This document shows, piece after piece, positions 1 to 59,377 of a DNA stretch of 59,377 bases. How positions within the stretch are numbered: the first letter of the stretch is position 1; each line of letters starts with the position of its first letter. The stretch is from a virus. The position numbers were made by a program, and so were the translations under genes. Below the pieces are notes generated by a model. The model had not been told where the DNA came from. It did not search any database and worked only from the letters and a program-made list of their open reading frames with translations. Location: IMG/VR virus record IMGVR_UViG_3300044949_001207, positions 1 to 59,377 of that record, one strand, 5' to 3'.

Positions 1-93
1 CACCTGATGCGGTGCATTGAGGCGGGCGGGGACTATGTCCGTGATGTGTCGCTGCCTGTGGGCGACCCGATCTACACCGGCCACCGATCCTGA
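1..93 (+). CDS. Hypothetical protein, 3' part (contig-end copy)
   Basis: This is the last 30 codons and the TGA stop of the gene seen whole at 58737-59039. The reading frame starts at base 1 and is identical base for base to 58947-59039. It is cut only by the arbitrary contig end. It is followed 6 bases later by a repeat copy (100-115). Confidence 0.85.
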   Translation, partial: HLMRCIEAGGDYVRDVSLPVGDPIYTGHRS

Positions 94-99
94 GGCTTC

Positions 100-115
100 G
101 CGGATTTCCGGCAAC
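100..115 (+). repeat. Start-associated repeat, copy 1
   Basis: Exact GCGGATTTCCGGCAAC. It lies 6 nt after the stop at 91-93, and the ATG at 136 follows after 20 nt with a GAGGAG ribosome site between. CGG-ATTT-CCG inside the repeat can form a 3-bp hairpin. Confidence 0.9.
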
Positions 116-135
116 ACACAGTGAGGAGACAACCC

Positions 136-486
136 ATGGCAACGCCATTGCCAACACACATCACGACATGCCCAGACTTCAAGACCGACCACCTCCGCCC
201 ACATGAGCGGGTCATCGCTGAGGCTGTACTGCGAGCGCTGCCTGCGGAAGCAACCGGCGGCGGGTGCCAGGCCTTCTGGTCGCCCGACAAGTGGAAGCAA
301 CGGGGCGAGCACTACGGCACGAACAGCCTGCTCATCCTGGTGCATGACGGCGGCGACCTGGCCCCCCTTTGCAACCCCGACTACGGCATGCCGCTGTGTA
401 TGCGGGCGCTGGAGGCGGAACTGCGGGACATGGGTCTGTTCGTGGAGTCATGCACCTGCTGGTACTCCGCCGTCTACCTGGCCTGA
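136..486 (+). CDS. Hypothetical protein, 116 aa
   Basis: I do not recognise this protein. It has no signal peptide or membrane segment and has scattered cysteines (two near the C-terminus, in an ESCTCWYS context). The start at ATG 136 is chosen because GAGGAG lies at the right distance upstream and downstream of a repeat copy. Longer in-frame starts would run back through the repeat. The first 21 codons are duplicated at 59315-59377. At the left end it directly follows the 58737 gene; at the right end one extra gene (59079-59303) intervenes. Confidence 0.7.
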   Translation: MATPLPTHITTCPDFKTDHLRPHERVIAEAVLRALPAEATGGGCQAFWSPDKWKQRGEHYGTNSLLILVHDGGDLAPLCNPDYGMPLCMRALEAELRDMGLFVESCTCWYSAVYLA

Positions 487-502
487 GCGGATTTCCGGCA
501 AC
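487..502 (+). repeat. Start-associated repeat, copy 2
   Basis: Exact GCGGATTTCCGGCAAC beginning at the base after the TGA at 484-486. No coding gene follows it before the next copy at 589. Confidence 0.9.
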
Positions 503-588
503 CAACCATTGACCTGACCGGACACTACAGGGTGGGGCCACCCGGCCCGCCGACCAGGTGCGAAACGGGTGGCATTCAATACACACAG
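503..588 (+). other. Gene-less inter-repeat module with hairpin
   Basis: This 86-bp stretch lies between two repeat copies and has no plausible gene. It contains a GC-rich hairpin at 530-543 (GGGTGG, GG, CCACCC; realistically 5 bp with a 4-nt loop), with no T-run after it. It could be a remnant of a decayed gene module or a small structured RNA. Confidence 0.45.
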
Positions 589-604
589 GCGGATTTCCGG
601 CAAC
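589..604 (+). repeat. Start-associated repeat, copy 3
   Basis: Exact copy. The ATG at 625 follows after 20 nt, with GGGAGGACGAG between. Confidence 0.9.
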
Positions 605-624
605 CACTAACGGGAGGACGAGTG

Positions 625-822
625 ATGGACTGCTGCATCTGTTCAAAGCCTATCGCCCCGGTCGGGGATTGGACGCAGGGCAATGACGCATGGCCGGTGG
701 CCGATGGCCGGTGCTGCAACCAGTGCGACATGACGGTGGTGGTGCAGGCCCGACTTATGGAGTGGGCGGCGGAGCGGAGCAAGCGGATTTCCGGCAACTC
801 AAAGCGGGAGGCAACCACATGA
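625..822 (+). CDS. Small cysteine-rich protein, 65 aa
   Basis: The protein has paired cysteines near the N-terminus (DCCICSK) and again about 25 residues later (RCCNQCD). This pattern suggests a zinc knuckle or ribbon. The function is unknown. The start at ATG 625 has GGGAGGACGAGTG directly before it. The last residues (KRISGN...) are the repeat copy at 783-798 read in frame, so the stop codon lies beyond the repeat and overlaps the next start (ATGA at 819-822). Confidence 0.7.
   Translation: MDCCICSKPIAPVGDWTQGNDAWPVADGRCCNQCDMTVVVQARLMEWAAERSKRISGNSKREATT
783..798 (+). repeat. Start-associated repeat, copy 4
   Basis: Exact copy inside the 3' end of the 625-822 gene, read as RISGN. It lies 20 nt before the ATG at 819. 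Confidence 0.9.
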
Positions 823-1100
823 GCGACATCCTCGCAGACATTGAACGGGTGCTGGATCGATACCACAGATCGACGCCACTGCTGGTTCACGGCACCCTGC
901 TGGATGCAAGGCAGGAGATCAAGGCACTGATGACTGCGGTCGAGAACCTGACGGTCGAGCGGAACCTCCTGTCGCGGGCGCTTGAAGACCTGGCCGGGAG
1001 GTGCGACGGGCCGGATGGCGTGCTGAAAAACGGGGAGAACATACCCACATACCAGGCGCATGCGGCGCTGGGTCACTTCGATGACGGGGAGGATCGCTGA
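819..1100 (+). CDS. Hypothetical protein, 93 aa
   Basis: Unrecognised. The middle third (about residues 25-60) is rich in A, E, L and R and likely helical. The start at ATG 819 is supported by GGGAGG 8 nt upstream and by the ATGA overlap with the preceding stop. Its own stop overlaps the next start in the same way (TGATG at 1098-1102), so translation of the pair is probably coupled. Confidence 0.7.
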   Translation: MSDILADIERVLDRYHRSTPLLVHGTLLDARQEIKALMTAVENLTVERNLLSRALEDLAGRCDGPDGVLKNGENIPTYQAHAALGHFDDGEDR

Positions 1101-1246
1101 TGAGCGTCGGCAGGATCGAAGTCCCATTCGTGGACGGTGTCGAGAGGCTGGCTGAGCTGCTGCTGTCGCTGGCACAGGCGGGGTTCACCTTCGAGGTGCG
1201 GTGCCACGACCAGATGGATGTGTGGGTGGTGTCGCTGAAGTACTGA
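1100..1246 (+). CDS. Hypothetical small protein, 48 aa
   Basis: A short reading frame starts at an ATG that overlaps the stop of the 819-1100 gene (TGATG) and ends in TGA immediately before a repeat copy. The product begins MSVGRIEVPFVDG and has one likely helix rich in L and A, followed by a short strand-like tail. A GGGGAGGA ribosome site lies about 8 nt upstream, inside the previous gene. The function is unknown. Its tight placement between coupled start and repeat argues that it is real. Confidence 0.65.
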   Translation: MSVGRIEVPFVDGVERLAELLLSLAQAGFTFEVRCHDQMDVWVVSLKY

Positions 1247-1262
1247 GCGGATTTCCGGCAAC
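1247..1262 (+). repeat. Start-associated repeat, copy 5
   Basis: Exact copy beginning at the base after the TGA at 1244-1246. A GGGAG site and an ATG at 1280 follow after 17 nt, but the frame there stops after four codons (MRDF). Confidence 0.9.
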
Positions 1263-1281
1263 TCACAACGGGAGAAGACAT

Positions 1282-1478
1282 GCGTGACTTTTGAGAACCG
1301 CCCTGCGGGGTGACTGCGAAGTGGTGAGAGTTCACCGTCACACCGCACCACATGGTGTATGCCTGATCGCATTGAACCGCATCGGCGCAGGCGGATAAGG
1401 CGATCCGAATAGCGAATAGGTGGCATCGCGCAGCCATGTGGAAAAACGCAGCCGCGGGGGGGTTCTCAAGGGTCACGC
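1282..1478 (+). ncRNA. Putative structured RNA (or MITE-like element)
   Basis: Bases 1282-1299 and 1461-1478 can pair over 18 continuous base pairs, two of them G-U. Inside are further helices: 1310-1314 with 1337-1341 stacked beyond a bulge on 1323-1327 with 1332-1336; 1348-1355 with 1434-1441 (8 bp, perfect); and 1392-1396 with 1403-1407. No gene of useful length fits the stretch. The element starts 2 nt after an ATG preceded by GGGAG and is bounded by repeat copies at 1247 and 1501. The terminal inverted repeats would also fit a miniature transposable element, but I see no clear target duplication. It matches no RNA family I can name. Confidence 0.55.
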
Positions 1479-1500
1479 CAGGGTTTGGGCAAGGGGTCGA

Positions 1501-1516
1501 ACGGATTTCCGGCAAC
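1501..1516 (+). repeat. Start-associated repeat, copy 6 (first base A)
   Basis: ACGGATTTCCGGCAAC, one base off the consensus. It lies 22 nt before the ATG at 1539. Confidence 0.85.
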
Positions 1517-1538
1517 TGGATGCAGGAGGACAACGGCA

Positions 1539-1907
1539 ATGGTGCGGGTGCGGTTTCATCTTGGTGCCGGTGAGCATTGCAACCACTGGCAAGTGCGGCA
1601 TGCGGATGGACGGGTCGAGTACTTCGATCCCGCCACCTCCGGACTCCGCATGATCGGGTGCCGACTGCGGAACCACCGGGGTACGGCACAGCGAATCCAT
1701 GACGGGGAGCACAAGTCCCCCTGTGCCTGGATCGAGGCGCAGTGGGTCTACCGATACACACCGACCGCCGATGACATGCCATGCGGGGATTGGGTGGGCT
1801 ACAACCCGCGCGTTTCCCCCAACTGGCGGAGCGGAAACGGCGACAACCTGGACGGGCGGGAGTTCAGCGTCATCACAGCGGAAGGTCGAGCACTGTGGGC
1901 GCAGTGA
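1539..1907 (+). CDS. Hypothetical protein, 122 aa
   Basis: Unrecognised. It is rich in W, H and Y, and its pattern of short polar turns (HADGRVEYFDP, TAQRIHDGEH) suggests a small beta-rich fold. The start at ATG 1539 is chosen over an upstream in-frame start at 1485 because AGGAGG lies 8 nt before it and the upstream start would read through the repeat. No membrane segment is seen. Confidence 0.7.
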   Translation: MVRVRFHLGAGEHCNHWQVRHADGRVEYFDPATSGLRMIGCRLRNHRGTAQRIHDGEHKSPCAWIEAQWVYRYTPTADDMPCGDWVGYNPRVSPNWRSGNGDNLDGREFSVITAEGRALWAQ

Positions 1908-1910
1908 GCT

Positions 1911-1926
1911 GCGGATTTCCGGCAAC
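1911..1926 (+). repeat. Start-associated repeat, copy 7
   Basis: Exact copy 3 nt after the TGA at 1905-1907. The GTG at 1948 follows after 21 nt. Confidence 0.9.
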
Positions 1927-1947
1927 ACACATCGGGAGGGCGAGCAA

Positions 1948-2280
1948 GTGAGAGCAATCTATTCGGTTCACATCAAGGGCAAGCCGTCCGTCAAGCGGGG
2001 CGGCCTTGAATACACCAAGCAAAACGTCGTGGCTTTCGAGGATCGGGTGCGGGTCGTGGCCTATGCCGATGACTTCTTCGGGGGCGACGAGTCCAAGTCC
2101 TTCCGATCCAGGGTCATGCTGAACCCCACCTGGGGGCAACTGTTCCGCTGCTTTCAGCGGCAGATGCAAGTCACCAAGGACTACCACCATCAGTTCCTGG
2201 AAGGGGCGAGGGTGGTGCGTCGAGAGGTGGACGAGGACGGTGTGTCGTATGCGGTGGTCGCGCTGATCACTGGTTCGTGA
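1948..2280 (+). CDS. Hypothetical protein, 110 aa
   Basis: Unrecognised, apparently soluble, with mixed alpha/beta character. It starts at a GTG preceded by GGGAGGGCGAG, the same junction sequence that precedes other starts in this block, which fixes the start even though it is not ATG. A longer frame opens upstream at 1699 but overlaps the previous gene. Confidence 0.65.
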   Translation: MRAIYSVHIKGKPSVKRGGLEYTKQNVVAFEDRVRVVAYADDFFGGDESKSFRSRVMLNPTWGQLFRCFQRQMQVTKDYHHQFLEGARVVRREVDEDGVSYAVVALITGS

Positions 2281-2283
2281 GCT

Positions 2284-2299
2284 GCGGATTTCCGGCAAC
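2284..2299 (+). repeat. Start-associated repeat, copy 8
   Basis: Exact copy 3 nt after the TGA at 2278-2280. The next start (ATG 2339) is 39 nt away, farther than usual. Confidence 0.9.
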
Positions 2300-2338
2300 T
2301 GGTTGGTGGATCGGGCAATCACAACAGGAGACTGAGCA

Positions 2339-3220
2339 ATGAACGTCGTGGCAGATGGAATCTCCGCACATGTGCGGGACAGGTACAACTTCACCGTCGA
2401 TAAGTTCCCCCTGTCGGGGCCGGATGGCTTGCGGACTCCCTACTACGGGCTGTTCCGCAGCGACAACGGGCAGGCTGTCGGTGGCAGTTCGGTGTCGGCA
2501 AGGTACTGCCCACACACCACCGGGGATGTGCTGGCCCTGGTCGATGCGGCTGCGGCTGCGTTCGACGGGGTGGCATCCGTCCAGTGTGGGTTTCGCGACG
2601 GCCACTGGCTGTCGATTCAACCCACCAAGGAGCACCGGCTGGCTGTGTTCGGCACCGCGGACAACGTCTTCCCGCGACTGATCCTTGACGCACCATACGG
2701 TGGCAAGGGGTGTTTCGAGGGTGGCATCGGGTACTTCCGGGACACATGCCGGAACCTGGCCCGCATGCACATGGTCACCGGAACGACCGTCAAGATCCGC
2801 CACACCAGCGGGCTGCGGCTGAAGATGGACGAGCTGATCGCCACCTTCGGGCAGCTGCGTGAGGGGTGGAGCAACCTGGTCGAGGCTATCCAGGGGATGG
2901 AGCGCCGACAGGTGAGCATGGTGGAGTTCCTGCGGTCGGTGTACGGGGAACCAGACCGGGACAGCGGTCGCTCCGTCACCATCCACCGCAACCGGACGGA
3001 GGCGATCTTCCGGCGGCTGACTACTGAGCGGCTGCGGACGGGGCGACCCGACATGCAGACCGATTGGGTGGTCAGTGCATGGGAGGCGTTCAATGCGGTG
3101 CAGGGGTACGTCCAGCATGACGCCACCCGACGCGGCAACCCGACGCCAATCGACCGGATCATGATCGCTGCCACCGATCCTGCGGTGGCGAGGGCGGAGG
3201 CTCTGGCACTGTCCGTCTGA
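2339..3220 (+). CDS. DUF932 family protein (phage/plasmid-like), 293 aa
   Basis: The sequence resembles the DUF932 family that is widespread in phages and plasmids. The N-terminal part carries a YxLFRSDNGQAVGGS strand-turn segment. A central strand pair (VQCGFRDGHWLSIQP) and a later VTGTTVKIRHTSGLRLKM segment follow, and the C-terminal third is helical. The biochemical role of the family is unsettled; host take-over and anti-restriction have been suggested. Length is typical for the family. The start at ATG 2339 has AGGAG 8 nt upstream. It is the largest gene of this part of the block and stands alone between two repeat copies. Confidence 0.75.
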   Translation: MNVVADGISAHVRDRYNFTVDKFPLSGPDGLRTPYYGLFRSDNGQAVGGSSVSARYCPHTTGDVLALVDAAAAAFDGVASVQCGFRDGHWLSIQPTKEHRLAVFGTADNVFPRLILDAPYGGKGCFEGGIGYFRDTCRNLARMHMVTGTTVKIRHTSGLRLKMDELIATFGQLREGWSNLVEAIQGMERRQVSMVEFLRSVYGEPDRDSGRSVTIHRNRTEAIFRRLTTERLRTGRPDMQTDWVVSAWEAFNAVQGYVQHDATRRGNPTPIDRIMIAATDPAVARAEALALSV

Positions 3221-3262
3221 CGGGTGCGGGCGGCGGGGACTGACACCCGCCGCCCGACCTGG

Positions 3263-3278
3263 GCGGATTTCCGGCAAC
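3263..3278 (+). repeat. Start-associated repeat, copy 9
   Basis: Exact copy, 42 nt after the TGA at 3218-3220 and 20 nt before the ATG at 3299. Confidence 0.9.
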
Positions 3279-3298
3279 CAACATCGGAGGGAGAGGCG

Positions 3299-3529
3299 AT
3301 GAGACTGCAAGACGTTATCCGCAAACACGACCTGCGTGTGTGGCAGGACATCGAAGTGGTTGGGTCTGACCGCTGGATCACCGTCGTTGCCGATCAGTCC
3401 ACGCCGCAAATCTTTGGCGACCTTCACAAGGCCACCGACTACAGCATGTGCAGTGCCCTGCCGCGGGAGCATGGCATGTTGTTCATGTTCCAGCGAAACG
3501 CAAAGCCTGTGCGGCAGGAGGGACAGTGA
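3299..3529 (+). CDS. Hypothetical protein, 76 aa
   Basis: Unrecognised small soluble protein. The start at ATG 3299 follows CGGAGGGAGAG. Earlier in-frame codons would run through the repeat (ADFRQ). The stop overlaps the next start (TGATG at 3527-3531), and the ribosome site of the next gene (GGAGGGACAG) is encoded inside this gene's last codons. Confidence 0.65.
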   Translation: MRLQDVIRKHDLRVWQDIEVVGSDRWITVVADQSTPQIFGDLHKATDYSMCSALPREHGMLFMFQRNAKPVRQEGQ

Positions 3530-3780
3530 TGCATTGCCACCTAGTGATGGAGAAGTTGAACCATCTGGATGACGGCGAGTCGGTGAGCGAAGCCCTGCTC
3601 GACATGGGCGGGAAGGTGGCCGACTGCGACCCTCGCCAGGATGTGGCCCGACTACTGGGGTCGCTTTACATCAAGGCGGCAGACCGCGACGAGCTGCTGA
3701 AGCTGCTGAAGTACGCATACATCCAGATCCGGAAGGCCGAGGTCGCATGCATGCATGCCTACCTGAAGGAGGACGAGTGA
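3529..3780 (+). CDS. Hypothetical protein, 83 aa, EDE tail
   Basis: Unrecognised, largely helical; the second half has a charged helix (AADRDELLKLLKYAYIQIRKAE). It starts by TGATG coupling to the previous gene. The C-terminus LKEDE is coded by GAGGACGAG, which is at the same time the ribosome site of the next gene. This arrangement recurs at several junctions in the block. Confidence 0.65.
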   Translation: MHCHLVMEKLNHLDDGESVSEALLDMGGKVADCDPRQDVARLLGSLYIKAADRDELLKLLKYAYIQIRKAEVACMHAYLKEDE

Positions 3781-3986
3781 TGCCTCTGTCTGTGCGGGTT
3801 GATGTCTGTTCGCAAGATGCGGAGAGCTATCTGGCACACATGCTTGCCGCCTTGGATGAGGTGGGTTACTCGACCAAGGTGTTCCTGGACATGGATGGCA
3901 GGGGCAACAAGTGGTGGATAGCGGATGCAGCCAAGGACGAGCAGCGGATTTCCGGCAACGCCAGCGGGAGGACGAGTGATGCCTGA
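3780..3986 (+). CDS. Hypothetical protein, 68 aa
   Basis: Unrecognised. The N-terminal 55 residues (MPLSVRVDVCSQDAES...) look like a small alpha/beta domain. The tail (QRISGNASGRTSDA) is produced by reading through the repeat copy at 3944-3959 and the junction behind it, so only the front part is likely to be functional protein. Its stop lies inside the next gene, 8 nt after that gene's ATG. Confidence 0.6.
   Translation: MPLSVRVDVCSQDAESYLAHMLAALDEVGYSTKVFLDMDGRGNKWWIADAAKDEQRISGNASGRTSDA
3944..3959 (+). repeat. Start-associated repeat, copy 10
   Basis: Exact copy inside the end of the 3780-3986 gene (RISGN), 19 nt before the ATG at 3979. Confidence 0.9.
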
Positions 3987-4185
3987 GTTCGACGGGACGG
4001 TGCGGCAGTTCCTTGAGATCACCCGGCAGCTGTACCCCAACTGCCGCATCTGCGAGGACGCGGAGGGGCAGATCGTCATCTACACCGGGGCGACGGTGGA
4101 GATGGGAGGAGAGGTGGTTCGCTGGGAACCTGAAGACGAGGACGATTACCAGGCGTGGCTCGACCGCAACCCTGAGATCGGCTAG
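3979..4185 (+). CDS. Hypothetical acidic protein, 68 aa
   Basis: Unrecognised. The C-terminal half is strongly acidic (EPEDEDDYQAW). The start at ATG 3979 has GGGAGGACGAGTG directly before it. The TAG stop shares its last base with the first base of the next repeat copy. Confidence 0.65.
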   Translation: MPEFDGTVRQFLEITRQLYPNCRICEDAEGQIVIYTGATVEMGGEVVRWEPEDEDDYQAWLDRNPEIG

Positions 4186-4200
4186 CGGATTTCCGGCAAC
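4185..4200 (+). repeat. Start-associated repeat, copy 11
   Basis: Exact copy whose first G is the last base of the TAG stop. The ATG at 4222 follows after 21 nt. Confidence 0.9.
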
Positions 4201-4221
4201 AAGAAACGGGAGGACACGACG

Positions 4222-4506
4222 ATGCACATGATCAAGCCGATGCCGCACTGGAACGGAAGCAAGGCCGACGATCTCGCAGCTCAGATGCAGGCTGTCGGCA
4301 ATGCCATCGAAGAGGCGGCGGCACTGATGCGGCAGTGGCAACCGCATGGCCGGGACTACCAGGGGACGGGCGACTACCTGGCTGACCGCGACGAATACAT
4401 GCGTCGGCAGCGGGTGCTGACGGAGATGGCGGATCAGTACAACGCCGAGGCACTGAGGTGCATCGACCTTCACTACGGACGCAAACCAAAGGGGGTGACG
4501 GCATGA
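4222..4506 (+). CDS. Hypothetical helical protein, 94 aa
   Basis: Unrecognised. Residues about 15-85 look like two long helices (AQMQAVGNAIEEAAALMRQW and DEYMRRQRVLTEMADQYNAEA), possibly a coiled coil. The start is at ATG 4222, with ATG 4228 as an alternative; GGGAGGACACGAC precedes the first. The end overlaps the next start by 4 nt. Confidence 0.65.
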   Translation: MHMIKPMPHWNGSKADDLAAQMQAVGNAIEEAAALMRQWQPHGRDYQGTGDYLADRDEYMRRQRVLTEMADQYNAEALRCIDLHYGRKPKGVTA

Positions 4507-4745
4507 CTGACGAGGACAAGCGGGAGCTGTACCGGATCGTTCGCGACCGGCTGAACGGCAGCGGACTGAGCAGCAAGCGTAAGCATGTGGAGTCGGCAAT
4601 CTTTGCCGCCCACAACGGCAGGCTCGACGGCCAGACGCTGGTCACGACGCGCAACCTTCACCTGTTCCGGCAGTACCGGAACTCAGTGTCGTGCAGCCCC
4701 GCCCACATGGTGGACGCTGCGTTGGCGGACGGAGAGGACGAGTGA
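4503..4745 (+). CDS. Hypothetical protein, 80 aa, EDE tail
   Basis: Unrecognised basic, helical small protein ending in GEDE. The start at ATG 4503 overlaps the preceding stop (ATGA). The GAGGACGAG that codes the C-terminal EDE serves as the ribosome site for the gene at 4745. Confidence 0.65.
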   Translation: MTDEDKRELYRIVRDRLNGSGLSSKRKHVESAIFAAHNGRLDGQTLVTTRNLHLFRQYRNSVSCSPAHMVDAALADGEDE

Positions 4746-4984
4746 TGTCATCCCCATACGAACAGGAGTACGCGGACGGGCTGTACCCCAGCTTCACCCT
4801 GGTGTTCACCCTGCATAAGGAGACCGGCAACTACAGCATCTACTGCCCTGAGTGGAAGTGCGAGCTGGCCGGTGGCAAGCACCCAGGTCATGCGGCATAC
4901 GGGCTGATCATGGAGATCGTCGGTCACAACACAGAAGAGATGCGTCATGCGAATCGCCACGAAACAAATAGCACATGCTCTTAG
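4745..4984 (+). CDS. Hypothetical protein, 79 aa
   Basis: Unrecognised. The segment YPSFTLVFTLHKETGNYSIYCPEW looks like a beta hairpin. The start is TGATG-coupled. The last 13 codons overlap the following AT-richer gene (start 4947) in another frame, so the original C-terminus may have been replaced when that gene arrived. Confidence 0.6.
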   Translation: MSSPYEQEYADGLYPSFTLVFTLHKETGNYSIYCPEWKCELAGGKHPGHAAYGLIMEIVGHNTEEMRHANRHETNSTCS

Positions 4985-5189
4985 TCTTGAGAGCGACGAA
5001 TCATCAGATTGTATTGCTACAGCACTGCGAAGTATTGAGACAATCCTTGATGCTGTTGCTGAGAATCTTGAGAACGATTTTGAATCGGCGGCATTGGGGG
5101 ATGCATCTAATCTCATCCAACTAATGAGGAATGGGCTGAGAGGTCGAGCGGATTTCCGGCAACACACAGCGGGAGGACGAGACCAATGA
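4947..5189 (+). CDS. Hypothetical protein, 80 aa, AT-rich insertion
   Basis: Unrecognised, mostly helical and acidic. Its codons (TCT, ATT, AAT, GAT, TTG) are clearly AT-richer than those of the neighbours, which suggests recent transfer. The 38-bp overlap with the preceding gene supports insertion. The tail RADFRQHTAGGRDQ is the repeat copy at 5148 read in frame. The stop overlaps the next ATG (ATGA at 5186). Confidence 0.6.
   Translation: MRIATKQIAHALSLESDESSDCIATALRSIETILDAVAENLENDFESAALGDASNLIQLMRNGLRGRADFRQHTAGGRDQ
5148..5163 (+). repeat. Start-associated repeat, copy 12
   Basis: Exact copy inside the end of the 4947-5189 gene (ADFRQ), 22 nt before the ATG at 5186. Confidence 0.9.
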
Positions 5190-5497
5190 ACAGGCAGCGG
5201 GCGGCTGAGCGCCGCCGGTATGAGCAGGCGATGGGGCTGAAGGCCGAGCACTGGGTTCCACTCAAGGCCAGTGGCATAGCACCTTTTCGCCTCTATCGGG
5301 TGGAGGGAACCTACCAGGTGGAGTTCAACCGCAGCGGTCGGACGCTACCGATCTATGAGTACAAGATGATTTGGGCGAAGGCATTCGAGGTCAGGCATCC
5401 ATGCGGCATAACGCATCGGTTCGCCACCCTCAGGGAAGCCAAGGCATTCGCGATGCAGCAGCTGGCGGGTTCGGGCAAGCGGATTTCCGGCAACTAG
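5186..5497 (+). CDS. Hypothetical protein, 103 aa
   Basis: Unrecognised. It has a basic N-terminus (MNRQRAAERRRYEQ), then a probable beta-rich middle and a short C-terminal helix (LREAKAFAMQQL). The final residues KRISGN are the repeat copy at 5479, and the stop follows immediately. The start at ATG 5186 has GGGAGGACGAG 5 nt upstream. Confidence 0.65.
   Translation: MNRQRAAERRRYEQAMGLKAEHWVPLKASGIAPFRLYRVEGTYQVEFNRSGRTLPIYEYKMIWAKAFEVRHPCGITHRFATLREAKAFAMQQLAGSGKRISGN
5479..5494 (+). repeat. Start-associated repeat, copy 13
   Basis: Exact copy forming the last codons of the 5186-5497 gene. The next ATG (5532) is 37 nt away, with a complete GGGAGGATGAGCG junction before it. Confidence 0.9.
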
Positions 5498-5531
5498 AAA
5501 CGGATCGATAACCACTACGGGAGGATGAGCG

Positions 5532-5945
5532 ATGGTTCACTGGGGGTCTGAGGACTGCAACCCGCCGCTGCCAACTGACGATGTCGATGCGGCGTGGCGG
5601 GCGCATCTGATTGAGTGTGCCGGTGTGGTCGGGCTGTCATCCGTCAAGCACAGCAACGTCGAGGAGTGGCTGTGGCGGATGACGTTCCTGCAGCAGACGC
5701 TGAGCAAGGACTGCGGATGTCTGATCTGGGGTGACGGGCCTGGCAAGACCAAGCGGATGTACCTCACCATCGATGTGCTGCGGAGGTGGGTCGGACTGTG
5801 GACAAACTGGTCAACCCTTAACCGCAAAGAGTTCGTCAAGCTGCGTGTGGATCGGCTGACACAGGAATGCGACGGCACCCTGAAGGAGGCGCTGCGTCGT
5901 GAGGCGGAGACTGCGAAGCCCAAGAAGCGGAGGGTCAAGGTATGA
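5532..5945 (+). CDS. Hypothetical protein, 137 aa
   Basis: Unrecognised soluble protein, tryptophan-rich. It has a probable helical core (EEWLWRMTFLQQTLSKDCGCLIW) and a basic C-terminus (KPKKRRVKV) suited to nucleic-acid contact. The start at ATG 5532 has GGGAGG 7 nt upstream. The end overlaps the next start by 4 nt. Confidence 0.65.
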   Translation: MVHWGSEDCNPPLPTDDVDAAWRAHLIECAGVVGLSSVKHSNVEEWLWRMTFLQQTLSKDCGCLIWGDGPGKTKRMYLTIDVLRRWVGLWTNWSTLNRKEFVKLRVDRLTQECDGTLKEALRREAETAKPKKRRVKV

Positions 5946-6283
5946 GGAACTGGAAGCTGGGCGAAGTGGCATGGGGGTGGCCCGACGATGTCGATAAGAA
6001 AGGGACGGAGACAGCAAGCGGCTATCGCTACATACCGATCTGGCAGACAGACGGTGCATTGAGATACCAGGTCGCCCGCGTTTATGTAGACGAGGACGAT
6101 GCCGAGCAGGAACAGGACTTGGCGTTGCTCGTCGCTGCACCGGAGATGCTGGCTGCGTTGCGACTTGCACATGACGCACTGGACTTTGCCCAGGCTCAGG
6201 TCGAGTCAGAGTCTGACGCTCATCAACTGCGTAAGTGGCGTGTGGCTGTGGGGCGGGCGATCTCAAAGGCGGAGGGACTGTGA
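5942..6283 (+). CDS. Hypothetical protein, 113 aa
   Basis: The C-terminal half carries a LLVAAPEMLAALRLAHDALDFA motif that is common in small accessory phage proteins of unknown role. The N-terminal half looks like a small beta domain (GYRYIPIWQTDGALRYQVARVYV). The start is coupled to the previous gene (ATGA), and the stop overlaps the next start (TGATG). Confidence 0.65.
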   Translation: MRNWKLGEVAWGWPDDVDKKGTETASGYRYIPIWQTDGALRYQVARVYVDEDDAEQEQDLALLVAAPEMLAALRLAHDALDFAQAQVESESDAHQLRKWRVAVGRAISKAEGL

Positions 6284-6459
6284 TGAAGTGGGCAAAGTGC
6301 CTGCAGTGTGGAGGAGAGGTGTGGTTCGACGCCTGGGTGTGCCTGAACGGCGACGTTGCGGGCGGGCCTTACTCCAACACATGGTGCTCCACATGCGGGG
6401 GCGAGGCTGACTACTGCGTTGTGACCGAAGATGAGGAGGAAACCAATGTCAATGATTGA
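6283..6459 (+). CDS. Small zinc-ribbon-like protein, 58 aa
   Basis: The cysteine pairs CLQC (residues 6-9) and CSTC (35-38) are spaced like a zinc ribbon. The C-terminus is acidic (VTEDEEETN). The start at ATG 6283 is coupled to the previous stop. The function is unknown; nucleic-acid or protein binding is the usual role of such folds. Confidence 0.65.
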   Translation: MKWAKCLQCGGEVWFDAWVCLNGDVAGGPYSNTWCSTCGGEADYCVVTEDEEETNVND

Positions 6460-6694
6460 CACATGGACTGAGGACGAGGTCGAGCAGGCGTTGCGTCTGC
6501 TGCGGATCGGCAATGCGATTGTGTGGGAGCTGATGCGTACCGCGAAGCTGGACAGGGGCATCCGCCCCTCGACGGTGGACAGGTGGATCTTGGACAGCTC
6601 CAGCTTTCTGATGCAGCACAACCCGGAGGGTGGTGCGGATTTCCGGCAACTGACGGTGGAGGGAAAGGTGCATGCGGCGACCGAAGCTAACTGA
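6446..6694 (+). CDS. Hypothetical protein, 82 aa
   Basis: Unrecognised, helical. GAGGAGGAAACCA precedes ATG 6446, which makes this start clear even though it lies inside the end of the previous gene. The tail after about residue 62 (ADFRQLTVEG...) is read through the repeat copy at 6635 and through the start of the next gene. Confidence 0.6.
   Translation: MSMIDTWTEDEVEQALRLLRIGNAIVWELMRTAKLDRGIRPSTVDRWILDSSSFLMQHNPEGGADFRQLTVEGKVHAATEAN
6635..6650 (+). repeat. Start-associated repeat, copy 14
   Basis: Exact copy inside the 6446-6694 gene (ADFRQ), 21 nt before the ATG at 6672. Confidence 0.9.
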
Positions 6695-6875
6695 CAAGGT
6701 GAAGCAGGGGCTGTGGCTGATCATCGCCCGCTCCCCCACCCTGTACTCCGCTGAGAACGGAGCACCTGGGATGGAGCGGGCGGAGCGGGAAGCGATCCTG
6801 GCGGCGGGCCGGTACGCCGAAGCGTACTGGGGAACCAAGATGAAGATGCGGCTGACCGCCGAGGAGGACGAGTGA
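6672..6875 (+). CDS. Hypothetical protein, 67 aa, EDE tail
   Basis: Unrecognised, basic N-terminus, helical, ending AEEDE. The start at ATG 6672 follows GGAGGGAAAGGTGC. The terminal GAGGAGGACGAG is also the ribosome site of the following coupled gene. Confidence 0.65.
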   Translation: MRRPKLTDKVKQGLWLIIARSPTLYSAENGAPGMERAEREAILAAGRYAEAYWGTKMKMRLTAEEDE

Positions 6876-7060
6876 TGCGTGTGGCTGAGTTGCGGGATGA
6901 TCTGCAGGAGTATGTCTGCCGCTGCATCAGCGACTGCCACCGTCACATGGAGACAGGCGACTACGGCAGGCAGTGGGGATCGATCAAGCATCTGCACAAC
7001 GTACTTACTGCCTGGGCCTTGCTCGACAGTGAGGTCACCAGGCTGGCGGAGGAAGAGTGA
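6875..7060 (+). CDS. Hypothetical protein, 61 aa
   Basis: Unrecognised, predicted all-helical, with cysteines in YVCRCISDC. The ATG at 6875 is preferred to the in-frame GTG three bases earlier because it forms the TGATG junction used throughout the block. It ends in AEEE, coded by the next gene's ribosome site. Confidence 0.6.
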   Translation: MRVAELRDDLQEYVCRCISDCHRHMETGDYGRQWGSIKHLHNVLTAWALLDSEVTRLAEEE

Positions 7061-7299
7061 TGACGTTCGACAAGTGGCGGGAGACTCGCAGCCGAGTGAA
7101 CGACAACGCCATCATCGAAGATGCGTTCGGGTACATCCCAGAAGGATCGTATTCCGCCTTGGTCTATGACCCCGGCGTGATTGCCATCCTCCCAGACGGT
7201 CGTTATTGCACGCACATCTGGCGGTCGGAATACATCGGCGGGCTGGACGAGGTTGAGCGTCGGCTATGGGAAGACTACGCCAAGGCGGAGTGCGAGTGA
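7060..7299 (+). CDS. Hypothetical protein, 79 aa
   Basis: Unrecognised small soluble protein with a probable central beta sheet (SYSALVYDPGVIAILPDGRYCTHIW) and a C-terminal helix. The start is TGATG-coupled at both ends of the gene. Confidence 0.65.
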   Translation: MTFDKWRETRSRVNDNAIIEDAFGYIPEGSYSALVYDPGVIAILPDGRYCTHIWRSEYIGGLDEVERRLWEDYAKAECE

Positions 7300-7502
7300 T
7301 GGCTGGACATGAGCGGGTGAGGATTGAGCTGTCGCGTCGGGACATCGACGTTGTGCTCGAAGCACTGGAACAGATGGCGAGTCTTGTCGTGAGTCAGTGG
7401 GGTGAGGAAGATACTGACGGCGGATATCTGGAGCTGCGTCGGGCGCATCGGTCGATCCGGCAGCAAGCGGATTTCCGGCAACCAGAAGGGGAGGATGAGT
7501 GA
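7299..7502 (+). CDS. Hypothetical protein, 67 aa
   Basis: Unrecognised. Residues 8-30 (RIELSRRDIDVVLEALEQMASL) form a likely helix. The tail QADFRQPEGEDE is coded by the repeat copy at 7467 followed by the junction GGGGAGGATGAG. The stop overlaps the next ATG. Confidence 0.6.
   Translation: MAGHERVRIELSRRDIDVVLEALEQMASLVVSQWGEEDTDGGYLELRRAHRSIRQQADFRQPEGEDE
7467..7482 (+). repeat. Start-associated repeat, copy 15
   Basis: Exact copy inside the 7299-7502 gene, 19 nt before the ATG at 7502. It is the last perfect copy before the 9.6-kb remnant. Confidence 0.9.
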
Positions 7503-7759
7503 TGGCGAAGAAGAAACGAAAGGCACCGAAGCCCCTGCCGTACTGGCCTGGGCTGACCAAGCTGCATGACAACCGCGTTGGGTGCGGCGCTGTGCTGCTG
7601 ACTGACGATCTCGCCAAGGCTGTGATCACCGCTATCGACATCGCGACTGTGGTCATCCAGGAGGGCGACGTTGCTGCCGGGACAACTGACAAGTGGACAC
7701 TGGGTCGGCTTGAGATGGCCCGCCGGATTCTGGATTGGACGTTCATGGAGGACGAGTGA
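7502..7759 (+). CDS. Hypothetical protein, 85 aa, EDE tail
   Basis: Unrecognised. It has a lysine-rich start (MAKKKRKAPKP), then a helical domain with DDLAKAVITAIDIATVVIQ. It ends MEDE, with GAGGACGAG doubling as the next ribosome site. Confidence 0.65.
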   Translation: MAKKKRKAPKPLPYWPGLTKLHDNRVGCGAVLLTDDLAKAVITAIDIATVVIQEGDVAAGTTDKWTLGRLEMARRILDWTFMEDE

Positions 7760-7989
7760 TGGCCGATGCGTGGAAAGTCTACGGCGGCATGACAGAGTGG
7801 GAACGCGCGCCGTTGTATGCCGATGCCCGGCAGCGGGTGCTGAAATCACGCAGGCTGTCAAAGTACATGGACATCATCTTGTCCGATGGCTACGCCACCG
7901 ATGACGATCACCTGCGTTGGGTGATTCGCGGACGGGTTGGTGAGATTGAATCCTGGGCCAAACAAATAAAGGAGGACAGCAATGGCTAA
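7759..7989 (+). CDS. Hypothetical protein, 76 aa
   Basis: Unrecognised, helical, charged. The start is TGATG-coupled. Its last codons overlap the start of the next gene, whose ribosome site (AAGGAGG) lies within this gene. Confidence 0.65.
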   Translation: MADAWKVYGGMTEWERAPLYADARQRVLKSRRLSKYMDIILSDGYATDDDHLRWVIRGRVGEIESWAKQIKEDSNG

Positions 7990-8413
7990 GAAGAAGACTG
8001 TGAAGAAGCAGGCGATTAAGGGAGACCACATTCCTGTGCTTGGCGCACAGGACGAATACATCATGGAGTACGCCCCGTCGCTGATGCCGGTGTACTTGAC
8101 GCTGTTACCGTTCTCCTACCTGTTCGGCTCAACGTCTGCTGGGCCACAGAAGCAGGCGAAGAACTACGACCCAGCGGAGCCGCCGCACATTGAGCTGCAC
8201 ATCGATGACCCGCGCTACCCAGGCGGGGATACCGATGGCGTGTCTTTGTACTGCCGCATCACGGCAGAGAAGATCACTCTCCACTGGTACTGCATAAATG
8301 GTGCGGGCGGAGAGAACTACCATGAGGAATCGGAGATCACACTGGCTGGGCTGTGGGATTACCTGCGCCAGATTCCGAAGCCGTATGAGTGCTTCTGCAA
8401 GGGGGATGAGTGA
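7982..8413 (+). CDS. Hypothetical protein, 143 aa
   Basis: Unrecognised. It has a lysine-rich start (MAKKKTVKKQ), a moderately hydrophobic stretch at about 34-50 (LMPVYLTLLPFSYLFGS) that is too polar for a confident membrane call, then a beta-rich domain (HIELHIDDP, SLYCRITAEKITLHWYCING). It ends KGDE at a GATGAG junction. The AAGGAGG site 6 nt before ATG 7982 makes the start firm. Confidence 0.7.
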   Translation: MAKKKTVKKQAIKGDHIPVLGAQDEYIMEYAPSLMPVYLTLLPFSYLFGSTSAGPQKQAKNYDPAEPPHIELHIDDPRYPGGDTDGVSLYCRITAEKITLHWYCINGAGGENYHEESEITLAGLWDYLRQIPKPYECFCKGDE

Positions 8414-8709
8414 TGCGGACAGCCAACACTCTTGTTGTGTCGAGCGGATGGGTGGGCCGCAAGGGGCCGCTTGGAAAGAACGGCAGCTGGACGCACCCGG
8501 AGTTTCCTGGGGTGACAGTCAAGCACTGCGGTCACCAGACCGCGCTGCGGCCCTACTACATACCAGGGAGCAAGCTGCCGGGGGGCGTGGCCTATTACAC
8601 ATTCCGCACCGTCAAGCAGGCACAGTGGTGGGCTGAGCGCGGCGGGCATTTGCTGGAAGACCAGGACGAGGCAGACCAGTTGTATCGGGAGATGATCGGT
8701 CGTGAATAA
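8413..8709 (+). CDS. Hypothetical protein, 98 aa
   Basis: Unrecognised. The segment KLPGGVAYYTFRTVKQAQWWAERGGHL reads as a strand followed by a helix, and the protein is aromatic-rich. The start at ATG 8413 is in the usual TGATG junction. The end overlaps the next gene's GTG start by 8 nt. Confidence 0.65.
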   Translation: MRTANTLVVSSGWVGRKGPLGKNGSWTHPEFPGVTVKHCGHQTALRPYYIPGSKLPGGVAYYTFRTVKQAQWWAERGGHLLEDQDEADQLYREMIGRE

Positions 8710-9565
8710 GCGCGTCGTATTCGGACTACCACTGAACCCTGCCCCGCTGCTCGAACAGCTCAGCGGTCAGTCGTTCTGCCTGAGCTACTACCACAGGCAC
8801 CGGCTGGGCAAGCAGCTCGACCAGGCGATTGACCTGGTCGGGGATGACGGGATTCTCCTGCTCGACAACGGTGCATTCACCGCCTGGCAGAAGGGGGAGA
8901 CACTGGCCTGGGAGCACTGGGAGAAGTTCGCGGAGTGGGCGGCTGGCATCATGGCCCGCTGCCCCCAGGCTGTCGCCGTGACCCCCGATGTGATCGGCGG
9001 GACGGAGCAGCAGAATGCCGAGCTGATGATCGACTTCATGTGCTGTGGGATTGTCGAAACGGACAGGTGCATGCCGGTGTGGCACATGCACGAAAGCCTC
9101 GACCACCTCCGCTACCTCACCGACTACGGCAAGTATTTGGCTATCGGCAGCAGCGGCAAGTACGCCAAGGTCGGTACGCCCAAGTGGCACCGGAGAATCG
9201 GTGAGGCGTTGCGGGCTATCAACCGGGCGACGATCCGCGTCGGTCTCATGCGGCCCTGGCTGCACATGATGCGGGCGCAATCGGAGATGCATGCCTACCC
9301 ATTCGACAGCTGCGACTCCTGCAATGTCGCTGTCAACCATGGCCGGTGGCGGCGGTCTCATCCAGGCGACAGGCATGTGGCCCGCATGGCGCAGCCCATC
9401 CTCGACAGGGTGGCACTGTCGTGTGACGGGGTCGAGCGCAAGCCGCACCTGTCCCCAGCCGGTGAGGTCAGGGAGTGTGCCGTGTGGCAGGGCAGGATCG
9501 CCGCACTGGAGGAACGGTTCGAGTCGCTGCGGGGGCGTGACCCGCAGCATTCAATGGTGGCGTAG
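8702..9565 (+). CDS. DpdA-like protein, TGT superfamily (putative DNA 7-deazaguanine insertion)
   Basis: The protein (287 aa, GTG start overlapping the previous gene) resembles phage DpdA-like members of the tRNA-guanine transglycosylase superfamily. Visible landmarks are a barrel strand ending LLLDNGAFTAW (D55, where TGTs have DSGG/DSGAF), VTPDVIGG near residue 100, VWHMHES near 122, a YLAIGSSG strand, the PWLHMMRAQ segment, and DSCDSCN near 205. DpdA enzymes exchange guanine in DNA for a 7-deazaguanine base and protect phage DNA from restriction. I see no preQ0 synthesis genes in the window, so the base would come from the host. The active-site assignment is by eye, so substrate and activity are inferred. 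Confidence 0.6.
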   Translation: MNKRVVFGLPLNPAPLLEQLSGQSFCLSYYHRHRLGKQLDQAIDLVGDDGILLLDNGAFTAWQKGETLAWEHWEKFAEWAAGIMARCPQAVAVTPDVIGGTEQQNAELMIDFMCCGIVETDRCMPVWHMHESLDHLRYLTDYGKYLAIGSSGKYAKVGTPKWHRRIGEALRAINRATIRVGLMRPWLHMMRAQSEMHAYPFDSCDSCNVAVNHGRWRRSHPGDRHVARMAQPILDRVALSCDGVERKPHLSPAGEVRECAVWQGRIAALEERFESLRGRDPQHSMVA

Positions 9566-9577
9566 ATTTCCGGCAAC
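9565..9577 (+). repeat. Start-associated repeat, degenerate copy 16
   Basis: Only GATTTCCGGCAAC remains; the leading GCG is replaced by the TAG stop of the 8702 gene (9563-9565). The ATG at 9588 follows after 10 nt, closer than for any other copy. Confidence 0.8.
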
Positions 9578-9587
9578 GGGGGACACT

Positions 9588-9671
9588 ATGAGTTTGTCTG
9601 AGTGGATCGGCATTAGCGTCGGTGCCGTAACGATTTTCTGTGTGCTTACTGGGGTGGGGTTCCGCCGATGA
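9588..9671 (+). CDS. Small single-span membrane peptide, 27 aa
   Basis: The short frame codes a peptide made almost entirely of one transmembrane helix (WIGISVGAVTIFCVLTGVGF) with a short basic end (RR). GGGGGA precedes ATG 9588 by about 5 nt. The stop overlaps the next start (ATGA at 9668). The role is unknown; size and topology would fit a toxin-like or membrane-sensing peptide. Confidence 0.55.
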   Translation: MSLSEWIGISVGAVTIFCVLTGVGFRR

Positions 9672-10111
9672 CTGAGCAAGACGAGCGGTCTATCTATATC
9701 GACCACCTCCGCCCGTATGCAGATGCGGCGTGTGCAAAGGTCGAGACCATGCTGCAGGACATAACCACATGCGACCCGATGTACATTGTGTTTACGGAGA
9801 AGGAATCCGAGGCGCTGATGGACGCCTTGCGTGGAGCATTTCATGTGGACTGCAGCAAGGTGTTTACGCAACGCGGCGGGCTGAGGTACGTCAAGACACA
9901 CCTAACCACAACCCGCGATACGGAACTCCTGGCTGGCATCCTGTTCTATGATTCACTGGCTGCGTTTCAAGAGGGCGAGACATTCGTGCTCCCGCTCAGC
10001 AGGGCATGGACGCTGCCGATTGCATTGCTCAATCCCGGCATGGCACTGCGTGGATACAACAGGCTTGTAGTTCCCGACCTGCACATCTACGAGGGTGACG
10101 AAGATGTCTGA
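9668..10111 (+). CDS. Hypothetical protein, 147 aa
   Basis: Unrecognised soluble protein with mixed helix and strand. It has an acidic N-terminus (MTEQDERS) and C-terminus (YEGDEDV). It is coupled to the small membrane peptide upstream and overlaps the recombinase start by 8 nt downstream, so it may be co-expressed with the recombinase. Confidence 0.65.
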   Translation: MTEQDERSIYIDHLRPYADAACAKVETMLQDITTCDPMYIVFTEKESEALMDALRGAFHVDCSKVFTQRGGLRYVKTHLTTTRDTELLAGILFYDSLAAFQEGETFVLPLSRAWTLPIALLNPGMALRGYNRLVVPDLHIYEGDEDV

Positions 10112-10877
10112 CAGGCAGGCTATCTGCTACGGATACGGCAGGCATTCCACCAACAAGCAGGAGCTGACCAGGGAGGTGCAGGAGTTCCGCACCTACGACC
10201 ACTGGGAGCGGAACCTCAAGGATAAGGGGATCGTCTGGGGTGGGTTCTTCTATGACCCAGCAACCTCTGCCCGCATCCCGTTCAGTGAGCGGCAGCATGG
10301 GCGGATACTGCATGCCGTCGCCCAGCCAGGCGACCACATCCTGGTCACCAAGCTCGACCGTCCATTCCGCTCCCTGCGTGACGGCATCGTCAGCATGGAG
10401 CAGTGGTCGGATCGCGGCGTCATCTTCCACAGCCTCGACCTCCAGGTGGACACCAGCACCCCGCTGGGGAAGTTCTTCCGGACGATCCTGCTGGCAGTTG
10501 CTGAGCTGGAGCGGGAGTTCACCAGGGAAAGAACCAGGGAGACCGTCGAGCTGCGGAAGCGGGCGGGCCAGCCGTACTCCACTGGCTGTCCTGTCGGGTG
10601 GCGGATCGTCGGTGAGGCACCGCATCGCCGCTACCGGACGGACGAGGACGAGCGGGCGCTGGTGGATGAGATGGCTCGACTCCGCGATGACGGTGCGTCC
10701 TACGATGACCTGGCCCTGTGGTCGATGAAGCAGCAGTCGCTGCCGTGCAAACGCACATTCCCGACGCGCGGCCAGACCAAGTGGGCAATCAACGCGCGGC
10801 GGGCTGGCTACCCCAAGATCGCGAACTACAAGGTCTTCAATCGGATGGTGTCGCGCGGCGAGATCAAGGTGCGTTAG
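10104..10877 (+). CDS. Serine recombinase (resolvase/invertase family), 257 aa
   Basis: The N-terminal catalytic domain is clear. The YGRHS motif supplies the nucleophile S15, VTKLDRPFRSL gives R86 and R89, and the long E helix starts LAVAELEREFTRERT. A C-terminal region of about 100 residues follows (YRTDEDERALVDEMARLRDDGASYDDLA...) in place of a simple resolvase HTH, but it is far shorter than a large phage serine integrase. The enzyme should cut and rejoin DNA at short paired sites. It is the last gene of the repeat-punctuated block, and its stop overlaps the stop of the convergent sigma-like gene (10874-10877). ATG 10104 is chosen over an upstream GTG. Confidence 0.85.
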   Translation: MSDRQAICYGYGRHSTNKQELTREVQEFRTYDHWERNLKDKGIVWGGFFYDPATSARIPFSERQHGRILHAVAQPGDHILVTKLDRPFRSLRDGIVSMEQWSDRGVIFHSLDLQVDTSTPLGKFFRTILLAVAELEREFTRERTRETVELRKRAGQPYSTGCPVGWRIVGEAPHRRYRTDEDERALVDEMARLRDDGASYDDLALWSMKQQSLPCKRTFPTRGQTKWAINARRAGYPKIANYKVFNRMVSRGEIKVR

Positions 10878-11395
10878 GGCAGATCGCTCTCTGCCAGACG
10901 CAGGATTTCGATGGCCCTGTTCACCCGTTTGGCAATTGTCCGCGGGTCGCAGCTGTGCTCCTGGCTGAGCTGTTCGAGCGTCACCTGTTCGATCAGCCGG
11001 TCTTCGAGCAGATCCCGGTCGGCTGCACAGAGGATGCGCAGCGCCCTCAGCGCACGCATCTCCTGCCTGGTGCGGCTGCGGTTTGGCACCGGCTCCAGGA
11101 TCTTGTCCACCGGAACGTACCGACCGTCCTGCTTCTGCTGGTTCAGCACCTCCCGGTACAGGGCATGCCGGATGGCCGACCCGAAGTAGGTGGTCGGCAG
11201 ACTTTTCTCAGGCCGGTAGGTGAACGCAGCCAGGGTGATCGCCTGGTACGCAACCGACTCCAGGTCTACGCGCTTGATCGATGCGCGTAGGTCGTAGTTC
11301 TTCTTGACGAAGGAGGCTATCGACGGCTGCACGAAACGCATTGCCTCTTCGGCAATCAGTCGCTGCTTAGCCGTCAGCCTGCGGCGACGGGTCAT
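10874..11395 (-). CDS. Sigma-70-like transcription factor, 173 aa
   Basis: The central segment (VDLESVAYQAITLAAFTYRPEKSLPTTYFGSAIRHALYREV) matches the region 2 pattern of sigma-70 factors. The C-terminal part (DRDLLEDRLIEQVTLEQLSQEHSCDPRTIAKRVNRAIEILR) matches region 4 with its helix-turn-helix. The protein would redirect host RNA polymerase to phage promoters, probably late ones. Start ATG overlaps the upstream stop (AATGA) with no ribosome site in front, so translation must be coupled. It converges tail to tail with the serine recombinase, sharing 4 bases and leaving no room for a terminator. Confidence 0.7.
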   Translation of the reverse strand: MTRRRRLTAKQRLIAEEAMRFVQPSIASFVKKNYDLRASIKRVDLESVAYQAITLAAFTYRPEKSLPTTYFGSAIRHALYREVLNQQKQDGRYVPVDKILEPVPNRSRTRQEMRALRALRILCAADRDLLEDRLIEQVTLEQLSQEHSCDPRTIAKRVNRAIEILRLAESDLP

Positions 11396-11670
11396 TGGGA
11401 GGAGAGGCGTATAAGCTCATCTAGTTTCCTCCCTACGTTCTCCAGCTGATCGCTGTGCCGCTCTTGCCCGGTGACGATCTTCTCCACAACAGAGAAGTGC
11501 GCGTCGAGCAAGGGCTGCACAATGTCAGTCCTGGCCCAATACAGTACCACAGCCAGTATCACCACTGGCATCCCGAATCGTTCCGCGACCCGGTACAGGA
11601 ACTCTGTACCGGCAGTCACCTTGGGAAGGTCGGCTTCTGGATCGGCTGCGTGAGCTGCGACGGGGGGCAT
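11392..11670 (-). CDS. Single-span membrane protein, 92 aa (lysis group candidate)
   Basis: Residues about 33-50 (GMPVVILAVVLYWARTDIV) form one membrane helix. The following region (EKIVTGQERHSDQLENVGRKLDELIRL) is a likely coiled coil in the aqueous phase. This plan fits an inner-membrane spanin or holin accessory, but there is no sequence signature. The ATG at 11670 is preferred to a GTG at 11688 because AGGTG precedes it. The gene overlaps the proline-rich secreted gene upstream by about 55 nt in another frame, recalling Rz/Rz1-type overlaps, though the order is reversed. Confidence 0.5.
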   Translation of the reverse strand: MPPVAAHAADPEADLPKVTAGTEFLYRVAERFGMPVVILAVVLYWARTDIVQPLLDAHFSVVEKIVTGQERHSDQLENVGRKLDELIRLSSQ

Positions 11671-11819
11671 GGCACACCTGGTTTGCACTGGGACACCGGA
11701 GCTGCTGACTTAGGGGCAGGCTGAGGAGCTGGCTTTGGCCTGAGGCTGGCTGCAATGCCAGCGTTCACCGCCATCTCCAGGTGCCATGCCGCGATCAAGA
11801 TGACGAGTGCGCGCCTCAT
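11616..11819 (-). CDS. Small secreted proline-rich protein, 67 aa
   Basis: It begins MRRALVILIAAWHLEMAVNAG, a plausible signal peptide. A proline-rich body follows (LRPKPAPQPAPKSAAP...) with two cysteines in CKPGVPC. There is no lipobox, so it is not a typical outer-membrane spanin. The start overlaps the upstream peptidase stop (ATGA) and has GGGGGTGGT before it. The location between a cysteine peptidase and a membrane protein suggests a lysis or surface role, by inference only. Confidence 0.5.
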   Translation of the reverse strand: MRRALVILIAAWHLEMAVNAGIAASLRPKPAPQPAPKSAAPVSQCKPGVPCPPSQLTQPIQKPTFPR

Positions 11820-12835
11820 ACCACCCCCACTAGCCCCCAATCGGGAAGCTGGTTCGCTGCCCATCCCTTCCCTGTGCCGAAGGCAATGCACGACCTGTCG
11901 TGCATGTCATCCCATCGCGTCCAGAATGAACCTGGCGGGATCTCCAGGCTTGTCCCCATGATCCTGCGGGGGCCGGTCATGTACTCAGACCAGCTGTTCT
12001 GCAGGAGCACCAGGCCACAGCCGTACTTCTTGCGGGTCTCGTCCCTGTCATCAGCCGCGATGGCCGCAATCGCATGCGCCCAGGACGATGAGCTGCGACG
12101 GCAGACTCCGTTCTCGTCGCGCGTCGAACCCCAGGCCTCCATGCCACAGGTGGTCAGCGCATACCCATTCGCAAGCATGTCGCGAACGGACTGCCAGGTG
12201 GAGCAGACGGTGGCGTTCTGGAGCAGATGCTCCCCCGTCATCTTCCTGACCTCGCCAGGCGGGGGAGTCCTGCCGTACCGGCCCGCCATCTGCGGCGAGT
12301 ACTTGGTGAGGTCGAGTCCCAGCTCAGGATAGTTCTTGCGGAGCACCAGGCCTCCGGTCTTCAGGCCGCACTCAGCAGCGGCGCTGCAGCTCCAGCCGTC
12401 CCCGTCGTATCCGCGGAACCAGAACCAGCTCTCAGTGGAGAACAGCCCATTGGCTATGGCCTCAGGGCTGGCAACCGGGGCGTCGAACTTGCTGGTGTTG
12501 TTGCCGTAGAGAAGAGCTGCACAGTACGACACCATGGCGGCAGTCCTACTGGAGAAACTGACGCAGTCCCCCCTGAGCTGCTGCACTCCAGGGAGGACGC
12601 CTGGGTACAGCTTCATCGCCGCCAGGAACGGCAGCGACAACTTGCCAGCACCTGAGCTGTCGAGGCCCGCAGCCGAGCATGCCATGCCGCCGTCCGCATA
12701 CCCGCCGATGTCTTCGATCTGATCCGTCAGCCGAGCGTTGGCCGACAGATCGATGAACGCACCGACGAATCCCCGTTCGTATTCGGAGATCACATCTGCT
12801 GTGCGCTCGAACAGAAGTGTGCGGCGATCTCTCAT
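11816..12835 (-). CDS. Papain-like cysteine peptidase, 339 aa
   Basis: The papain (C1) active-site pattern is visible. Q85 lies six residues before C91 in QQLRGDCVSFSS (oxyanion Gln and nucleophile), H254 is in SSWAHAIAAIA, and N280 with W282 is in LLQNSWSEY. The spacing fits the family. No signal peptide or propeptide is seen. It lies among small membrane and secreted proteins and no ordinary lysozyme, amidase or transglycosylase is found in the window. It may therefore act in lysis by cutting envelope peptides or proteins; a role against host proteins or in virion processing is also possible. Start and stop overlap the neighbours by 4 nt each. Confidence 0.7.
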   Translation of the reverse strand: MRDRRTLLFERTADVISEYERGFVGAFIDLSANARLTDQIEDIGGYADGGMACSAAGLDSSGAGKLSLPFLAAMKLYPGVLPGVQQLRGDCVSFSSRTAAMVSYCAALLYGNNTSKFDAPVASPEAIANGLFSTESWFWFRGYDGDGWSCSAAAECGLKTGGLVLRKNYPELGLDLTKYSPQMAGRYGRTPPPGEVRKMTGEHLLQNATVCSTWQSVRDMLANGYALTTCGMEAWGSTRDENGVCRRSSSSWAHAIAAIAADDRDETRKKYGCGLVLLQNSWSEYMTGPRRIMGTSLEIPPGSFWTRWDDMHDRSCIAFGTGKGWAANQLPDWGLVGVV

Positions 12836-13275
12836 AAGATGGATGCAGCGATGTCGGAGAAAGCCTTTGCCGCCTCAGCTCGAAGCGACGGGTTGAGCGG
12901 AATGTCATCTGTGCCGAGCCTCTTGGTAACGGCACCCTCCAGCGCCTCCCGCAGGCCCGGCACCTCACCCGCCTGGTTCTCCAGCACACCTCGCCACACC
13001 ACCAGCAGAGCTGCCCGGTGCGCCCGGCGAATCGCCTCAGTGTCAGCGAACACAGGATCTGCAGCAGGGTCTGCGGCAATCGCCCTGGAAAGAATTTGAT
13101 AGGCCTCACGAACCGCGGCCCGATCAGCCTTTGACATCTTGCTTGCGATGCGGGCAACGTCCTCGAACACAGCCGTCTGCGCCGGGGCTGGCTTGACCGG
13201 GACAATTACGGGAGACAGGCGGTAGGCACCGTAAGCCAGGCCTATCGCCACGCAGATAGCCATTCGCGTCTTCAC
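12832..13275 (-). CDS. Membrane-anchored protein, 147 aa
   Basis: The N-terminus (KTRMAICVAIGLAYGAYRLSPVIVPV) is a short signal anchor. The rest is soluble and helical (SKADRAAVREAYQILSRAIA, EAIRRAHRAALLVVWRGVLE) and should face the periplasm. GTG at 13275 follows GGGAGGTGACACCAA; ATG 13263 is an alternative. The topology resembles inner-membrane spanins, without sequence proof. Confidence 0.55.
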   Translation of the reverse strand: MKTRMAICVAIGLAYGAYRLSPVIVPVKPAPAQTAVFEDVARIASKMSKADRAAVREAYQILSRAIAADPAADPVFADTEAIRRAHRAALLVVWRGVLENQAGEVPGLREALEGAVTKRLGTDDIPLNPSLRAEAAKAFSDIAASIL

Positions 13276-13526
13276 TTGGTGTCACCTCCCACAACCTCCC
13301 AGAGCAGCTCCTTGGCTAGAGTGAGCGCCTTGTCGGGGTGCGCGAAGTGAGAGCTGCCGCCTTCGATCTCATCGATCAACTTGATGAGTGTGGCTGACCA
13401 CTCCTGCCGCCACGACTTGACGCCAGCATCGGCTGGCTTGCCGGGCTTCGGGAGCAGCGCGGCAATCGCCGGGTAGCCAGCGACCGCGGCAAGAACTGCG
13501 ACCACCAGAAGATCAGTGAGTGCCAT
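13272..13526 (-). CDS. Small membrane protein, holin-like, 84 aa
   Basis: Residues 4-26 (TDLLVVAVLAAVAGYPAIAALL) form one membrane helix, followed by a charged soluble tail. Size and position in the lysis-like group are compatible with a holin or its partner, but single-span proteins of this kind are not diagnostic. The start overlaps the upstream stop and has AGGTG before it. Confidence 0.5.
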   Translation of the reverse strand: MALTDLLVVAVLAAVAGYPAIAALLPKPGKPADAGVKSWRQEWSATLIKLIDEIEGGSSHFAHPDKALTLAKELLWEVVGGDTK

Positions 13527-13788
13527 CGATGAGCACCTTGATCTTTTCTGCGAGGTAGTCCACCAGCTTGCCGCCCTCTTCCGTCATGAGGGCATTGCCG
13601 ACGAGCTGCACGACCTCATCGTCGGCAGCAACGTCAGTCTTGGCGGCGGCGAACTGCAGGAGCTTGATCGTTTCGGCCACCCGACTGCGGCCAGCCGGGG
13701 CGGCTGCGACAGCCTGTGCCAGCTGGAGGGCGGGGAGCCAATCCATCAGCAGGCGAAACTTGTCCAGGGAACTCAGGGTCTTGGGCAT
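13513..13788 (-). CDS. Hypothetical helical protein, 91 aa
   Basis: Unrecognised, all-helical, with alternating A/L/V runs and no membrane segment. The start at ATG 13788 has AAGGAG 8 nt upstream. It is nested in the 3' part of the preceding gene, which stays open in another frame down to 13634. Confidence 0.6.
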   Translation of the reverse strand: MPKTLSSLDKFRLLMDWLPALQLAQAVAAAPAGRSRVAETIKLLQFAAAKTDVAADDEVVQLVGNALMTEEGGKLVDYLAEKIKVLIDGTH

Positions 13789-14149
13789 GGCGGGAACTCC
13801 TTCCAAATACCATTCGAGAGTGCGGCTTTTTCCGCCGCACCCTGCTTATGGCATCGCCACCCTCCCCTCTGGCATACCGCCAAATAGCGTTTTCCGCCGC
13901 ATCTGGGGCCAAATCCAGGGCCGCGCAGGCCTGCTCGAAGGAGATCACCCCATGGCTTTTGCCGATCCAATCCAGGGCCGCGCGCTTCTGATCAAGCTCC
14001 ACCTTCCGCGGCGGGCATTTCGACCTGACCACCATGGCAGTCCGGAGGAGCATGGCCGCGCACAGGGCGCGGTAGGCACAGGCGATTTCAGCACCAGACC
14101 GATCCTCAAGGTCGTGGCACACCACCTGTTCGAGAGCTGCGTCATCCAT
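13634..14149 (-). CDS. Hypothetical protein with out-of-frame 3' overlap, 171 aa
   Basis: The first ~120 residues look genuine: helices MDDAALEQVVCHDLEDRSGAEIACAYRALCAAML and a helix-turn-helix-like stretch HGVISFEQACAALDLAPDAAENAIWRYA. After about residue 122 the frame runs 155 nt through the start of the next gene and becomes Pro/Arg/Gly-rich, like a shadow frame. Either the true protein has a dispensable tail or a frameshift has removed the original stop. The start overlaps the previous stop (ATGGATGA). Confidence 0.55.
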   Translation of the reverse strand: MDDAALEQVVCHDLEDRSGAEIACAYRALCAAMLLRTAMVVRSKCPPRKVELDQKRAALDWIGKSHGVISFEQACAALDLAPDAAENAIWRYARGEGGDAISRVRRKKPHSRMVFGRSSRHAQDPEFPGQVSPADGLAPRPPAGTGCRSRPGWPQSGGRNDQAPAVRRRQD

Positions 14150-14444
14150 GGGAAGCCTCCTCGACCTCCGCCAGGCAGGCGGAGTAGCCAGCCATATCCA
14201 CCGGGCCGTCCAGGGTTTTCGCCGGGCCGAGGTAGCGCGCCACCTTGTCCAGCAGCATGATCACCGCCCAATCCGCCGAGGTCAGCGGGCGCTTCAGGAC
14301 TCCCGCGAATGCGGAGTTGATCATTCCGACCGTCCGCTCGAAGTGCTCAGCCGGTGGGCCGTAGTTCGACCGGCGCTGGCGGCTGACAGCCATGGCCTCC
14401 ATCAGCAACTTCTCCGCGGGCCACTGCTCAATCTGATCCGTCAT
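14142..14444 (-). CDS. DUF6378-like phage protein, 100 aa
   Basis: The pattern RSNYGPPAEHFERTVGMINSAFAG, then DWAVIMLLDKVARYLGP, then DGPVDMAGYSACLAE matches a family of small phage proteins (DUF6378 as I recall it) that contains a YGxPxxxFxR motif and a final DxAGY. The role is unknown. The start at ATG 14444 is followed downstream by a 4-nt-type overlap with the next gene. Confidence 0.65.
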   Translation of the reverse strand: MTDQIEQWPAEKLLMEAMAVSRQRRSNYGPPAEHFERTVGMINSAFAGVLKRPLTSADWAVIMLLDKVARYLGPAKTLDGPVDMAGYSACLAEVEEASHG

Positions 14445-14712
14445 CCTTTCCTCCCTTTGGTGTCCACTTCAAACAGTCAGCGATGATCGCCTTCGCCGCA
14501 TTATCGCAGCGTCTGCAACAGTTGCTCTGGCATGAGCCGCGCTCGACAGCAGCGTCTGCCTTTGCCAGCTCAGCCCTGGCCGCAGCCAGCATCTCCTGGC
14601 AGGCCTTGAGTTCGTGACGCATTTGCCGGATCTCCGTCGCCGCCTCCTCGCAGAGCCGGTCTGTCCCAACTCCTGAGTACGCTCTGTCTAGAAGTCGGTC
14701 GATGAGCGTCAC
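14428..14712 (-). CDS. Hypothetical cysteine-containing protein, 94 aa
   Basis: A long helix (EEAATEIRQMRHELKACQEMLAAARAELAKADAAVE) is probably a coiled coil. It is followed by cysteines in SCQSNCCRRCD, which could bind zinc. The GTG at 14712 overlaps the upstream stop (AAGTGA), and this coupling decides the start; a longer frame to 14760 is open. Confidence 0.55.
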   Translation of the reverse strand: MTLIDRLLDRAYSGVGTDRLCEEAATEIRQMRHELKACQEMLAAARAELAKADAAVERGSCQSNCCRRCDNAAKAIIADCLKWTPKGGKDDGSD

Positions 14713-15137
14713 TTCAGCCGCTCCAGCAACCCCCGTAGTGTGGCCGCGATCTTTGCGCACTCCTCGTCATCGTCGTTGGCGTCGTAGGCTCCAACCGCCT
14801 GGCAAATCGCCTCCCGCTCCGCGTCGGTCAACTTGGCGTCAACGTCCACAATCATGTTCCCGCCAATAACTGAAAACGTAGCGTCCTGATCCGCGAGGCG
14901 GCGGATGGCGGTGTGGAGTCGTTCTATCTCTGCGTGCGCCGCCTGAAGCCGCAGCCGCAGCACTTCGTAATCACCGCGCAGAGAATCAGTCGCAGATGGA
15001 TCAGAAGTACACCCGCCCTTGATGATCTGCCGCAGCCGGTCGATTTCGTCCGCTGCCATATCCATGAGTTTGCTGGCTGGCAGGGCGGTTACGCTGTGCG
15101 TCCATCGGCGCAGCTGCGAGGTAATGTCCTCAGTCAT
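14709..15137 (-). CDS. Hypothetical coiled-coil protein, 142 aa
   Basis: Residues about 10-90 are helical with heptad-like leucines (DEIDRLRQIIK, YEVLRLRLQAAHAEIERLHTAIRRLADQD), probably a coiled coil. The C-terminal part is acidic (DANDDDEECAKIAATL). The start at ATG 15137 has GGAGGGAGGCGATTG before it and lies next to the upstream stop. The function is unknown. Confidence 0.6.
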   Translation of the reverse strand: MTEDITSQLRRWTHSVTALPASKLMDMAADEIDRLRQIIKGGCTSDPSATDSLRGDYEVLRLRLQAAHAEIERLHTAIRRLADQDATFSVIGGNMIVDVDAKLTDAEREAICQAVGAYDANDDDEECAKIAATLRGLLERLK

Positions 15138-15339
15138 CAATCGCCTCCCTCCACCACAGCGGCACACCGACGATCTCTACGCCACCGGCCTTGCTGTCGA
15201 TGACGCGACCGTCCGCGTCGAGGAACTGGATGCGACCGCGATCCGGCAGGCTGTCCAGGCTGACAGGACGCCACCCCTCAGCCATGAGCTGCTCAGGGGT
15301 GCGGCTATTCGCCTCGCCAGGCTTTGGTGACGTGTCCAT
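15130..15339 (-). CDS. Hypothetical protein, 69 aa (DUF551-like pattern)
   Basis: The segment MAEGWRPVSLDSLPDRGRIQFLDADGRVIDSKAGGVEIVGVPLWWREAIDD resembles small phage proteins that start W-x-P and end with a WxP/WWRE strand. I hold this loosely. ATG 15339 lies inside the end of the upstream gene. An in-frame longer frame to 15420 has no better start. Confidence 0.5.
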   Translation of the reverse strand: MDTSPKPGEANSRTPEQLMAEGWRPVSLDSLPDRGRIQFLDADGRVIDSKAGGVEIVGVPLWWREAIDD

Positions 15340-15601
15340 AAATCGCCCAGAAAATCTGGTCGTGATCGTCTTCGCAGGGGACAGGTGTGTCGTGCCTGAG
15401 CACATGACACCACTCCTCAATCAGAGTCTCTTTCATCAGCGGTTCGGTTGACCTTGCGAGTCGGATCAATGCTCGACCCTCCCCGACCAGGCAGATGCCG
15501 TGAGCACCTGGGATTTCCGCAACCACCTTCACTATCGTCGGGGTCTTTGTCGGAAAGTGACGCCGAAGCCATCGAATCATCTGCGGCAACTTGGTACGCA
15601 T
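15305..15601 (-). CDS. SprT/zincin-like phage protein with degenerate motif, 98 aa
   Basis: The N-terminus MRTKLPQMIRWLRRHFPTKTP and the later ETLIEEWCHVLRHD...HDQIFWAIYGHVTKAWRG follow the plan of phage SprT-like minimal zincins (TLxHExAH...HxxxW). The first motif His is replaced by Glu (EEWCH), so a normal HExxH zinc site is lacking. It could be inactive or use other ligands. It overlaps the end of the upstream nuclease gene by about 184 nt in another frame. The ATG at 15601 has AAGG before it. Confidence 0.55.
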   Translation of the reverse strand: MRTKLPQMIRWLRRHFPTKTPTIVKVVAEIPGAHGICLVGEGRALIRLARSTEPLMKETLIEEWCHVLRHDTPVPCEDDHDQIFWAIYGHVTKAWRGE

Positions 15602-15929
15602 GGCACAGCCTTGGTAGGTCTTCGAGCCGCAGGGTCATCATCCAGCCCAGCGGCGACCTGTTCTGCCGGTGAAGTACGACCGGGCATTTCCGCCCAGCCT
15701 GACTCACCGCGGTCGCAAGTGCTCTTGGGACGTTGAGCTTCTCGACCCGCTTGACTTCCAAAAAAAGGCTAGGCGTCTGGTCGCAGACGATGTCGGCGTA
15801 GCCCGTATTCCCAGCCTGCATCGGGGCTGAGCGTCGGGCCTTCCAGCCGAATCGGTTGCCCAGCTCATGGCAGATTTCAAGCTCCCCGACCTTGCCTTTC
15901 CTACGGCTTCCTCCGCGTTTCAGGGCCAT
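15417..15929 (-). CDS. PD-(D/E)XK nuclease, Holliday-resolvase-like, 170 aa
   Basis: The first ~115 residues match small resolvase-type nucleases: GSRRKGKVGELEICHELG (catalytic Glu), AGNTGYADIV (Asp) and LFLEVKRVEK (E-V-K). It would cut branched DNA and fits with the annealase, exonuclease and helicase upstream. The ~55 residues after YQVAADD are low-complexity and run in a shadow frame over the next gene. They may be non-functional. The ATG at 15929 is inside the end of the preceding HNH gene. Confidence 0.7.
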   Translation of the reverse strand: MALKRGGSRRKGKVGELEICHELGNRFGWKARRSAPMQAGNTGYADIVCDQTPSLFLEVKRVEKLNVPRALATAVSQAGRKCPVVLHRQNRSPLGWMMTLRLEDLPRLCHAYQVAADDSMASASLSDKDPDDSEGGCGNPRCSRHLPGRGGSSIDPTRKVNRTADERDSD

Positions 15930-16345
15930 GGATCACCGCCTCTCCTTGTACGATCCTCTAGGAATTTCTTCGGTATGGGTTCGCGTTCGTAGGGTAGCGC
16001 TCTCCTGCCCTTGAGTGCCGCCAACTTAGCGGCATCGACCGGCCCATCCTCTTCATCCTTGGCTGTGAGCAGTGCTCCCTTTGGCAGCTCTCCGTATTCT
16101 GGGAGCCGATCATGGATTGCATGATGGCATCGGCAGCATGTTGCCAACCAATTTGAGCCGCATGGCAGATCCTTCCGGCCTGCACCGCCAACCAGATGAT
16201 GAAGCTCAAGCCAGCGTCCCTTGCGTCCTGCGGGCCAATGGCACACAGCACACCGCTGGTGACTCAACATGTAGTCGCCGGGGGTGAGTCCGTCGTGCTT
16301 TGGTATCCCCATCAGTGCGTCAATGTCAGAAGGGTTCGGCTGCAT
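15920..16345 (-). CDS. HNH-type nuclease, 141 aa
   Basis: The CAVCHWPAGRKGRWLELHHLVGGAGRKDLP segment, then NWLATCCRCHHAIHD, has the CxxC...HH...N...CxxCH layout of an HNH nuclease. It is smaller than most homing endonucleases. It may act in recombination or genome processing with the neighbouring nucleases. The start overlaps the end of the zinc-ribbon gene by 20 nt. Confidence 0.7.
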   Translation of the reverse strand: MQPNPSDIDALMGIPKHDGLTPGDYMLSHQRCAVCHWPAGRKGRWLELHHLVGGAGRKDLPCGSNWLATCCRCHHAIHDRLPEYGELPKGALLTAKDEEDGPVDAAKLAALKGRRALPYEREPIPKKFLEDRTRRGGDPWP

Positions 16346-16661
16346 CGCCGCGCTTCTGGAACTTGACCCACCCGAAGTTGTCGAGGTACTCCCCGTCCTT
16401 ATCCTTCCGCCGCGGATAGAGCGCTCCGTCCTGCTTGCGCTGTCCGAATGCCAGAGTCGCGCCGCACTTCAGGCACCGCAGCTCGAAGAAGTTGTTGCCC
16501 TGCACTTCGCGGCACACAGGCACCACATCCTTGCCACCACAGGCTCCGCATTGGCTCTGCCCGAAGACCTCAACGGCTCCGCTCAGCTGCGTGAATGCGT
16601 CCTTCGTGTCCTTGCCATCGACCTCAATCTCAGCGTTTGCCAGGCGATATCGAACCTTCAT
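16326..16661 (-). CDS. Zinc-ribbon protein, possible ssDNA-binding role, 111 aa
   Basis: The N-terminal strand-rich part (MKVRYRLANAEIEVDGKD) is followed by CGACGGKDVVPVCREVQGNNFFELRCLKCGATLAFGQRK, a four-cysteine ribbon. Similar short proteins occur in replication modules of other phages. ssDNA binding is a guess from context. The start at ATG 16661 has GAGGGGAGCAG before it. Confidence 0.6.
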   Translation of the reverse strand: MKVRYRLANAEIEVDGKDTKDAFTQLSGAVEVFGQSQCGACGGKDVVPVCREVQGNNFFELRCLKCGATLAFGQRKQDGALYPRRKDKDGEYLDNFGWVKFQKRGDAAEPF

Positions 16662-16702
16662 CTGCTCCCCTCCTTGCATGGGTGTTGGTGACAATCAGAA
16701 TT

Positions 16703-17317
16703 TTAAAGGTATGTCAATAGACGCGGGACATCTTCCGGGAACTTTCCAAAGAGCACCGCCTGCCGCCCGTTCTCCCGCCGGATCGGACACATCCAGTTCA
16801 AAGCAGGCCTGCGATCCTTGGGGCTGTAGAGCGACTTCTGAGTCCACAGCGGCTTGGTTGCCGGGATCACCACAGCCACATGCTGGCGGCTTGTAGACGC
16901 AATCCAGTAGGAGTGGAAGGGACGCATCAACGTCTTCTGCTCCTGCACTGAGAGCTTGAGGTAGTCGCCTGGCGTCAGGTTCTGAGGAGCGGTCTTGTAG
17001 ACCTCATTGACGATGAGGTCTGGGTAGGGGAAATCGTCCGCTCCGGTGAAATCGAAGCCGCTCCCCAGCCGCACCTTTGCCTCAATCGACGCGATGGTCT
17101 CGCCGTAGAACTCCCTGTCCCTCTGGTTCACTGCGACCAGGGTCTTGACCGCCATGTCTGGTGTGTAGAGGAACCCGCCCACAACCTTCGCCCCGACCTT
17201 CTCTGCGGCGACAGGAGCGGTCAGCCCGTAGATGTACTTCGACAGCTCAGCCCAGAGCTGCTTCTCCCATTCGTTTCCCTGGTCGATGTCCTGGGCAAAC
17301 TGCTCGTCCGTCTTCAT
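16703..17317 (-). CDS. Putative nuclease-like protein, 204 aa
   Basis: The region ETIASIEAKVRLGSGFDFTGADDFPYPDLIVNEVYK has acidic residues and a lysine (E-A-K, PDLIVNE) compatible with a PD-(D/E)XK-type core, and STSRQHVAVVIPAT could be a following strand. I do not recognise the family with confidence. The start at ATG 17317 has AAGGAGG before it. It stands alone between a ~295-bp gap and the zinc-ribbon gene. Confidence 0.5.
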   Translation of the reverse strand: MKTDEQFAQDIDQGNEWEKQLWAELSKYIYGLTAPVAAEKVGAKVVGGFLYTPDMAVKTLVAVNQRDREFYGETIASIEAKVRLGSGFDFTGADDFPYPDLIVNEVYKTAPQNLTPGDYLKLSVQEQKTLMRPFHSYWIASTSRQHVAVVIPATKPLWTQKSLYSPKDRRPALNWMCPIRRENGRQAVLFGKFPEDVPRLLTYL

Positions 17318-17612
17318 CGCTCGACCTCCTTGTCGCGCACCCCATCCCTGCTGAAAAGGGCGGGGTTGCCCTCTTCAGTGGCCTTGCGGCCTGCGGTGCA
17401 GTGACGCCTTATGTCTGCGGGTTTCAGCGGTGGCCCAGGACGTTGGGGTTTTCAGCTGGCATCACTAGCCAGCCCGTTGCCTGGAATTCGCGCGTTTGCA
17501 CTGGGTTGTGCGGACTAGCCGCTCCTGCGTAGGCAGGCCTTCTTTAGGCTGGCACTGGTTGATTTCTAGAGCGGTGTCAGACAGCCAGAAAATGAGGCAC
17601 CGCTGTGGCTTG
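17318..17612. other. 295-bp gap in the leftward block
   Basis: No convincing gene lies here on either strand. On the minus strand, the part next to the 16703-17317 gene holds the ribosome site and the hairpin listed at 17353-17376. The rest is GC-rich without repeats that I can see. A promoter for the downstream leftward genes would be expected here, but I cannot point to one. Confidence 0.5.
17353..17376 (-). terminator. Terminator-like hairpin after the helicase gene
   Basis: Read leftward: GAAGAGGGC, loop AACCCC, GCCCTTTTC. The stem is 9 bp with one G-U pair, and the four Us lie in its 3' arm, so it can act as a short GGGC/GCCC terminator with a U-tract. It separates the recombination operon (17.6-21.3 kb) from the genes to its left. 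An attenuator is also possible. Confidence 0.5.
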
Positions 17613-19181
17613 CTACCGGGCTGCGCTCATGCGGCGCATGATCTCCTTGCGGATCGCAGGGAAATATCCTGGGTGATTCTGTGGTGAGGTGCAGTTGGCG
17701 ACCTTCCAGCGGAGGTAGTCCACCGGAACCTTGTGGAAGGGCTGCGACTTGTACTTGCCCCACAGCATCACTGTGTACCTGCGCCCTCTCCGGTCATCGC
17801 GCTCGACCTCTGCGAAGCCGTCCCGCGCGTACAGGCCAAACTCGCCATCCGCCACGACGTTCCGGCGGCGGCTCATCTCCAGCATGTCGATAGCGGCCTG
17901 CTCAGCGGCCATGGCCTTTCGCTCAGCCTCGACTATGGAGTCGATGTCAAGGGTTGGCGCGGCCTCCTGCTTCTTCCGCACCCTCCGCTGCAGATCCCTG
18001 TCCATGTTCGGGTGGAGGAAGTCGGCTGCGGTGATCAGCTTGTTGTGTCTGCTGGCATCGCACAGGTCGAATATCTCGAAAAACGGCTTGGCCGACGCTG
18101 CAATGGCGGCGCGCCGCTCAGTGCTGGTCTTCAGCCCGTCAACCACACCAGGCAGCGGGCGGGTGGCCCTGCCGAAAATCTGGCCGTAGAGGTCGATGCT
18201 CTGCGTGGGCCGTGCGATATAGATTTTTTCGACCGCCGGGCAGTCCCAACCCAATGTCAAGACCTCGACGTTGACCATGACATGCGTGCGCTTCTCCTCG
18301 AAGTCCTGGAGATTGCGACGGCGCTCGTCTTCGGGAAGGCGGTTAACGTCCGAGTGGACGATTGAGCAGAGGATTCCGCGGCGGCGGAGGATGTCGCACA
18401 GCAGCTCCGCATGGTCGATGCTGCGGGCAAAGACCAGCGACTGCTTGCGTTCGTATGTCTGCTCGACCAGTGACGCCACAGCCTGGAGGGCGCTCTCCTG
18501 CTTCAGCCAGCGGTTGAGCTGTTGGCCGTCGTAGTCGCCACAGACGGTCGGGATCTTCGACAGGTCGAGGTTCTGCAGGACGGTCAGCCATATCTTGCAG
18601 TTGACCAAGAACCCCTCGTCCCTCGCCTGCTGGTAGAGGTAGGTATAGGCACAGGTGCCGTAGAAGTCGGACAAGCTCTGCTTCTTGCCCACCCGCGGCG
18701 TGGCGGTCATGCCGACGATCTTCGCACCGTTCTGCCGAAACTCGTCCAGCATGCGGATGGCGGCGCGGGTGAAGTTGATGTGCGATTCGTCAACCAGGAC
18801 GAGCTTCACCCGCTGCAGGAACTTCTCATACCGACGCTTCTTGATGAGGCTGTCGTAGCAGGCAATCGTCACATCGGCGTCGGAGTGGTAGTGCGCCCGC
18901 TCGACCTCGCAGGGTACGCCACGCAAGCGGAATCGCTCAGCCGCTTGATCGACCAGCTCAATGCGTGGCGTGATAACCAGGATGCCGCTGCGTTGTGCAA
19001 CGCGCTCCCAGAGCAGGATGCCGATCTCCGTCTTCCCGCACCCGGTCGCCAGGACGATGAAGCATGAGCTTCTGTCCCGAAGGCAGTTCTCCACTGCTTC
19101 GGCGGCGGCGATCTGGTACGGTCGGGCAACGAACGGCTTGGGCGCAGACTCGTCGCTCAACTCCGGAAATAGGCAGTCCAT
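17613..19181 (-). CDS. SF2 DNA helicase (DEAD/DEAH-type), 522 aa
   Basis: All main superfamily 2 motifs are visible: Q-like RPYQIAAAEAV (20-30), Walker A ATGCGKT (K50), LVLVDESHI (DEXH), GMTATPR (motif III), SLVFARSIDHAE (motif IV region), VNVEVLTLGWDCP (motif V) and QIFGRATRPLPG (motif VI). The C-terminal ~150 residues are specific and end in a basic helix (IRKEIMRRMSAAR). The protein resembles UvsW/RadD-like branch-migrating helicases. It probably works with the ERF annealase and exonuclease upstream in recombination-dependent replication or repair. AAGGAGG precedes ATG 19181. Confidence 0.85.
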   Translation of the reverse strand: MDCLFPELSDESAPKPFVARPYQIAAAEAVENCLRDRSSCFIVLATGCGKTEIGILLWERVAQRSGILVITPRIELVDQAAERFRLRGVPCEVERAHYHSDADVTIACYDSLIKKRRYEKFLQRVKLVLVDESHINFTRAAIRMLDEFRQNGAKIVGMTATPRVGKKQSLSDFYGTCAYTYLYQQARDEGFLVNCKIWLTVLQNLDLSKIPTVCGDYDGQQLNRWLKQESALQAVASLVEQTYERKQSLVFARSIDHAELLCDILRRRGILCSIVHSDVNRLPEDERRRNLQDFEEKRTHVMVNVEVLTLGWDCPAVEKIYIARPTQSIDLYGQIFGRATRPLPGVVDGLKTSTERRAAIAASAKPFFEIFDLCDASRHNKLITAADFLHPNMDRDLQRRVRKKQEAAPTLDIDSIVEAERKAMAAEQAAIDMLEMSRRRNVVADGEFGLYARDGFAEVERDDRRGRRYTVMLWGKYKSQPFHKVPVDYLRWKVANCTSPQNHPGYFPAIRKEIMRRMSAAR

Positions 19182-19198
19182 CCCTCAGCCCTCCTTGG

Positions 19199-19465
19199 CT
19201 AGATAAGTGCGGCGTCAGGCCTGTGCGCCGCTATCCACCTGGCCTGCTCCGTCGCCCGATCCCACCCCCGCTTCAGCTCCGCCGTCGCCCTTTCGATTTC
19301 GTCGGGGCTGGGATCGACTTCGCCGTTTCCGAGCAGGCCGCTCCTCTTGAACTCCGCCACCAGCTCCGCTGGGCTGCAGCGTCCCGACCTCTTCGCCACT
19401 TGGCCCACCCTGTGCGTCTTGCACTTGTCCCACAGCTCCTCGACCGTCAGATACGCCCAATCCAT
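19199..19465 (-). CDS. Hypothetical protein, 88 aa
   Basis: Unrecognised, helical, with charged residues throughout (SPDEIERATAELKRGWDRATEQARWIAAH). The start at ATG 19465 has GGAGGGAGTCACCA before it. It lies entirely within the open 3' part of the 19215-19703 frame, in a different reading frame. Confidence 0.6.
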   Translation of the reverse strand: MDWAYLTVEELWDKCKTHRVGQVAKRSGRCSPAELVAEFKRSGLLGNGEVDPSPDEIERATAELKRGWDRATEQARWIAAHRPDAALI

Positions 19466-19703
19466 TGGTGACTCCCTCCATGAAGAAATTGGTGAGGTTG
19501 GTAGCGAACATGCCACGCAGAACGTCCAGCTCTGCGAGGACGCGGGTGATGTCACCCTTCATGCACTGCAGAGCTTGGTACACCCGCCCGTACTCCTCCT
19601 CGTCGTAGTAGACGGGCGAGGCACTGGACGCGATTGCGCGGGCAGACTCAGCAGCTGTGATCAGTCGAGCCTTGATCTCAAGCAGTTCCTGTGGGGCGAT
19701 CAT
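19215..19703 (-). CDS. Hypothetical protein with 250-bp 3' overlap, 162 aa
   Basis: The first ~78 residues are a believable helical domain (MIAPQELLEIKARLITAAESARAIA..., DITRVLAELDVLRGMFATNLTNFFMEGV). After that the frame is Gly/Arg/Ser-rich and coincides with the start of the 19199-19465 gene in another frame. The functional product may be only the first half, with translation simply running on to a distant stop. The ATG overlaps the annealase stop (ATGA-type junction). Confidence 0.55.
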   Translation of the reverse strand: MIAPQELLEIKARLITAAESARAIASSASPVYYDEEEYGRVYQALQCMKGDITRVLAELDVLRGMFATNLTNFFMEGVTNGLGVSDGRGAVGQVQDAQGGPSGEEVGTLQPSGAGGGVQEERPARKRRSRSQPRRNRKGDGGAEAGVGSGDGAGQVDSGAQA

Positions 19704-20365
19704 GCCGTCACCTCCTGAGCGTTCAGCTCATCCATCCGGTTCGCGGCTGCGTCCTCCATGGCACCGATGCAGTTGGGGTTCATGTCTCCGCCTTCGATCT
19801 TCTTTGCGATCTTTGCCAGGATGCTCTCGACCGCAGCCGGGGTCTTGGCAGCGGCGATGGCATCTCTCGCCAGCCGCTCCTGTGCCGCCCAGGTGGCGTT
19901 CGACGGAGCCTCCTCAGACTTCTCGACGGCATCGGCACCGTCCGCATCGTCCTCAGCAGACAGGCACAGCAATGCCTCCAGTGCCGTGCGCCGCATGTAG
20001 GACATGTGGGCCTTCAGCCGCTGGCTGTCATCGAACTGCTTGATGGGCAGCGTCGAGCTGAGGAACTCGTCGCCAAAGCTCAGCGTCGTGACCAGCGTCA
20101 CGCCCTCATCACTGACGCAGTACTCCTGCGACGGCACGACGCCGTGCTTGAGCAAGAATTGCTTGGTGCTGCGGTTGATGCTGTCGAGGGTCGAGTAGCG
20201 GTAGGTCACAGGCTTGCCGTGACGCACCACAGTCCCCTCAGCATCACGCACCACAGGCGTGAACTCACTCATCGCCTTCGCCAGCTGAGACATCAGCCGA
20301 GCGACGGACTGACTGCGCTCCCGGTAGACGGTCAGCTTCCTTGGCCTTGAGAACGAACTCTCCAT
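19700..20365 (-). CDS. erf: ERF-type single-strand annealing protein, 221 aa
   Basis: Residues about 25-140 follow the ERF superfamily pattern: LAKAMSEFTPVVRD, then YRYSTLDSINRSTKQFLLKHGVVPSQE, then VTLVTTLSFGDEFLSSTLPIK, then RLKAHMSYMRRTALEALLCLSAEDDADG. It should anneal complementary single strands made by the adjacent exonuclease. The C-terminal part is acidic to helical and ends near a possible protein-contact tail. GGGAGGGAAACTGAC precedes ATG 20365. Because such proteins tolerate very short homologies, this gene could drive exchange between the dispersed 16-bp repeats. Confidence 0.8.
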   Translation of the reverse strand: MESSFSRPRKLTVYRERSQSVARLMSQLAKAMSEFTPVVRDAEGTVVRHGKPVTYRYSTLDSINRSTKQFLLKHGVVPSQEYCVSDEGVTLVTTLSFGDEFLSSTLPIKQFDDSQRLKAHMSYMRRTALEALLCLSAEDDADGADAVEKSEEAPSNATWAAQERLARDAIAAAKTPAAVESILAKIAKKIEGGDMNPNCIGAMEDAAANRMDELNAQEVTA

Positions 20366-20366
20366 G

Positions 20367-21287
20367 TCAGTTTCCCTCCCTCATGTAGTGCGGAACCTCC
20401 AGCTCATGCTCCTCGCCATACCCAGACGGGAGCCACGAATCCCACTCACGGCGCTGCTTCAGTTCGGCAAGCAACGCCAAGCATTTCCGCCGTCCGCGCT
20501 CTTGCAGATCGGCAGGCAGATAGACCACCGCACAGAGGTGCGGCCAGACGTTCGAGGTGAAGATGAACCGCATGGCATGCGGCTCCCATCCACACTGGAT
20601 GGCGGCTTCCCCGTACATCGCGGACTGAAGGTCGTAGTGCCACTTCCGCATCGCCAGCATGGCGGTCTTCTGCGGGTCGGCCTCCGACGTTGTCTTCAGA
20701 TCGTAGAACTTGCTGGCCGTCGCACCGTCGATGCGGCTGCGGCAGTCATGGCCGTTCCACCGAAAGCGGACGTTGAACTCCCGATCCACAGACTCATCAA
20801 GCAGTCGGGCAGCGGCCTTGTTCGCCAGGATCTGACGAGTCTGATTCCAGAGCTGAGCGCGGTCAGCTGGGCTGACGATGATCGCTCCCTCAGGTTGCTC
20901 AGCGATCCATGCCTTGGCGGCTTTGCCAACCTGTCCTGTTGGAGTCAGGAGGTCATCGCTGGGGCAAGCAACCCTGCTCCAAAAAGTTTCCTCACCGACC
21001 TCCGCCCAGAGGTGCAGGAGAGTCCCGTATTCAAGAGATTGTCCTCTCTTGGCAGGGGCTGACCCGGCTATGTGCCGGGCGTAGAATTCGAGCGGAGAGG
21101 CGGCGAGCGCCTTGAGCTGCGAACAGGAGACCTCAGACCAGCGGTGGTAATCCTCCGCTGGCGAATGGCAGACTGTGACCGAATCGTTTGTGACTAGCGG
21201 CGGCCGGACTTGAACCGGCGACACCCGGCTTATGAAGCCGGGTCGCTTGTCACCCTCAATTCGGTCGGGGTTTGTCCCGACCGTCAT
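20367..21287 (-). CDS. PD-(D/E)XK exonuclease (RecE/DUF3799-like), 306 aa
   Basis: The catalytic core is visible: GTLLHLW (H92), REFNVRF, RIDGAT (D187), YDLKTT (D196, K198), and a QSAMYGEA helix after it. It would chew one strand of duplex ends for the ERF annealase directly downstream. GGGAGG lies 6 nt before ATG 21287, and no later in-frame ATG precedes the conserved part; only GTG at codon 22 is available. Codons ~14-31 (PVQVRPP) are a translated tRNA 3' half, so the attP core is inside this gene. Integration should separate the promoter, ribosome site and start codon from the rest. Confidence 0.75.
   Translation of the reverse strand: MTVGTNPDRIEGDKRPGFISRVSPVQVRPPLVTNDSVTVCHSPAEDYHRWSEVSCSQLKALAASPLEFYARHIAGSAPAKRGQSLEYGTLLHLWAEVGEETFWSRVACPSDDLLTPTGQVGKAAKAWIAEQPEGAIIVSPADRAQLWNQTRQILANKAAARLLDESVDREFNVRFRWNGHDCRSRIDGATASKFYDLKTTSEADPQKTAMLAMRKWHYDLQSAMYGEAAIQCGWEPHAMRFIFTSNVWPHLCAVVYLPADLQERGRRKCLALLAELKQRREWDSWLPSGYGEEHELEVPHYMREGN
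21195..21243 (-). other. attP core candidate: 3' half of a tRNA with CAU anticodon
   Basis: On the minus strand, 21241 to 21195 reads as a perfect tRNA 3' half. It has anticodon stem CCGGC, loop TTCATAA (anticodon CAT at 21234-21232), stem GCCGG and variable loop GTGTC. T-stem GCCGG with loop TTCAAGT and CCGGC follows, then the seven acceptor bases CGCCGCT and discriminator A. The matching 5' acceptor and D arm are absent upstream. It lies 185 bp from the integrase start. A tRNA 3' half next to a tyrosine integrase is the classical attP signature. Confidence 0.8.
21262..21283 (-). other. Perfect 8-bp inverted repeat just inside the exonuclease start
   Basis: CGGTCGGG, six-base loop, CCCGACCG. 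In the leftward mRNA it begins one base after the AUG of the exonuclease gene. It could modulate translation or be an integrase/excisionase arm site beside the attP core. No U-run follows, so it is not an ordinary terminator. Confidence 0.6.
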
Positions 21288-21315
21288 CGTTATCCTCCCT
21301 TGGGTGAAGTTGCGG

Positions 21316-21345
21316 ATCGTAAGGCGTCTTCCGTTTTTTCGTCAA
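21316..21345 (-). promoter_or_regulatory. Putative sigma-70 promoter for the recombination operon
   Basis: On the minus strand TTGACG (21345-21340) is followed after 18 bases by TACGAT (21321-21316), close to TTGACA/TATAAT. Transcription would start just before the ribosome site of the exonuclease (20367-21287) and run through annealase and helicase. It lies on the integrase side of the attP core, so integration would detach it from that operon. Confidence 0.5.
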
Positions 21346-21427
21346 GAGCGTTTTCCTCCCCCTGGCTGGCTAGCTTGCCCCGCTAATTTTCGTGACAGGG
21401 AGGTTGCATACCCCAAAAGGTGGTGCA

Positions 21428-22306
21428 ATGGTATCGTCGTCCAAAATTAACTTTGTTTCGTTACCGTTAAAGACCATGACCGTTCGCGAACTCCTCCAGG
21501 AGTACGGAATGTCCCACGAAATGAGCTTTCGCTACCTGGAGAGCATGCGTCGGACAGTCAAAAAACTTGAAACTAGCGGCATCACTGAAGTGGGTCAACT
21601 GACCGCGGAGCGGATAAACAATTTCCTGGCGATGCTTCCTCTGTCGGCCACGACGCGAAGCAACATTCGCCGGGAGCTGCTGACTTTGTGGCGTTTCGCG
21701 CACGAAGAGGGACTCACTGATGTACAGCCGTGCAGGATACGAAAGATCCGGCAGGCGTCAACACCCCCTACCTGTTGGACGAGAGAGGAACTGCAGCGAC
21801 TCATGGAGTGCGCCAGGCAGGACAACGGGCGTATATCCAATCGGCTGCGGAACCTAAAGCGGTGCGACGTTTTGCCCGCCTGGGTTGGAGTTGGGTTTGA
21901 AACGGCGGTCAGGTTCTCTGACATCCTGCACCTCAAGCGGGAGAACATTCGCAACGGATGCGTCGTGCTCACCGCTCGAAAGACCGGCAAGGGTCTGGTG
22001 CGGCAGCTCAGCCCTGGGACGATCAAGGCAGTCACTCGTCTGCTGGATCGTTCACCAGACGATACGGTGTTCCTCTGGTGCCTGCCTCGCCGCAGGGCTG
22101 TGAAGATGTGGAAGGAGTTCCTCAAGGAGCATGGGTTCGCAGGCTCCAGCAAATGGCTGCGCCGAGCTGCCGCAACGCAGTCGGAGCTGAGGGAGAGGGG
22201 CAGTGCCACTCAATTCCTTCAACACAGCCAAGCCCACCTGGCGACCCGCCACTACATCGATCAGTCGCAGCTCACCGCGCCTGTCGGCCCTGCTCCCCTG
22301 GATTAG
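21428..22306 (+). CDS. int: Tyrosine integrase, 292 aa
   Basis: A SAM-like N-terminal domain (TVRELLQEYGMSHEMSFRYLESMRRTVKKLE...) is followed by the catalytic domain. It has R162 in ETAVRFSDILHL, K185 in TARKTGKG, R245/R246 in SSKWLRRAAAT, H266 in FLQHSQAH and the nucleophile Y276 in RHYID. The usual box II His (HxLRH) is Lys here, a subtype I associate with planctomycete integrases. AAAGGTGG lies 4 nt before ATG 21428; ATG 21476 is a weaker alternative. It is the only rightward gene between 10.9 and 57.5 kb. Its target is presumably a host tRNA gene with CAU anticodon. Confidence 0.85.
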   Translation: MVSSSKINFVSLPLKTMTVRELLQEYGMSHEMSFRYLESMRRTVKKLETSGITEVGQLTAERINNFLAMLPLSATTRSNIRRELLTLWRFAHEEGLTDVQPCRIRKIRQASTPPTCWTREELQRLMECARQDNGRISNRLRNLKRCDVLPAWVGVGFETAVRFSDILHLKRENIRNGCVVLTARKTGKGLVRQLSPGTIKAVTRLLDRSPDDTVFLWCLPRRRAVKMWKEFLKEHGFAGSSKWLRRAAATQSELRERGSATQFLQHSQAHLATRHYIDQSQLTAPVGPAPLD

Positions 22307-22490
22307 TTGAGGGGGTGCGAGGGCGGAGTCGCTCAATCAAATCGCGGATGTGGAAGCCGGGCGCTGGATCGCGCCGCAGGACGGAGTGCGTCTGCTGCGG
22401 AATCGGCGGCTCGTCTGGCGTTATGACTTGCGTTGGTTCGCCGTAGCGACGGGGATTGGCGTACTCAGCGTAACTCAGCGGTTGATACAT
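22272..22490 (-). CDS. Hypothetical protein at end of virion block, 72 aa
   Basis: Unrecognised, proline- and arginine-rich, without a membrane segment. The start at ATG 22490 has AGAAGGTG before it and overlaps the upstream gene. Its last 35 bases overlap the end of the integrase gene on the other strand. It is the last gene of the leftward virion block. Confidence 0.5.
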   Translation of the reverse strand: MYQPLSYAEYANPRRYGEPTQVITPDEPPIPQQTHSVLRRDPAPGFHIRDLIERLRPRTPSTNPGEQGRQAR

Positions 22491-22492
22491 GA

Positions 22493-22699
22493 TCACCTTC
22501 TGATGGCAGGGGGCATGTTGGTGACGAGGACGGGGACAATGAAGTTTGGGTATTGTGGCCGCATGGGAGGCGGCGGCGGAGCGTAGGTCTGCTGCTGGCC
22601 CTGCCTGACAGCGCGGGTCAGTCGTGCGATCTGCCGCTGGTTCTCCCGCTGCTCCTGCTCACAGCTCTTGCAGCACATTTGTCGAATGAGGTCGCTCAT
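22493..22699 (-). CDS. Hypothetical protein, 68 aa
   Basis: It begins MSDLIRQ, the same opening as the three neighbouring small genes (MSDIIRA, MSDIIRQ, MSDIIRK), which suggests a shared ancestry or targeting tag. It has CCKSCEQEQRENQRQIARLTRAVRQ (helix with cysteines), then a proline run and a hydrophobic tail (PNFIVPVLVTNMPP). The start overlaps the previous stop (ATGA). Confidence 0.6.
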   Translation of the reverse strand: MSDLIRQMCCKSCEQEQRENQRQIARLTRAVRQGQQQTYAPPPPPMRPQYPNFIVPVLVTNMPPAIRR

Positions 22700-22863
22700 T
22701 TTCGTTTCGCAGTCTTCGCGGAGTTGACGAAATCTTGCTTTGATGGCGCGCCTTCTTGTCCCGGCTTGCGCATCTTTTCGCCAGAGCCGCTGGCTATCCG
22801 CGCCCTCTTGGCGTGGATGTTTGCGTAGAGACCCTTTTTCGCCGCCCGAATGATGTCGCTCAT
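22696..22863 (-). CDS. Conserved small phage protein, 55 aa
   Basis: The product MSDIIRAAKKGLYANIHAKRARIASG, followed by SGEKMRKPGQEGAPSKQDFVNSAKTAK, carries the GSGEKMRKPG...P....F..SAKTAK motif that recurs in small basic proteins of many podovirus structural modules. The function is unknown. Both ends overlap the neighbours by 4 nt. Confidence 0.7.
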   Translation of the reverse strand: MSDIIRAAKKGLYANIHAKRARIASGSGEKMRKPGQEGAPSKQDFVNSAKTAKRK

Positions 22864-23252
22864 CGCTCGACCCTCACTATGCTTCCGTCCGGTGCGCGGC
22901 CAATGGCGAAACCAACACCATCTCGAACCCCTGAGCTGACGGTCTGGACGCCGTCTGTGAGTGCAGCCAGGACAGCCGGGATGGCCTGCCGCTGCACCAT
23001 GTTATTGGCGAGCGCCATCTCAGTCGGCACATAGGGGCCAGCGATGGAGCCGTCCTCCCTGGTCTGCATCGGCTCACCTTCGAGGGCGGCAGGCCCGCCG
23101 TCAGCGTAGGCCTGGACGCGCTCAGGGGAGTAAACGTCCGCGGGATCTCCGCCGCCCGCAACGTACTCAGCCTTGATCTGCCCGGCGTCCTGCATCATGG
23201 TGTCGAATGCAGGGCCGTACATGGCCCTCGCCTGTCGGATGATGTCGCTCAC
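22860..23252 (-). CDS. Hypothetical virion-block protein, 130 aa
   Basis: It opens MSDIIRQARAMYG like its neighbours. The C-terminal half has a helix (ALANNMVQRQAIPAVLAALTDGVQTVSSGV) and a short strand tail (GFAIGRAPDGSIVRVER). No family is recognised. Confidence 0.6.
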   Translation of the reverse strand: MSDIIRQARAMYGPAFDTMMQDAGQIKAEYVAGGGDPADVYSPERVQAYADGGPAALEGEPMQTREDGSIAGPYVPTEMALANNMVQRQAIPAVLAALTDGVQTVSSGVRDGVGFAIGRAPDGSIVRVER

Positions 23253-23470
23253 AGTAGCCTCCTACCTGGCGGCGGGTTGCGGAACCGTTCCATTGGATCT
23301 CCGATCCGAGGGACACCTTCGACCTTGGGCGATGGCATTTCTTCGATGCGTGGGGATGTGGGGTAGGGCTGGAGCAGCTCAGGCTTAGCAGACCTGCGCA
23401 TCGCCTGGTCGTTCGGGAGGTACAGAAGGTTGCGCTGCATCTTTTGGTATTCGCGAATCACCTTGCTCAT
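23249..23470 (-). CDS. Hypothetical protein, 73 aa
   Basis: It begins MSKVIREYQKMQRNLLYLPND and is proline-rich after residue 30, probably largely unstructured. The ATG 23470 is preferred to an upstream in-frame start at 23485. Unknown role. Confidence 0.55.
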   Translation of the reverse strand: MSKVIREYQKMQRNLLYLPNDQAMRRSAKPELLQPYPTSPRIEEMPSPKVEGVPRIGDPMERFRNPPPGRRLL

Positions 23471-23510
23471 TGCGGCCTCCGGCACTTGGCATTGATTCCG
23501 TCACTCATGG

Positions 23511-23777
23511 TCAGCAGTTCCAGGCCCGCAAGGATTTGTTGATCCGGGAGTTCGGATCGTTGGCTGTCTCTTTGCTCGTCAGCTTGCCCTTCATTCCCTT
23601 CATTCGGGCGCAGAAGCTGTCGCGACGAGGCCCACCCTCAGGCTGCGGTCGCTGAAGATTGGCACCATGCTCCCTGTTGTACGAGGCCCGACCCCTGTCA
23701 TTCAGACCGCCATCTGGGTCTTTGCCCTCCTTGCGAGTCCAGGCAGCAGTCTTGTGCTTGCGAATGATGTCGCTCAT
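23511..23777 (-). CDS. DUF6321-like conserved phage protein, 88 aa
   Basis: The pattern WTRKEGKDPDGGLNDRGRASYNR, then RRDSFCARMKGMKGKLTSKE, then NDPNSRINKSLRAWNC matches a family found in structural modules of many marine and freshwater podoviruses (DUF6321 as I recall). The conserved GGLN, FCxRM and W-x-C ends are all present. The function is unknown. Confidence 0.75.
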   Translation of the reverse strand: MSDIIRKHKTAAWTRKEGKDPDGGLNDRGRASYNREHGANLQRPQPEGGPRRDSFCARMKGMKGKLTSKETANDPNSRINKSLRAWNC

Positions 23778-23779
23778 GG

Positions 23780-26700
23780 TCAGTACCCAAGTATGGAAAG
23801 TGATGTCGCCTTGCGTTTGCGTGGCTTTTCCGCGGCGCGAGCCTTGCGTTGCTCTGCAGCCAGCACTTGATCCAGCAGAGCCTTCCTCTGCAGATCGGGA
23901 GGAGCGTCCTGGATGCGCTCCTTGTCGATGGTGGAGATCACCATGTCGTTCGTGTAGCCGCGGAGATCCTTGGCAAGCTCTCGACGCGCTTCGGTGTCCG
24001 CATAATCCGGATCGATGACCGCGGCCTGAATGCCAGCGGTCGTGTTGAACCCCTCCTTGACGAGCCGCTGCGGCAGGGGGAGCCGGTCATCCAGCAGGCC
24101 ACCGGCCAGGTTCACAAGTCGCTGTGTGCCTGGGATGTTCGAGCCGATCACCTTCGCCAACGGGGACAGGTTGTCGCCGCCGCTGATGGCCCGATAAATC
24201 TTGTTGATCGCCGGGTTGCTCTGGTCGAGCGGCCTCTTCGAGAACAGGTCTTGGTTGAACGCAAGCTCCGCTGCACCCTTGATGAACGGATTGGTCTGCC
24301 CAAAAAGATTGCCAATCGTCCCCTGGATGCTGTCGGGTTGCCACAAAGACAACGCATCGACGCCTGGGTAGTCGAAGTTCCGGAGCACAGTCTGCGTCCC
24401 AGGAGGCTGCGTCATTCCGAGGGACTCCATCACGCCGTCCGGAATGCGGATGGTGAACTGCTGCCGCATCCCCTCTGGGATATAGGTCTCCTCTGTCGGT
24501 CGCTGCAGGATGTCCATGCCCCGTAGCGCCTGGGCATACTGACCGCCGGGGTTCTGCAGCAGGCTCTCGACAACGTACTTGCCAATGCGGCTCTGGTATG
24601 TCCACCAAGGAAAAATTTTCTTGGCGAATCCGCGCTCGAAGGTGGTGAGAGACCCGTAGTCCACCAGGCTACGCTTGATGCGGTCGGCGCTTTGCAGCGG
24701 ACTGTTGCCCTGAGACAGAAGTGCGATCCACCCGCCGAGCCGAGCGATAGAGTCGTTGGCATCGCTCAGCTTTTGTGACCAGTTGAGTACGGGATTGCGA
24801 GTCTCGAACTTGTTGGTCAGGCCGCGAATCTGAGCAACGTCGCCCAGCATCTGCAGCGGATTGCGGCTACCATCCGGCAGCAGCTCACGAAACGCACCAG
24901 ACCTGGTGACGGGCGTGACGCCAGGCAGTACGCGGCTCACATCACCGGCCTGCCGGGCGGTCAGCAGATCGGATTGGGCCAGCGACTGCAGGACACCGGA
25001 CGAAGCAGCGTCCTCGAAGAACCGACGCTTGAGCAGCGCGGTGTCGTTGATGCCCTGGTACTGCGGAAGTTTGGCGATGCGAGGCAGCACATCATCGATG
25101 TTCCCGGCCAGCACCGATTTGGCGATGGAGAATCCCTGGTAGGTGACCGCTGGGTTGCCGGTCTCCAGCCACACCGACAGGACGTTGCTATACATGTCCC
25201 TGACATGGCGGGCGGGCCAGGCGAGAACCGCACTTTTGAATAGGTTGGTGAAGCTGTCCAGCAGTCCGCTCACCTCCTGCTGCGCGCGGGGCGAGCTGTA
25301 GAAGTCCTGGATTCGGCCCAGGCGGTTGTAGACCTCTTCGGGAATGGACAGCTGCGACAGATCGACCTGGCTGGGATTCATTCCAAACTTTGCCGCCACC
25401 CGATCTACGATCTGCTTGCGAACAGCTGAGTCGAGACCGGCGGCACCCGTCTTCAGGCCGACCTTTCCGGCGATCTCCTGAGCTGCTGCGTCGAGATTCC
25501 GGAAACCGCTGCCACCCACCTGTCGGTACTGGGCGGGAATGGCCGAATCCACCAGGCTGTCGTAGACATACTTGGCGTTCTCCCGCGCCACAGCCTGACT
25601 GACGATGACGCGGGTCTGCTCATTGAGGGGATGACCAGCAAACGCCGGGACGTTGGCTGGCAAGTCCTTGTTCAGGCGGTACATGACGCCAGCAATAGCC
25701 TCGCCCTGAGCCTGGTCGATGGCCTGGCGTCCTGCCCTGCCGTTCACGAACCTGACGATCTCTGCACCAACGGACGCGGCGCTCTGCGGCGACTCCCGGC
25801 CTTGCATCGCGTAGTCGCGGACAACCTGGAGCATCGATATCTCACGCAGCTCCGAGGTTCCACCAGGCGTGGACAGCGCCGGATTCCGGCTCATGCCCTC
25901 CAGTGTGCGAGTGTTGAAGAGCGACCGCCCGTACCCCTCTCCGTACTCACCGAAATCGAACTCCGACCCGGTGCGCGGCGAATAGAGGGTGCCGTGCTTG
26001 TCCTTGATTTCGGTGTAGTTCAGGCCGAGCCGCTTCGCCTCAGCGACGTTGGTGCGCCGCAGCCTGTCCCAGCTCTGCACCGCACTATCAAAGCCTGGCA
26101 GAGCCTGTGCGACGGCCCTGTCGGTAGCCGTCATCTTCCCCTCGAATGCCCGCTGCAGCAGATCATTCCCCTGAGGGGACATTAAGGAGTCGGCACCCAA
26201 CAGGGACTTCGCCCGGTCGGTCATTGGGATCGACGTTGCGGTGAACGCATGGCTGGCGGCGGCGGCACGACCCATCTGCTTTGCGCCTTCCAGCCGATTC
26301 CAATGTTTGAGCGCCTCAAGCTGGTCGCCAGCCTCCGTCATCCCAGCAACGCGCTGATCGAACAGGGAGCTGGCAAGCCGCGCGGGCTTGCTCCATGCGA
26401 TAGCCTGCCCGGCGGCATCCAAGGCGTCCGCTACCTTCGAGCTTCCTGGCGGTGCGAACGTAAAAGGCCCAAACCCGAATAGCCCGCCAAGCTTCTCGCC
26501 CTTGATATCGTCGTACCCAAGACCCTTGTTGCCGAGGTACTGAGTGACGCGCGTAAGTGCCTCTTGCGGGTCTGGCGCAGCCTGCACAGCCTCGTCCAGG
26601 GTGGTGCTGAGCCGGGCGGCGCGGGGGCCGACAAGCGGGCGAATCGCGTAGTTGGCTTCATTTTTCGCCAGCCCCATCGGCAGCAGATCATCAAGGGCAG

Positions 26701-27181
26701 CGTCGGCAGCTCTGCCAGTGAGCGTCTGCTTGGCCGCAGCACCCATCCGCCGCTGCGCCGCAATCGGAGCGTAGTCGAGCACCCCGGCGGCTCTTGCCGC
26801 CTTGCCCGCGCGGGTCAGTGCGGACATCGGCAGCGCTGCCCAAGTCATTGGGTCTGTCAGGACGGAGACCCCGAAGTCTGCCGCCGCCGTGGCGTAGGGA
26901 TTCTTCCAGTCCTTCGTCAGGCCGTAGCTCTTGAGCAGCTCATCCCCTGTGACCCGACGCTCCGAGTCCCAGGAAAACCCCGACAGTGGATCTCCAGCAA
27001 GTACGCCGCGGGCGATAGCGCCAGGCGTGTCGAGCGTCTTGGCGATGGTGTCGAGCGCACCCCAAGAGTTCGAGACCAGGCTGCGCAGCAGATCCTGCTT
27101 CTCCTCCTCAGGCATGGTCGGGCCGCGGCGCGGCGAGGCCAGCCGACCGTACTCGTCGTAGATTGGCGTGATGCCGATCAT
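23780..27181 (-). CDS. Large internal virion protein candidate, 1133 aa
   Basis: A very long, mostly helical protein rich in A, L, Q and R, without signal peptide. Amphipathic segments (TPGAIARGVLAGDPLSGF, TNLFKSAVLAWPARHVRDMYSNVLSVWLETGN, NFIARL-like runs) and a basic C-terminus are typical of proteins ejected with DNA by podoviruses. The gene lies near the end of the virion block after the tail genes, as internal core proteins often do. No lytic transglycosylase motif is evident. Start ATG overlaps the upstream stop by 4 nt. Confidence 0.6.
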   Translation of the reverse strand: MIGITPIYDEYGRLASPRRGPTMPEEEKQDLLRSLVSNSWGALDTIAKTLDTPGAIARGVLAGDPLSGFSWDSERRVTGDELLKSYGLTKDWKNPYATAAADFGVSVLTDPMTWAALPMSALTRAGKAARAAGVLDYAPIAAQRRMGAAAKQTLTGRAADAALDDLLPMGLAKNEANYAIRPLVGPRAARLSTTLDEAVQAAPDPQEALTRVTQYLGNKGLGYDDIKGEKLGGLFGFGPFTFAPPGSSKVADALDAAGQAIAWSKPARLASSLFDQRVAGMTEAGDQLEALKHWNRLEGAKQMGRAAAASHAFTATSIPMTDRAKSLLGADSLMSPQGNDLLQRAFEGKMTATDRAVAQALPGFDSAVQSWDRLRRTNVAEAKRLGLNYTEIKDKHGTLYSPRTGSEFDFGEYGEGYGRSLFNTRTLEGMSRNPALSTPGGTSELREISMLQVVRDYAMQGRESPQSAASVGAEIVRFVNGRAGRQAIDQAQGEAIAGVMYRLNKDLPANVPAFAGHPLNEQTRVIVSQAVARENAKYVYDSLVDSAIPAQYRQVGGSGFRNLDAAAQEIAGKVGLKTGAAGLDSAVRKQIVDRVAAKFGMNPSQVDLSQLSIPEEVYNRLGRIQDFYSSPRAQQEVSGLLDSFTNLFKSAVLAWPARHVRDMYSNVLSVWLETGNPAVTYQGFSIAKSVLAGNIDDVLPRIAKLPQYQGINDTALLKRRFFEDAASSGVLQSLAQSDLLTARQAGDVSRVLPGVTPVTRSGAFRELLPDGSRNPLQMLGDVAQIRGLTNKFETRNPVLNWSQKLSDANDSIARLGGWIALLSQGNSPLQSADRIKRSLVDYGSLTTFERGFAKKIFPWWTYQSRIGKYVVESLLQNPGGQYAQALRGMDILQRPTEETYIPEGMRQQFTIRIPDGVMESLGMTQPPGTQTVLRNFDYPGVDALSLWQPDSIQGTIGNLFGQTNPFIKGAAELAFNQDLFSKRPLDQSNPAINKIYRAISGGDNLSPLAKVIGSNIPGTQRLVNLAGGLLDDRLPLPQRLVKEGFNTTAGIQAAVIDPDYADTEARRELAKDLRGYTNDMVISTIDKERIQDAPPDLQRKALLDQVLAAEQRKARAAEKPRKRKATSLSILGY

Positions 27182-27891
27182 CGTTTGTAGCTGAAGGAGG
27201 GCGTCAGGGCAGTCCAGCTGCCCATGGTTTGGTAGTGGTAGCTGGGAGACCCCTGCGTGTACGCAGCCTGGCTCGTCGTGTCAGCCGGTTTCGACGGGTT
27301 CGGATCTTCCATCGGGAACGACCGGCGATCTGGGATTTCGCTGATCTTGTCCACCAGCCCAGACAGGGCCAGCTGCGGAGCGTTTGGGAACTTGTCCTCC
27401 GCAGGCATCGCCACAGGCGTCGGTGCCTCAGTCTGGTTGACCAGGGACTCAGCCTGCGGCGGAGCGTCAGAGCCAAGGCGAGGCGTCTGGGTGGCGGCGG
27501 TCGGCTGATCGTCCAGCAGGGCGGCTGTCACAGGCCTCTGCTCCTGAGGTTTCTGCGGCTGTTCAAGCGACTCCTGTCGCTGGGTCGCCACCTTCTGCAT
27601 GTCGCTCGACGCCTTTTCCACAAGCGGCGGCGGAGCCGGGGCGGTTTGCTGCGGTGCCTGCTCTGCCTGAGCCGCCTGCTCCTGCTCTTGCTGCTGCTGT
27701 TCCTCCTGCTTCTTCTCCTGCTGCTGCTGCTCCTGCTGCTGCTGAACCTGGTTGCGCGGTGCAGACGAGGACTGCTGCGTGGAAGACCCAGACCTAGACA
27801 TCCGATTAGCCAGCAGTCCGAGGAGCGGCCTGCGCATCGGCATGCTGCGCCGCAGTCCACCACCCAGCAACCCACCAAGTAGGCCAAACAT
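27178..27891 (-). CDS. Gln-rich low-complexity virion-block protein, 237 aa
   Basis: The N-terminus is glycine/leucine-rich (MFGLLGGLLGGGLRRS). Residues about 48-80 are nearly pure Q/E (coded by CAG/GAG runs), and the rest is Pro/Ala/Gln-rich and acidic. It is probably disordered, as in ejection or internal scaffold proteins. No homology is recognised. Confidence 0.6.
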   Translation of the reverse strand: MFGLLGGLLGGGLRRSMPMRRPLLGLLANRMSRSGSSTQQSSSAPRNQVQQQQEQQQQEKKQEEQQQQEQEQAAQAEQAPQQTAPAPPPLVEKASSDMQKVATQRQESLEQPQKPQEQRPVTAALLDDQPTAATQTPRLGSDAPPQAESLVNQTEAPTPVAMPAEDKFPNAPQLALSGLVDKISEIPDRRSFPMEDPNPSKPADTTSQAAYTQGSPSYHYQTMGSWTALTPSFSYKR

Positions 27892-28139
27892 TATTTCTTA
27901 CCCGTTGCCATGCCGTTGTTTCGCGCAGCAGCCTGCCGGTACTGCTCAGCCAGGTCTTCGAGCTGCTTGATGGCGTTGCCGCCCTCGTCATCACCACCCG
28001 CCTCCCGGTTGCCCCAGCGAACCGCGGCATCCCAGGCTCTTTCCTCAGGCGACTTCTGATAGCCGCCGCGACCGCCTCCACCTCCTCCGCCGCGCTGCTT
28101 CAGCAGATACTGGATCAACGCAGGAATTAACGCAGACAT
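27891..28139 (-). CDS. Small glycine-rich protein, 82 aa
   Basis: It starts MSALIPALIQYLLKQRGGGGGGG (short amphipathic helix, then a poly-Gly run) and continues with a helical charged domain. The ATG at 28139 overlaps the upstream stop; an in-frame ATG one codon earlier is possible. The role is unknown, probably a minor virion component. Confidence 0.6.
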   Translation of the reverse strand: MSALIPALIQYLLKQRGGGGGGGRGGYQKSPEERAWDAAVRWGNREAGGDDEGGNAIKQLEDLAEQYRQAAARNNGMATGKK

Positions 28140-29476
28140 CACTCAGCTCCTGTTGGCTGCGGCTCTTGGTCGCGGGGGAAGACATACTTGTAGGGGGTCT
28201 CATTGACAGGGTCTGCGATCATTCGCTCAAGCGCCGCCCTGTGCTGGGTGAGCTTGGTGAGGACAGCAGACTGAACCTGTGCCGCGTTAGCCCGACCGTC
28301 TTCGCCAGCCATGCGCTTCTGGTAGACGTTGATGTAGACAGGCCCAAGCTCTCCTTCTATTGCCTGGCGTCGTGCCTCAGGCGTCGGAAGGGTGCTGTAT
28401 CGGTCAGACAGCAGTTGACGCATCTTGCCGTCAATCAGCCTCATCTTCGCGTATGCGGGATTCGCATCCTGCCCAGCACCGGCTGCAGCGCGGTGCTCAT
28501 CCAGGGCAGACAGGTATCCCTCCAAATAAAAGCTGGTGTCTTGAGCGGCGATGATGCCGCGTTCCATCGCCTCTTCCTTCTTTGCAGCATCCTCATTCAT
28601 CACAAACCCAGGTATCTGCGACCTCGCCGCCATCCTGCGGGCGAGAATCTCTCGCACGCGCTCATCGGAAGGCTTGGTGACATCGGAGCGAATCGTCTGC
28701 TCTGCGTTCTGGGCAAAAGCGCCAGACTTGATCTCCAGCTCCTGTTGCTGCAGATCAAGTGATCGCTTTACGTTGGTCTGCGATGCCTCATGCAACTCCT
28801 GCTGCGCCTTGAGGGTCGCGGCGGCGATCCCGATGTTGAGCGCTTGCTTGGCAAACTCAGTCTCAGTGCGGGAGGTGACGGCATCGCGCATGCCGATTGC
28901 GGCCCGCGCACGCCGGATGTGCTCGTCGCCGCGCGACATCCACATCTGATCGTCCAGCACCGAAGGCCTAGCTGCCGCCTGGGGAGCTGCGGCCTGGGCA
29001 GGGGCTTGCTGAGGTGCTGCGGGCTGGGGGGTCGGCGCAGCCTGACCAGACGGCACCTCCCGTAGCGACCCAGGAACAAACGACTCCCCAGGCCCAAGAG
29101 TCACGCCCTCTGGCAACGCTTGAGACTGCGACTGCATGACGGGTACGCGGCGGCACCCGCCAGGGCCGCACTCAATGCGGTACGCCTGCGACTGCTGCGG
29201 AGCGCTTGCCAGCCGGATCGTCGGGCCTGGGGCATCAGCCGCTGGCGCTTCCTGCTGGCCGTAGACATCGTCCATGTTGGCCGAGGCTAGGCGAGTTGGC
29301 GGCACCACAGACGAGATGTCGATCCCCTGCGCCCGATCCGTCATGGCCTGGGTGTCGAGAGCATTCAACGCTCCGCGCATGCCGGGATTGTCGCCGCCGG
29401 TTTGGGACATCGGGCTGTACTGCATCCGCTGCCGCGGGCGGCGAATCTTCGCCATGAGCTGTTCGAGCATTTCCAT
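28139..29476 (-). CDS. Internal virion protein candidate, 445 aa
   Basis: The first ~190 residues are Pro/Gln/Ala-rich and likely disordered. The remainder is helical (TETEFAKQALNIGIAAATLKAQQELHEASQTNVKRSLDLQQQELEIKSG..., coiled-coil-like). It resembles ejected core proteins of podoviruses in composition, size and position between the tail fibre genes and the 1133-aa protein. No enzyme motif is seen. Confidence 0.55.
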   Translation of the reverse strand: MEMLEQLMAKIRRPRQRMQYSPMSQTGGDNPGMRGALNALDTQAMTDRAQGIDISSVVPPTRLASANMDDVYGQQEAPAADAPGPTIRLASAPQQSQAYRIECGPGGCRRVPVMQSQSQALPEGVTLGPGESFVPGSLREVPSGQAAPTPQPAAPQQAPAQAAAPQAAARPSVLDDQMWMSRGDEHIRRARAAIGMRDAVTSRTETEFAKQALNIGIAAATLKAQQELHEASQTNVKRSLDLQQQELEIKSGAFAQNAEQTIRSDVTKPSDERVREILARRMAARSQIPGFVMNEDAAKKEEAMERGIIAAQDTSFYLEGYLSALDEHRAAAGAGQDANPAYAKMRLIDGKMRQLLSDRYSTLPTPEARRQAIEGELGPVYINVYQKRMAGEDGRANAAQVQSAVLTKLTQHRAALERMIADPVNETPYKYVFPRDQEPQPTGAE

Positions 29477-29493
29477 CGTCGTACTCCTTTGCC

Positions 29494-29745
29494 TTACTGT
29501 GCCGGTGTCGGCCTTGTGCGCGGTGCGGGGCGAACCACTGGGGCAGGCTCATCGTCGGTGGGCGTTAGTGCTGCGTACCATTCCGCGAAACGCTGTAGCG
29601 GCCCTCCTGGAACAGCGTCTGTCAGTGCGTCATCGCAGGCCAGCCAGCCGCCCTGCTTGCCGCGCACGACGCTGACGCGAACGCTGCCTGTGTTGAACGC
29701 CGCAAGCGATGCGCGCTGCCCGTCCGTCACCGTCAGCCAGCCCAT
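29494..29745 (-). CDS. Hypothetical protein, 83 aa
   Basis: Unrecognised. The N-terminal half (MGWLTVTDGQRASLAAFNTGSVRVSVVRGKQGGWLACDDAL) looks beta-rich, and the C-terminal tail is Pro/Arg-rich. The start at ATG 29745 has TGGAG 9 nt before it. The long upstream extension of the frame (to 29961) overlaps the previous gene and is discarded. Confidence 0.55.
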   Translation of the reverse strand: MGWLTVTDGQRASLAAFNTGSVRVSVVRGKQGGWLACDDALTDAVPGGPLQRFAEWYAALTPTDDEPAPVVRPAPRTRPTPAQ

Positions 29746-29758
29746 TAGACGACTCCAC

Positions 29759-30724
29759 TCATGGGTGATTAGTTGTGATCGCGCGGCCAAGCGCAGTTTG
29801 GAATGCCGCCATCGCGGTGTTGTACGCAGATCGGGCGGCGCTAGAGCCAAGCGACTTGCCGACCGAATACGCGGCGATGGTTGCGGACGCGCCGTAATAG
29901 TCAGTGAATGGAGTATAGTCTGGGTCTGATACGTTAGTCTGCGCAAAACCGCCAGCCACAAGCGGGGTCGGATAGTTTGTGGCGTTTTGAAACGACACTA
30001 GGGAGCCAGTTGTAGTCCCGTATGTAATGTCAGTGCCGTTCCGGGTGTACACGCCTGTGTTGGACGAAGGGAATTCAGCAAGGTGAAACCCATATCCCCT
30101 GCTGTTCTTGTTCGCCTCAACGAAGTGGTTTGCTGTTCCCGTAGAGCCTGCGCCTGCCACCATTGTGTTGCAGGGCATGTTAGAGAGCGTCGTGCTCAAC
30201 ACGCCGCCGCCGTACGAGGCGTCAATCACAAGCCCGCAATCGTCAGCCCAGCCGCCCCAATCCATATAGCCAAACAGGAAAAGTTCGCCGTAGTCGCGGT
30301 TGTAGACCGCCAGATGCACGTCGTTGTATTGGCAGCCGAATGTGTAGGCAGTTGGAAGGTCAAGCCCAGTGTCCAGCACCTTGTAGTAATCGCCAGCAAG
30401 GCCCGTTGCCTCTGAGTAGTTCGCGGACACATACGGCCCGATGTTTGCGTCTATGGTGCCGCCGTACTGCGTGCCGCTTGCCGACGCACCGCGGTAAAGC
30501 GGCGTTCTGGCGGCTGCGAGGTTGCCGCCGCAGATGAGGTTGAGTCGCAGGAACTTGCTGCGGATGCCAGCCGCGTCGATGGCCCTACAAAAGGCGGAAA
30601 CCGCCGACATCACAGAAGGCGTGATGCCCGTTCCGCCGTTTGCCAGAGCAGCAGTACGCCACGCCACAGCCTCTGGGTGGTAGCTGCGCTTCCTTGGGCG
30701 GTTTGTGCGCGGGTTGTACGGCAT
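29759..30724 (-). CDS. Virion surface/tail protein, 321 aa
   Basis: It opens with a conserved-looking MPYNPRTNRPRKRSYHPEAVAWRTAALANGG and FCRAIDAAGIRSKFLRLNLICGGNLAAARTPLYRG, then a Gly/Tyr/Asn-rich beta region. Similar proteins occur next to tail fibre genes in environmental phages. I infer a tail or appendage role. It follows the fibre genes 31394-32942. Confidence 0.6.
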   Translation of the reverse strand: MPYNPRTNRPRKRSYHPEAVAWRTAALANGGTGITPSVMSAVSAFCRAIDAAGIRSKFLRLNLICGGNLAAARTPLYRGASASGTQYGGTIDANIGPYVSANYSEATGLAGDYYKVLDTGLDLPTAYTFGCQYNDVHLAVYNRDYGELFLFGYMDWGGWADDCGLVIDASYGGGVLSTTLSNMPCNTMVAGAGSTGTANHFVEANKNSRGYGFHLAEFPSSNTGVYTRNGTDITYGTTTGSLVSFQNATNYPTPLVAGGFAQTNVSDPDYTPFTDYYGASATIAAYSVGKSLGSSAARSAYNTAMAAFQTALGRAITTNHP

Positions 30725-30796
30725 AGCTGCGCCTGTCTAGCGGGCGGGTGCTGTGCCGCCTCCTAGTGTTTGTGGGCGGGAGGCCTGCCTCATCAG

Positions 30797-31144
30797 CTAC
30801 CCAATCGCAGCCCTGCGGGAGGCGTATTCCGCCGACAGCTCAGCCCTCGCCTGCCCATAGGCCAGCATCATCGCCGTCATGTCTTCGAGGCTGGAGAAGG
30901 TGCGGGGGACGCCATCCTTGTCGATCACCGGGGGCAGGGCAGCACCGGCAGCGTCGGCCTCCTTGGCGAGGACGAACACACCAGTGAGAAGGCTCACATC
31001 CTGCTCCGTCAGGCCCAGCCTCCAGCCGTCTGGAGTGGGCCAGCCATCGGCAATGACGTTTGCCCACCAGAAGTCCAGGTTGGCGAGGTCGGTCGCCTTC
31101 TGGATCTCAGCCTGACGCTCTGGGTCGATGCTAATTAGCGGCAT
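30797..31144 (-). CDS. Hypothetical protein near tail fibre, 115 aa
   Basis: Mostly helical (DPERQAEIQKATDLANLDFWW, LTEQDVSLLTGVFVLAKEADAAG, TAMMLAYGQARAELSAEYASRRAA). It could be a fibre chaperone or assembly protein by its position, as such proteins often follow fibre genes. The start at ATG 31144 has GGAGAGGAACA before it. Confidence 0.55.
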   Translation of the reverse strand: MPLISIDPERQAEIQKATDLANLDFWWANVIADGWPTPDGWRLGLTEQDVSLLTGVFVLAKEADAAGAALPPVIDKDGVPRTFSSLEDMTAMMLAYGQARAELSAEYASRRAAIG

Positions 31145-31385
31145 TGTTCCTCTCCGCATGCCAGGCTTCCGCACCGATCCCATGTCCGTGCGGGTTGGAA
31201 AAGTCTGCCGTCCAGGCGTCCCGGTAGATGCTGTCCTCCGGAAGGTCTGAGTGCTGGATGATGAGGTACGGACGCCCGGCGGGAACGTCCTTTCGTGCGA
31301 TCTCCTCTACCGACAGGCCGCAGGCCACAGGGAAGATGATCGCGATTCCGCCATCGTCGTTCGGGTAAATGATTCGCTCGTCCAT
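31131..31385 (-). CDS. Hypothetical protein, 84 aa (tail-fibre-assembly-like)
   Basis: The segment YLIIQHSDLPEDSIYRDAWTADFSNPHG resembles a short motif in small phage proteins encoded behind fibre genes (R-P-Y-x-I...D-LP-D..FRdAW). The N-terminus reads MDERIIYPNDDGGIAIIFPV. GGAGGACTC precedes ATG 31385. The role in fibre assembly is inferred from location. Confidence 0.6.
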   Translation of the reverse strand: MDERIIYPNDDGGIAIIFPVACGLSVEEIARKDVPAGRPYLIIQHSDLPEDSIYRDAWTADFSNPHGHGIGAEAWHAERNNAAN

Positions 31386-31393
31386 GAGTCCTC

Positions 31394-32599
31394 CTAGCGG
31401 AATACGGCAACACTCATTGTCGTGGGGTTGGCATACGCCGCAGAGTCCACATGGGCGATCTGGCAGTACGCCACATTGCGCGAAGTCACTGTGTCGTAGG
31501 TCGAGCCTCTTGAGTTGACCGCTTCGGCGGTGCTCGAACCAAACACGACCGCGTAGTTGGTGTCGGGCATGGTGTTGAGGAAGTTGACCTGATACCGGCC
31601 TGCGCCAGTGATCTGCACAACAGAGGTCACGCCACCAGACGCAAGCAGTGGGTAGTTCGTATTGGACGAGAAGGTGATGCTTCCAATCCAGGATCGACCC
31701 GTTGCGGCCACCCGATACCAAGCCCCGGTGGTGGCATTCCATGCCCAGTGCGTGTTGTCGGCGGGTGTGGTGTAATTCGTCCGTCCATCCGCTGCCGTGG
31801 CGGAGACCGCCGACAGGGTGTTGCTGTACAGGGAGTTTTCCAGATCCTTGATCTTCGTGACCGTAGCGCCTGACGCTACGTCAGCAGTGATCGTTCCGTC
31901 GAGGTACAGCGAATTGGTCTTGCCGTACCTGGCCGCGATGGTGGCCTGGTTGTTGATCGTCGTGCTACCAGAGGTGTTGCCGGTGAAAAACGCCCATGCA
32001 CGAACCGCGTACTGCGGACGCATGACCGGGGTGTAGTCTGGCGAACCGGAACTTTGGCCGGGAATGGCCGACCAGGTGGTGCCTTCCGAGTCGATCTGCC
32101 ACCGAAGCTTGCCTTCCGTAGCGATGCCGACAGTGTTCTCGTCGGGGAAGAAGACTCCAGTGTCGCCGTCGAGCGTCGTGCTGTACGCGGGCGCAGCCGA
32201 GGTTCCGGCGTCGGTCTTGAGCTGGCCGGTGAACACCGGGCTGGCAAGGCTCTGCATGCCGTCCAGGAACACCCGCGCGGCGGCGGCAGTGGCGCATGCC
32301 AGCAGGCCGCGACCAACTGAAGTGCAGGCGATCTCCTCGACAACACCTGAGCCGCTGCTGGCCCTGCCCAGGATCTTGTCCGTCGCACTGACGTTCTGGA
32401 TCTTGGCGTAGGTCACCGCATTGTTGACGAGCTTCGCCGTCGTGACCGTACCGTCGCCTGGAGGCCCGCCGCCAATCGCGGCGATGGTTCCGGCGCTGAT
32501 CCGCACAGTCTGGCTGAACGTACTGTCGATGGCCGGGAGGAAGTCGGTCGAATTCGCAGACCGGGTCTCCAGCTCACTGATCTTCACTGCATCTGGCAT
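31394..32599 (-). CDS. Tail fibre protein, 401 aa
   Basis: The N-terminal part (VKISELETRSANSTDFLPAIDST) and the repeat-like stretch (TTAKLVNNAVTYAKIQNVSATDKILGRASSGSGVVEEIACTSVGRGLLA) are typical of phage fibre shafts. The middle has SPVFTGQLKTDAGTSAAPAYSTTLDGDTGVFFP, a beta-helix/peptidase-fibre motif. The C-terminal ~120 residues are Tyr/Thr/Ser-rich and should form the receptor-binding tip. It is the most host-range-relevant gene in the window. Confidence 0.75.
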   Translation of the reverse strand: MPDAVKISELETRSANSTDFLPAIDSTFSQTVRISAGTIAAIGGGPPGDGTVTTAKLVNNAVTYAKIQNVSATDKILGRASSGSGVVEEIACTSVGRGLLACATAAAARVFLDGMQSLASPVFTGQLKTDAGTSAAPAYSTTLDGDTGVFFPDENTVGIATEGKLRWQIDSEGTTWSAIPGQSSGSPDYTPVMRPQYAVRAWAFFTGNTSGSTTINNQATIAARYGKTNSLYLDGTITADVASGATVTKIKDLENSLYSNTLSAVSATAADGRTNYTTPADNTHWAWNATTGAWYRVAATGRSWIGSITFSSNTNYPLLASGGVTSVVQITGAGRYQVNFLNTMPDTNYAVVFGSSTAEAVNSRGSTYDTVTSRNVAYCQIAHVDSAAYANPTTMSVAVFR

Positions 32600-32600
32600 G

Positions 32601-32942
32601 TCAGCCCTTCAGCAAAAGTTGACAAGTGACCGTCCCCGATCCGGTGGTCGCGGTAACGTAGAACGCCCCAAACAGCTCATCGGGGATCGGGTAGCACCGA
32701 CCGCCAACAACGCTCAGCGTCACCGCCGTGCCGGTGGAGTCGTAAGCCTGAAACGATGTCGATGAATCGGACTGCGTCTTCACATAGAAAGTCAGGGTCG
32801 TGGACGCTGACCCAGAGGCTACCAGGATCATCCCGCCGCAATAGGTGTTCAGGGCGAACCCACCGCTGGTGGACAGGCTTGTGGTGAACACGACGGAGTT
32901 CGATGTCAGGTCGTTGAACCGACAGGTCTGGATGAGGGTCAT
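32601..32942 (-). CDS. Small virion protein, 113 aa
   Basis: All-beta composition rich in T, S, G and V (VVFTTSLSTSGGFALNTYCGGMILVASGSASTTLTFYV), like a jelly-roll or Ig-like decoration domain. It lies just upstream of the tail fibre gene in the leftward operon, so it could be a fibre base or trimming protein. Confidence 0.6.
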   Translation of the reverse strand: MTLIQTCRFNDLTSNSVVFTTSLSTSGGFALNTYCGGMILVASGSASTTLTFYVKTQSDSSTSFQAYDSTGTAVTLSVVGGRCYPIPDELFGAFYVTATTGSGTVTCQLLLKG

Positions 32943-33922
32943 CAGTAGCTCCTGCTCCGCTGAATGCGGTCTAGTGTGGTCGGCTGCGCAGGCGAGGTGC
33001 CAGCGGGTTTTTGCTGCGGGGCCAGGCCCATCTCCTGAAGATGCGCGGCCTCAGCTGCAGCCAGGTCTGGATCGAATCCGCCGCCTTTCTGCGATTGCTG
33101 CGGCTGAGGAGTCCCGCCAAGGACACCGGCACCCTTCAGGGCGTAGTAACCGATGGGCAGCATTGACCCGCCGAGCATGGCACCGGCGACCCGCTTGATG
33201 GTCGGCATGTTGCGGTTGAGCGCCGACTCAATGCCTAAAGACGCTGGCGGCACCTGCCCCTTGTCGAAGTACCTGTTCCTCGCAGCCTCATCCTGCGCAT
33301 CCGCCCACTGCTTCGAGCCTGGCTGCGGCCCCTTCTTCCCCTTGCTTGGCTTTGGGTCAGCGGCTGCGGTGCCTGCGTCAACGGTATCCCCAGCGGCAGC
33401 GGCTACGCCGGGCTTGCGAAACACCACTGCCACATTTACGCCATTTGCGTCGAGATCGAACTGCTTCAGGTCTCCGCCCGTCATGGCGGCTTGAATGCCG
33501 TTTCCGATAACTCGCCCTAGCACCTCAGGATCGACGGTTCGTCGCCGCTTCTTGGTCGAGCCGGGCTTCGTTGCGGCTGTCGCCGGGTCAGCTCCGACAT
33601 CAGCATCCGATGCAGGCGTGGACGGATTGACGTTCGTCTGCAGCTGCGGCCCGCCTGGTGCGGGGTTGTTGGCGTTCCAGGTCAGCAGCGCCTCGCCGTC
33701 TGCCATGAGCGGGGCGATCTGGTCGGGCGGGACTCCGCGGGTTTCCAAGTGGTCGATCACATCGACAAGCGTTGTGGTCTTGGGGTCAAGGCCCAGATTC
33801 GTGGCGACGAATGGAAGCGGCACTGTCCCAACCATCGGCGGAGGAGCGCCGATGGCAGGGCCGCTAGGCTTCGTTGGCGTCTTCGGCTTGGCACTGGGCG
33901 GAGTCTTCGGAGGCTTTGCCAT
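32942..33922 (-). CDS. Hypothetical virion-block protein, 326 aa
   Basis: Unrecognised. It has a Lys/Pro-rich N-terminus (about 25 residues) and several low-complexity linkers around a short helical domain (PEVLGRVIGNGIQAAMTGGDLKQFDLD). There is a weakly hydrophobic helix at about 235-255 (IKRVAGAMLGGSMLPIGYYALKGAGVLGG), which could insert into membrane on ejection. Poorly conserved in appearance. Confidence 0.5.
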   Translation of the reverse strand: MAKPPKTPPSAKPKTPTKPSGPAIGAPPPMVGTVPLPFVATNLGLDPKTTTLVDVIDHLETRGVPPDQIAPLMADGEALLTWNANNPAPGGPQLQTNVNPSTPASDADVGADPATAATKPGSTKKRRRTVDPEVLGRVIGNGIQAAMTGGDLKQFDLDANGVNVAVVFRKPGVAAAAGDTVDAGTAAADPKPSKGKKGPQPGSKQWADAQDEAARNRYFDKGQVPPASLGIESALNRNMPTIKRVAGAMLGGSMLPIGYYALKGAGVLGGTPQPQQSQKGGGFDPDLAAAEAAHLQEMGLAPQQKPAGTSPAQPTTLDRIQRSRSY

Positions 33923-33930
33923 GGTGAGTC

Positions 33931-35502
33931 CTAAGCAAGGAGGGCGGCAAGTACGTTCGGGTTCCTCAGCATCGCCGGGCTGAGGTAACTGGTATCACCG
34001 CTGGACGGGGTGATCTGCGGGGGTGCCGCATCTGGTGTGGTTATGGTCTGGTCAGCCTGTGCGGATGTATCCCGCAGGCCGTCCAGCAGGACATCGCGGA
34101 GGGACGGAGCCGCCTGCGGGCCTTCCCGGTTCATGCGGACATCGGAGTACTGCTCGAAAGGCATGCCCTGTTCCGCGGCCCGTCTGAGGTAAATCTCGCC
34201 GTTGCGGCCCGGCGTGAGCGGGTCTTGCGCGAAATCCAGTGCCGAGGTGTAGCCTTCGCGGAAACCTGTGGGCTTACGCGGAAGCGGTGCCTGCTGAGCG
34301 ATAGACCTGTCCAGCAGCCGGGCGACGAGGTTCACGAACTGCGGGTCATCCCAGCGGCCTCCGGTGCGAATCCACCGGGCCAGCAGCTCACCAGAGTTGG
34401 CGTTCTGGCTGTAGGCAAGACCACCTGTGTCGCGGTTCCAGTGCGGGGACGGAGCGGCCCAGAACGGCAGCACCTCATCAAGATTGACGGTGGCCTGCGG
34501 GTCTCCGCTAGCCGCCATATTGACCAGCATCTCCAGCTTCTTCTTCGCAGACGAGCTGGTGCGAACGTCCATCCCCAGATCCTCGCCTGCCGTCCTGTTC
34601 GACATGGAGGCAATCTGCGCTGGCGTCAGCTGCGGTTCTCCAACAAGAGCTGCCCGCTGCTTGTAGCCCAGAGACTTGATCACATCGTCGGTGAGCTGCT
34701 GCCCGTAGATTGCCTGCATGACCTCAGGCGTAATCTGATCCGGCGCAATCCCCGACAGCATGGCGATCTGCTCAGGGGTCAGCGTTCCTATGTTCGCGTC
34801 ACCAACGGTCAGTCCGCGGAGGAGCGGTTCTTGGTAATCGCGTCGTGCGATAAACAGGTCGGGGTTGGACTGCCACAGAACTTGGCGCTCCTCCCATGGG
34901 CGCAGCTGGTCTCCAGGCTTGCTGCCATACCGCATCGCACCACTGCGCTGCTCTAGGCTGCGTTCGACTGCCTTGGAGAAGTTCGCCCCGTATGTGCCAG
35001 GACGATCCAGGGGGTCTTGTTTGGACGCGAAGTTGGATCGCTTCAGGTCTCCCTCAGCCACATACCGCGGGTTCTTCGATGCCTTGGCCGGGGCAGGCTC
35101 AGCCTCAAACGCACTCTGCGCACCAGGATCGGTCGGCCCTGCAAGAGAGGCATCTGCGCCAGATGCGTAGGCCTGCATCAAACCCGCCGGGCTACCGGCA
35201 TCCGCAATCAGAGACTCCCGCTGGCTGGGTGATAGGAAGTCCAGGACGGCGCGAACCGCCTCGACCTCCTGGGGATTCGCGTCCTTCCCAAGCCGGGACA
35301 TGGCAGATACGAAGTTGCTGCGGGCCTGGGCGCTCGAAGCAATGGCATCAGCTGCCCGCGACAGCATGTTGTCGCTGGCTTCGAGGTCGCGTCCGCTTAC
35401 CGACTGCAAGCCCTCGTCGGTCGTGTAGGCGTCCTGCTCGACATCCGCCATCGACCGGCGAATGCCCTTGATGTTCCCGCCGCCAAATGACTTGGGAGCC
35501 AT
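33931..35502 (-). CDS. Hypothetical virion-block protein, 523 aa
   Basis: Unrecognised, largely helical and charged, with a repeated LTPEQIA/LTPAQIASM motif around 240-310 (GTLTPEQIAMLSGIAPDQITPEVMQAI...). This hints at short helical repeats. It has no signal peptide or catalytic motif. Its place between the tail nozzle genes and fibre genes suggests an internal or tail component. Confidence 0.5.
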   Translation of the reverse strand: MAPKSFGGGNIKGIRRSMADVEQDAYTTDEGLQSVSGRDLEASDNMLSRAADAIASSAQARSNFVSAMSRLGKDANPQEVEAVRAVLDFLSPSQRESLIADAGSPAGLMQAYASGADASLAGPTDPGAQSAFEAEPAPAKASKNPRYVAEGDLKRSNFASKQDPLDRPGTYGANFSKAVERSLEQRSGAMRYGSKPGDQLRPWEERQVLWQSNPDLFIARRDYQEPLLRGLTVGDANIGTLTPEQIAMLSGIAPDQITPEVMQAIYGQQLTDDVIKSLGYKQRAALVGEPQLTPAQIASMSNRTAGEDLGMDVRTSSSAKKKLEMLVNMAASGDPQATVNLDEVLPFWAAPSPHWNRDTGGLAYSQNANSGELLARWIRTGGRWDDPQFVNLVARLLDRSIAQQAPLPRKPTGFREGYTSALDFAQDPLTPGRNGEIYLRRAAEQGMPFEQYSDVRMNREGPQAAPSLRDVLLDGLRDTSAQADQTITTPDAAPPQITPSSGDTSYLSPAMLRNPNVLAALLA

Positions 35503-35504
35503 GA

Positions 35505-35801
35505 CTACTTCTTGCCCTTCTTGACCTTGGACATGAGCTTGTCAGAGACCTCCTCACGAAGGTCTTCGTCGGTCACCGGGATCGGTGCGGGAGCGCCGCG
35601 GGTCTGGTGCAGCTCGACCAGCTTGTCGTTCTCCGACTCCTGCTCCTCAGTGGCGGCGTCTGGGTTGGGGTCATTCTTTTTGCCGCGCTTGTGCATGGGC
35701 AGCTCAAGCTCGTCATGCGTGGCAAGGGCCGCCTGCAGCATCTTGCGAATGACCGGATCTTTCAGTGACCCGAAGTTGAGGGCGATGTAGTCTGACTTCA
35801 T
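35505..35801 (-). CDS. Hypothetical charged protein, 98 aa
   Basis: It has an N-terminal conserved-looking segment (MKSDYIALNFGSLKDPVIRKMLQAALATHDELELP), then a strongly charged region (NDPNPDAATEEQESENDKLVE) and a Lys-rich tail (SKVKKGKK). ATG 35801 is preferred over a TTG five codons upstream. The role is unknown. Confidence 0.55.
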   Translation of the reverse strand: MKSDYIALNFGSLKDPVIRKMLQAALATHDELELPMHKRGKKNDPNPDAATEEQESENDKLVELHQTRGAPAPIPVTDEDLREEVSDKLMSKVKKGKK

Positions 35802-35819
35802 AGCACTAGGCTCCAATCG

Positions 35820-36329
35820 TTAAAACAACGAAGACATGATTTCGACTTCGCGATTCTTTGCTGCAATCGCATCGTCTACGGCGCGCTGGAAGTTGGCGGT
35901 CTTGGTGTCGGCAAACCGCTTGTAAGAGGCCTTGCGCTCCTGGGTGCGGACATCGTCGCGGTCGAGCAGCAAGTCGCGCAGCCACCCTTGCTCCCCGGCC
36001 TGCCGCTCCTGGAACAACAGGTCGGCAGTCGCGTTGCCCGAATAACGATTGAGCAAATCCTGCTGGGCCTGGGCGTAGTTCTTCGAGGACTCAGTGTCGG
36101 CAAGCAGGCCAGCCCGGTAGGCGGAGTTCTTCGACCCCGCCTGAACGCCCTTCCCGGCCTGCCCCAGGTAGCCGCGCATGTCGCCGCTGTACGCGGCGCG
36201 GGACATGGATTCGTTCCTGGCCTGACGCTGGAAGTCTTGGTTCGGGCGGATCGCGCCAGAGAACGTCGGCGCATAAATCTGCGGCGTGCGGTAGGCAACC
36301 GGCGTCTTGGTGCTGGGCGTGGAAAACAT
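35820..36329 (-). CDS. Hypothetical virion-block protein, 169 aa
   Basis: A Gln/Asn/Ser/Ala-rich protein. The first 60 residues are extended (TPVAYRTPQIYAPTFSGAIRPNQD), and the rest is a long helix (KNYAQAQQDLLNRYSGNATADLLFQERQAGEQGWLRDLLLDRDDVR...). This is like helical internal or ejection proteins. Adjacent gene 36329-36859 has the same plan. Confidence 0.55.
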   Translation of the reverse strand: MFSTPSTKTPVAYRTPQIYAPTFSGAIRPNQDFQRQARNESMSRAAYSGDMRGYLGQAGKGVQAGSKNSAYRAGLLADTESSKNYAQAQQDLLNRYSGNATADLLFQERQAGEQGWLRDLLLDRDDVRTQERKASYKRFADTKTANFQRAVDDAIAAKNREVEIMSSLF

Positions 36330-36859
36330 CAGAGGAACCCGCCAACCATGCGAAGGATCGATGCCGCCATCTTGGCGTCAGCGTTCTTGAATTCCCGATC
36401 TTGGTATGCCTTGAGGTCTGCAATCTTCGTGCGGTAGCCCTGCTGCACATCCGCACCGAAGACATCAAACAGATTCTCCAACCTGAACCTGTCGGAGGCG
36501 TTCTGCCGCTGCGCCAGGATGTCATCGGCGCGAGACTTCTCCGCCTGCGTCTGGTAATCGACGTTGAACTTGTCAACCGACCTGTTCATGGCGTTGCGGC
36601 TAGTGTCTGTCAGCGCGCGGGAAAAGGCGGTGCGAGACCTGTCGCCTGAGGATGCGGTGTAGCCCTTGTACGGGGTCGGCACATCGGAGATCCGCCCCAG
36701 GAGGGCAGAGCCGATGGGGCTGGCCGTCGAGATTTGGCTGCGGTAGTCGCCGCGGGGCGTCTGAACGTCGAGCTTGCCAATCGTCGGATACCTGGAGTTC
36801 TCGAACCCAGGTCGCGGCTGAAGCCCAAGCGGAGGCGGCGGTGTTGCTTTCTTTGCCAT
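36329..36859 (-). CDS. Hypothetical virion-block protein, 176 aa
   Basis: A proline-rich start (MAKKATPPPPLGLQPRPGF) is followed by an extended part and then a long helix (VDYQTQAEKSRADDILAQRQNASDRFRLENLFDVFGADVQQGYRTKIADLKAYQDREFKN). The layout resembles the 35820-36329 product, and the two may be diverged duplicates or partners. Start overlaps the stop of the gene downstream. Confidence 0.55.
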   Translation of the reverse strand: MAKKATPPPPLGLQPRPGFENSRYPTIGKLDVQTPRGDYRSQISTASPIGSALLGRISDVPTPYKGYTASSGDRSRTAFSRALTDTSRNAMNRSVDKFNVDYQTQAEKSRADDILAQRQNASDRFRLENLFDVFGADVQQGYRTKIADLKAYQDREFKNADAKMAASILRMVGGFL

Positions 36860-36862
36860 GTG

Positions 36863-37573
36863 TCAGGTTGTCCAGGCTCTGAGCTGCCCGCCGTTCTGTC
36901 CGGTGAACTGGGCGATGTTCGGTAGCCGAATCTTCAGTGAGGTTCCCGTTGCCGTAGGCTCGAACACTGCGGTGATGAGGTCGGTCTGGGTGATGTCCAC
37001 TGAGAACAGTTGGTGCAAATTCCGCAGCCGCAGCTTCAGTACGGTCGCCTCAGGTCGCTCCTCGAAAGTGGCCTCAATAAACTGTTCTTGGTCGTTTTCG
37101 ATCAAAAACGGCACCGCTTCGATTGCCTTTGTTGCCTGGTTCAGCCGGGCGTGAGTGCCGCCCTTCTGGGTGACTCGCAGGCCGACGCTCGACTGCACCA
37201 CAGAATCCTTGGTTCCTGAGGCGACGGAGATGTAGTCCCCGTCTTTGACCGATGGCTCCGTCAGGGTGGGCTGCGCCGTGGCGGGCTGGCTCCCGTCATA
37301 GGGGTGCGAGGTGTCGCGGGGCTGATAGGAGTTGCCGCGCGTCTTCAGCGTTCTGGCAAAGGTAGCGTCCACCGGGTGGTCGATGTTGGTCAGCAGATAC
37401 TTCCTGGTGTCGGCATCCACCATCCTGAGCTGCTTCCGCGGCGTGGCGTCACCGTAGGCCCGGCCCAGAGACAGCTTGGCCGAAGAAGCATTGGCAATCG
37501 CGTTCGCGATCACCTTGGCGGCGGCTGGGGAGATCCCGCCATTGACCAGGTTGGCTTCGAGGTCACTCGCCAT
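36863..37573 (-). CDS. Hypothetical virion protein, 236 aa
   Basis: The N-terminal third is helical (MASDLEANLVNGGISPAAAKVIANAIANASSAKLSLGRAYGDATP), and the C-terminal two thirds are beta-rich (LTEPSVKDGDYISVASGTKDSVVQSSVGLRV..., FIEATFEERPEATVLKLRLRNLHQLFSVDI...). It lies directly behind the giant nozzle gene and is likely a tail-associated protein. ATG 37573 overlaps that gene's stop. Confidence 0.6.
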   Translation of the reverse strand: MASDLEANLVNGGISPAAAKVIANAIANASSAKLSLGRAYGDATPRKQLRMVDADTRKYLLTNIDHPVDATFARTLKTRGNSYQPRDTSHPYDGSQPATAQPTLTEPSVKDGDYISVASGTKDSVVQSSVGLRVTQKGGTHARLNQATKAIEAVPFLIENDQEQFIEATFEERPEATVLKLRLRNLHQLFSVDITQTDLITAVFEPTATGTSLKIRLPNIAQFTGQNGGQLRAWTT

Positions 37574-40500
37574 TTTCGATGACCCCGTTGATGGCAAGGG
37601 AATGCATCACAAACTTGTGCGGCACCCTATCCTCGCCGCCGTTTGCGGAGAGCGGGCGACCCAGCAGCTCGACTTGCACATGCTGGTCTTCGCCTACCAT
37701 GTCGGTGTAGACGCGGCTGGCGAACTTCGCCTTGGCAACGCCAGTGGCGATCCCTAGATTCGATGCGTTGCGGGAGGTGTTGAGCACCGTAGAGGCGCTG
37801 TCCTGTCGGTGCGTAAAGCCCTGCGGGCCTCCTCGACTTCGGCGCATGATGTTGGGCCGCGGCGTGGACGAGTCGTTGAAGTACTCAATGATCTCGACCT
37901 CTTTGTCGGACGGAGTCGGCGCGTACACCAGGGTGATCGACCTGTCGATCAGACTGTCTCCGCCCTTGGCGACGTTGTCCTCATTCGCCAGCTGCAGCGC
38001 CCCGGTAGCCAGGCGGAACGGGATGTGCGTGTAGAACGGCTTGCGGAAGTAGACGATAGTCCTGGTGCCGCCAGTGGACTGCCCGGTGCGAACGTCGCCG
38101 CCGAGCATCGACACCGCAGTCCCGTCCGGGTGCTCCAGGTAGATGTCCTGGCCGATGATCTTGCTGACGAAGCAGTTAAGGGGCAGATAGTCACCTATCG
38201 CCTCCATGCCGATCTCCACAGGCGGCGGCTCCGTCTGCAGCGGAACACCGTCGATGTCGCCGCCGTTCGCATCCAGTAGGTCTCCGTCCTCTGTGGTGAG
38301 CAGCGGGATCGGATTCGTCAGGATTGGATTGGTGACAAAGCTGGCGATGCGAACAAACGACTCGCCCTCACTGACGGTGACATCGCGGGCAAGGCGTGTG
38401 GTGACTGAGAAGTGCGCGACCGCAGCGGCCTGTGCGCCTGCGCCAGACGGGGCGGCGATGTCCAGGTTGATCGGGGCGTATTCCACGCCCTTGATGTTCT
38501 TGCCGTCATGGCCCGCCAGCGGAGATCCATTTTCCGCCAGGAGCTGCACACCCCACTTGCAGTCCCACCCGCCAGACAACACAAGGATGTCCACCAGGCG
38601 ACCTTCGCTAACGACTCCCTTGAGCTGGACGCCCTTCGAGCTGGGGCATGTGATCTCAGGGGATTCGTTGTATCCGCTGCCAACTGATGTCACGACGCAG
38701 TGCGTCAGCGTCTGGTTGGCGTGATCCTTGTCATCTGAGAACTCATAGAGGTTCCCGTCCACGGCCCCGTAGATGCTGCTGTTGATCCTGGTGATGCCGG
38801 GACGCCCGGTCACAGCGCTGCAGAAGCTGTTCGGATACCGCTCCGTCCACCATGCCTTGCGCGGAATGTCGTAGCACAGTGCGTGAGTCGGCGTGTCCTC
38901 CGACTGCGCGGCCATGCAGAAGAAGAACCGCAGGATGTGCGTCCGCGGGCAGATGGTCAGGAAGAACGACTCCCGCTTGCTGAAGTCAATCAGCTCCGAG
39001 GTGAAGTAATCGCGGATCGGGTCGCTGATCGGCAGGATCTCGCCGCTGCGGCTGAGCGAATAGATACCGTTCTCGTCCACTGCGTAGAGGGTGTTTTCGT
39101 GAATGTCCCAGCACCGCTGGTGCAGGCACCCCCGATGGCTGAGCATCTGGATCGATGAGTCGATTGACGGGTCGGTGTTGTATGTGACGCCGTAAGTGTG
39201 CATGTGCTGCATCGCCAGCAGCAGGCTTCCAAACGGCACAAGTGCGGTAATGCTGTCGGTGGCCCGCTGGTTGTTCTGGATCGGGAGGTCGTTGACATCC
39301 GGACAGGACTCAAACTCATCGAACTCAGAGTAGAAGAGGGTGTTTCTGGCCTCGCCGCTGGTGGTCACTGCGTACCAAAGCCGATCCTGGAACGCCACGC
39401 AGACGCTCATGTCGCTGCGCGGGACTCCGAATCGGTAGGCGTTGACGTTTCCGTTGGGAAGCACCACCGGCATGGCTGCGTAGTTCGGGCGGTCGGAGTC
39501 AAACAGTTCCTCGTCCGTCATGGTGTCAGTCCCAACGATCTCGACGCCGCTATCGGAGGGTACGCCATACGCCTCAAGCCTGTAGAACACCAGCGATTGA
39601 TCCGCCGAAGTTCGCCACAGCTCAACCATGTCGGCGCGCGCCGGGGGGTTCGCACCGGACAGCGTCCACTTCAGCTCACTGCAGTGGTCGCGCTCGTCGT
39701 TTGGGCCAGCGTCAACGTCGAAGATTGGGGAGAAGTCGCTGTACGCAATCGGCTTGGTCATGTCGCGGACGATGACAGACCTGTCGTAGGACGCTGATGT
39801 GTCAAACCTGTCGATGGCAGCGTACCCGCTTGCCGTAGACCCGCCAGCGGCTGGGGGCGAGAACTGAACAGCAATCTTCCCAACCCCAAGCATCCCTGTT
39901 CCGGCAGAGGTCACAACGACCTCCTTGACGGAGTAAGAGCCGTAGTCGTTGGCCGCAAGCCTGACGGACAGGACGGCATTCGAGGCACCTGTGACGGTGC
40001 AAGTGACAGCCTCATCCAATGCGTAGCCGCTGCCGCCGTTCTCAACGACAACTCGACCCAGCGGCCCGACCCCTGAGGCGGGCTGATTGAGTTCCACCTG
40101 TCCTTGATTGCGGCTCAGCACCCTGGTGTTCGGAGGCAGTCTGGGGGACTCTAGGATCACCCCAGGCTCGACACCCACAGTGGAGCTGAGCACCACAGTT
40201 GTGGGCGACTCTCCCCGTAGGGAGTTGAGTGTGCATGTCGCCACTTGGGTTTCGGATCGGTCGGCGTATCGATACGCACACCGATACTTCCCCCGCATCG
40301 CAGGCCGCATCACCGGGACAGCCGTGGCGGCGGTGCTGTCGGTGTACAGCTCAGGTTGTGCCGTGTAGGCGCGGCCTGGATCTACGATCTCGACGCTGGT
40401 GACCTTGCCGTCCGAGACAGTGGGCGTGACAGCCAGGCCGTAGCCATTGCCGCCGCCCTTGGTGATGATTGTCGGTGGCGTGTTGTAGTTCCGCCCGCCG

Positions 40501-43418
40501 CTGATAATCCGGATGCTTGTGACCCGCTGCTCACCCGTCCCGCTGGCTATTTCGGCGGCAGTCCAGGTCAGCGTTTGCCCAGAGACAGTGCCAGCATTTG
40601 CCGTGAGCGACAGCACTGGCAGGAATGTCCGCGTCCCCGCCGTGACACTGCCCGATACCTGGGCTGCGGTGTACAGATCATTGCCAACGGTGTAGGTGTT
40701 GATCGCCGTGATGGTGCAGACCTGAGCGGAGGTCGTGTCGTACAGCTTGCGACCAACGGCGATGAAGCTACTCAGGGTGGCGGTGCCAAAGTTGATGCCG
40801 TAGGTCGTGCCGCTCGAACCCTCCGACGAAGACACAAACCCTCCCACCGTTGCCGAGGGGTCGATGGCGACATCCCGCATTTTGTCCAGGGTGATGGATG
40901 TGGCGGTTCTCGACAGCACCTGGGAGAACGGCTGCAGGACACCGCTATCCGCACAGGTAATGACATCCCCGACGTTCACCTGCAGGCCGGTCGAGTCCAG
41001 ATTCGTGAGCACAGCACCGGCATTCTGGACGTTCGAGGTGTAAGTGAACTCCGTCGATTGCCCGCCCGCCGTCATGACGCCGTCAAACTTCAGGGACGCA
41101 GTGCTCTCCGCAGACGAGATGCTGCGCTTGAGCAGCGTCACCGAAGCCGTGTCGCCAGTGCGGTATCCGGTGCCGGGAACGTCGATGTACTGGTTGCCAG
41201 CCAGGGTATTCGGCGGGCCTGCGGGCGTGAGATCGTCAGGCTCCGACGCCTCGAACACAAATGTGGCGAACCGCGAAGCATTGCTGAACGCTGCGTGGCT
41301 ACCCTTGATCTTCGATTCGCGAACCGCCGTGTTGTAGTCCTGGGTCTGCGAGTATGGATTTGCTTGGTAGAACCGGATGGCAAAGGTAGTTCCCCTCTCC
41401 CACCCCGCACCGGGATCTACGACCTGAACTGTCTGGGAGTCGGGATTGCTGCTGGCGCTATAGAAGTCAACAATCGGGCGAGGCGTCACCCCAGAGGTGT
41501 GCCACCAGGCAAGGCGATTCGACTGCGACTCCTTGACGGAGAAGGGGAGGTTGTAGCTGCCGTTGTCCGTCGAGGTCGTGACCCAGGAGTCGGGGCAGAA
41601 CGACAGATTGACTCGCACCACCGGGTAGCGGAAGTTCGGTGCCGTGGAGTTCTGCTTGTTGACGGTGGCATACGACATCTTGCCGGTGGCCGATGACAGC
41701 CTGGCCTTGAGTGTCGGCGTCAGGGTGACCAGGATGTATGGCCGACCGCCATTCGCGGCGTCGTAGTAGACGGGAACGTCCTGCCGCTTCCACTGGGAAA
41801 TGCCGGTAATCAGATTCCCTGTGCATGTCCAAACGCTGAGGCTGGAGTAGTCGGGCCAGTACACATCCGCCCGGCGATTGATCGCCTTGCCGCTGCCTTG
41901 CGTGGATACGGTGCCGGTGTAGCCAAACGCCAACGTCTTGCCCGATGCCTGCAGACCGGCGTAGGTCTTGTTCTCCGAGCTGTTCTTGACGTTTGCCTGG
42001 CTTCCGGCCCAGTACTCGCCGTACAAATAGGTCTGCCACCCAGCCTTCAGGTAGGCATACTTGACCGGCTCAACAGTGGACGTTGGGGTGGTGTATCCGT
42101 TGCGGGAGAAGGTGCCGAGTCCGTAGCTGTACGCTGCCGGGGAGAACGTCAGTGTGGCCTCAGCACCGCGGCCCACACCCCTTGTCGTTCGCAGCGGAAC
42201 GGAAGCCCGGAACCGCTTGGTCGTGGCATCCCACTGGGCATCCGCGTATCCGATGTCGGTGCTGGAGCGGAACTGGACGAAATACGATACGCCAACCGCA
42301 GGAGTCCACTGCTTGGACAGCGTCAGGACTTTCGTGCTTTCGTTGATGTCCAGGACGCGAATCACCGCTCCGGAGGCAAATGCGGTCGGAACAGTTCCGG
42401 AGTAGACCGTTGCAACGTCACCGACGTTGATGCCAGCAATCGACTCGACCGTCATTGCGGTCGTGGCCGAGCTGGACTGAACGGCGACGGTGCGGGTCGA
42501 GGCGCTGACCGCGGACGCAAGATACATGATCTTGTTTCCGGTCAGGGTGTTGGCGCTGCCGTAGGTTTCCGACTCTGTCGGGGCCGTACCGGAGACAGTG
42601 CCTGGAACGGTGCCGAGGAAGCCCTGCACACCTGGGTCGGTCTCCAGGTTTCCTATCGCCCGAAATCCGGAGCCGATCTTGTCGGAGCCAACGACCACCT
42701 TGGGGAAGCTCTTGTATCCGGCACCGCCGTCAATCACATCGACGCCGACAAGGTTTCCAGCCTGGACGATTGCCTTGACCTTTGCTGGCCGCGACGGATC
42801 ACCGCCGTCCACCGTTATCGTCGGCGGCCCCCAGTACGACCCGCCCCCAGAAAGAACGTCTACGCTCTCCAGGAAATAGCCGGTGCCGCTGGGGTCTACC
42901 TGCGGTGCCGACGCAGGTGCGTCAACTCCCATGCTCACGGCGACATTCGCGATGGAGCCTGGGCGGTACATGACGGGCCGAGCACCATGCCCGTAGAAGA
43001 TGAACAGCCTGCCGTGGCGATCCTCAGCGACACAGAAGTTTGTGATGTTCGTCAGGCCGCTTGGGGAAATCTCCTGCTGGTTGATGACCCGCTCTTGGAA
43101 CCCCTGGATTCTGCGAACGACCCACACATCCTTTTCGGGGAATTCATTGGCGGCGATCTGAGCTGCTGTCAGCTCCCTGTCGATTCGCAGCTTCTGGAAA
43201 CACAGGAAATCGGTGGCATCGTTCACCAGGGTATCCCGGCGGTACAGGCCGTATATGCCCTCGTCATCGTATTTGCCATACAGCTTCAGGATGCCCTGGC
43301 GGGAGATCAGCATCCCATCCCGACGCGGCTGAAGATTGACCAACGCACGCAGCTCGCCCTTCCGCAGCAGATACTGCGAGGAGTTCTCATTGAAGCCGAG
43401 CCACTGCGTTATTTTCAT
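37563..43418 (-). CDS. Giant tail nozzle/tubular-B-type protein, 1951 aa
   Basis: The N-terminus (ITQWLGFNENSSQYLLRKGELRALVNLQPRRDGMLISRQGILKLYG) has the pattern of podovirus tail nozzle proteins (tubular protein B, gp12 of T7). The position directly after the adaptor also fits. Those proteins are usually 600-900 aa, so this one is more than twice as long. Inserted beta segments recur with a V-x-V-x-x-G-x-G-Y-x-x-x-P pattern (about 186-206, 226-245, 1010-1050, 1120-1150, 1540-1560). These may be carbohydrate-contacting surface domains. The nozzle-like propeller sequence resumes about residues 1200-1500 (ELKWTLSGANPPARADMVELWRTS..., MTDEELFDSDRPNYAAMPVV). Confidence 0.7.
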   Translation of the reverse strand: MKITQWLGFNENSSQYLLRKGELRALVNLQPRRDGMLISRQGILKLYGKYDDEGIYGLYRRDTLVNDATDFLCFQKLRIDRELTAAQIAANEFPEKDVWVVRRIQGFQERVINQQEISPSGLTNITNFCVAEDRHGRLFIFYGHGARPVMYRPGSIANVAVSMGVDAPASAPQVDPSGTGYFLESVDVLSGGGSYWGPPTITVDGGDPSRPAKVKAIVQAGNLVGVDVIDGGAGYKSFPKVVVGSDKIGSGFRAIGNLETDPGVQGFLGTVPGTVSGTAPTESETYGSANTLTGNKIMYLASAVSASTRTVAVQSSSATTAMTVESIAGINVGDVATVYSGTVPTAFASGAVIRVLDINESTKVLTLSKQWTPAVGVSYFVQFRSSTDIGYADAQWDATTKRFRASVPLRTTRGVGRGAEATLTFSPAAYSYGLGTFSRNGYTTPTSTVEPVKYAYLKAGWQTYLYGEYWAGSQANVKNSSENKTYAGLQASGKTLAFGYTGTVSTQGSGKAINRRADVYWPDYSSLSVWTCTGNLITGISQWKRQDVPVYYDAANGGRPYILVTLTPTLKARLSSATGKMSYATVNKQNSTAPNFRYPVVRVNLSFCPDSWVTTSTDNGSYNLPFSVKESQSNRLAWWHTSGVTPRPIVDFYSASSNPDSQTVQVVDPGAGWERGTTFAIRFYQANPYSQTQDYNTAVRESKIKGSHAAFSNASRFATFVFEASEPDDLTPAGPPNTLAGNQYIDVPGTGYRTGDTASVTLLKRSISSAESTASLKFDGVMTAGGQSTEFTYTSNVQNAGAVLTNLDSTGLQVNVGDVITCADSGVLQPFSQVLSRTATSITLDKMRDVAIDPSATVGGFVSSSEGSSGTTYGINFGTATLSSFIAVGRKLYDTTSAQVCTITAINTYTVGNDLYTAAQVSGSVTAGTRTFLPVLSLTANAGTVSGQTLTWTAAEIASGTGEQRVTSIRIISGGRNYNTPPTIITKGGGNGYGLAVTPTVSDGKVTSVEIVDPGRAYTAQPELYTDSTAATAVPVMRPAMRGKYRCAYRYADRSETQVATCTLNSLRGESPTTVVLSSTVGVEPGVILESPRLPPNTRVLSRNQGQVELNQPASGVGPLGRVVVENGGSGYALDEAVTCTVTGASNAVLSVRLAANDYGSYSVKEVVVTSAGTGMLGVGKIAVQFSPPAAGGSTASGYAAIDRFDTSASYDRSVIVRDMTKPIAYSDFSPIFDVDAGPNDERDHCSELKWTLSGANPPARADMVELWRTSADQSLVFYRLEAYGVPSDSGVEIVGTDTMTDEELFDSDRPNYAAMPVVLPNGNVNAYRFGVPRSDMSVCVAFQDRLWYAVTTSGEARNTLFYSEFDEFESCPDVNDLPIQNNQRATDSITALVPFGSLLLAMQHMHTYGVTYNTDPSIDSSIQMLSHRGCLHQRCWDIHENTLYAVDENGIYSLSRSGEILPISDPIRDYFTSELIDFSKRESFFLTICPRTHILRFFFCMAAQSEDTPTHALCYDIPRKAWWTERYPNSFCSAVTGRPGITRINSSIYGAVDGNLYEFSDDKDHANQTLTHCVVTSVGSGYNESPEITCPSSKGVQLKGVVSEGRLVDILVLSGGWDCKWGVQLLAENGSPLAGHDGKNIKGVEYAPINLDIAAPSGAGAQAAAVAHFSVTTRLARDVTVSEGESFVRIASFVTNPILTNPIPLLTTEDGDLLDANGGDIDGVPLQTEPPPVEIGMEAIGDYLPLNCFVSKIIGQDIYLEHPDGTAVSMLGGDVRTGQSTGGTRTIVYFRKPFYTHIPFRLATGALQLANEDNVAKGGDSLIDRSITLVYAPTPSDKEVEIIEYFNDSSTPRPNIMRRSRGGPQGFTHRQDSASTVLNTSRNASNLGIATGVAKAKFASRVYTDMVGEDQHVQVELLGRPLSANGGEDRVPHKFVMHSLAINGVIENGE

Positions 43419-44557
43419 TGCAGATCCTGCTGCAGCTGCGAATGCCAGCCCATGGAGCGGGGAGTCGGGTAGTAGCCCCCAGGTGGCCTGCCGGAAAGCG
43501 GGGCCACGACATCGTTCTCCATCGCAATCCTCAGGTCGCGCACATAGGTCTGCATCGCGGCGTCATACGGCTTGCCAGCGATTCGGGCGTACCACATCTC
43601 CGCGGCAGAAAGGATCGCCGTGTACATCTGTGGGGATGCGTCCAGAGGGTCTGAGATGGAGTACTTGGTCAGCGCCGGGAGTCCGGTGACCACATCGACC
43701 GTCATCGATGTGGTGCTGGTGACATCGACAACGGTTCGCTCGACCCGGTACGGGGTCAGGGAGCCAACCGGCTCAGGCTCCGTAGTAGTCGTGCCAAACC
43801 GAATGATGCAGCCCTCCATCGCTGCACGAAACCCGGTGCCGTCGCCAGTGACGGTCGTGCCTGACGCCGAGACAGTCCCCCTGCGGCAGGGATGTTCGTA
43901 CCCCATGAACGCAATAGCTCTGGGGATATAGCGGTATGTGTAGTGGACGGTAGTGCCGTTGGCGGGTATGCCGACGAAGCGGATCTGGTAGCGATCCGGA
44001 TTAGCGTCCGACCGCATGATGGTGTAGTAGTACGGCTCACCTGTGCCGCGGGTGTTGACCTCCAGCCGCTGCCACTCCTGCGGCGACAGGTAGCAGTGCA
44101 GGGTGCCGACAGTGTGCGTGACGAGGGTGTCGATGTCCTTGAGATCGGCGGGCAGATCGTAGAACGTCTGCATGGTGAGGGTGAGCGGCAGTTCACCGGC
44201 CTGGATGTTTCGCTTAGCCGTCTTGTCCACCGTAATGACGTTGCCCTGGATGGAGACAATCCGGCACGGCTCATCAAAGAAGTCGCCGCAGGCCACAAGA
44301 CGGCCAACGACCATCTGCGCGGCGCTACTCAGCGCCACTGTGCGAGACCCCTCTGTGATGCCGTTTGAAATTACCGTCGCCGTGACGTTGGCAGACACGA
44401 ACGAATTCGTCTTGGTGTGCCACAGCCACTGCTTGCACTGCATCACATCGCGGACGCCATTCACGACGGCCAGCCGCACAGCCTGGTGTTCGCCGTCCTG
44501 AGCGCCGCCGCCAGTGGCGGCAAGCAAGTAATCGACAACGTCCTGGGCAGTGTTCAT
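43415..44557 (-). CDS. Tail adaptor / tubular-A-type protein, 380 aa
   Basis: The start MNTAQDVVDYLLAATGGGAQDGEHQAVRLAVVNGVRDVMQCKQWLWHT and the YDLPADLKDIDTLVTHTVGTLHCYLSPQEW segment match the helical frame plus beta insert of adaptors that sit beneath the portal (tubular protein A, gp11 of T7). The C-terminal helix (MYTAILSAAEMWYARIAGKPYDAAMQTYVRDLRIAMEND) fits as well. It is longer than T7 gp11 because of a beta-rich insert (about 220-300). It precedes the nozzle gene as expected. Confidence 0.7.
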   Translation of the reverse strand: MNTAQDVVDYLLAATGGGAQDGEHQAVRLAVVNGVRDVMQCKQWLWHTKTNSFVSANVTATVISNGITEGSRTVALSSAAQMVVGRLVACGDFFDEPCRIVSIQGNVITVDKTAKRNIQAGELPLTLTMQTFYDLPADLKDIDTLVTHTVGTLHCYLSPQEWQRLEVNTRGTGEPYYYTIMRSDANPDRYQIRFVGIPANGTTVHYTYRYIPRAIAFMGYEHPCRRGTVSASGTTVTGDGTGFRAAMEGCIIRFGTTTTEPEPVGSLTPYRVERTVVDVTSTTSMTVDVVTGLPALTKYSISDPLDASPQMYTAILSAAEMWYARIAGKPYDAAMQTYVRDLRIAMENDVVAPLSGRPPGGYYPTPRSMGWHSQLQQDLQ

Positions 44558-45162
44558 TTGTGCTTCCTGCCGTACTTGGCTACCACCATCTCCCGCAGCT
44601 CACCGCTTTTCATGGTCGGGTGACGCTGAGACTCGACCCGCATCATCTCCCTGGTCAGCCGCTCACTCAGCGCCTTGCGCTTGGGGGCGACTTGATGCCC
44701 CTTGTGCTCGACCGCACCGGACACCGTCAGGTTGCGGTCAATCGCGACCCGCTTGATATCCGCGGTGCTGTCCACCCAGGCGGCAGGGTCTGCCGGGCCT
44801 CGACGGTCAGCCAGTGAGCTGGCGTAGTACTTGCCGCTAGGATTTATTCCGGCCCGCTTTGCGGCGGCGATGATCTGGCGGGCATGGTCGGGAGGCATCG
44901 CGTCCAGCTGCTGGTTGTTGTACCGGCCCTGCATGTAGGCCCGATCCGTCCCCTTGACCCCTGGCGGTTGCTGCAGCGCGCACATCTCCGCCCATTTGTG
45001 AGATAGGCCTTCTGACCGCAATCGTTCGTACATTTCCAATGCGTCCCTTCCAGCCAGGCGGATGCTTGCTGGAACGTCTACTGTGTCGCTGGAGGTATCT
45101 GAGGGCATTCCGTACTCCTTCAATGCAGTCGCCAAGGCGGGCCAATCCGACGTTGCACTCAC
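44554..45162 (-). CDS. Conserved virion-associated protein, 202 aa
   Basis: The block GINPSGKYYASSLADRRGPADPAAWVDSTADIKRVAIDRNLTVSGAVEHKG is of a kind I have seen in structural modules of many environmental podoviruses, between portal and adaptor. The function is unknown. The C-terminus is helical and basic (RLTREMMRVESQRHPTMKSGELREMVVAKYGRKHK). ATG 45162 lies inside the 3' part of the endonuclease VII frame. Confidence 0.65.
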   Translation of the reverse strand: MSATSDWPALATALKEYGMPSDTSSDTVDVPASIRLAGRDALEMYERLRSEGLSHKWAEMCALQQPPGVKGTDRAYMQGRYNNQQLDAMPPDHARQIIAAAKRAGINPSGKYYASSLADRRGPADPAAWVDSTADIKRVAIDRNLTVSGAVEHKGHQVAPKRKALSERLTREMMRVESQRHPTMKSGELREMVVAKYGRKHK

Positions 45163-45340
45163 GACAAATCAGCCCGCGAACAGCTCCTGTGGCGTGGCAG
45201 TGGTCAACAAAGTTCCCAGGCTTGATGCGGCATATCTCGCACTTCCCCTTGTTTTTGGCCTGCATGGCCTCAAACGACGCTAGGGTGATCCGGTATCTCA
45301 CCCACAGGTTGGCGCGGCGTTTGTTGATGTCCGGTGCCAT
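44837..45340 (-). CDS. Recombination endonuclease VII-like HNH protein, 167 aa
   Basis: Residues 30-75 (GKCEICRIKPGNFVDHCHATGAVRGLICRECNVGLARLGD) are a clear endonuclease VII core: CxxC zinc ligands, DHCH active site and CRxCN. T4 endonuclease VII resolves branched DNA during packaging, and free-standing relatives can act as homing nucleases. The ORF continues ~80 residues beyond the core as Arg/Gly/Pro-rich sequence overlapping the next gene by 326 nt, so the functional protein may be only ~90 aa. It sits directly behind the portal gene (TAATG). Confidence 0.75.
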   Translation of the reverse strand: MAPDINKRRANLWVRYRITLASFEAMQAKNKGKCEICRIKPGNFVDHCHATGAVRGLICRECNVGLARLGDCIEGVRNALRYLQRHSRRSSKHPPGWKGRIGNVRTIAVRRPISQMGGDVRAAATARGQGDGSGLHAGPVQQPAAGRDASRPCPPDHRRRKAGRNKS

Positions 45341-47364
45341 TACGCAACCGGGGGCTGCAGCTCAGGAGGGACTTCGGGCGGCATGTCCGCAGGAGGTGAA
45401 CCAGCATCCGCCCCCCCAGCGACCGGCCCACCGGAGGGAGGTTGCGGCGGCGGCGCTGGGGGAGGCGGAGGTGGGAGAAGGTATGGGGTGACATCGATGT
45501 CCAAGGAATCCGCCCAATCTTTCATCAAGGCGTTGAAAGGATCGACAACACCGGCACCGACGAGATTGGAAAGGATCGGCCCAAGCGTCTGAACGCTGAG
45601 CTGCATCTGTTCGACGCGCGTTGCCTTGTTGGGCTTGCGGGCGCTTCCGGCCTCGACGCGGTACAGGAAGTCGCGCGTCAGGCGAACGATGTCCTGCTGA
45701 GCCACCGTCTGCTGCCATGCAACCGCGCCAAGCGGGCCGAGCACAGGGGCAACGTCCTGGGGTTCGAGCAACCACCGCACAGCCAGAGCCTCTCTCCTGG
45801 CGAGAAGGCCCATGCAGTCTTCGAGTTCGTTCGCCATGTTGTCCGGACGAACGCTGATGTTTTCGTTCTTGATCTGTGCTTCTGCGGCACTGCGGAACTG
45901 GTTCCTTGTGTAACCGTACACCAGCTCAGAAAGCCCGGTGCGCTGGGCGAACTGATCCATGATCGCGGAGATGATGTCCCACAGATCCCGCGTCACTTGC
46001 GGGAATTGGAAGACCGACATCACATCCTCAATGCGTCGGCCCAGCAGCTCAGAGAGTTCGATGATCTTAAAGCCACCCTCAGACGGGGCGAGGATCTGAT
46101 CCTTGATCGTCTGGTCAGCGGCCTTCTGCACCGCCACCATGGTCTCGCAGCTCGTCGCGATCCTGGTCGCCAGGAACGAAAAGCACCAATTCAACAGCCG
46201 CAGCTCACCAATGGCAGGGCGAATGTGGCTCACCGGCCAGGCGTACCCAGGCTTCCAGTGGAACGCCAAGCCCGTAAACGGCCATCCATTCGGGTCGGCG
46301 TAGAACGGGATGGGCCAGGCCACCCTTGGCAGCAGGCTCTGCGGGATGCCCAGCTGCTCGTCCACCTCTTCGTCCATCACCGCAGGCGGGACGTTCAGCG
46401 GGTAGTGGACGCCTTCGCAGATCACCAGATAGCAGTACTTGCCGAGGGAATCGAATACCCCCTTCGACTCTTTCGGGGCATCCTTGAGCCTGTCGCCCAT
46501 TCCCGTCTTCGACCAAATCTTGTAGAAGGTGACGAGCTGGTTGGTGTTCTCGACCTTCTTCTTGCGAGGCTCCCGGCCCAGCTTGTGGTCTTCCCGGTCA
46601 AAGTGCTTCTGGAGATCCTCAACCGGGACGCCGTAGGTTTCCGCGACTTCCGCCAGCGGGCGAACGCACTTGCGGGCGCACCAGAGCATGTCATCGGCAT
46701 TGTCGAAGTCGGGGTCGATGAGGAGGTTATCGACGGTGTCGTAGAAGCTACCGACCATCTTCATCGGCGGGGTGCTGCCGTCGCTCGAAGTGTCGAGCAC
46801 AACCAGCTCCGTCCAGAAAACACCCATCCCCTTGATCATCGCCTCATTCACGACCTTGCGGGCCTGCCGCTTCAGGTCGAGTTCCTGGCAATTCCAGTTC
46901 AGGTAGCTCTGCATCAGCTGGGCGGCGATCTTCCGCTGTGCCTTGCCGCGGATCTCGCCCTCGACCACCTGGATGATTTCCTGCTGCTCAGGCGACGGCA
47001 TGCCGTTCTCGCCCGCAGGCTCCGCCAGGCCAAACTGCTCGAAGGGCAGCTCAGGGTGCTCCATCACCGTCACTGTGCGGACGGGATTCCGGTGATAGAT
47101 CACCGACGCAAAAATCTCGACCAGCTCAAACACCTTGTTGAGCTGCATCCGAAAGCTGGGCGGGGCGATGGACGAGTTGTACCCGCGCTCGCCGCGGGCA
47201 TACCCGTCCTTCCACATCCAGTTGTGCTCACCATCGAAGAACTGCGAAGCCTCCTTCGCGTCCTCCGTAAACGACTTTTTGTAATCTGTCGCTGCTTTGA
47301 GCTTTTTGACCCAGGTCGCAACGACCTGTCGCAGCGGATTACTTGTCGGCAGTGTTTCGGCCAC
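45340..47364 (-). CDS. Portal protein, 674 aa
   Basis: The protein has the length and segments of podovirus-type portals: N-terminal EDAKEASQFFDGEHNWMW, SFRMQLNKVFELVEIFASVIYHRNP, a central AMIKGMGVFWTELVVLDTS, DNLLIDPDFDNADDMLWCARK and the long stem helix region RTGLSELVYGYTRNQFRSAAEAQIKNENIS. It ends in a proline-rich tail (PPPPPPAPPPQPP). It forms the 12-fold ring at the packaging vertex. The GTG at 47364 follows GAGAAGACCAACA and overlaps the small gene upstream by 26 nt. Confidence 0.8.
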   Translation of the reverse strand: MAETLPTSNPLRQVVATWVKKLKAATDYKKSFTEDAKEASQFFDGEHNWMWKDGYARGERGYNSSIAPPSFRMQLNKVFELVEIFASVIYHRNPVRTVTVMEHPELPFEQFGLAEPAGENGMPSPEQQEIIQVVEGEIRGKAQRKIAAQLMQSYLNWNCQELDLKRQARKVVNEAMIKGMGVFWTELVVLDTSSDGSTPPMKMVGSFYDTVDNLLIDPDFDNADDMLWCARKCVRPLAEVAETYGVPVEDLQKHFDREDHKLGREPRKKKVENTNQLVTFYKIWSKTGMGDRLKDAPKESKGVFDSLGKYCYLVICEGVHYPLNVPPAVMDEEVDEQLGIPQSLLPRVAWPIPFYADPNGWPFTGLAFHWKPGYAWPVSHIRPAIGELRLLNWCFSFLATRIATSCETMVAVQKAADQTIKDQILAPSEGGFKIIELSELLGRRIEDVMSVFQFPQVTRDLWDIISAIMDQFAQRTGLSELVYGYTRNQFRSAAEAQIKNENISVRPDNMANELEDCMGLLARREALAVRWLLEPQDVAPVLGPLGAVAWQQTVAQQDIVRLTRDFLYRVEAGSARKPNKATRVEQMQLSVQTLGPILSNLVGAGVVDPFNALMKDWADSLDIDVTPYLLPPPPPPAPPPQPPSGGPVAGGADAGSPPADMPPEVPPELQPPVA

Positions 47365-47668
47365 TGTTGGTCTTCTCAGCGGACTTGGCGGGTTGCATCA
47401 GTTCGCGGAGGGTGGCCGTTCCTGGTGTGAACTGCCAGCATCCCAGTTCGTGCCAACCATGGTCGCCCAGGAGGTCAGGGTCACTCTTGTGGTGAACGCT
47501 GTTTCGCTGAACGAATCCGGCTGTGGTGAACGTCAGGATGCTTATGGTCGTGTCACCCACTCCAATTACCCAGCCAACCGCCGGGTCGGAGAATCCCCTC
47601 AGGTCGTTGCTGTAGAGGACGCAATCCCCAAGGGACGGAACGGGCATTTTCCACTCAGTTGAAGTCAT
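47339..47668 (-). CDS. Hypothetical protein between TerL and portal, 109 aa
   Basis: Unrecognised. It begins MTSTEWKMPVPSLGDCVLYSNDLRGFSDPAVGWVIGVGDTTISILTFTT, a small beta-barrel-like pattern often seen in short phage proteins next to the portal. Overlaps both neighbours slightly, which fits co-translation. Confidence 0.6.
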   Translation of the reverse strand: MTSTEWKMPVPSLGDCVLYSNDLRGFSDPAVGWVIGVGDTTISILTFTTAGFVQRNSVHHKSDPDLLGDHGWHELGCWQFTPGTATLRELMQPAKSAEKTNSGRNTADK

Positions 47669-49388
47669 TTCTGTCTCCTTGCGGGCCTAAGAATACATAG
47701 CTGCCATGCTGGTCTGTCAGCCGCTTTTTGCGGTCGGCCTGCCACTTCACCCACCATGGATCTGGCTCTTTGTATTGGGGCGGCGGCTTGTGGTAACGCG
47801 GGCGATATGCGCAGAGGTACTCAAGCGTCTGGCACAAATGCACCTCGCCCCTGGTGTTCGGCTTGTCGGTGACGATGGCCGCGCCGGAAACGTAGTTCAC
47901 CAGCTTCCTGTAGCGCTTGATCTCCCGCTCCAGGTCGGGGCAGCTGTTGGAAAGCACCCGCAGGATCGGGGTTCCCTCTGGGCGGATGTGCATGGCCGTC
48001 CTGGTGGCCTCCATACGGGCGGGGATGTCATCACACCCGGCAAGAAAACTGGCCCCTGTGATCTGGCTGCGGATGCCCCGCTTGACGAGCTGCTCTGTGT
48101 ACTGCTCGACGGGGAGGCGACCGGAGCCGATGTCTCTCAGCCTGCCGCCGTGGGCATCGATGAGGAACGCATGGAAGTGCCAGCCCTTGACCTTCTTCTC
48201 GAACTCCTCACCAAAGATGACGGCATTGGACTGCCTGAGGTAGAGCTGGTCGTACACCAACCAGAAGTCCTCTGACGGCGGGACGGCGGCGAACAGGACA
48301 GCCGTCACCGCATGGCCTGGGTCGATGACCGCGTATCGCGTCCAATCATGGGGGATCTGGCTATCGGGCAGGTCAGACCGGCTCATCCCATGAATCCGCA
48401 TGTCGAAGTTGGGATAGCACAGGACGGAGTCGGTGATGAAGTCGCCCTCAGCCCGCATGCGGAGAACGTCCTCACCGGCAGCTGCCCACCGCTCCAACGA
48501 CTTCCGCTTCTCATCGTCATCGATGTAGGGGTTGTCCAAGAACCGGAGCTTGAACAGCCGGATGTTGGACTTGTCGCCCAGAGCCTGCTCACTGGCGTCG
48601 GCCCGCTCCTTGAGAGAGAGCAGGGCGTTATTGGTCGAGTGCGGCATAGCCGACCAGCAGAAGACACCCTTGCGGTCGGACAGACGGGCCTGGGCTTCGG
48701 GGATATGCCGCTCGTCGTTCAAGTCCTCATCGACATGAATCCGATCCGCTTGATACCCCTGCGCTGGCTCACCCTCAGACGAGAAGAAGTGGATCACCCA
48801 ACCATTCACAAGGGTGCATTGCTGGATGTAGTTGGCGCTCTTGAGCACCCAGCTGGTGGACTTGATCATCCGCTTGGGGATCAGCGGCGGAGCTGGACGC
48901 GACTCGCCCTTGCGGTGCTTGTCCTCGACCGGATTGAACGCCCGCCACTCGCCGGTCTGCTCGTCCTTGATGATCCGGAACGCCCCCTTATTGAAGAGCA
49001 TCGGATACACCACCAGGCCGATGTGCTTCCAATCCCGACCAATGATGATGAGGATGCCGTTCTCTTTGGGGTACTTGTTGAACGGGTCTTGCCCCGTCAC
49101 CGCCCTGGCGTCCTCCACGAAGGTGCAAAGACTCTTGCCGGATCGATTGCCGCCGATCACCAGGATTTCACTGGCCTTGCACTTGTGGATCTCCTCCTGC
49201 TGCGGGTTCGGGCGGTACAGCCTTAGCGCTTCGATTCGCCTTTCGCGGAGTTCGTTTTGAATGTCCTTGAGGCCGTCCCGCTGGAACTGCGTCAGGGATG
49301 GCGTCTGCGGGATCGCAGGCGGGGAGACCTTCGGGTGCCGAGGCTGGCGTTTCCGCGGTGAGCCGCCGGGGTTCTTCTGCTTTGACAT
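47655..49388 (-). CDS. terL: Terminase large subunit, 577 aa
   Basis: The ATPase has Walker A GGNRSGKS (about 78-85) and Walker B RIHVDEDL (about 216-223), followed by CWSAMPHSTNNA (motif III/C region). The nuclease domain begins YAVIDPGHAVTAVLFAA (first catalytic Asp) and continues with HAFLIDAHGGR (second acidic residue). It packages DNA into the prohead with the portal. AAGGGGACAACCATCA precedes ATG 49388. The length is normal for the family. Confidence 0.9.
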   Translation of the reverse strand: MSKQKNPGGSPRKRQPRHPKVSPPAIPQTPSLTQFQRDGLKDIQNELRERRIEALRLYRPNPQQEEIHKCKASEILVIGGNRSGKSLCTFVEDARAVTGQDPFNKYPKENGILIIIGRDWKHIGLVVYPMLFNKGAFRIIKDEQTGEWRAFNPVEDKHRKGESRPAPPLIPKRMIKSTSWVLKSANYIQQCTLVNGWVIHFFSSEGEPAQGYQADRIHVDEDLNDERHIPEAQARLSDRKGVFCWSAMPHSTNNALLSLKERADASEQALGDKSNIRLFKLRFLDNPYIDDDEKRKSLERWAAAGEDVLRMRAEGDFITDSVLCYPNFDMRIHGMSRSDLPDSQIPHDWTRYAVIDPGHAVTAVLFAAVPPSEDFWLVYDQLYLRQSNAVIFGEEFEKKVKGWHFHAFLIDAHGGRLRDIGSGRLPVEQYTEQLVKRGIRSQITGASFLAGCDDIPARMEATRTAMHIRPEGTPILRVLSNSCPDLEREIKRYRKLVNYVSGAAIVTDKPNTRGEVHLCQTLEYLCAYRPRYHKPPPQYKEPDPWWVKWQADRKKRLTDQHGSYVFLGPQGDRNDFN

Positions 49389-49899
49389 TGATGGTTGTCC
49401 CCTTGAACGATGCCAGGGCTTCCTGGAATCGGTTGTTGAGTTCCTGCTCCAGCTCCTCTTCAGACCACAGGGACAGGGGTTTCTTGGCCCCGCCCTGCTC
49501 GACGTTCTTGCTTACCAGGCGGCAGAGGGTCTCAAGCAATCTGTTTCTGGCCGACCCGCCAGGCGGAGAGTCCCAGTACTGCTTGACCATGACCGCAGAG
49601 AACCCGGCCACTCCGCCGAAGTACTGGAAGACCCGCTCAATCACCTCAGCGGAGTGCGGAATGTTCGAGCCACCCTTGGCGGATGACTGCAGGAACAGAT
49701 CCACACCGGCAGCTTCGATCTGCCGCAGGCTGGCTTCCCGTTTGGCCTGCTTCCGCTCAGCACTGGCCCGCCGAGCCTTGGCCCGACAGGAGAGGCACTC
49801 CGCCGTGAAGTGACCCTTGCCGTCCTTGGTCTTCCAGCGGAAGTGCTGTTTGTCGAGCGGGTACTCAGTGCCGCAGACAGAGCATGTACGGTTGTCCAT
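49168..49899 (-). CDS. Terminase small subunit candidate with zinc-finger N-terminus, 243 aa
   Basis: Residues 1-45 (CSVCGTEYPLDKQHFRWKTKDGKGHFTAECLSCRAK) form a CxxC...CxxC zinc finger. The middle is helical (SAEVIERVFQYFGGVAGFSAVMVKQYWDSPPGGSARNRLLETLCRLVSKNVEQGG), which fits a DNA-recognising terminase partner. The last ~70 residues are Pro/Arg/Ala-rich and overlap the terL start by 221 nt. Location directly upstream of terL is the main reason for the call. Confidence 0.55.
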   Translation of the reverse strand: MDNRTCSVCGTEYPLDKQHFRWKTKDGKGHFTAECLSCRAKARRASAERKQAKREASLRQIEAAGVDLFLQSSAKGGSNIPHSAEVIERVFQYFGGVAGFSAVMVKQYWDSPPGGSARNRLLETLCRLVSKNVEQGGAKKPLSLWSEEELEQELNNRFQEALASFKGTTINVKAEEPRRLTAETPASAPEGLPACDPADAIPDAVPAGRPQGHSKRTPRKANRSAKAVPPEPAAGGDPQVQGQ

Positions 49900-49914
49900 G
49901 CCTATAAAGCATAA

Positions 49915-49941
49915 CACCCCGCGGGTTCAAACCGCAGGGTG
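49915..49941 (-). terminator. Hairpin between capsid genes and terminase genes
   Basis: On the minus strand CACCCTGCGG, loop TTTGAAC, CCGCGGGGTG: ten base pairs with one G-U, followed by TTATGCTTTATAGG rather than a clean U-run. It lies just before the TerS candidate's start, so it may terminate part of the capsid transcripts or cut their level. An mRNA-stabilising end for the capsid genes is another reading. Confidence 0.5.
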
Positions 49942-49976
49942 CCAGAGGCGATTCTTCTTCCGGTTCGATCAAGCGA

Positions 49977-50600
49977 TCAGATCTGATCGCTCCACAGATT
50001 GATGCGAATGGAGGTCGCGGCGGAGGCGACGTTGGCGGCGGCACCAGTGTGCTGGCCGATCATCACCGTACCAGTGCTGGAGGTGGCGTCACCCTTGTAG
50101 GTGACCGACCCAGCCGTCGCACTGACCACCGCAGCCAGGCCAGCGGTGTAGGCCGTCGAGCCGCTGGCACCAGCGGTCTTCAGCACCGTCACCGGCCCCT
50201 TCACCACCACCCAGACGATGTCGTTCTGCCGGATGTCCACACCGGAGGGGATGTATTCATCCACCACCCCGTAGGCACGACCGTCAGCGACGTTCGTCGC
50301 AGTGGCGGCGGCAGAAAACTCCGTCATCGACGCATTGGCCTTGCCGGTGTCAAACGCCACCAGCTTGCCAGCCAGGGACGCACCCGTCGTGTTCGACCCC
50401 TTGTAGCGGGCCGCGACACAGTAGACGAGGCGGTTGCTGTTCCGCGCACCCGTCGAGGGGTTCACATCCTGGAAGGCCTTGATCTGGCCGACGATCTCAC
50501 CACCGGCAATCGGGTTGCTATCGCCGTCGAGTTCAATCGCCTCGCCACTCAGAAGAGTAGTGCCGCGACGGAAGAACGGATCACTGAAAATGCTCGACAT
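49977..50600 (-). CDS. Capsid-associated (decoration/structural) protein, 207 aa
   Basis: All-beta, Gly/Ala/Thr/Val-rich (GEIVGQIKAFQDVNPSTGARNSNRLVYCVAARYKGSN..., TSIRINLWS), without charged clusters. It directly follows the major capsid gene. This composition and place suit a head decoration or minor capsid protein. A DUF2190-like capsid-cap fold is possible but not demonstrable by eye. Confidence 0.65.
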   Translation of the reverse strand: MSSIFSDPFFRRGTTLLSGEAIELDGDSNPIAGGEIVGQIKAFQDVNPSTGARNSNRLVYCVAARYKGSNTTGASLAGKLVAFDTGKANASMTEFSAAATATNVADGRAYGVVDEYIPSGVDIRQNDIVWVVVKGPVTVLKTAGASGSTAYTAGLAAVVSATAGSVTYKGDATSSTGTVMIGQHTGAAANVASAATSIRINLWSDQI

Positions 50601-50618
50601 GGTTCAGATGTCTCCTTA

Positions 50619-51785
50619 TCAGGCTTGAGCCGTAACGGGGGCGAGGAGGAAGAAGTTACGCGGCGAACGGAAACGCAGGTTGCCGAGTGTGGAGCAGGCA
50701 TACCGATAGCTTTGGGTCTCTTCCGAAAAGAACGGCCCCTCAGCCACCATCAGCTGATTCTCCAGGCAACGCAGCTCCATATTTCCGATGGAAATGCCGT
50801 AACCGCGGCCCGCCGGGCAGGCGTATTCCGAAGTCACCTCGACCCCGTCGAGGCTGACGGTGTCGCTGAAACCCAGAGCCTTCAGGCCGTTCTCCTTCGA
50901 CACGACGATCCGCTCTTGATCCTTGTAGGAATTCAAGAACTGGATGTAGAGCTGGCGATCCAGCACCACCATGTCAATCTGGGCCTCCTTCGTGTCGTTC
51001 CGCTTGCACTGCGTGATGCCTTCACGCATCGCGAAGACGCTGTTGGCCCGCCAGCTGCGAGTGCCAGCCGAGTTAAACGACGAGGCGTTGTAGTTGATGA
51101 TCACAGGCGAATAGAAGTCGAACTCCGGATCGACCGGGACGTTCGGCCACTGGCCGGTGGTGGCGTTGATACGACCACCACCGTAGTAGCCGAGCTTCGT
51201 GGACAGCCCGGCGTAGTTGTCATCCGGGAAGCCATAGCGGTCGGCAGTGCCGCCCAGGAAGGGGGCAGTGCCGGTGCTGTCGAGCGTTGCCACGCCGGAA
51301 TCCGACTCATCGACGGTGCCGGTGTAGTTCAGGAAGGAGTCCATGCCGTGGAAGTCGTTCTCCGCGCCCGTCGCGTTGCCGTCCTTGTACGGCTGATACG
51401 ACAGGTGCTGTTCGAGCGACTCCTTGAGCCGCTCCGCCATCTTCGACGCCACATCGACCAGCGCCTGCTGGCCGCGGTTCTCCAAAAGCTCTCGACGGTA
51501 GATGGCGTCGGTGGTCGTAAAGCCGCGCCAAGGAAGCTCGACGCGCTTCCACATGTTGACCCGGCTGAACGTCCGAGGGGTGTCCCCGGTGTTCCCGGTC
51601 ACAGGCGCGTTGCGATAGCGCACATTCCAGTCGAAACCTCGACCGGACTGATTCATGATGACGTTGCCGCTCGACTCGAGCATCGCAAAGATTTTGAACT
51701 TCCGGAACGTCGTCAGCTCTTCCTCACGAAGATGGTTGACGATGGTCGTTCCGATAACGCGACTCCAGTCGGTGGGCGAAGCCAT
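50619..51785 (-). CDS. Major capsid protein, 388 aa
   Basis: Length, location between scaffold and packaging genes and sequence layout fit a major head protein with the HK97 fold. There is an N-terminal helical arm (DWSRVIGTTIVNHLREEELTTFRKFKIFAMLES), WNVRYRNAPV, then an E-loop-like region and a spine helix (ELLENRGQQALVDVASKMAERLKESLEQHL), MRE-GITQCKRND and a beta-rich C-terminus. GAGGAAAAGCACAC precedes ATG 51785. Confidence 0.8.
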   Translation of the reverse strand: MASPTDWSRVIGTTIVNHLREEELTTFRKFKIFAMLESSGNVIMNQSGRGFDWNVRYRNAPVTGNTGDTPRTFSRVNMWKRVELPWRGFTTTDAIYRRELLENRGQQALVDVASKMAERLKESLEQHLSYQPYKDGNATGAENDFHGMDSFLNYTGTVDESDSGVATLDSTGTAPFLGGTADRYGFPDDNYAGLSTKLGYYGGGRINATTGQWPNVPVDPEFDFYSPVIINYNASSFNSAGTRSWRANSVFAMREGITQCKRNDTKEAQIDMVVLDRQLYIQFLNSYKDQERIVVSKENGLKALGFSDTVSLDGVEVTSEYACPAGRGYGISIGNMELRCLENQLMVAEGPFFSEETQSYRYACSTLGNLRFRSPRNFFLLAPVTAQA

Positions 51786-51807
51786 GTGTGCTTTTCCTCT
51801 TACGGGG

Positions 51808-52899
51808 TCAGATCAAACCTTCGCGCTGCAGATTCGCTGCAAGCTTTTCCGCGAAGGTCATCGGCTTTGAGGGAACTCTGGCGTCTGTGGTTGCCGCGGG
51901 CCTCTGACTCGCAGTTCGCATGGCTTGCTGTCGCAAGTACTCCATGTTCCTTTGAGCAGTTGCATCGGCAGGACTTGGAGCTTGAGGTGCCGCCTGCATC
52001 GCTGCCTGCGGAGCCTGCGGCTGGGCCTGTTGGTGCTGTGCCTGCTGGGCGGATTGCGAACGAAGGCTGGCGAGCATCAGATCCCGCTCGACCATCTTCG
52101 TTGCAAAGTCCCAGCGGGCCTGCGCACCGGCAATGCCCAACTGCTTTGCGTCCTGTATGTATTTCTGGACAGCCAACCCCTCCGGAGATACATTCCCACT
52201 TTGGTCGTACAGCCAATCAGCGTTTTCCCGCTCCAATTTCGTGACAAAATCTTCGTCACGCATGCGCTGAATCTGCTCACCGACGATGGCTTGGGCGCGC
52301 TGCACGGCGACCTTCTCCACCATCGGGCCGAGCGTCTGCTCAGGATTCTCAAGGAACTTCTTGGCGAAGTCGGCCCGGTAGGCCAGGTGCTCAGTGAGAG
52401 CACTCTTCGCCTCCAGCGGTGCGTTTTCCGCGATCACCTCCCGCCCGTTCTCGTCGCGGACGAGCCACTGGCGGTATGAGTCCTTGATTTTCGGCGGGTT
52501 CCACCAGCTCGACTCTTCTGGCTGCGGCTGGCGGGGAGCTGCTACCGGAGCGGCCTGGCCCTGTTCGCGGGATGACTTCCACTGCTCGAAGGCCTCCCGG
52601 TTGCTCAGGTAGTCGCTGGCAAACGGGATGATCTGCTGGTACTGCTGAAGCGCGCGGGACGCGGCCTGCTCCCGCTGCAGCGATTCGTACAAGCCAGCGG
52701 CGACAGCTCTATCGTCCTGGCCCTGGAACTGGGGGAGCGACTTGAACGCGCCCCACAGGTCGGTGACGCTGTAGCCCTGCTCCTGAACCGGCGCGGCCTC
52801 TGCGGATGCCACCGCAGCCGCCTCTGACTGCTCCGATTCAACTGGTGCCGCCGATACTTCCTCAGCGACCTCTGCGGACTGAACCTCTTCCTCTGACAT
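51808..52899 (-). CDS. Scaffolding protein, 363 aa
   Basis: An acidic N-terminus (MSEEEVQSAEVAEEVSAAPVESEQSEAAAV) is followed by a long helical body rich in Q, A and E (QREQAASRALQQYQQIIPFASDYL..., TLGPMVEKVAVQRAQAIVGEQIQRMRDEDFVTKLEREN) and a basic C-terminus (PMTFAEKLAANLQREGLI). This is typical of head scaffolds, and the gene directly precedes the major capsid gene. AGGAGGAATGCC precedes ATG 52899. Confidence 0.75.
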   Translation of the reverse strand: MSEEEVQSAEVAEEVSAAPVESEQSEAAAVASAEAAPVQEQGYSVTDLWGAFKSLPQFQGQDDRAVAAGLYESLQREQAASRALQQYQQIIPFASDYLSNREAFEQWKSSREQGQAAPVAAPRQPQPEESSWWNPPKIKDSYRQWLVRDENGREVIAENAPLEAKSALTEHLAYRADFAKKFLENPEQTLGPMVEKVAVQRAQAIVGEQIQRMRDEDFVTKLERENADWLYDQSGNVSPEGLAVQKYIQDAKQLGIAGAQARWDFATKMVERDLMLASLRSQSAQQAQHQQAQPQAPQAAMQAAPQAPSPADATAQRNMEYLRQQAMRTASQRPAATTDARVPSKPMTFAEKLAANLQREGLI

Positions 52900-52917
52900 G
52901 GCATTCCTCCTGGGCTG

Positions 52918-52932
52918 CGCCAAGTGTTGGCG
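52918..52932 (-). other. Short hairpin in front of the scaffold gene
   Basis: CGCCAA, loop CAC, TTGGCG: a 6-bp stem without U-run, 18 bases upstream of the scaffold start. It could set mRNA processing or expression ratio at the step from the large virion gene to the scaffold/capsid genes. Confidence 0.45.
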
Positions 52933-52959
52933 TGCCAGGAGTGGAGGTGCCAGCCATTT

Positions 52960-55602
52960 TTAGCCAGCGTTCATCTTTGGAACGCCAGAGATTTCCCTTG
53001 GCCTGCTCGAACCTCCATCCCACAGGCGGAAGATGTCGGTGGCCTTCTTGCCCCAGTGCTCCCTGGATCGCCTGAGCTGCTCCCAGTAATCCTCGTCCTC
53101 CGCCTTCACAGGCGAATTGTCGGGGCGGGGGAGCAAGTACGGGCTGTTTTCCGGAGGGGCGACCATTCCATGGACACCCTGTGCAAGGTTTCCAGATTCA
53201 AGGGCCAGCATGCCTGGGCCGTAGGCAAGGTCTTCACTGACCTCTTCACCGATTGCATGCCGCACCGGCTGACCAAACGCCCTAGCTCCCGCCAGCACCG
53301 CTGTCGCGGCATATGGATCAGAGGCGATCCCCTGTGGTGTCTCCGACAGCGTCTGCATCCAGGGCGGTGTATAGGCCCGCTTCTTGCCGTGAATTTCCTG
53401 CATGGCCGGTGCGACGTTGGCAGCAGTCCACCCTGTCATCGCGTTGTTCAAATCCTTCCGGTCACGCAGCAGGCCGCGGAATTCGTCGCGGGTCATGTTG
53501 CCTGGGATGACGGGGGTGACGCCATCGGCCCGGTTGGCGAGGTCTGTCTGCATGGCGAACGGCTTCAGCACCCCAGCCGGGCCGTCCTTGCTGACCGCCT
53601 CAGGCACAAGCGACAGCGTTGTCCCGATATTGCTGGCCCATGGGGTGATGGCACCGGCGATATTCCTGCCCGCCGGGTAGGCCGGGTTGTACATCCGCTT
53701 GAAGAACCCGTTCCAGGTGCGCGGGTCGTACTGCTCAGACGTTCTGCCGCTCACCACAGCGGGAGGAGTGTCATCCGTTTGCGAATCGCGAACGATTCCG
53801 TTCCTGTTCGCGCCCCACTTCTCCAGGGCCATGTTGATCCGGCCCAGCGGGGCGCTTTTGTTGGTGAGATCGTAGAACCGATCCGTCGCGCCGCCGAGGC
53901 CTGGGGTGTCAAACGCACCGGCCACAAGATTTCCTATAGCCTGGGTGGTGGTAACGCCAGAAGGCGTGTGCTCGCCGTCCTGCAGGGCTGATGCCAGCTC
54001 ATAAACAGCCTGGCGACGGTGGTTGTTTTCACCACCTGGGGTCAGCATGAAGTTGGCCTGGTCACCATTCTTCTGCTTCAGTGCGTCAAACTCCGCCTGC
54101 GTCCTGGCTGGATCGTCCTCGAACTCTCCGCCAGGCGTCCCCGACTTGATAGCCCCCAGCAGTGTGTTCACCGCACCCTGAATGTACGGGTTTCCTCTGG
54201 GATGGGTCGATCCTGTGAGCGCGGCGTGGACATCCGCCTGCACTTGCTCTGCATTCTGGAAATACTTGATCTGCTGCTTGGCTTCTTCGTCATTCGGGTT
54301 CAGTGCCAAGGCCACAATCGCCTGCCGCTGCATGACCCAAGGCAGGCCGGTCAGCATCTGCCGCATCGTCATGTCCCCGCCCTCGTAGCCGGGGAAGAAC
54401 TGCGGCCACTTGTCGCCCTTCGGCAGATTGGCGGCTACGAACTTCTCCGGAATGGAGGGAACGTCGAGAGCTTGGTTCACGGCATCGACATAGGCGTTGT
54501 GCTCCTTGCCGCCGTACCCATAGGACGGCACTGTCTCCCAGTTTTTCCACTCATCTGGGCTGATGGACATGGAGAAATCGAACCACCCCTGTGGACTTGC
54601 GCCTTCCGGAGGCGGAACGGGCCTGGTTTTGCCAATAGTGGCCGACTCAGTGGCAAGCGGCTGTCCAGCAGTGGCGACCGCCGAAGCACCTCCCGCAGCC
54701 AGTGCCGGGATCAGCCAATTGTAGATCGGCCCGGCGGGGAGCTTCAGAGGCCACCGCACCTTGTTCGTGCCAACGCTCACCGACCCGCCGTCAATCACGA
54801 CGGGACGCCACTCTTCTCCAGGGAGCATTCCCCAGTTGCCGTCGTGATCGTCGTGCCAATCGAATCCCTGCTTCTGCAGCCCAAACCGCAGGCCCATTTT
54901 GTCGGCGTTCGTCCCCTGGCCGAGCAGCGCCTTGGGGTAAATGCCAGCGGCCAGCTGCCCAGGAAGGTCTGCCGAGCGCGGAACCTGGACATCCTCAGCC
55001 ACCCGCGGCGTCAAGATGCCCCAGACATCCCGCATGGTCGTTGGGTATTGGCTCTTCCCGTCCAGCGTCAGCTTCACAATTTCATTTGTGTCGGGAGAAA
55101 CGAACGCCGTGGAAAACGCACCCTTCGAGTGCGGGATGAGCCGGTCTGCGGGGATTCCGCTATCCGTCAGAAGTGCATGCAGATCCCGGATCACCCTGTC
55201 CCGGTCAGGGGACTGCATGATTTCCTGGGCGACCTTCGATGGATCTAGCCCATGCCAATCGTTCCGCTTTGCGATGTCGTACCCCCACGGCACACCCCGC
55301 TCCGCGGCAAGACGCAGGGCTTCGTCAAGTGGAACTGTGAACTGGTAAAGCGGTTTGCTGCGATCCGGCACCAGCGGCAGTTCGAGCTGCCGCTCTCCCC
55401 TTGGAGCTTCCGGAACCTCAACCGATTCGAGCGCCGCCCGTATGGAGTCAGGTACGTTTTCGCTGCCGAGCTGACTGCTGCGCGGGAGGTAGTTGCCGGA
55501 AGTCAGCGCAAAGTCGCCGCCGACATTGAGTCGGACGGGATCGCCGCCTGGGGCTTGCTTCTTGATCCAGCTGGGCAGTGACCTAGCCTTCGGTGGTGCC
55601 AT
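52960..55602 (-). CDS. Large virion protein with a protein-kinase-like domain, 880 aa
   Basis: Residues about 120-280 contain the elements of a kinase-like fold. KGAFSTAF (160-167) is a glycine-loop equivalent, EIVKLTLD holds K177, WHDDHDGN (249-256) aligns with HGDLHPGN of aminoglycoside-type kinases (D251, N256), and VVIDGGS holds D271 as the DFG Asp. The remaining ~600 residues are helical and Pro/Ala-rich, with a hydrophobic stretch at about 292-318 (GPIYNWLIPALAAGGASAVATAG) and look like an internal, possibly ejected virion protein. It precedes the scaffold gene. Which protein it might modify, or whether it is active, is not visible. Confidence 0.6.
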   Translation of the reverse strand: MAPPKARSLPSWIKKQAPGGDPVRLNVGGDFALTSGNYLPRSSQLGSENVPDSIRAALESVEVPEAPRGERQLELPLVPDRSKPLYQFTVPLDEALRLAAERGVPWGYDIAKRNDWHGLDPSKVAQEIMQSPDRDRVIRDLHALLTDSGIPADRLIPHSKGAFSTAFVSPDTNEIVKLTLDGKSQYPTTMRDVWGILTPRVAEDVQVPRSADLPGQLAAGIYPKALLGQGTNADKMGLRFGLQKQGFDWHDDHDGNWGMLPGEEWRPVVIDGGSVSVGTNKVRWPLKLPAGPIYNWLIPALAAGGASAVATAGQPLATESATIGKTRPVPPPEGASPQGWFDFSMSISPDEWKNWETVPSYGYGGKEHNAYVDAVNQALDVPSIPEKFVAANLPKGDKWPQFFPGYEGGDMTMRQMLTGLPWVMQRQAIVALALNPNDEEAKQQIKYFQNAEQVQADVHAALTGSTHPRGNPYIQGAVNTLLGAIKSGTPGGEFEDDPARTQAEFDALKQKNGDQANFMLTPGGENNHRRQAVYELASALQDGEHTPSGVTTTQAIGNLVAGAFDTPGLGGATDRFYDLTNKSAPLGRINMALEKWGANRNGIVRDSQTDDTPPAVVSGRTSEQYDPRTWNGFFKRMYNPAYPAGRNIAGAITPWASNIGTTLSLVPEAVSKDGPAGVLKPFAMQTDLANRADGVTPVIPGNMTRDEFRGLLRDRKDLNNAMTGWTAANVAPAMQEIHGKKRAYTPPWMQTLSETPQGIASDPYAATAVLAGARAFGQPVRHAIGEEVSEDLAYGPGMLALESGNLAQGVHGMVAPPENSPYLLPRPDNSPVKAEDEDYWEQLRRSREHWGKKATDIFRLWDGGSSRPREISGVPKMNAG

Positions 55603-55969
55603 TTATCCACTTCCTTCGCCAGATTCGGACGCGACCCTTGTGCTCCTTCCGCCGCCGCCACCACTTCAGCATCTGGTCGATAATGACGGGGAGGAGCAGC
55701 TGGAGTGCGATAATCCACAGTGAGCCGAATTTCTCGTCGCCGTAGACGAGCTGCAGATGCCTGCGAACGTCCTCCTTGAGCTTCTGAATCAGAGCGGTTT
55801 CCTCGTCGCTGCCAGCCTTGGCGGAGCTGAGCAGCTCGTCGGGCCACTCCTGGACAGCGGCGCTCACGACATCCCGCACAACCTCCCTGCCAGCCATGCT
55901 CCGCTGGAGCGGAAGCCCTGCCCAGATGTAGTCCTGGAACTGAAGAAGGGTCGTTGTGGGGAGGGCCAT
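55583..55969 (-). CDS. Membrane-anchored small protein, 128 aa
   Basis: The first ~80 residues are soluble and helical. Residues about 82-103 (FGSLWIIALQLLLPVIIDQML) are a membrane helix, followed by a strongly basic tail (KWWRRRKEHKGRVRIWRRKW). It may be a lysis accessory or membrane tether expressed early in the late operon. Start ATG is 2 nt from the preceding stop. Confidence 0.6.
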   Translation of the reverse strand: MALPTTTLLQFQDYIWAGLPLQRSMAGREVVRDVVSAAVQEWPDELLSSAKAGSDEETALIQKLKEDVRRHLQLVYGDEKFGSLWIIALQLLLPVIIDQMLKWWRRRKEHKGRVRIWRRKWINGTTEG

Positions 55970-55970
55970 G

Positions 55971-56123
55971 TCATTTCCCGCAGTCGCATCCCTTGCAGTT
56001 GGGATCGCCGCAGTCGCAGGCAGCTTGCCCCTTCTCCTTCATCCGCTTGGCCTTCATCTCAACGTAGGCCTCATTGAACTTGTCCTTGAGGCTCTTCGGC
56101 TTGGCCTTGCTCTTCTTCGCCAT
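55971..56123 (-). CDS. Small basic cysteine-rich protein, 50 aa
   Basis: A short frame codes MAKKSKAKPKSLKDKFNEAYVEM, then KAKRMKEKGQAACDCGDPNCKGCDCGK. It is lysine-rich with a C-terminal metal-binding-like cluster (CDCGDPNCKGCDC). The ATG at 56123 lies just after GGCGGAGATACCC. It is probably the first gene downstream of the terminator at 56174-56209, so it may open the main virion transcript. Confidence 0.6.
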   Translation of the reverse strand: MAKKSKAKPKSLKDKFNEAYVEMKAKRMKEKGQAACDCGDPNCKGCDCGK

Positions 56124-56265
56124 GGGTATCTCCGCCCTGGTGGTGATGGGTGGTCAGCCTGTTTATGGACACGAAAAGGGCCGGTAGGCGGCTCCGCCAC
56201 CCCCGGCCCAATCGCTGCAGCGAATTGCTAGTGTCTTGCCGCTGGCAACTCCGGTGCCAGCCGGA
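56124..56265. other. 142-bp non-coding gap with terminator
   Basis: It holds the intrinsic terminator at 56174-56209. Leftward of it, about 50 bases remain before the next ATG, in which a promoter for the virion genes should lie; CCATAAAC (56171-56164 on the minus strand) is the only A/T-rich stretch. I cannot define the promoter. Confidence 0.5.
56174..56209 (-). terminator. Intrinsic terminator between small late genes and virion genes
   Basis: On the minus strand GGGCCGG (56209-56203), then GGGTGGCGGAGCCGCCTA as a nested stem (GGCGG/CCGCC), then CCGGCCC (56184-56178), then TTTT. A long GC stem followed by Us is a classical rho-independent terminator. It separates the three genes at 56266-57090 from the virion genes. 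Confidence 0.75.
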
Positions 56266-56526
56266 TTAGTGCGACAGGTCGCTCATGAAGCGAACTGCGA
56301 TGTATGTCCCCAGGAATGCACCGCATGCCAGCGGAACCAAATACCAGGGGTTGTCCAGGTAGGTCATCACCCCATACGCGCCCAGGCTGTACAGGGCCGA
56401 GCTGATCGCACTGGCCTGCACAGCCTGCTTCCTGGCTACGCACAGCACATAGAGGGCGTAGAGAACGTCGAAGACCACATAGACGCAAAAGACGGTCGCC
56501 GCCTGCAACAGGCTGAAATCGCTCAT
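56266..56526 (-). CDS. Holin-like membrane protein, 86 aa
   Basis: Three hydrophobic segments are visible: about 5-27 (SLLQAATVFCVYVVFDVLYALYV), 38-53 (ASAISSALYSLGAYGV) and 61-80 (WYLVPLACGAFLGTYIAV). A small, multi-span protein near the late-gene start is a good holin candidate, though transport or membrane-effector roles are not excluded. It overlaps the upstream gene by 4 nt. Confidence 0.6.
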   Translation of the reverse strand: MSDFSLLQAATVFCVYVVFDVLYALYVLCVARKQAVQASAISSALYSLGAYGVMTYLDNPWYLVPLACGAFLGTYIAVRFMSDLSH

Positions 56527-56768
56527 CGGAACTTCCTCCGGTGGGGCTTCAGAAACGGAACACCGTCCAGCTCAGGGTCTGGGCCATGGTAGTGCCAGAC
56601 CACAACCGACCGCCGCGTCTTCTCGTCCACTATCTCGACCCGCTTGTAGTAGTGCTCGTCGTAGGGCGACTTCCTCGCCCGAATGCAAAACCAGCAGCTG
56701 TCGCTGTCCTCGACCCTCGCACCGTCCACAGGCCCGCCCAGGCACTCAAGCTTCTTGAGCCGCGTCAC
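56523..56768 (-). CDS. Hypothetical protein, 81 aa
   Basis: Begins VTRLKKLECLGGPVDGARVEDSDSCWFCIRA and continues with a WHYHGPDPELDG segment. It resembles short, CG-PxDGxxV-type phage accessory proteins with a beta core. GTG 56768 is in the correct frame with its overlap to the preceding gene; a long upstream extension of the frame is discarded. Unknown function. Confidence 0.6.
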   Translation of the reverse strand: MTRLKKLECLGGPVDGARVEDSDSCWFCIRARKSPYDEHYYKRVEIVDEKTRRSVVVWHYHGPDPELDGVPFLKPHRRKFR

Positions 56769-57090
56769 TGGCAGTCTCCTGGATGCTCTGGCTGGCAATG
56801 GCATCCGCCCAGCCCATGCGATACGCCCGCTCCGTACCGGCAATAGCCCTCCAGGCCGGGGAGGCCCACAGCTCCTCCTCCTCGCCCTCAGCGGCTTCGT
56901 CAGGGCCGAGCATCGCACAGTGCAGGAAGAAGGCCCGCATCGCCAGATAGTGCGTCGGGTACTGGAATTCATTGCCGTACTCGCCGTCGATGAACGACCT
57001 GGCCCGCTCGACCTCCTCTTTCGTCCAGCCCATCTGCTGGCAGGCGGAGACCCACTCGCCAACAAGCCGCTCGAACCATGCATTGCTCAT
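56746..57090 (-). CDS. Hypothetical acidic protein, 114 aa
   Basis: Unrecognised, helical: MSNAWFERLVGEWVSACQQMGWTKEEVERARSFID, then MRAFFLHCAMLGPDEAAEGEEEEL and a final acidic helix. GGGAGGATCTG precedes ATG 57090, preferred to in-frame starts upstream at 57156 and 57201. It is the first gene of the leftward operon next to the divergent control region. Confidence 0.6.
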   Translation of the reverse strand: MSNAWFERLVGEWVSACQQMGWTKEEVERARSFIDGEYGNEFQYPTHYLAMRAFFLHCAMLGPDEAAEGEEEELWASPAWRAIAGTERAYRMGWADAIASQSIQETASDAAQEA

Positions 57091-57196
57091 CAGATCCTCC
57101 CTTCGAGCAGCGTTATGCAGCTCACGAATCTGATTGTCAGAGCCGGTCAAGAGATGCATCGACCCCTTTGCGATTTCAGAAAAAATCCAGGAGCGG

Positions 57197-57212
57197 CACA
57201 TATATATATGTG
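57197..57212. promoter_or_regulatory. Perfect AT-rich palindrome CACATATATATATGTG
   Basis: The sequence equals its own reverse complement and is by far the most AT-rich site in the region. It could be a binding site for a dimeric regulator or a promoter melting region (TATA-like on both strands). It lies 107 bp from the leftward start codon and 142 bp before the first repeat of the array. Confidence 0.6.
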
Positions 57213-57353
57213 TTCCAGGAATTGGGGGGCCGGGGCTTCGGGCCTGCCGCCACCCGCCGCAACTCCAGCCGCCGCCGCCGGTTGCGACGGTGCCGGTGGA
57301 GCCGCATGCCCCCTCGACCCGCGCACGCCCGCGACGGTCGTGTGCCGCCCCTC

Positions 57354-57368
57354 CGGATTTCCGGCAAC
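57354..57368 (+). repeat. Repeat copy 17 (15 of 16 bases)
   Basis: CGGATTTCCGGCAAC preceded by C instead of G. It is the first of four copies without genes between them, and the most upstream copy in the block. Confidence 0.85.
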
Positions 57369-57415
57369 GACTCTTCTGCGCTTCTCTTCGCGCGCTGACG
57401 GCGGCTGACCCGTCT

Positions 57416-57431
57416 GCGGATTTCCGGCAAC
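57416..57431 (+). repeat. Repeat copy 18
   Basis: Exact GCGGATTTCCGGCAAC, 62 bp after the previous copy. No gene follows. Confidence 0.9.
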
Positions 57432-57457
57432 GCCCAGTGTCGGCGGTTCAACCCGCC

Positions 57458-57473
57458 GCGGATTTCCGGCAAC
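57458..57473 (+). repeat. Repeat copy 19
   Basis: Exact copy. It starts a longer duplication: 57459-57491 is repeated at 57506-57538 with one base change, so this unit was recently duplicated. Confidence 0.9.
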
Positions 57474-57504
57474 GGTGATTCGGCAGCGGTCAACGGAGAC
57501 CGCA

Positions 57505-57520
57505 ACGGATTTCCGGCAAC
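57505..57520 (+). repeat. Repeat copy 20 (first base A)
   Basis: ACGGATTTCCGGCAAC, 48 nt before the ATG at 57569. The downstream half of the duplicated unit 57459-57491. Confidence 0.85.
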
Positions 57521-57568
57521 GGTGATTCGACAGCGGCACACGCCGCACAACTCAACGGGAGACATGTC

Positions 57569-57658
57569 ATGTCCGTTCGTCAAGTCTGGCAGGCGCTGGT
57601 TGCTCTTGGATTCTCCAACTCTGAGGCCTTTGTGCTGGCGCTGAAGTACGCGGGCTAA
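57569..57658 (+). CDS. Very small peptide, 29 aa
   Basis: The frame MSVRQVWQALVALGFSNSEAFVLALKYAG has GGGAG at 57558-57562, 6 nt before ATG 57569, and ends seven bases before a repeat copy, as real genes in the block do. The product would be an amphipathic helix. An earlier out-of-frame ATG at 57564 gives an unattractive peptide. It is the first gene of the rightward block. Confidence 0.5.
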   Translation: MSVRQVWQALVALGFSNSEAFVLALKYAG

Positions 57659-57664
57659 GCCCCT

Positions 57665-57680
57665 GCGGATTTCCGGCAAC
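57665..57680 (+). repeat. Repeat copy 21
   Basis: Exact copy, 6 nt after the TAA at 57656-57658. It is followed by the tRNA-like module rather than a gene. Confidence 0.9.
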
Positions 57681-57690
57681 GACACACATC

Positions 57691-57735
57691 AAGGGGTCGG
57701 ATAGGCCACATGACGGTTCGAGTCCGTCGCCCCTA
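57691..57735 (+). ncRNA. Minimal tRNA-like fold (acceptor plus T arm)
   Basis: Bases 57712-57728 form a perfect T arm: GACGG, loop TTCGAGT with the TTC and A/G of true T loops, CCGTC. It is followed by GCCCCTA (57729-57735), which pairs 6 of 7 with AAGGGGT (57691-57697, one G-U). Only 14 bases separate the 5' acceptor strand from the T arm, so D and anticodon arms are missing. It lies alone between two repeat copies. It may be a decayed tRNA or a tRNA-mimicking RNA. Confidence 0.45.
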
Positions 57736-57741
57736 CTTCCT

Positions 57742-57757
57742 GCGGTTTTCCGGCAAC
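57742..57757 (+). repeat. Repeat copy 22 (GCGGTTTT variant)
   Basis: GCGGTTTTCCGGCAAC, one base off the consensus (A to T at position 5), 23 nt before the ATG at 57781. Confidence 0.85.
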
Positions 57758-57780
57758 GGAGCGTACCTGGAGCAACCACA

Positions 57781-58695
57781 ATGCAAACCACAATTCGGCG
57801 GCGGCGGCGGAAGTCGCCGGGGGATACGACAGCGTACCCCTATGTGGTCGAACGATTCGACTACAGGGTGGTTGTCCACTCGAAACACAAGGCTACGGTC
57901 TACGACTTGCGGGGCGGGGATACACGAATCCTCCCGCACGAAGTGACGGTCGCCAAACTGCTGGGCGAGGGCGACCTCAACCCTAAGACGGCGAAGAACG
58001 AAGTCGCCACTATGGGGCTGTCGCTCTACCCTGCGGACGGTGCGGGGGTCGGGAATGTCTGCCCCCTGTCGAAGTGGTGCCGTGTGCCATGTCTGGCACA
58101 TCAGGGGCAAGGGCCGGTGCCGTCCGTCAAGGCGGCGAGGGTGGCGAAGACGGTGTTGTTCAACGTAGTGAGGGATTGGTTTCTCGCCAAACTGAACCGG
58201 GAGTTGACCCGATTCCGACAGCGGGTGCCTGTCGACATGGTGGCCGGGGTGCGCCTGAACATGTTCAGTGACCTACGGTGGGAAGAATACGGGGTCATCG
58301 ACGCCCACCCCGACATAGCATTCTACGACTACACCAAACTGCCAGACCGGGCGGGGCAACTGCGCCCCAACTATTGGGTGACGTTCAGTTACGACGGCCA
58401 CAATTGGGCGGACGCTGAGCGCATCCTGCAGGCCGGGGGCAACGTATCGGTCGTGTTTTACAACGACACCGACAGGCCCGTATGCGGCAAAGCCGCGCAC
58501 CGTCAAACCCTGCCGGATTCGTGGCGCAAGTATCGGGTCATCGACGGCGGGAAAAGCGATTGGCGACCGGGCGATCCGCGCGGGGTCATCGTCGGCCTGC
58601 GACTACTCGCACGCACCTACGCTTCGCGGCAGTCTGCAATCGACAGCGGGTTCGGGGTGCTGGCCGATGGATGCCAAATGGCGGCGGCTGCCTGA
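57781..58695 (+). CDS. GP88-like phage protein (DUF7227 type), 304 aa
   Basis: The sequence matches the GP88 family of mycobacteriophages and other phages in its order of motifs: NPKTAKNEVATMGLSLYPADG, then VCPLSKWCRVPCLAHQGQG (three cysteines), KAARVAKTVLF, VRLNMFSDLRWEE, IAFYDYTKLPDR, PNYWVTFSYDG, GNVSVVFYND and YRVIDGGKSDWRPGDPRGVIVGL. Biochemical function is not established; the clustered cysteines suggest a metal centre. CTGGAGCAACCACA precedes ATG 57781. The stop touches the next repeat copy. Confidence 0.75.
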   Translation: MQTTIRRRRRKSPGDTTAYPYVVERFDYRVVVHSKHKATVYDLRGGDTRILPHEVTVAKLLGEGDLNPKTAKNEVATMGLSLYPADGAGVGNVCPLSKWCRVPCLAHQGQGPVPSVKAARVAKTVLFNVVRDWFLAKLNRELTRFRQRVPVDMVAGVRLNMFSDLRWEEYGVIDAHPDIAFYDYTKLPDRAGQLRPNYWVTFSYDGHNWADAERILQAGGNVSVVFYNDTDRPVCGKAAHRQTLPDSWRKYRVIDGGKSDWRPGDPRGVIVGLRLLARTYASRQSAIDSGFGVLADGCQMAAAA

Positions 58696-58711
58696 GCGGA
58701 TTTCCGGCAAC
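58696..58711 (+). repeat. Repeat copy 23
   Basis: Exact copy directly after the TGA at 58693-58695, 25 nt before the ATG at 58737. Confidence 0.9.
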
Positions 58712-58736
58712 TACCTACAGAAGGGGACACACGACC

Positions 58737-59039
58737 ATGGACTACTATCCGGACGAACATGGGGCAACCTGTATCTGCCCAGACATGCCGCGTCGGCGGT
58801 TCGAGGCCAACGCTGAGGCTATCCGCCAACGGCACGGCTTCCTGACCAAGTCAGACCTGGCAGACATCGTCGGCTTTGACCGGCTGCGCAAGGTGCTGGT
58901 GCGGTGCGGCGGCTGTCGGTTCGTGGCAGCGGCGCAGGATGTCGCCCACCTGATGCGGTGCATTGAGGCGGGCGGGGACTATGTCCGTGATGTGTCGCTG
59001 CCTGTGGGCGACCCGATCTACACCGGCCACCGATCCTGA
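58737..59039 (+). CDS. Hypothetical protein, 100 aa
   Basis: Begins MDYYPDEHGATCICPDMPRRRFEANAEAIRQRHGFLTKSDLADIVGFDRLRKVLVRCGGCRFV. It holds CIC and CGGC cysteines and a helix-turn-helix-like stretch (LTKSDLADIVGFDRLRKVL). The function is unknown. AAGGGGACACACGACC precedes ATG 58737. The last 31 codons (with stop) are duplicated at the left contig end (1-93). Confidence 0.65.
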   Translation: MDYYPDEHGATCICPDMPRRRFEANAEAIRQRHGFLTKSDLADIVGFDRLRKVLVRCGGCRFVAAAQDVAHLMRCIEAGGDYVRDVSLPVGDPIYTGHRS

Positions 59040-59045
59040 GGCTTC

Positions 59046-59061
59046 GCGGATTTCCGGCAAC
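59046..59061 (+). repeat. Repeat copy 24 (left arm of the variable module)
   Basis: Exact copy. With the next 8 bases it forms a 24-bp sequence (59046-59069) identical to 59279-59302 and to 100-123. The GTG at 59079 follows the 16-mer after 17 nt. Confidence 0.9.
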
Positions 59062-59078
59062 ACACAGTGGAGGGACAA

Positions 59079-59303
59079 GTGGAAACCATCAACGCTGAAG
59101 ACCTGGGGAAACGCGCCGCCACCGGCAGTAATGAGCTGCTGGTCAGCATGCCTGACCTTCACCTGTTGTCCGAAATCGCGCGGCTGACCAAGTCGGTTGC
59201 AAGTTTCGGCGGCGCGGTGCTGCTGGCAGCGTACCAGGAGGAAGCACGGCGGCGCGGGTTCAAGGTGATTCGTGAACTGCGGATTTCCGGCAACACACAG
59301 TGA
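59079..59303 (+). CDS. Hypothetical protein of the variable module, 74 aa
   Basis: Begins at a GTG with GGAGGGACAA directly before it (GTG at 59067 in the same frame lacks such a site). The product is helical (ETINAEDLGKRAATGSNELLVSMPDLHLLSEIARLTKSVASFGG...) and ends RISGNTQ, the repeat at 59279 read in frame. It exists only in the right-end version of this locus; the left end lacks it exactly from repeat to repeat. Unknown function. Confidence 0.65.
   Translation: METINAEDLGKRAATGSNELLVSMPDLHLLSEIARLTKSVASFGGAVLLAAYQEEARRRGFKVIRELRISGNTQ
59279..59294 (+). repeat. Repeat copy 25 (right arm of the variable module)
   Basis: Exact copy forming the end of the 59079-59303 gene, 20 nt before the ATG at 59315. 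The sequence from 59279 to the window end equals 100-198. Confidence 0.9.
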
Positions 59304-59314
59304 GGAGACAACCC

Positions 59315-59377
59315 ATGGCAACGCCATTGCCAACACACATCACGACATGCCCAGACTTCAAGACCGACCACCTCCGC
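59315..59377 (+). CDS. Hypothetical protein, 5' part (second copy of 136-486)
   Basis: First 21 codons of the same gene as 136-486, cut by the contig end; identical base for base to 136-198. It shows where the contig closes on itself. Confidence 0.85.
   Translation, partial: MATPLPTHITTCPDFKTDHLR

Follow-up and report, generated by a model that had tools for sequence, protein, structure and literature searches.

The window analysed here, a 59,377-base IMG/VR record, comes from an uncultivated phage, and its two ends carry the same stretch of DNA in two versions. Specifically, the left-end overlap (positions 1 to 198, + strand) lacks a module that the right-end overlap (58947 to 59377, + strand) contains: positions 1 to 123 equal 58947 to 59069, and positions 100 to 198 equal 59279 to 59377, as exact maximal matches within the window and with no mismatch. 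At the right end, the 24-bp repeat GCGGATTTCCGGCAACACACAGTG flanks the variable module on both sides (first copy at 59046 to 59069, second at 59279 to 59302), and at the left end a lone copy is found at 100 to 123; all three are exact matches on the + strand. The right end is longer by 233 bp, measured from repeat start to repeat start (59046 to 59279). The first-pass annotation had described the left end as having the same flanks, one 24-bp copy and 233 bp fewer, and the exact matches bear this out. Since the flanks are free of mismatches, chance is excluded as the origin of the overlap and, given the matching ends, the contig is essentially a closed circle with an indel inside the overlap.

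Three genes, all on the + strand, are found around this indel. The upstream gene A (58737 to 59039, 100 aa) has the same 3′ end in both versions, and its stop at 59037 to 59039 (equivalent to 91 to 93) lies ahead of the repeat; the downstream gene B (136 to 486, 116 aa) starts at position 136, past the repeat, and therefore both genes are intact in either version. The variable gene M (59079 to 59303, 74 aa) is an orphan open reading frame, with no homologue in PHROGs, Pfam, isolate phages, viral contigs or relatives. It looks like a coding gene, because its GC content by codon position (0.66/0.45/0.73) agrees with that of the adjacent genes. Gene M had been placed between identical repeats; identical they are, but the last codons of the gene lie inside the second copy, and its TGA stop (59301 to 59303) uses the last two bases of that repeat. 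A close search of viral contigs for homologues of A, M and B returned none other than those of two relatives, G002 (gene B, 61%) and G003 (gene A, 73%).

The 24-bp sequence belongs to a larger array. Its 16-bp core, GCGGATTTCCGGCAAC, occurs in about 24 copies within one 11-kb early-gene region, all on one strand: 20 exact copies are found on the + strand and none in reverse, and a few more carry one or two mismatches. The array spans the contig ends, from 57353 to 7482. It opens with six leader repeats (57353 to 57757, + strand), five of them with no gene start behind, ahead of the first array gene (57781 to 58695, + strand), which encodes a 304-aa protein of the Pfam GP88 family and is conserved at this position in G002 and G003. 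Beyond the contig join, the remaining array (100 to 7482) includes 15 copies, 14 of them exact and the other with a single mismatch, all in the same orientation. Most copies sit in the gap between a gene's stop and the ribosome-binding site of the gene that follows, usually 32 to 55 nt ahead of the start codon. When up to one mismatch is allowed, there are 23 copies, and 15 of these have, 30 to 56 nt further on, a Shine-Dalgarno sequence, a start codon and an open frame, against 3.0 expected at shifted positions, and only 2 of 5000 shifts were as good.

RNA structure was considered as a function of the repeat and rejected: at the two module-flanking copies the predicted folding was no better than that of shuffled sequence. 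Rfam and tRNA searches of the window gave no match. A separate segment at 1284 to 1476, which occupies the place of a gene between the repeats at 1247 and 1501, is predicted to form a structured RNA with a 16-bp closing stem (z −5.9 versus shuffles) and belongs to no Rfam family. No similar DNA was found in isolate phages, and among other contigs 23 contained one 16-mer each and none an array.

The positions of the contig ends bear on whether the module-less junction is real. Between the contig start and the repeat lie exactly 99 bp, and the contig end lies 99 bases from the first base of the repeat, counting that base. Assuming a word length of 99, the contig's final word would be the point at which the two versions merge; with a word length of 123, the first word would be the point at which they part; neither word length accounts for both ends. 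Either way, the contig seems to break at a branch met by the assembler. Such a register between ends and repeat is what a de Bruijn assembler would produce at a real branch, which argues against a blind jump. According to the main rival explanation, gene M is always present and the junction without it was produced by chimeric library molecules or by an assembler join over the 24-bp repeat. Repeats of this length can template-switch in PCR, assemblers err at contig ends, a single contig of the phage covers the region, and chimeric library molecules could also create a branch of this kind. On the other hand, the distance of 99 to the repeat points to a real de Bruijn branch, k being about 99 (or 123 for the left end), and so large a word length cannot cross a 24-bp repeat without reads spanning it; gene turnover in the same slot of relatives, described below, speaks against an artefact as well. 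We regard an artefact as rather unlikely, and both versions as quite probably present in the sampled population. No second contig of the same phage across the region of the indel was found in the collections searched. Elsewhere in the genome, the 4,780-base contig L032 (sample 3300042470) matches positions 43154 to 47933 of the window at 100% identity and is therefore apparently the same phage assembled a second time.

The two copies at the two contig ends could also be taken for unequal terminal repeats, both versions being permanent parts of one linear genome. However, the array and the operon continue unbroken across the join, and phage terminal repeats remain identical, because replication and packaging copy one from the other; this explanation is most improbable.

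Portal homologues were found in 54 contigs, the nearest of which include G002 (86% in the portal protein) and G003 (81%). The core motif of the window was absent from all 17 relative records searched. G002 and G003 nevertheless have the same layout as the window with different motifs: G002 carries its own repeat, CGAACTAACGGCAAGGG, in 13 copies, and G003 another, TGACCCCGCGACATAGCA, in 12 copies. In both, the repeat often opens with the TGA stop of the gene before, and several copies are located in the GP88 leader. Over 15 bases of the core, the copies within one genome are 96 to 98% identical, against 34 to 63% between lineages (63% for the window and G002, 34% for the window and G003), and a resemblance beyond chance was detected only for the window versus G002 (P 0.0014). 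Where borders correspond between the phages (GP88, A, C, D, E and behind B), each carries a version of the repeat of its own, which suggests co-evolution with a binder. In four larger relatives from which stretches were fetched (G004, G007, G012 and G013), no repeated 12-mer of the array kind was found.

The gene order behind GP88 is GP88-A-M-B in the window and GP88-A-X-C-E in G003; in G002, GP88 is followed by a 67-aa gene, B and, later, D. Hence, in these three phages, shared genes keep their order and the genes between the repeats vary. Gene X of G003 (74 aa) gave at best a marginal alignment with M, as 9 of 500 shuffles were as good, and the two are not convincingly related. A search of bacterial genomes returned no GP88 relatives. 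Two further GP88-bearing contigs, L110 and L111, were considered as array carriers and discarded, having no such repeat; they end in tandem repeats with a period of about 70 bp (L110, 5826 to 6022; L111, 10950 to 11158), directly behind the GP88 gene.

A second phage group was found by a search with the DUF932 gene of the window (2339 to 3220), and it carries another start-associated repeat, TGATTGTTCGG. In L116 and L136, which are 98% identical over 9 kb, the L116 gene at 9400 to 9668 is swapped for an unrelated one in L136, and homology returns exactly at the repeat (9670 and 9672, respectively); a second replaced segment of L136 ends at the repeat at 8022. Similarly, in L114 and L115 (93 to 97% identical) a replaced segment ends at the repeat (9714 and 9713). 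The swapped segments of L116 and L136 have the repeat on one side only; their left borders coincide with the start codon, and borders other than the repeat therefore exist. Moreover, evidence of this type is weakened by the fact that an alignment is expected to end at a conserved motif whenever two adjacent genes differ.

Other features were noted in the contigs of this search. A 740-bp stretch of L136 (18730 to 19469) is mostly missing in L116; inspection by eye shows in it a gene for a GP88-like protein and a repeat-like site, and its left border does not coincide with a repeat. A strong hairpin, CCGTGCTGCGGGCGTTCCGCAGCACGG, often follows the repeat (L113, 5408 and 5765; L118, 5705; L119, 6832; L121, 3884), resembling a small non-coding cassette. 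Five more DUF932-bearing contigs (L127, L128, L131, L134 and L137) were set aside, since their repeats resemble intergenic promoter or operator pairs and not start-associated copies.

As for proteins that might act on the repeats, the annealase and exonuclease genes noticed at first reading (19700 to 21287) were confirmed by homology: an Erf-like single-strand annealing protein (19700 to 20365, − strand; phrog_155, E 5e-18) and an exonuclease VIII-like protein (20367 to 21287, − strand; phrog_412, E 6e-36), both candidate recombination helpers. The two genes also occur in relatives where no repeat array was found.

Beyond the array, the window encodes a resolvase-family serine recombinase (10095 to 10877), and the repeats could accordingly be imagined as sites dedicated to this or another site-specific recombinase, in a gene-cassette system. 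The repeat core CGGATTTCCG is nearly palindromic and every copy is directly repeated, which speaks for such a system. Homologues of the recombinase (65%, 54% and 38%), however, are present in relatives where no such array was found, which makes a dedicated recombinase less likely; in addition, the near-palindrome is missing from the motifs of G002 and G003, and the 24 bp shared at the event exceed the motif length, as favoured by homology-driven exchange. We consider such a system very unlikely. Next to this gene, the sequence at 10874 to 11395 (− strand) weakly matches phrog_1740 (E 6.5e-4), a family of phage RNA polymerase sigma factors, and is conserved in other related phages at 62 to 72%. 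Both the recombinase and the sigma-like protein were dismissed as array-specific factors, their homologues being present in relatives where no array was found. Also in this part of the window, positions 8702 to 9565 match a queuine tRNA-ribosyltransferase (phrog_887) that was not found in the fetched relatives.

In conclusion, the explanation that we favour, and hold to be reasonably probable, is that lineage-specific repeats, probably regulatory, double as short homologies for the precise deletion or insertion of one gene. The early operon would be punctuated at its gene borders by some two dozen near-identical 16-bp copies on the same strand, and their primary role would probably be regulatory, through a trans-acting binder of lineage-specific specificity, in the manner of the Cluster A repressor and its stoperators. 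As a by-product, these copies would act as short direct repeats at gene borders, so that homologous recombination or single-strand annealing could remove or bring in exactly one gene and leave its neighbours unharmed. The contig ends would represent one such event, involving a 233-bp unit with gene M whose flanking copies share 24 bp, and both versions would most likely coexist in the sampled population. Among the 22 neighbouring repeat pairs, the event pair has the longest exact match (24 bp), tied with one non-coding pair. This agrees, if weakly, with an exchange governed by the length of homology, since the chance of the event pair having the longest match is about 1 in 17 to 1 in 22. Recombination between start-associated repeats, already proposed in the first-pass annotation, is thus partly supported, by the exact repeat-to-repeat junction, by this longest match and by the slot and gene swaps in relatives. 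No repressor or repeat-binding protein was recognised among the proteins scanned. A broader reading, a general cassette system in which each lineage has its own repeat, kept uniform by concerted change, and repeat-plus-gene units are so mobile that one population holds several versions, appears doubtful to us.

If both versions are real, a single natural population has been caught gaining or losing exactly one gene at a repeated border sequence, which in isolates had been seen only by comparing finished genomes. In addition, lineage-specific repeats at matching borders offer a way to search for the protein that reads them.

Among known systems, the Start-Associated Sequences (SAS) of Cluster K mycobacteriophages are 13 bp long, include AGGAG and lie 3 to 7 bp from the start codon, and their companion inverted repeats vary by subcluster (PMC3203893). 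The array resembles them as a short asymmetric repeat present in many copies at gene starts of the non-structural half, in one orientation (20 forward and none reverse, with 15 of 23 before a start codon). Unlike the Cluster K consensus GGGATAGGAGCCC with its Shine-Dalgarno core, the motif of the window has no AGGAG and the Shine-Dalgarno sequence follows it; the repeat is 16 bp long, about 20 bp from the start codon, and its copies often touch the upstream stop, several of them lying in a non-coding leader.

The stoperators of Cluster A number 24 in L5 and 34 in Bxb1; these asymmetric 13-bp sites are mostly intergenic, share one orientation with respect to transcription and differ in sequence by lineage (PMC3029335, PMC6550527). 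Our repeats are likewise asymmetric, mainly intergenic, in one orientation and lineage-specific in sequence, although 14 to 16 bp are conserved here versus about 13 bp, and GP88-family genes are found near the right genome end in Mycobacterium phages. In contrast, the copies described here all fall within a single early operon and keep a nearly constant spacing to the start codon, and stoperators are bound by a phage repressor, which the protein scan did not reveal here.

The closest parallel to the indel itself, a gene between direct repeats versus a single repeat and no gene, is provided by Cluster O, in which repeat-flanked genes present in one phage are reduced to a single repeat in relatives, as for Corndog gene 14, located between 17-bp direct repeats, and a 550-bp segment in Catdawg (PMC4351075). 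The window shares a direct-repeat-flanked stretch in one version and a single repeat in the other; the array repeat of Cluster O, however, is palindromic and untied to gene starts, and the variation there is between isolates, whereas here the two ends of a single assembly differ. Short homologies that serve as crossover points where modules meet are comparable, except that here one border sequence recurs about two dozen times per genome. Gene loss and gain by repeat recombination has already been described in a few cultivated phages, and the window represents a further case, from an uncultivated phage; what it adds is that both versions appear in one assembly.
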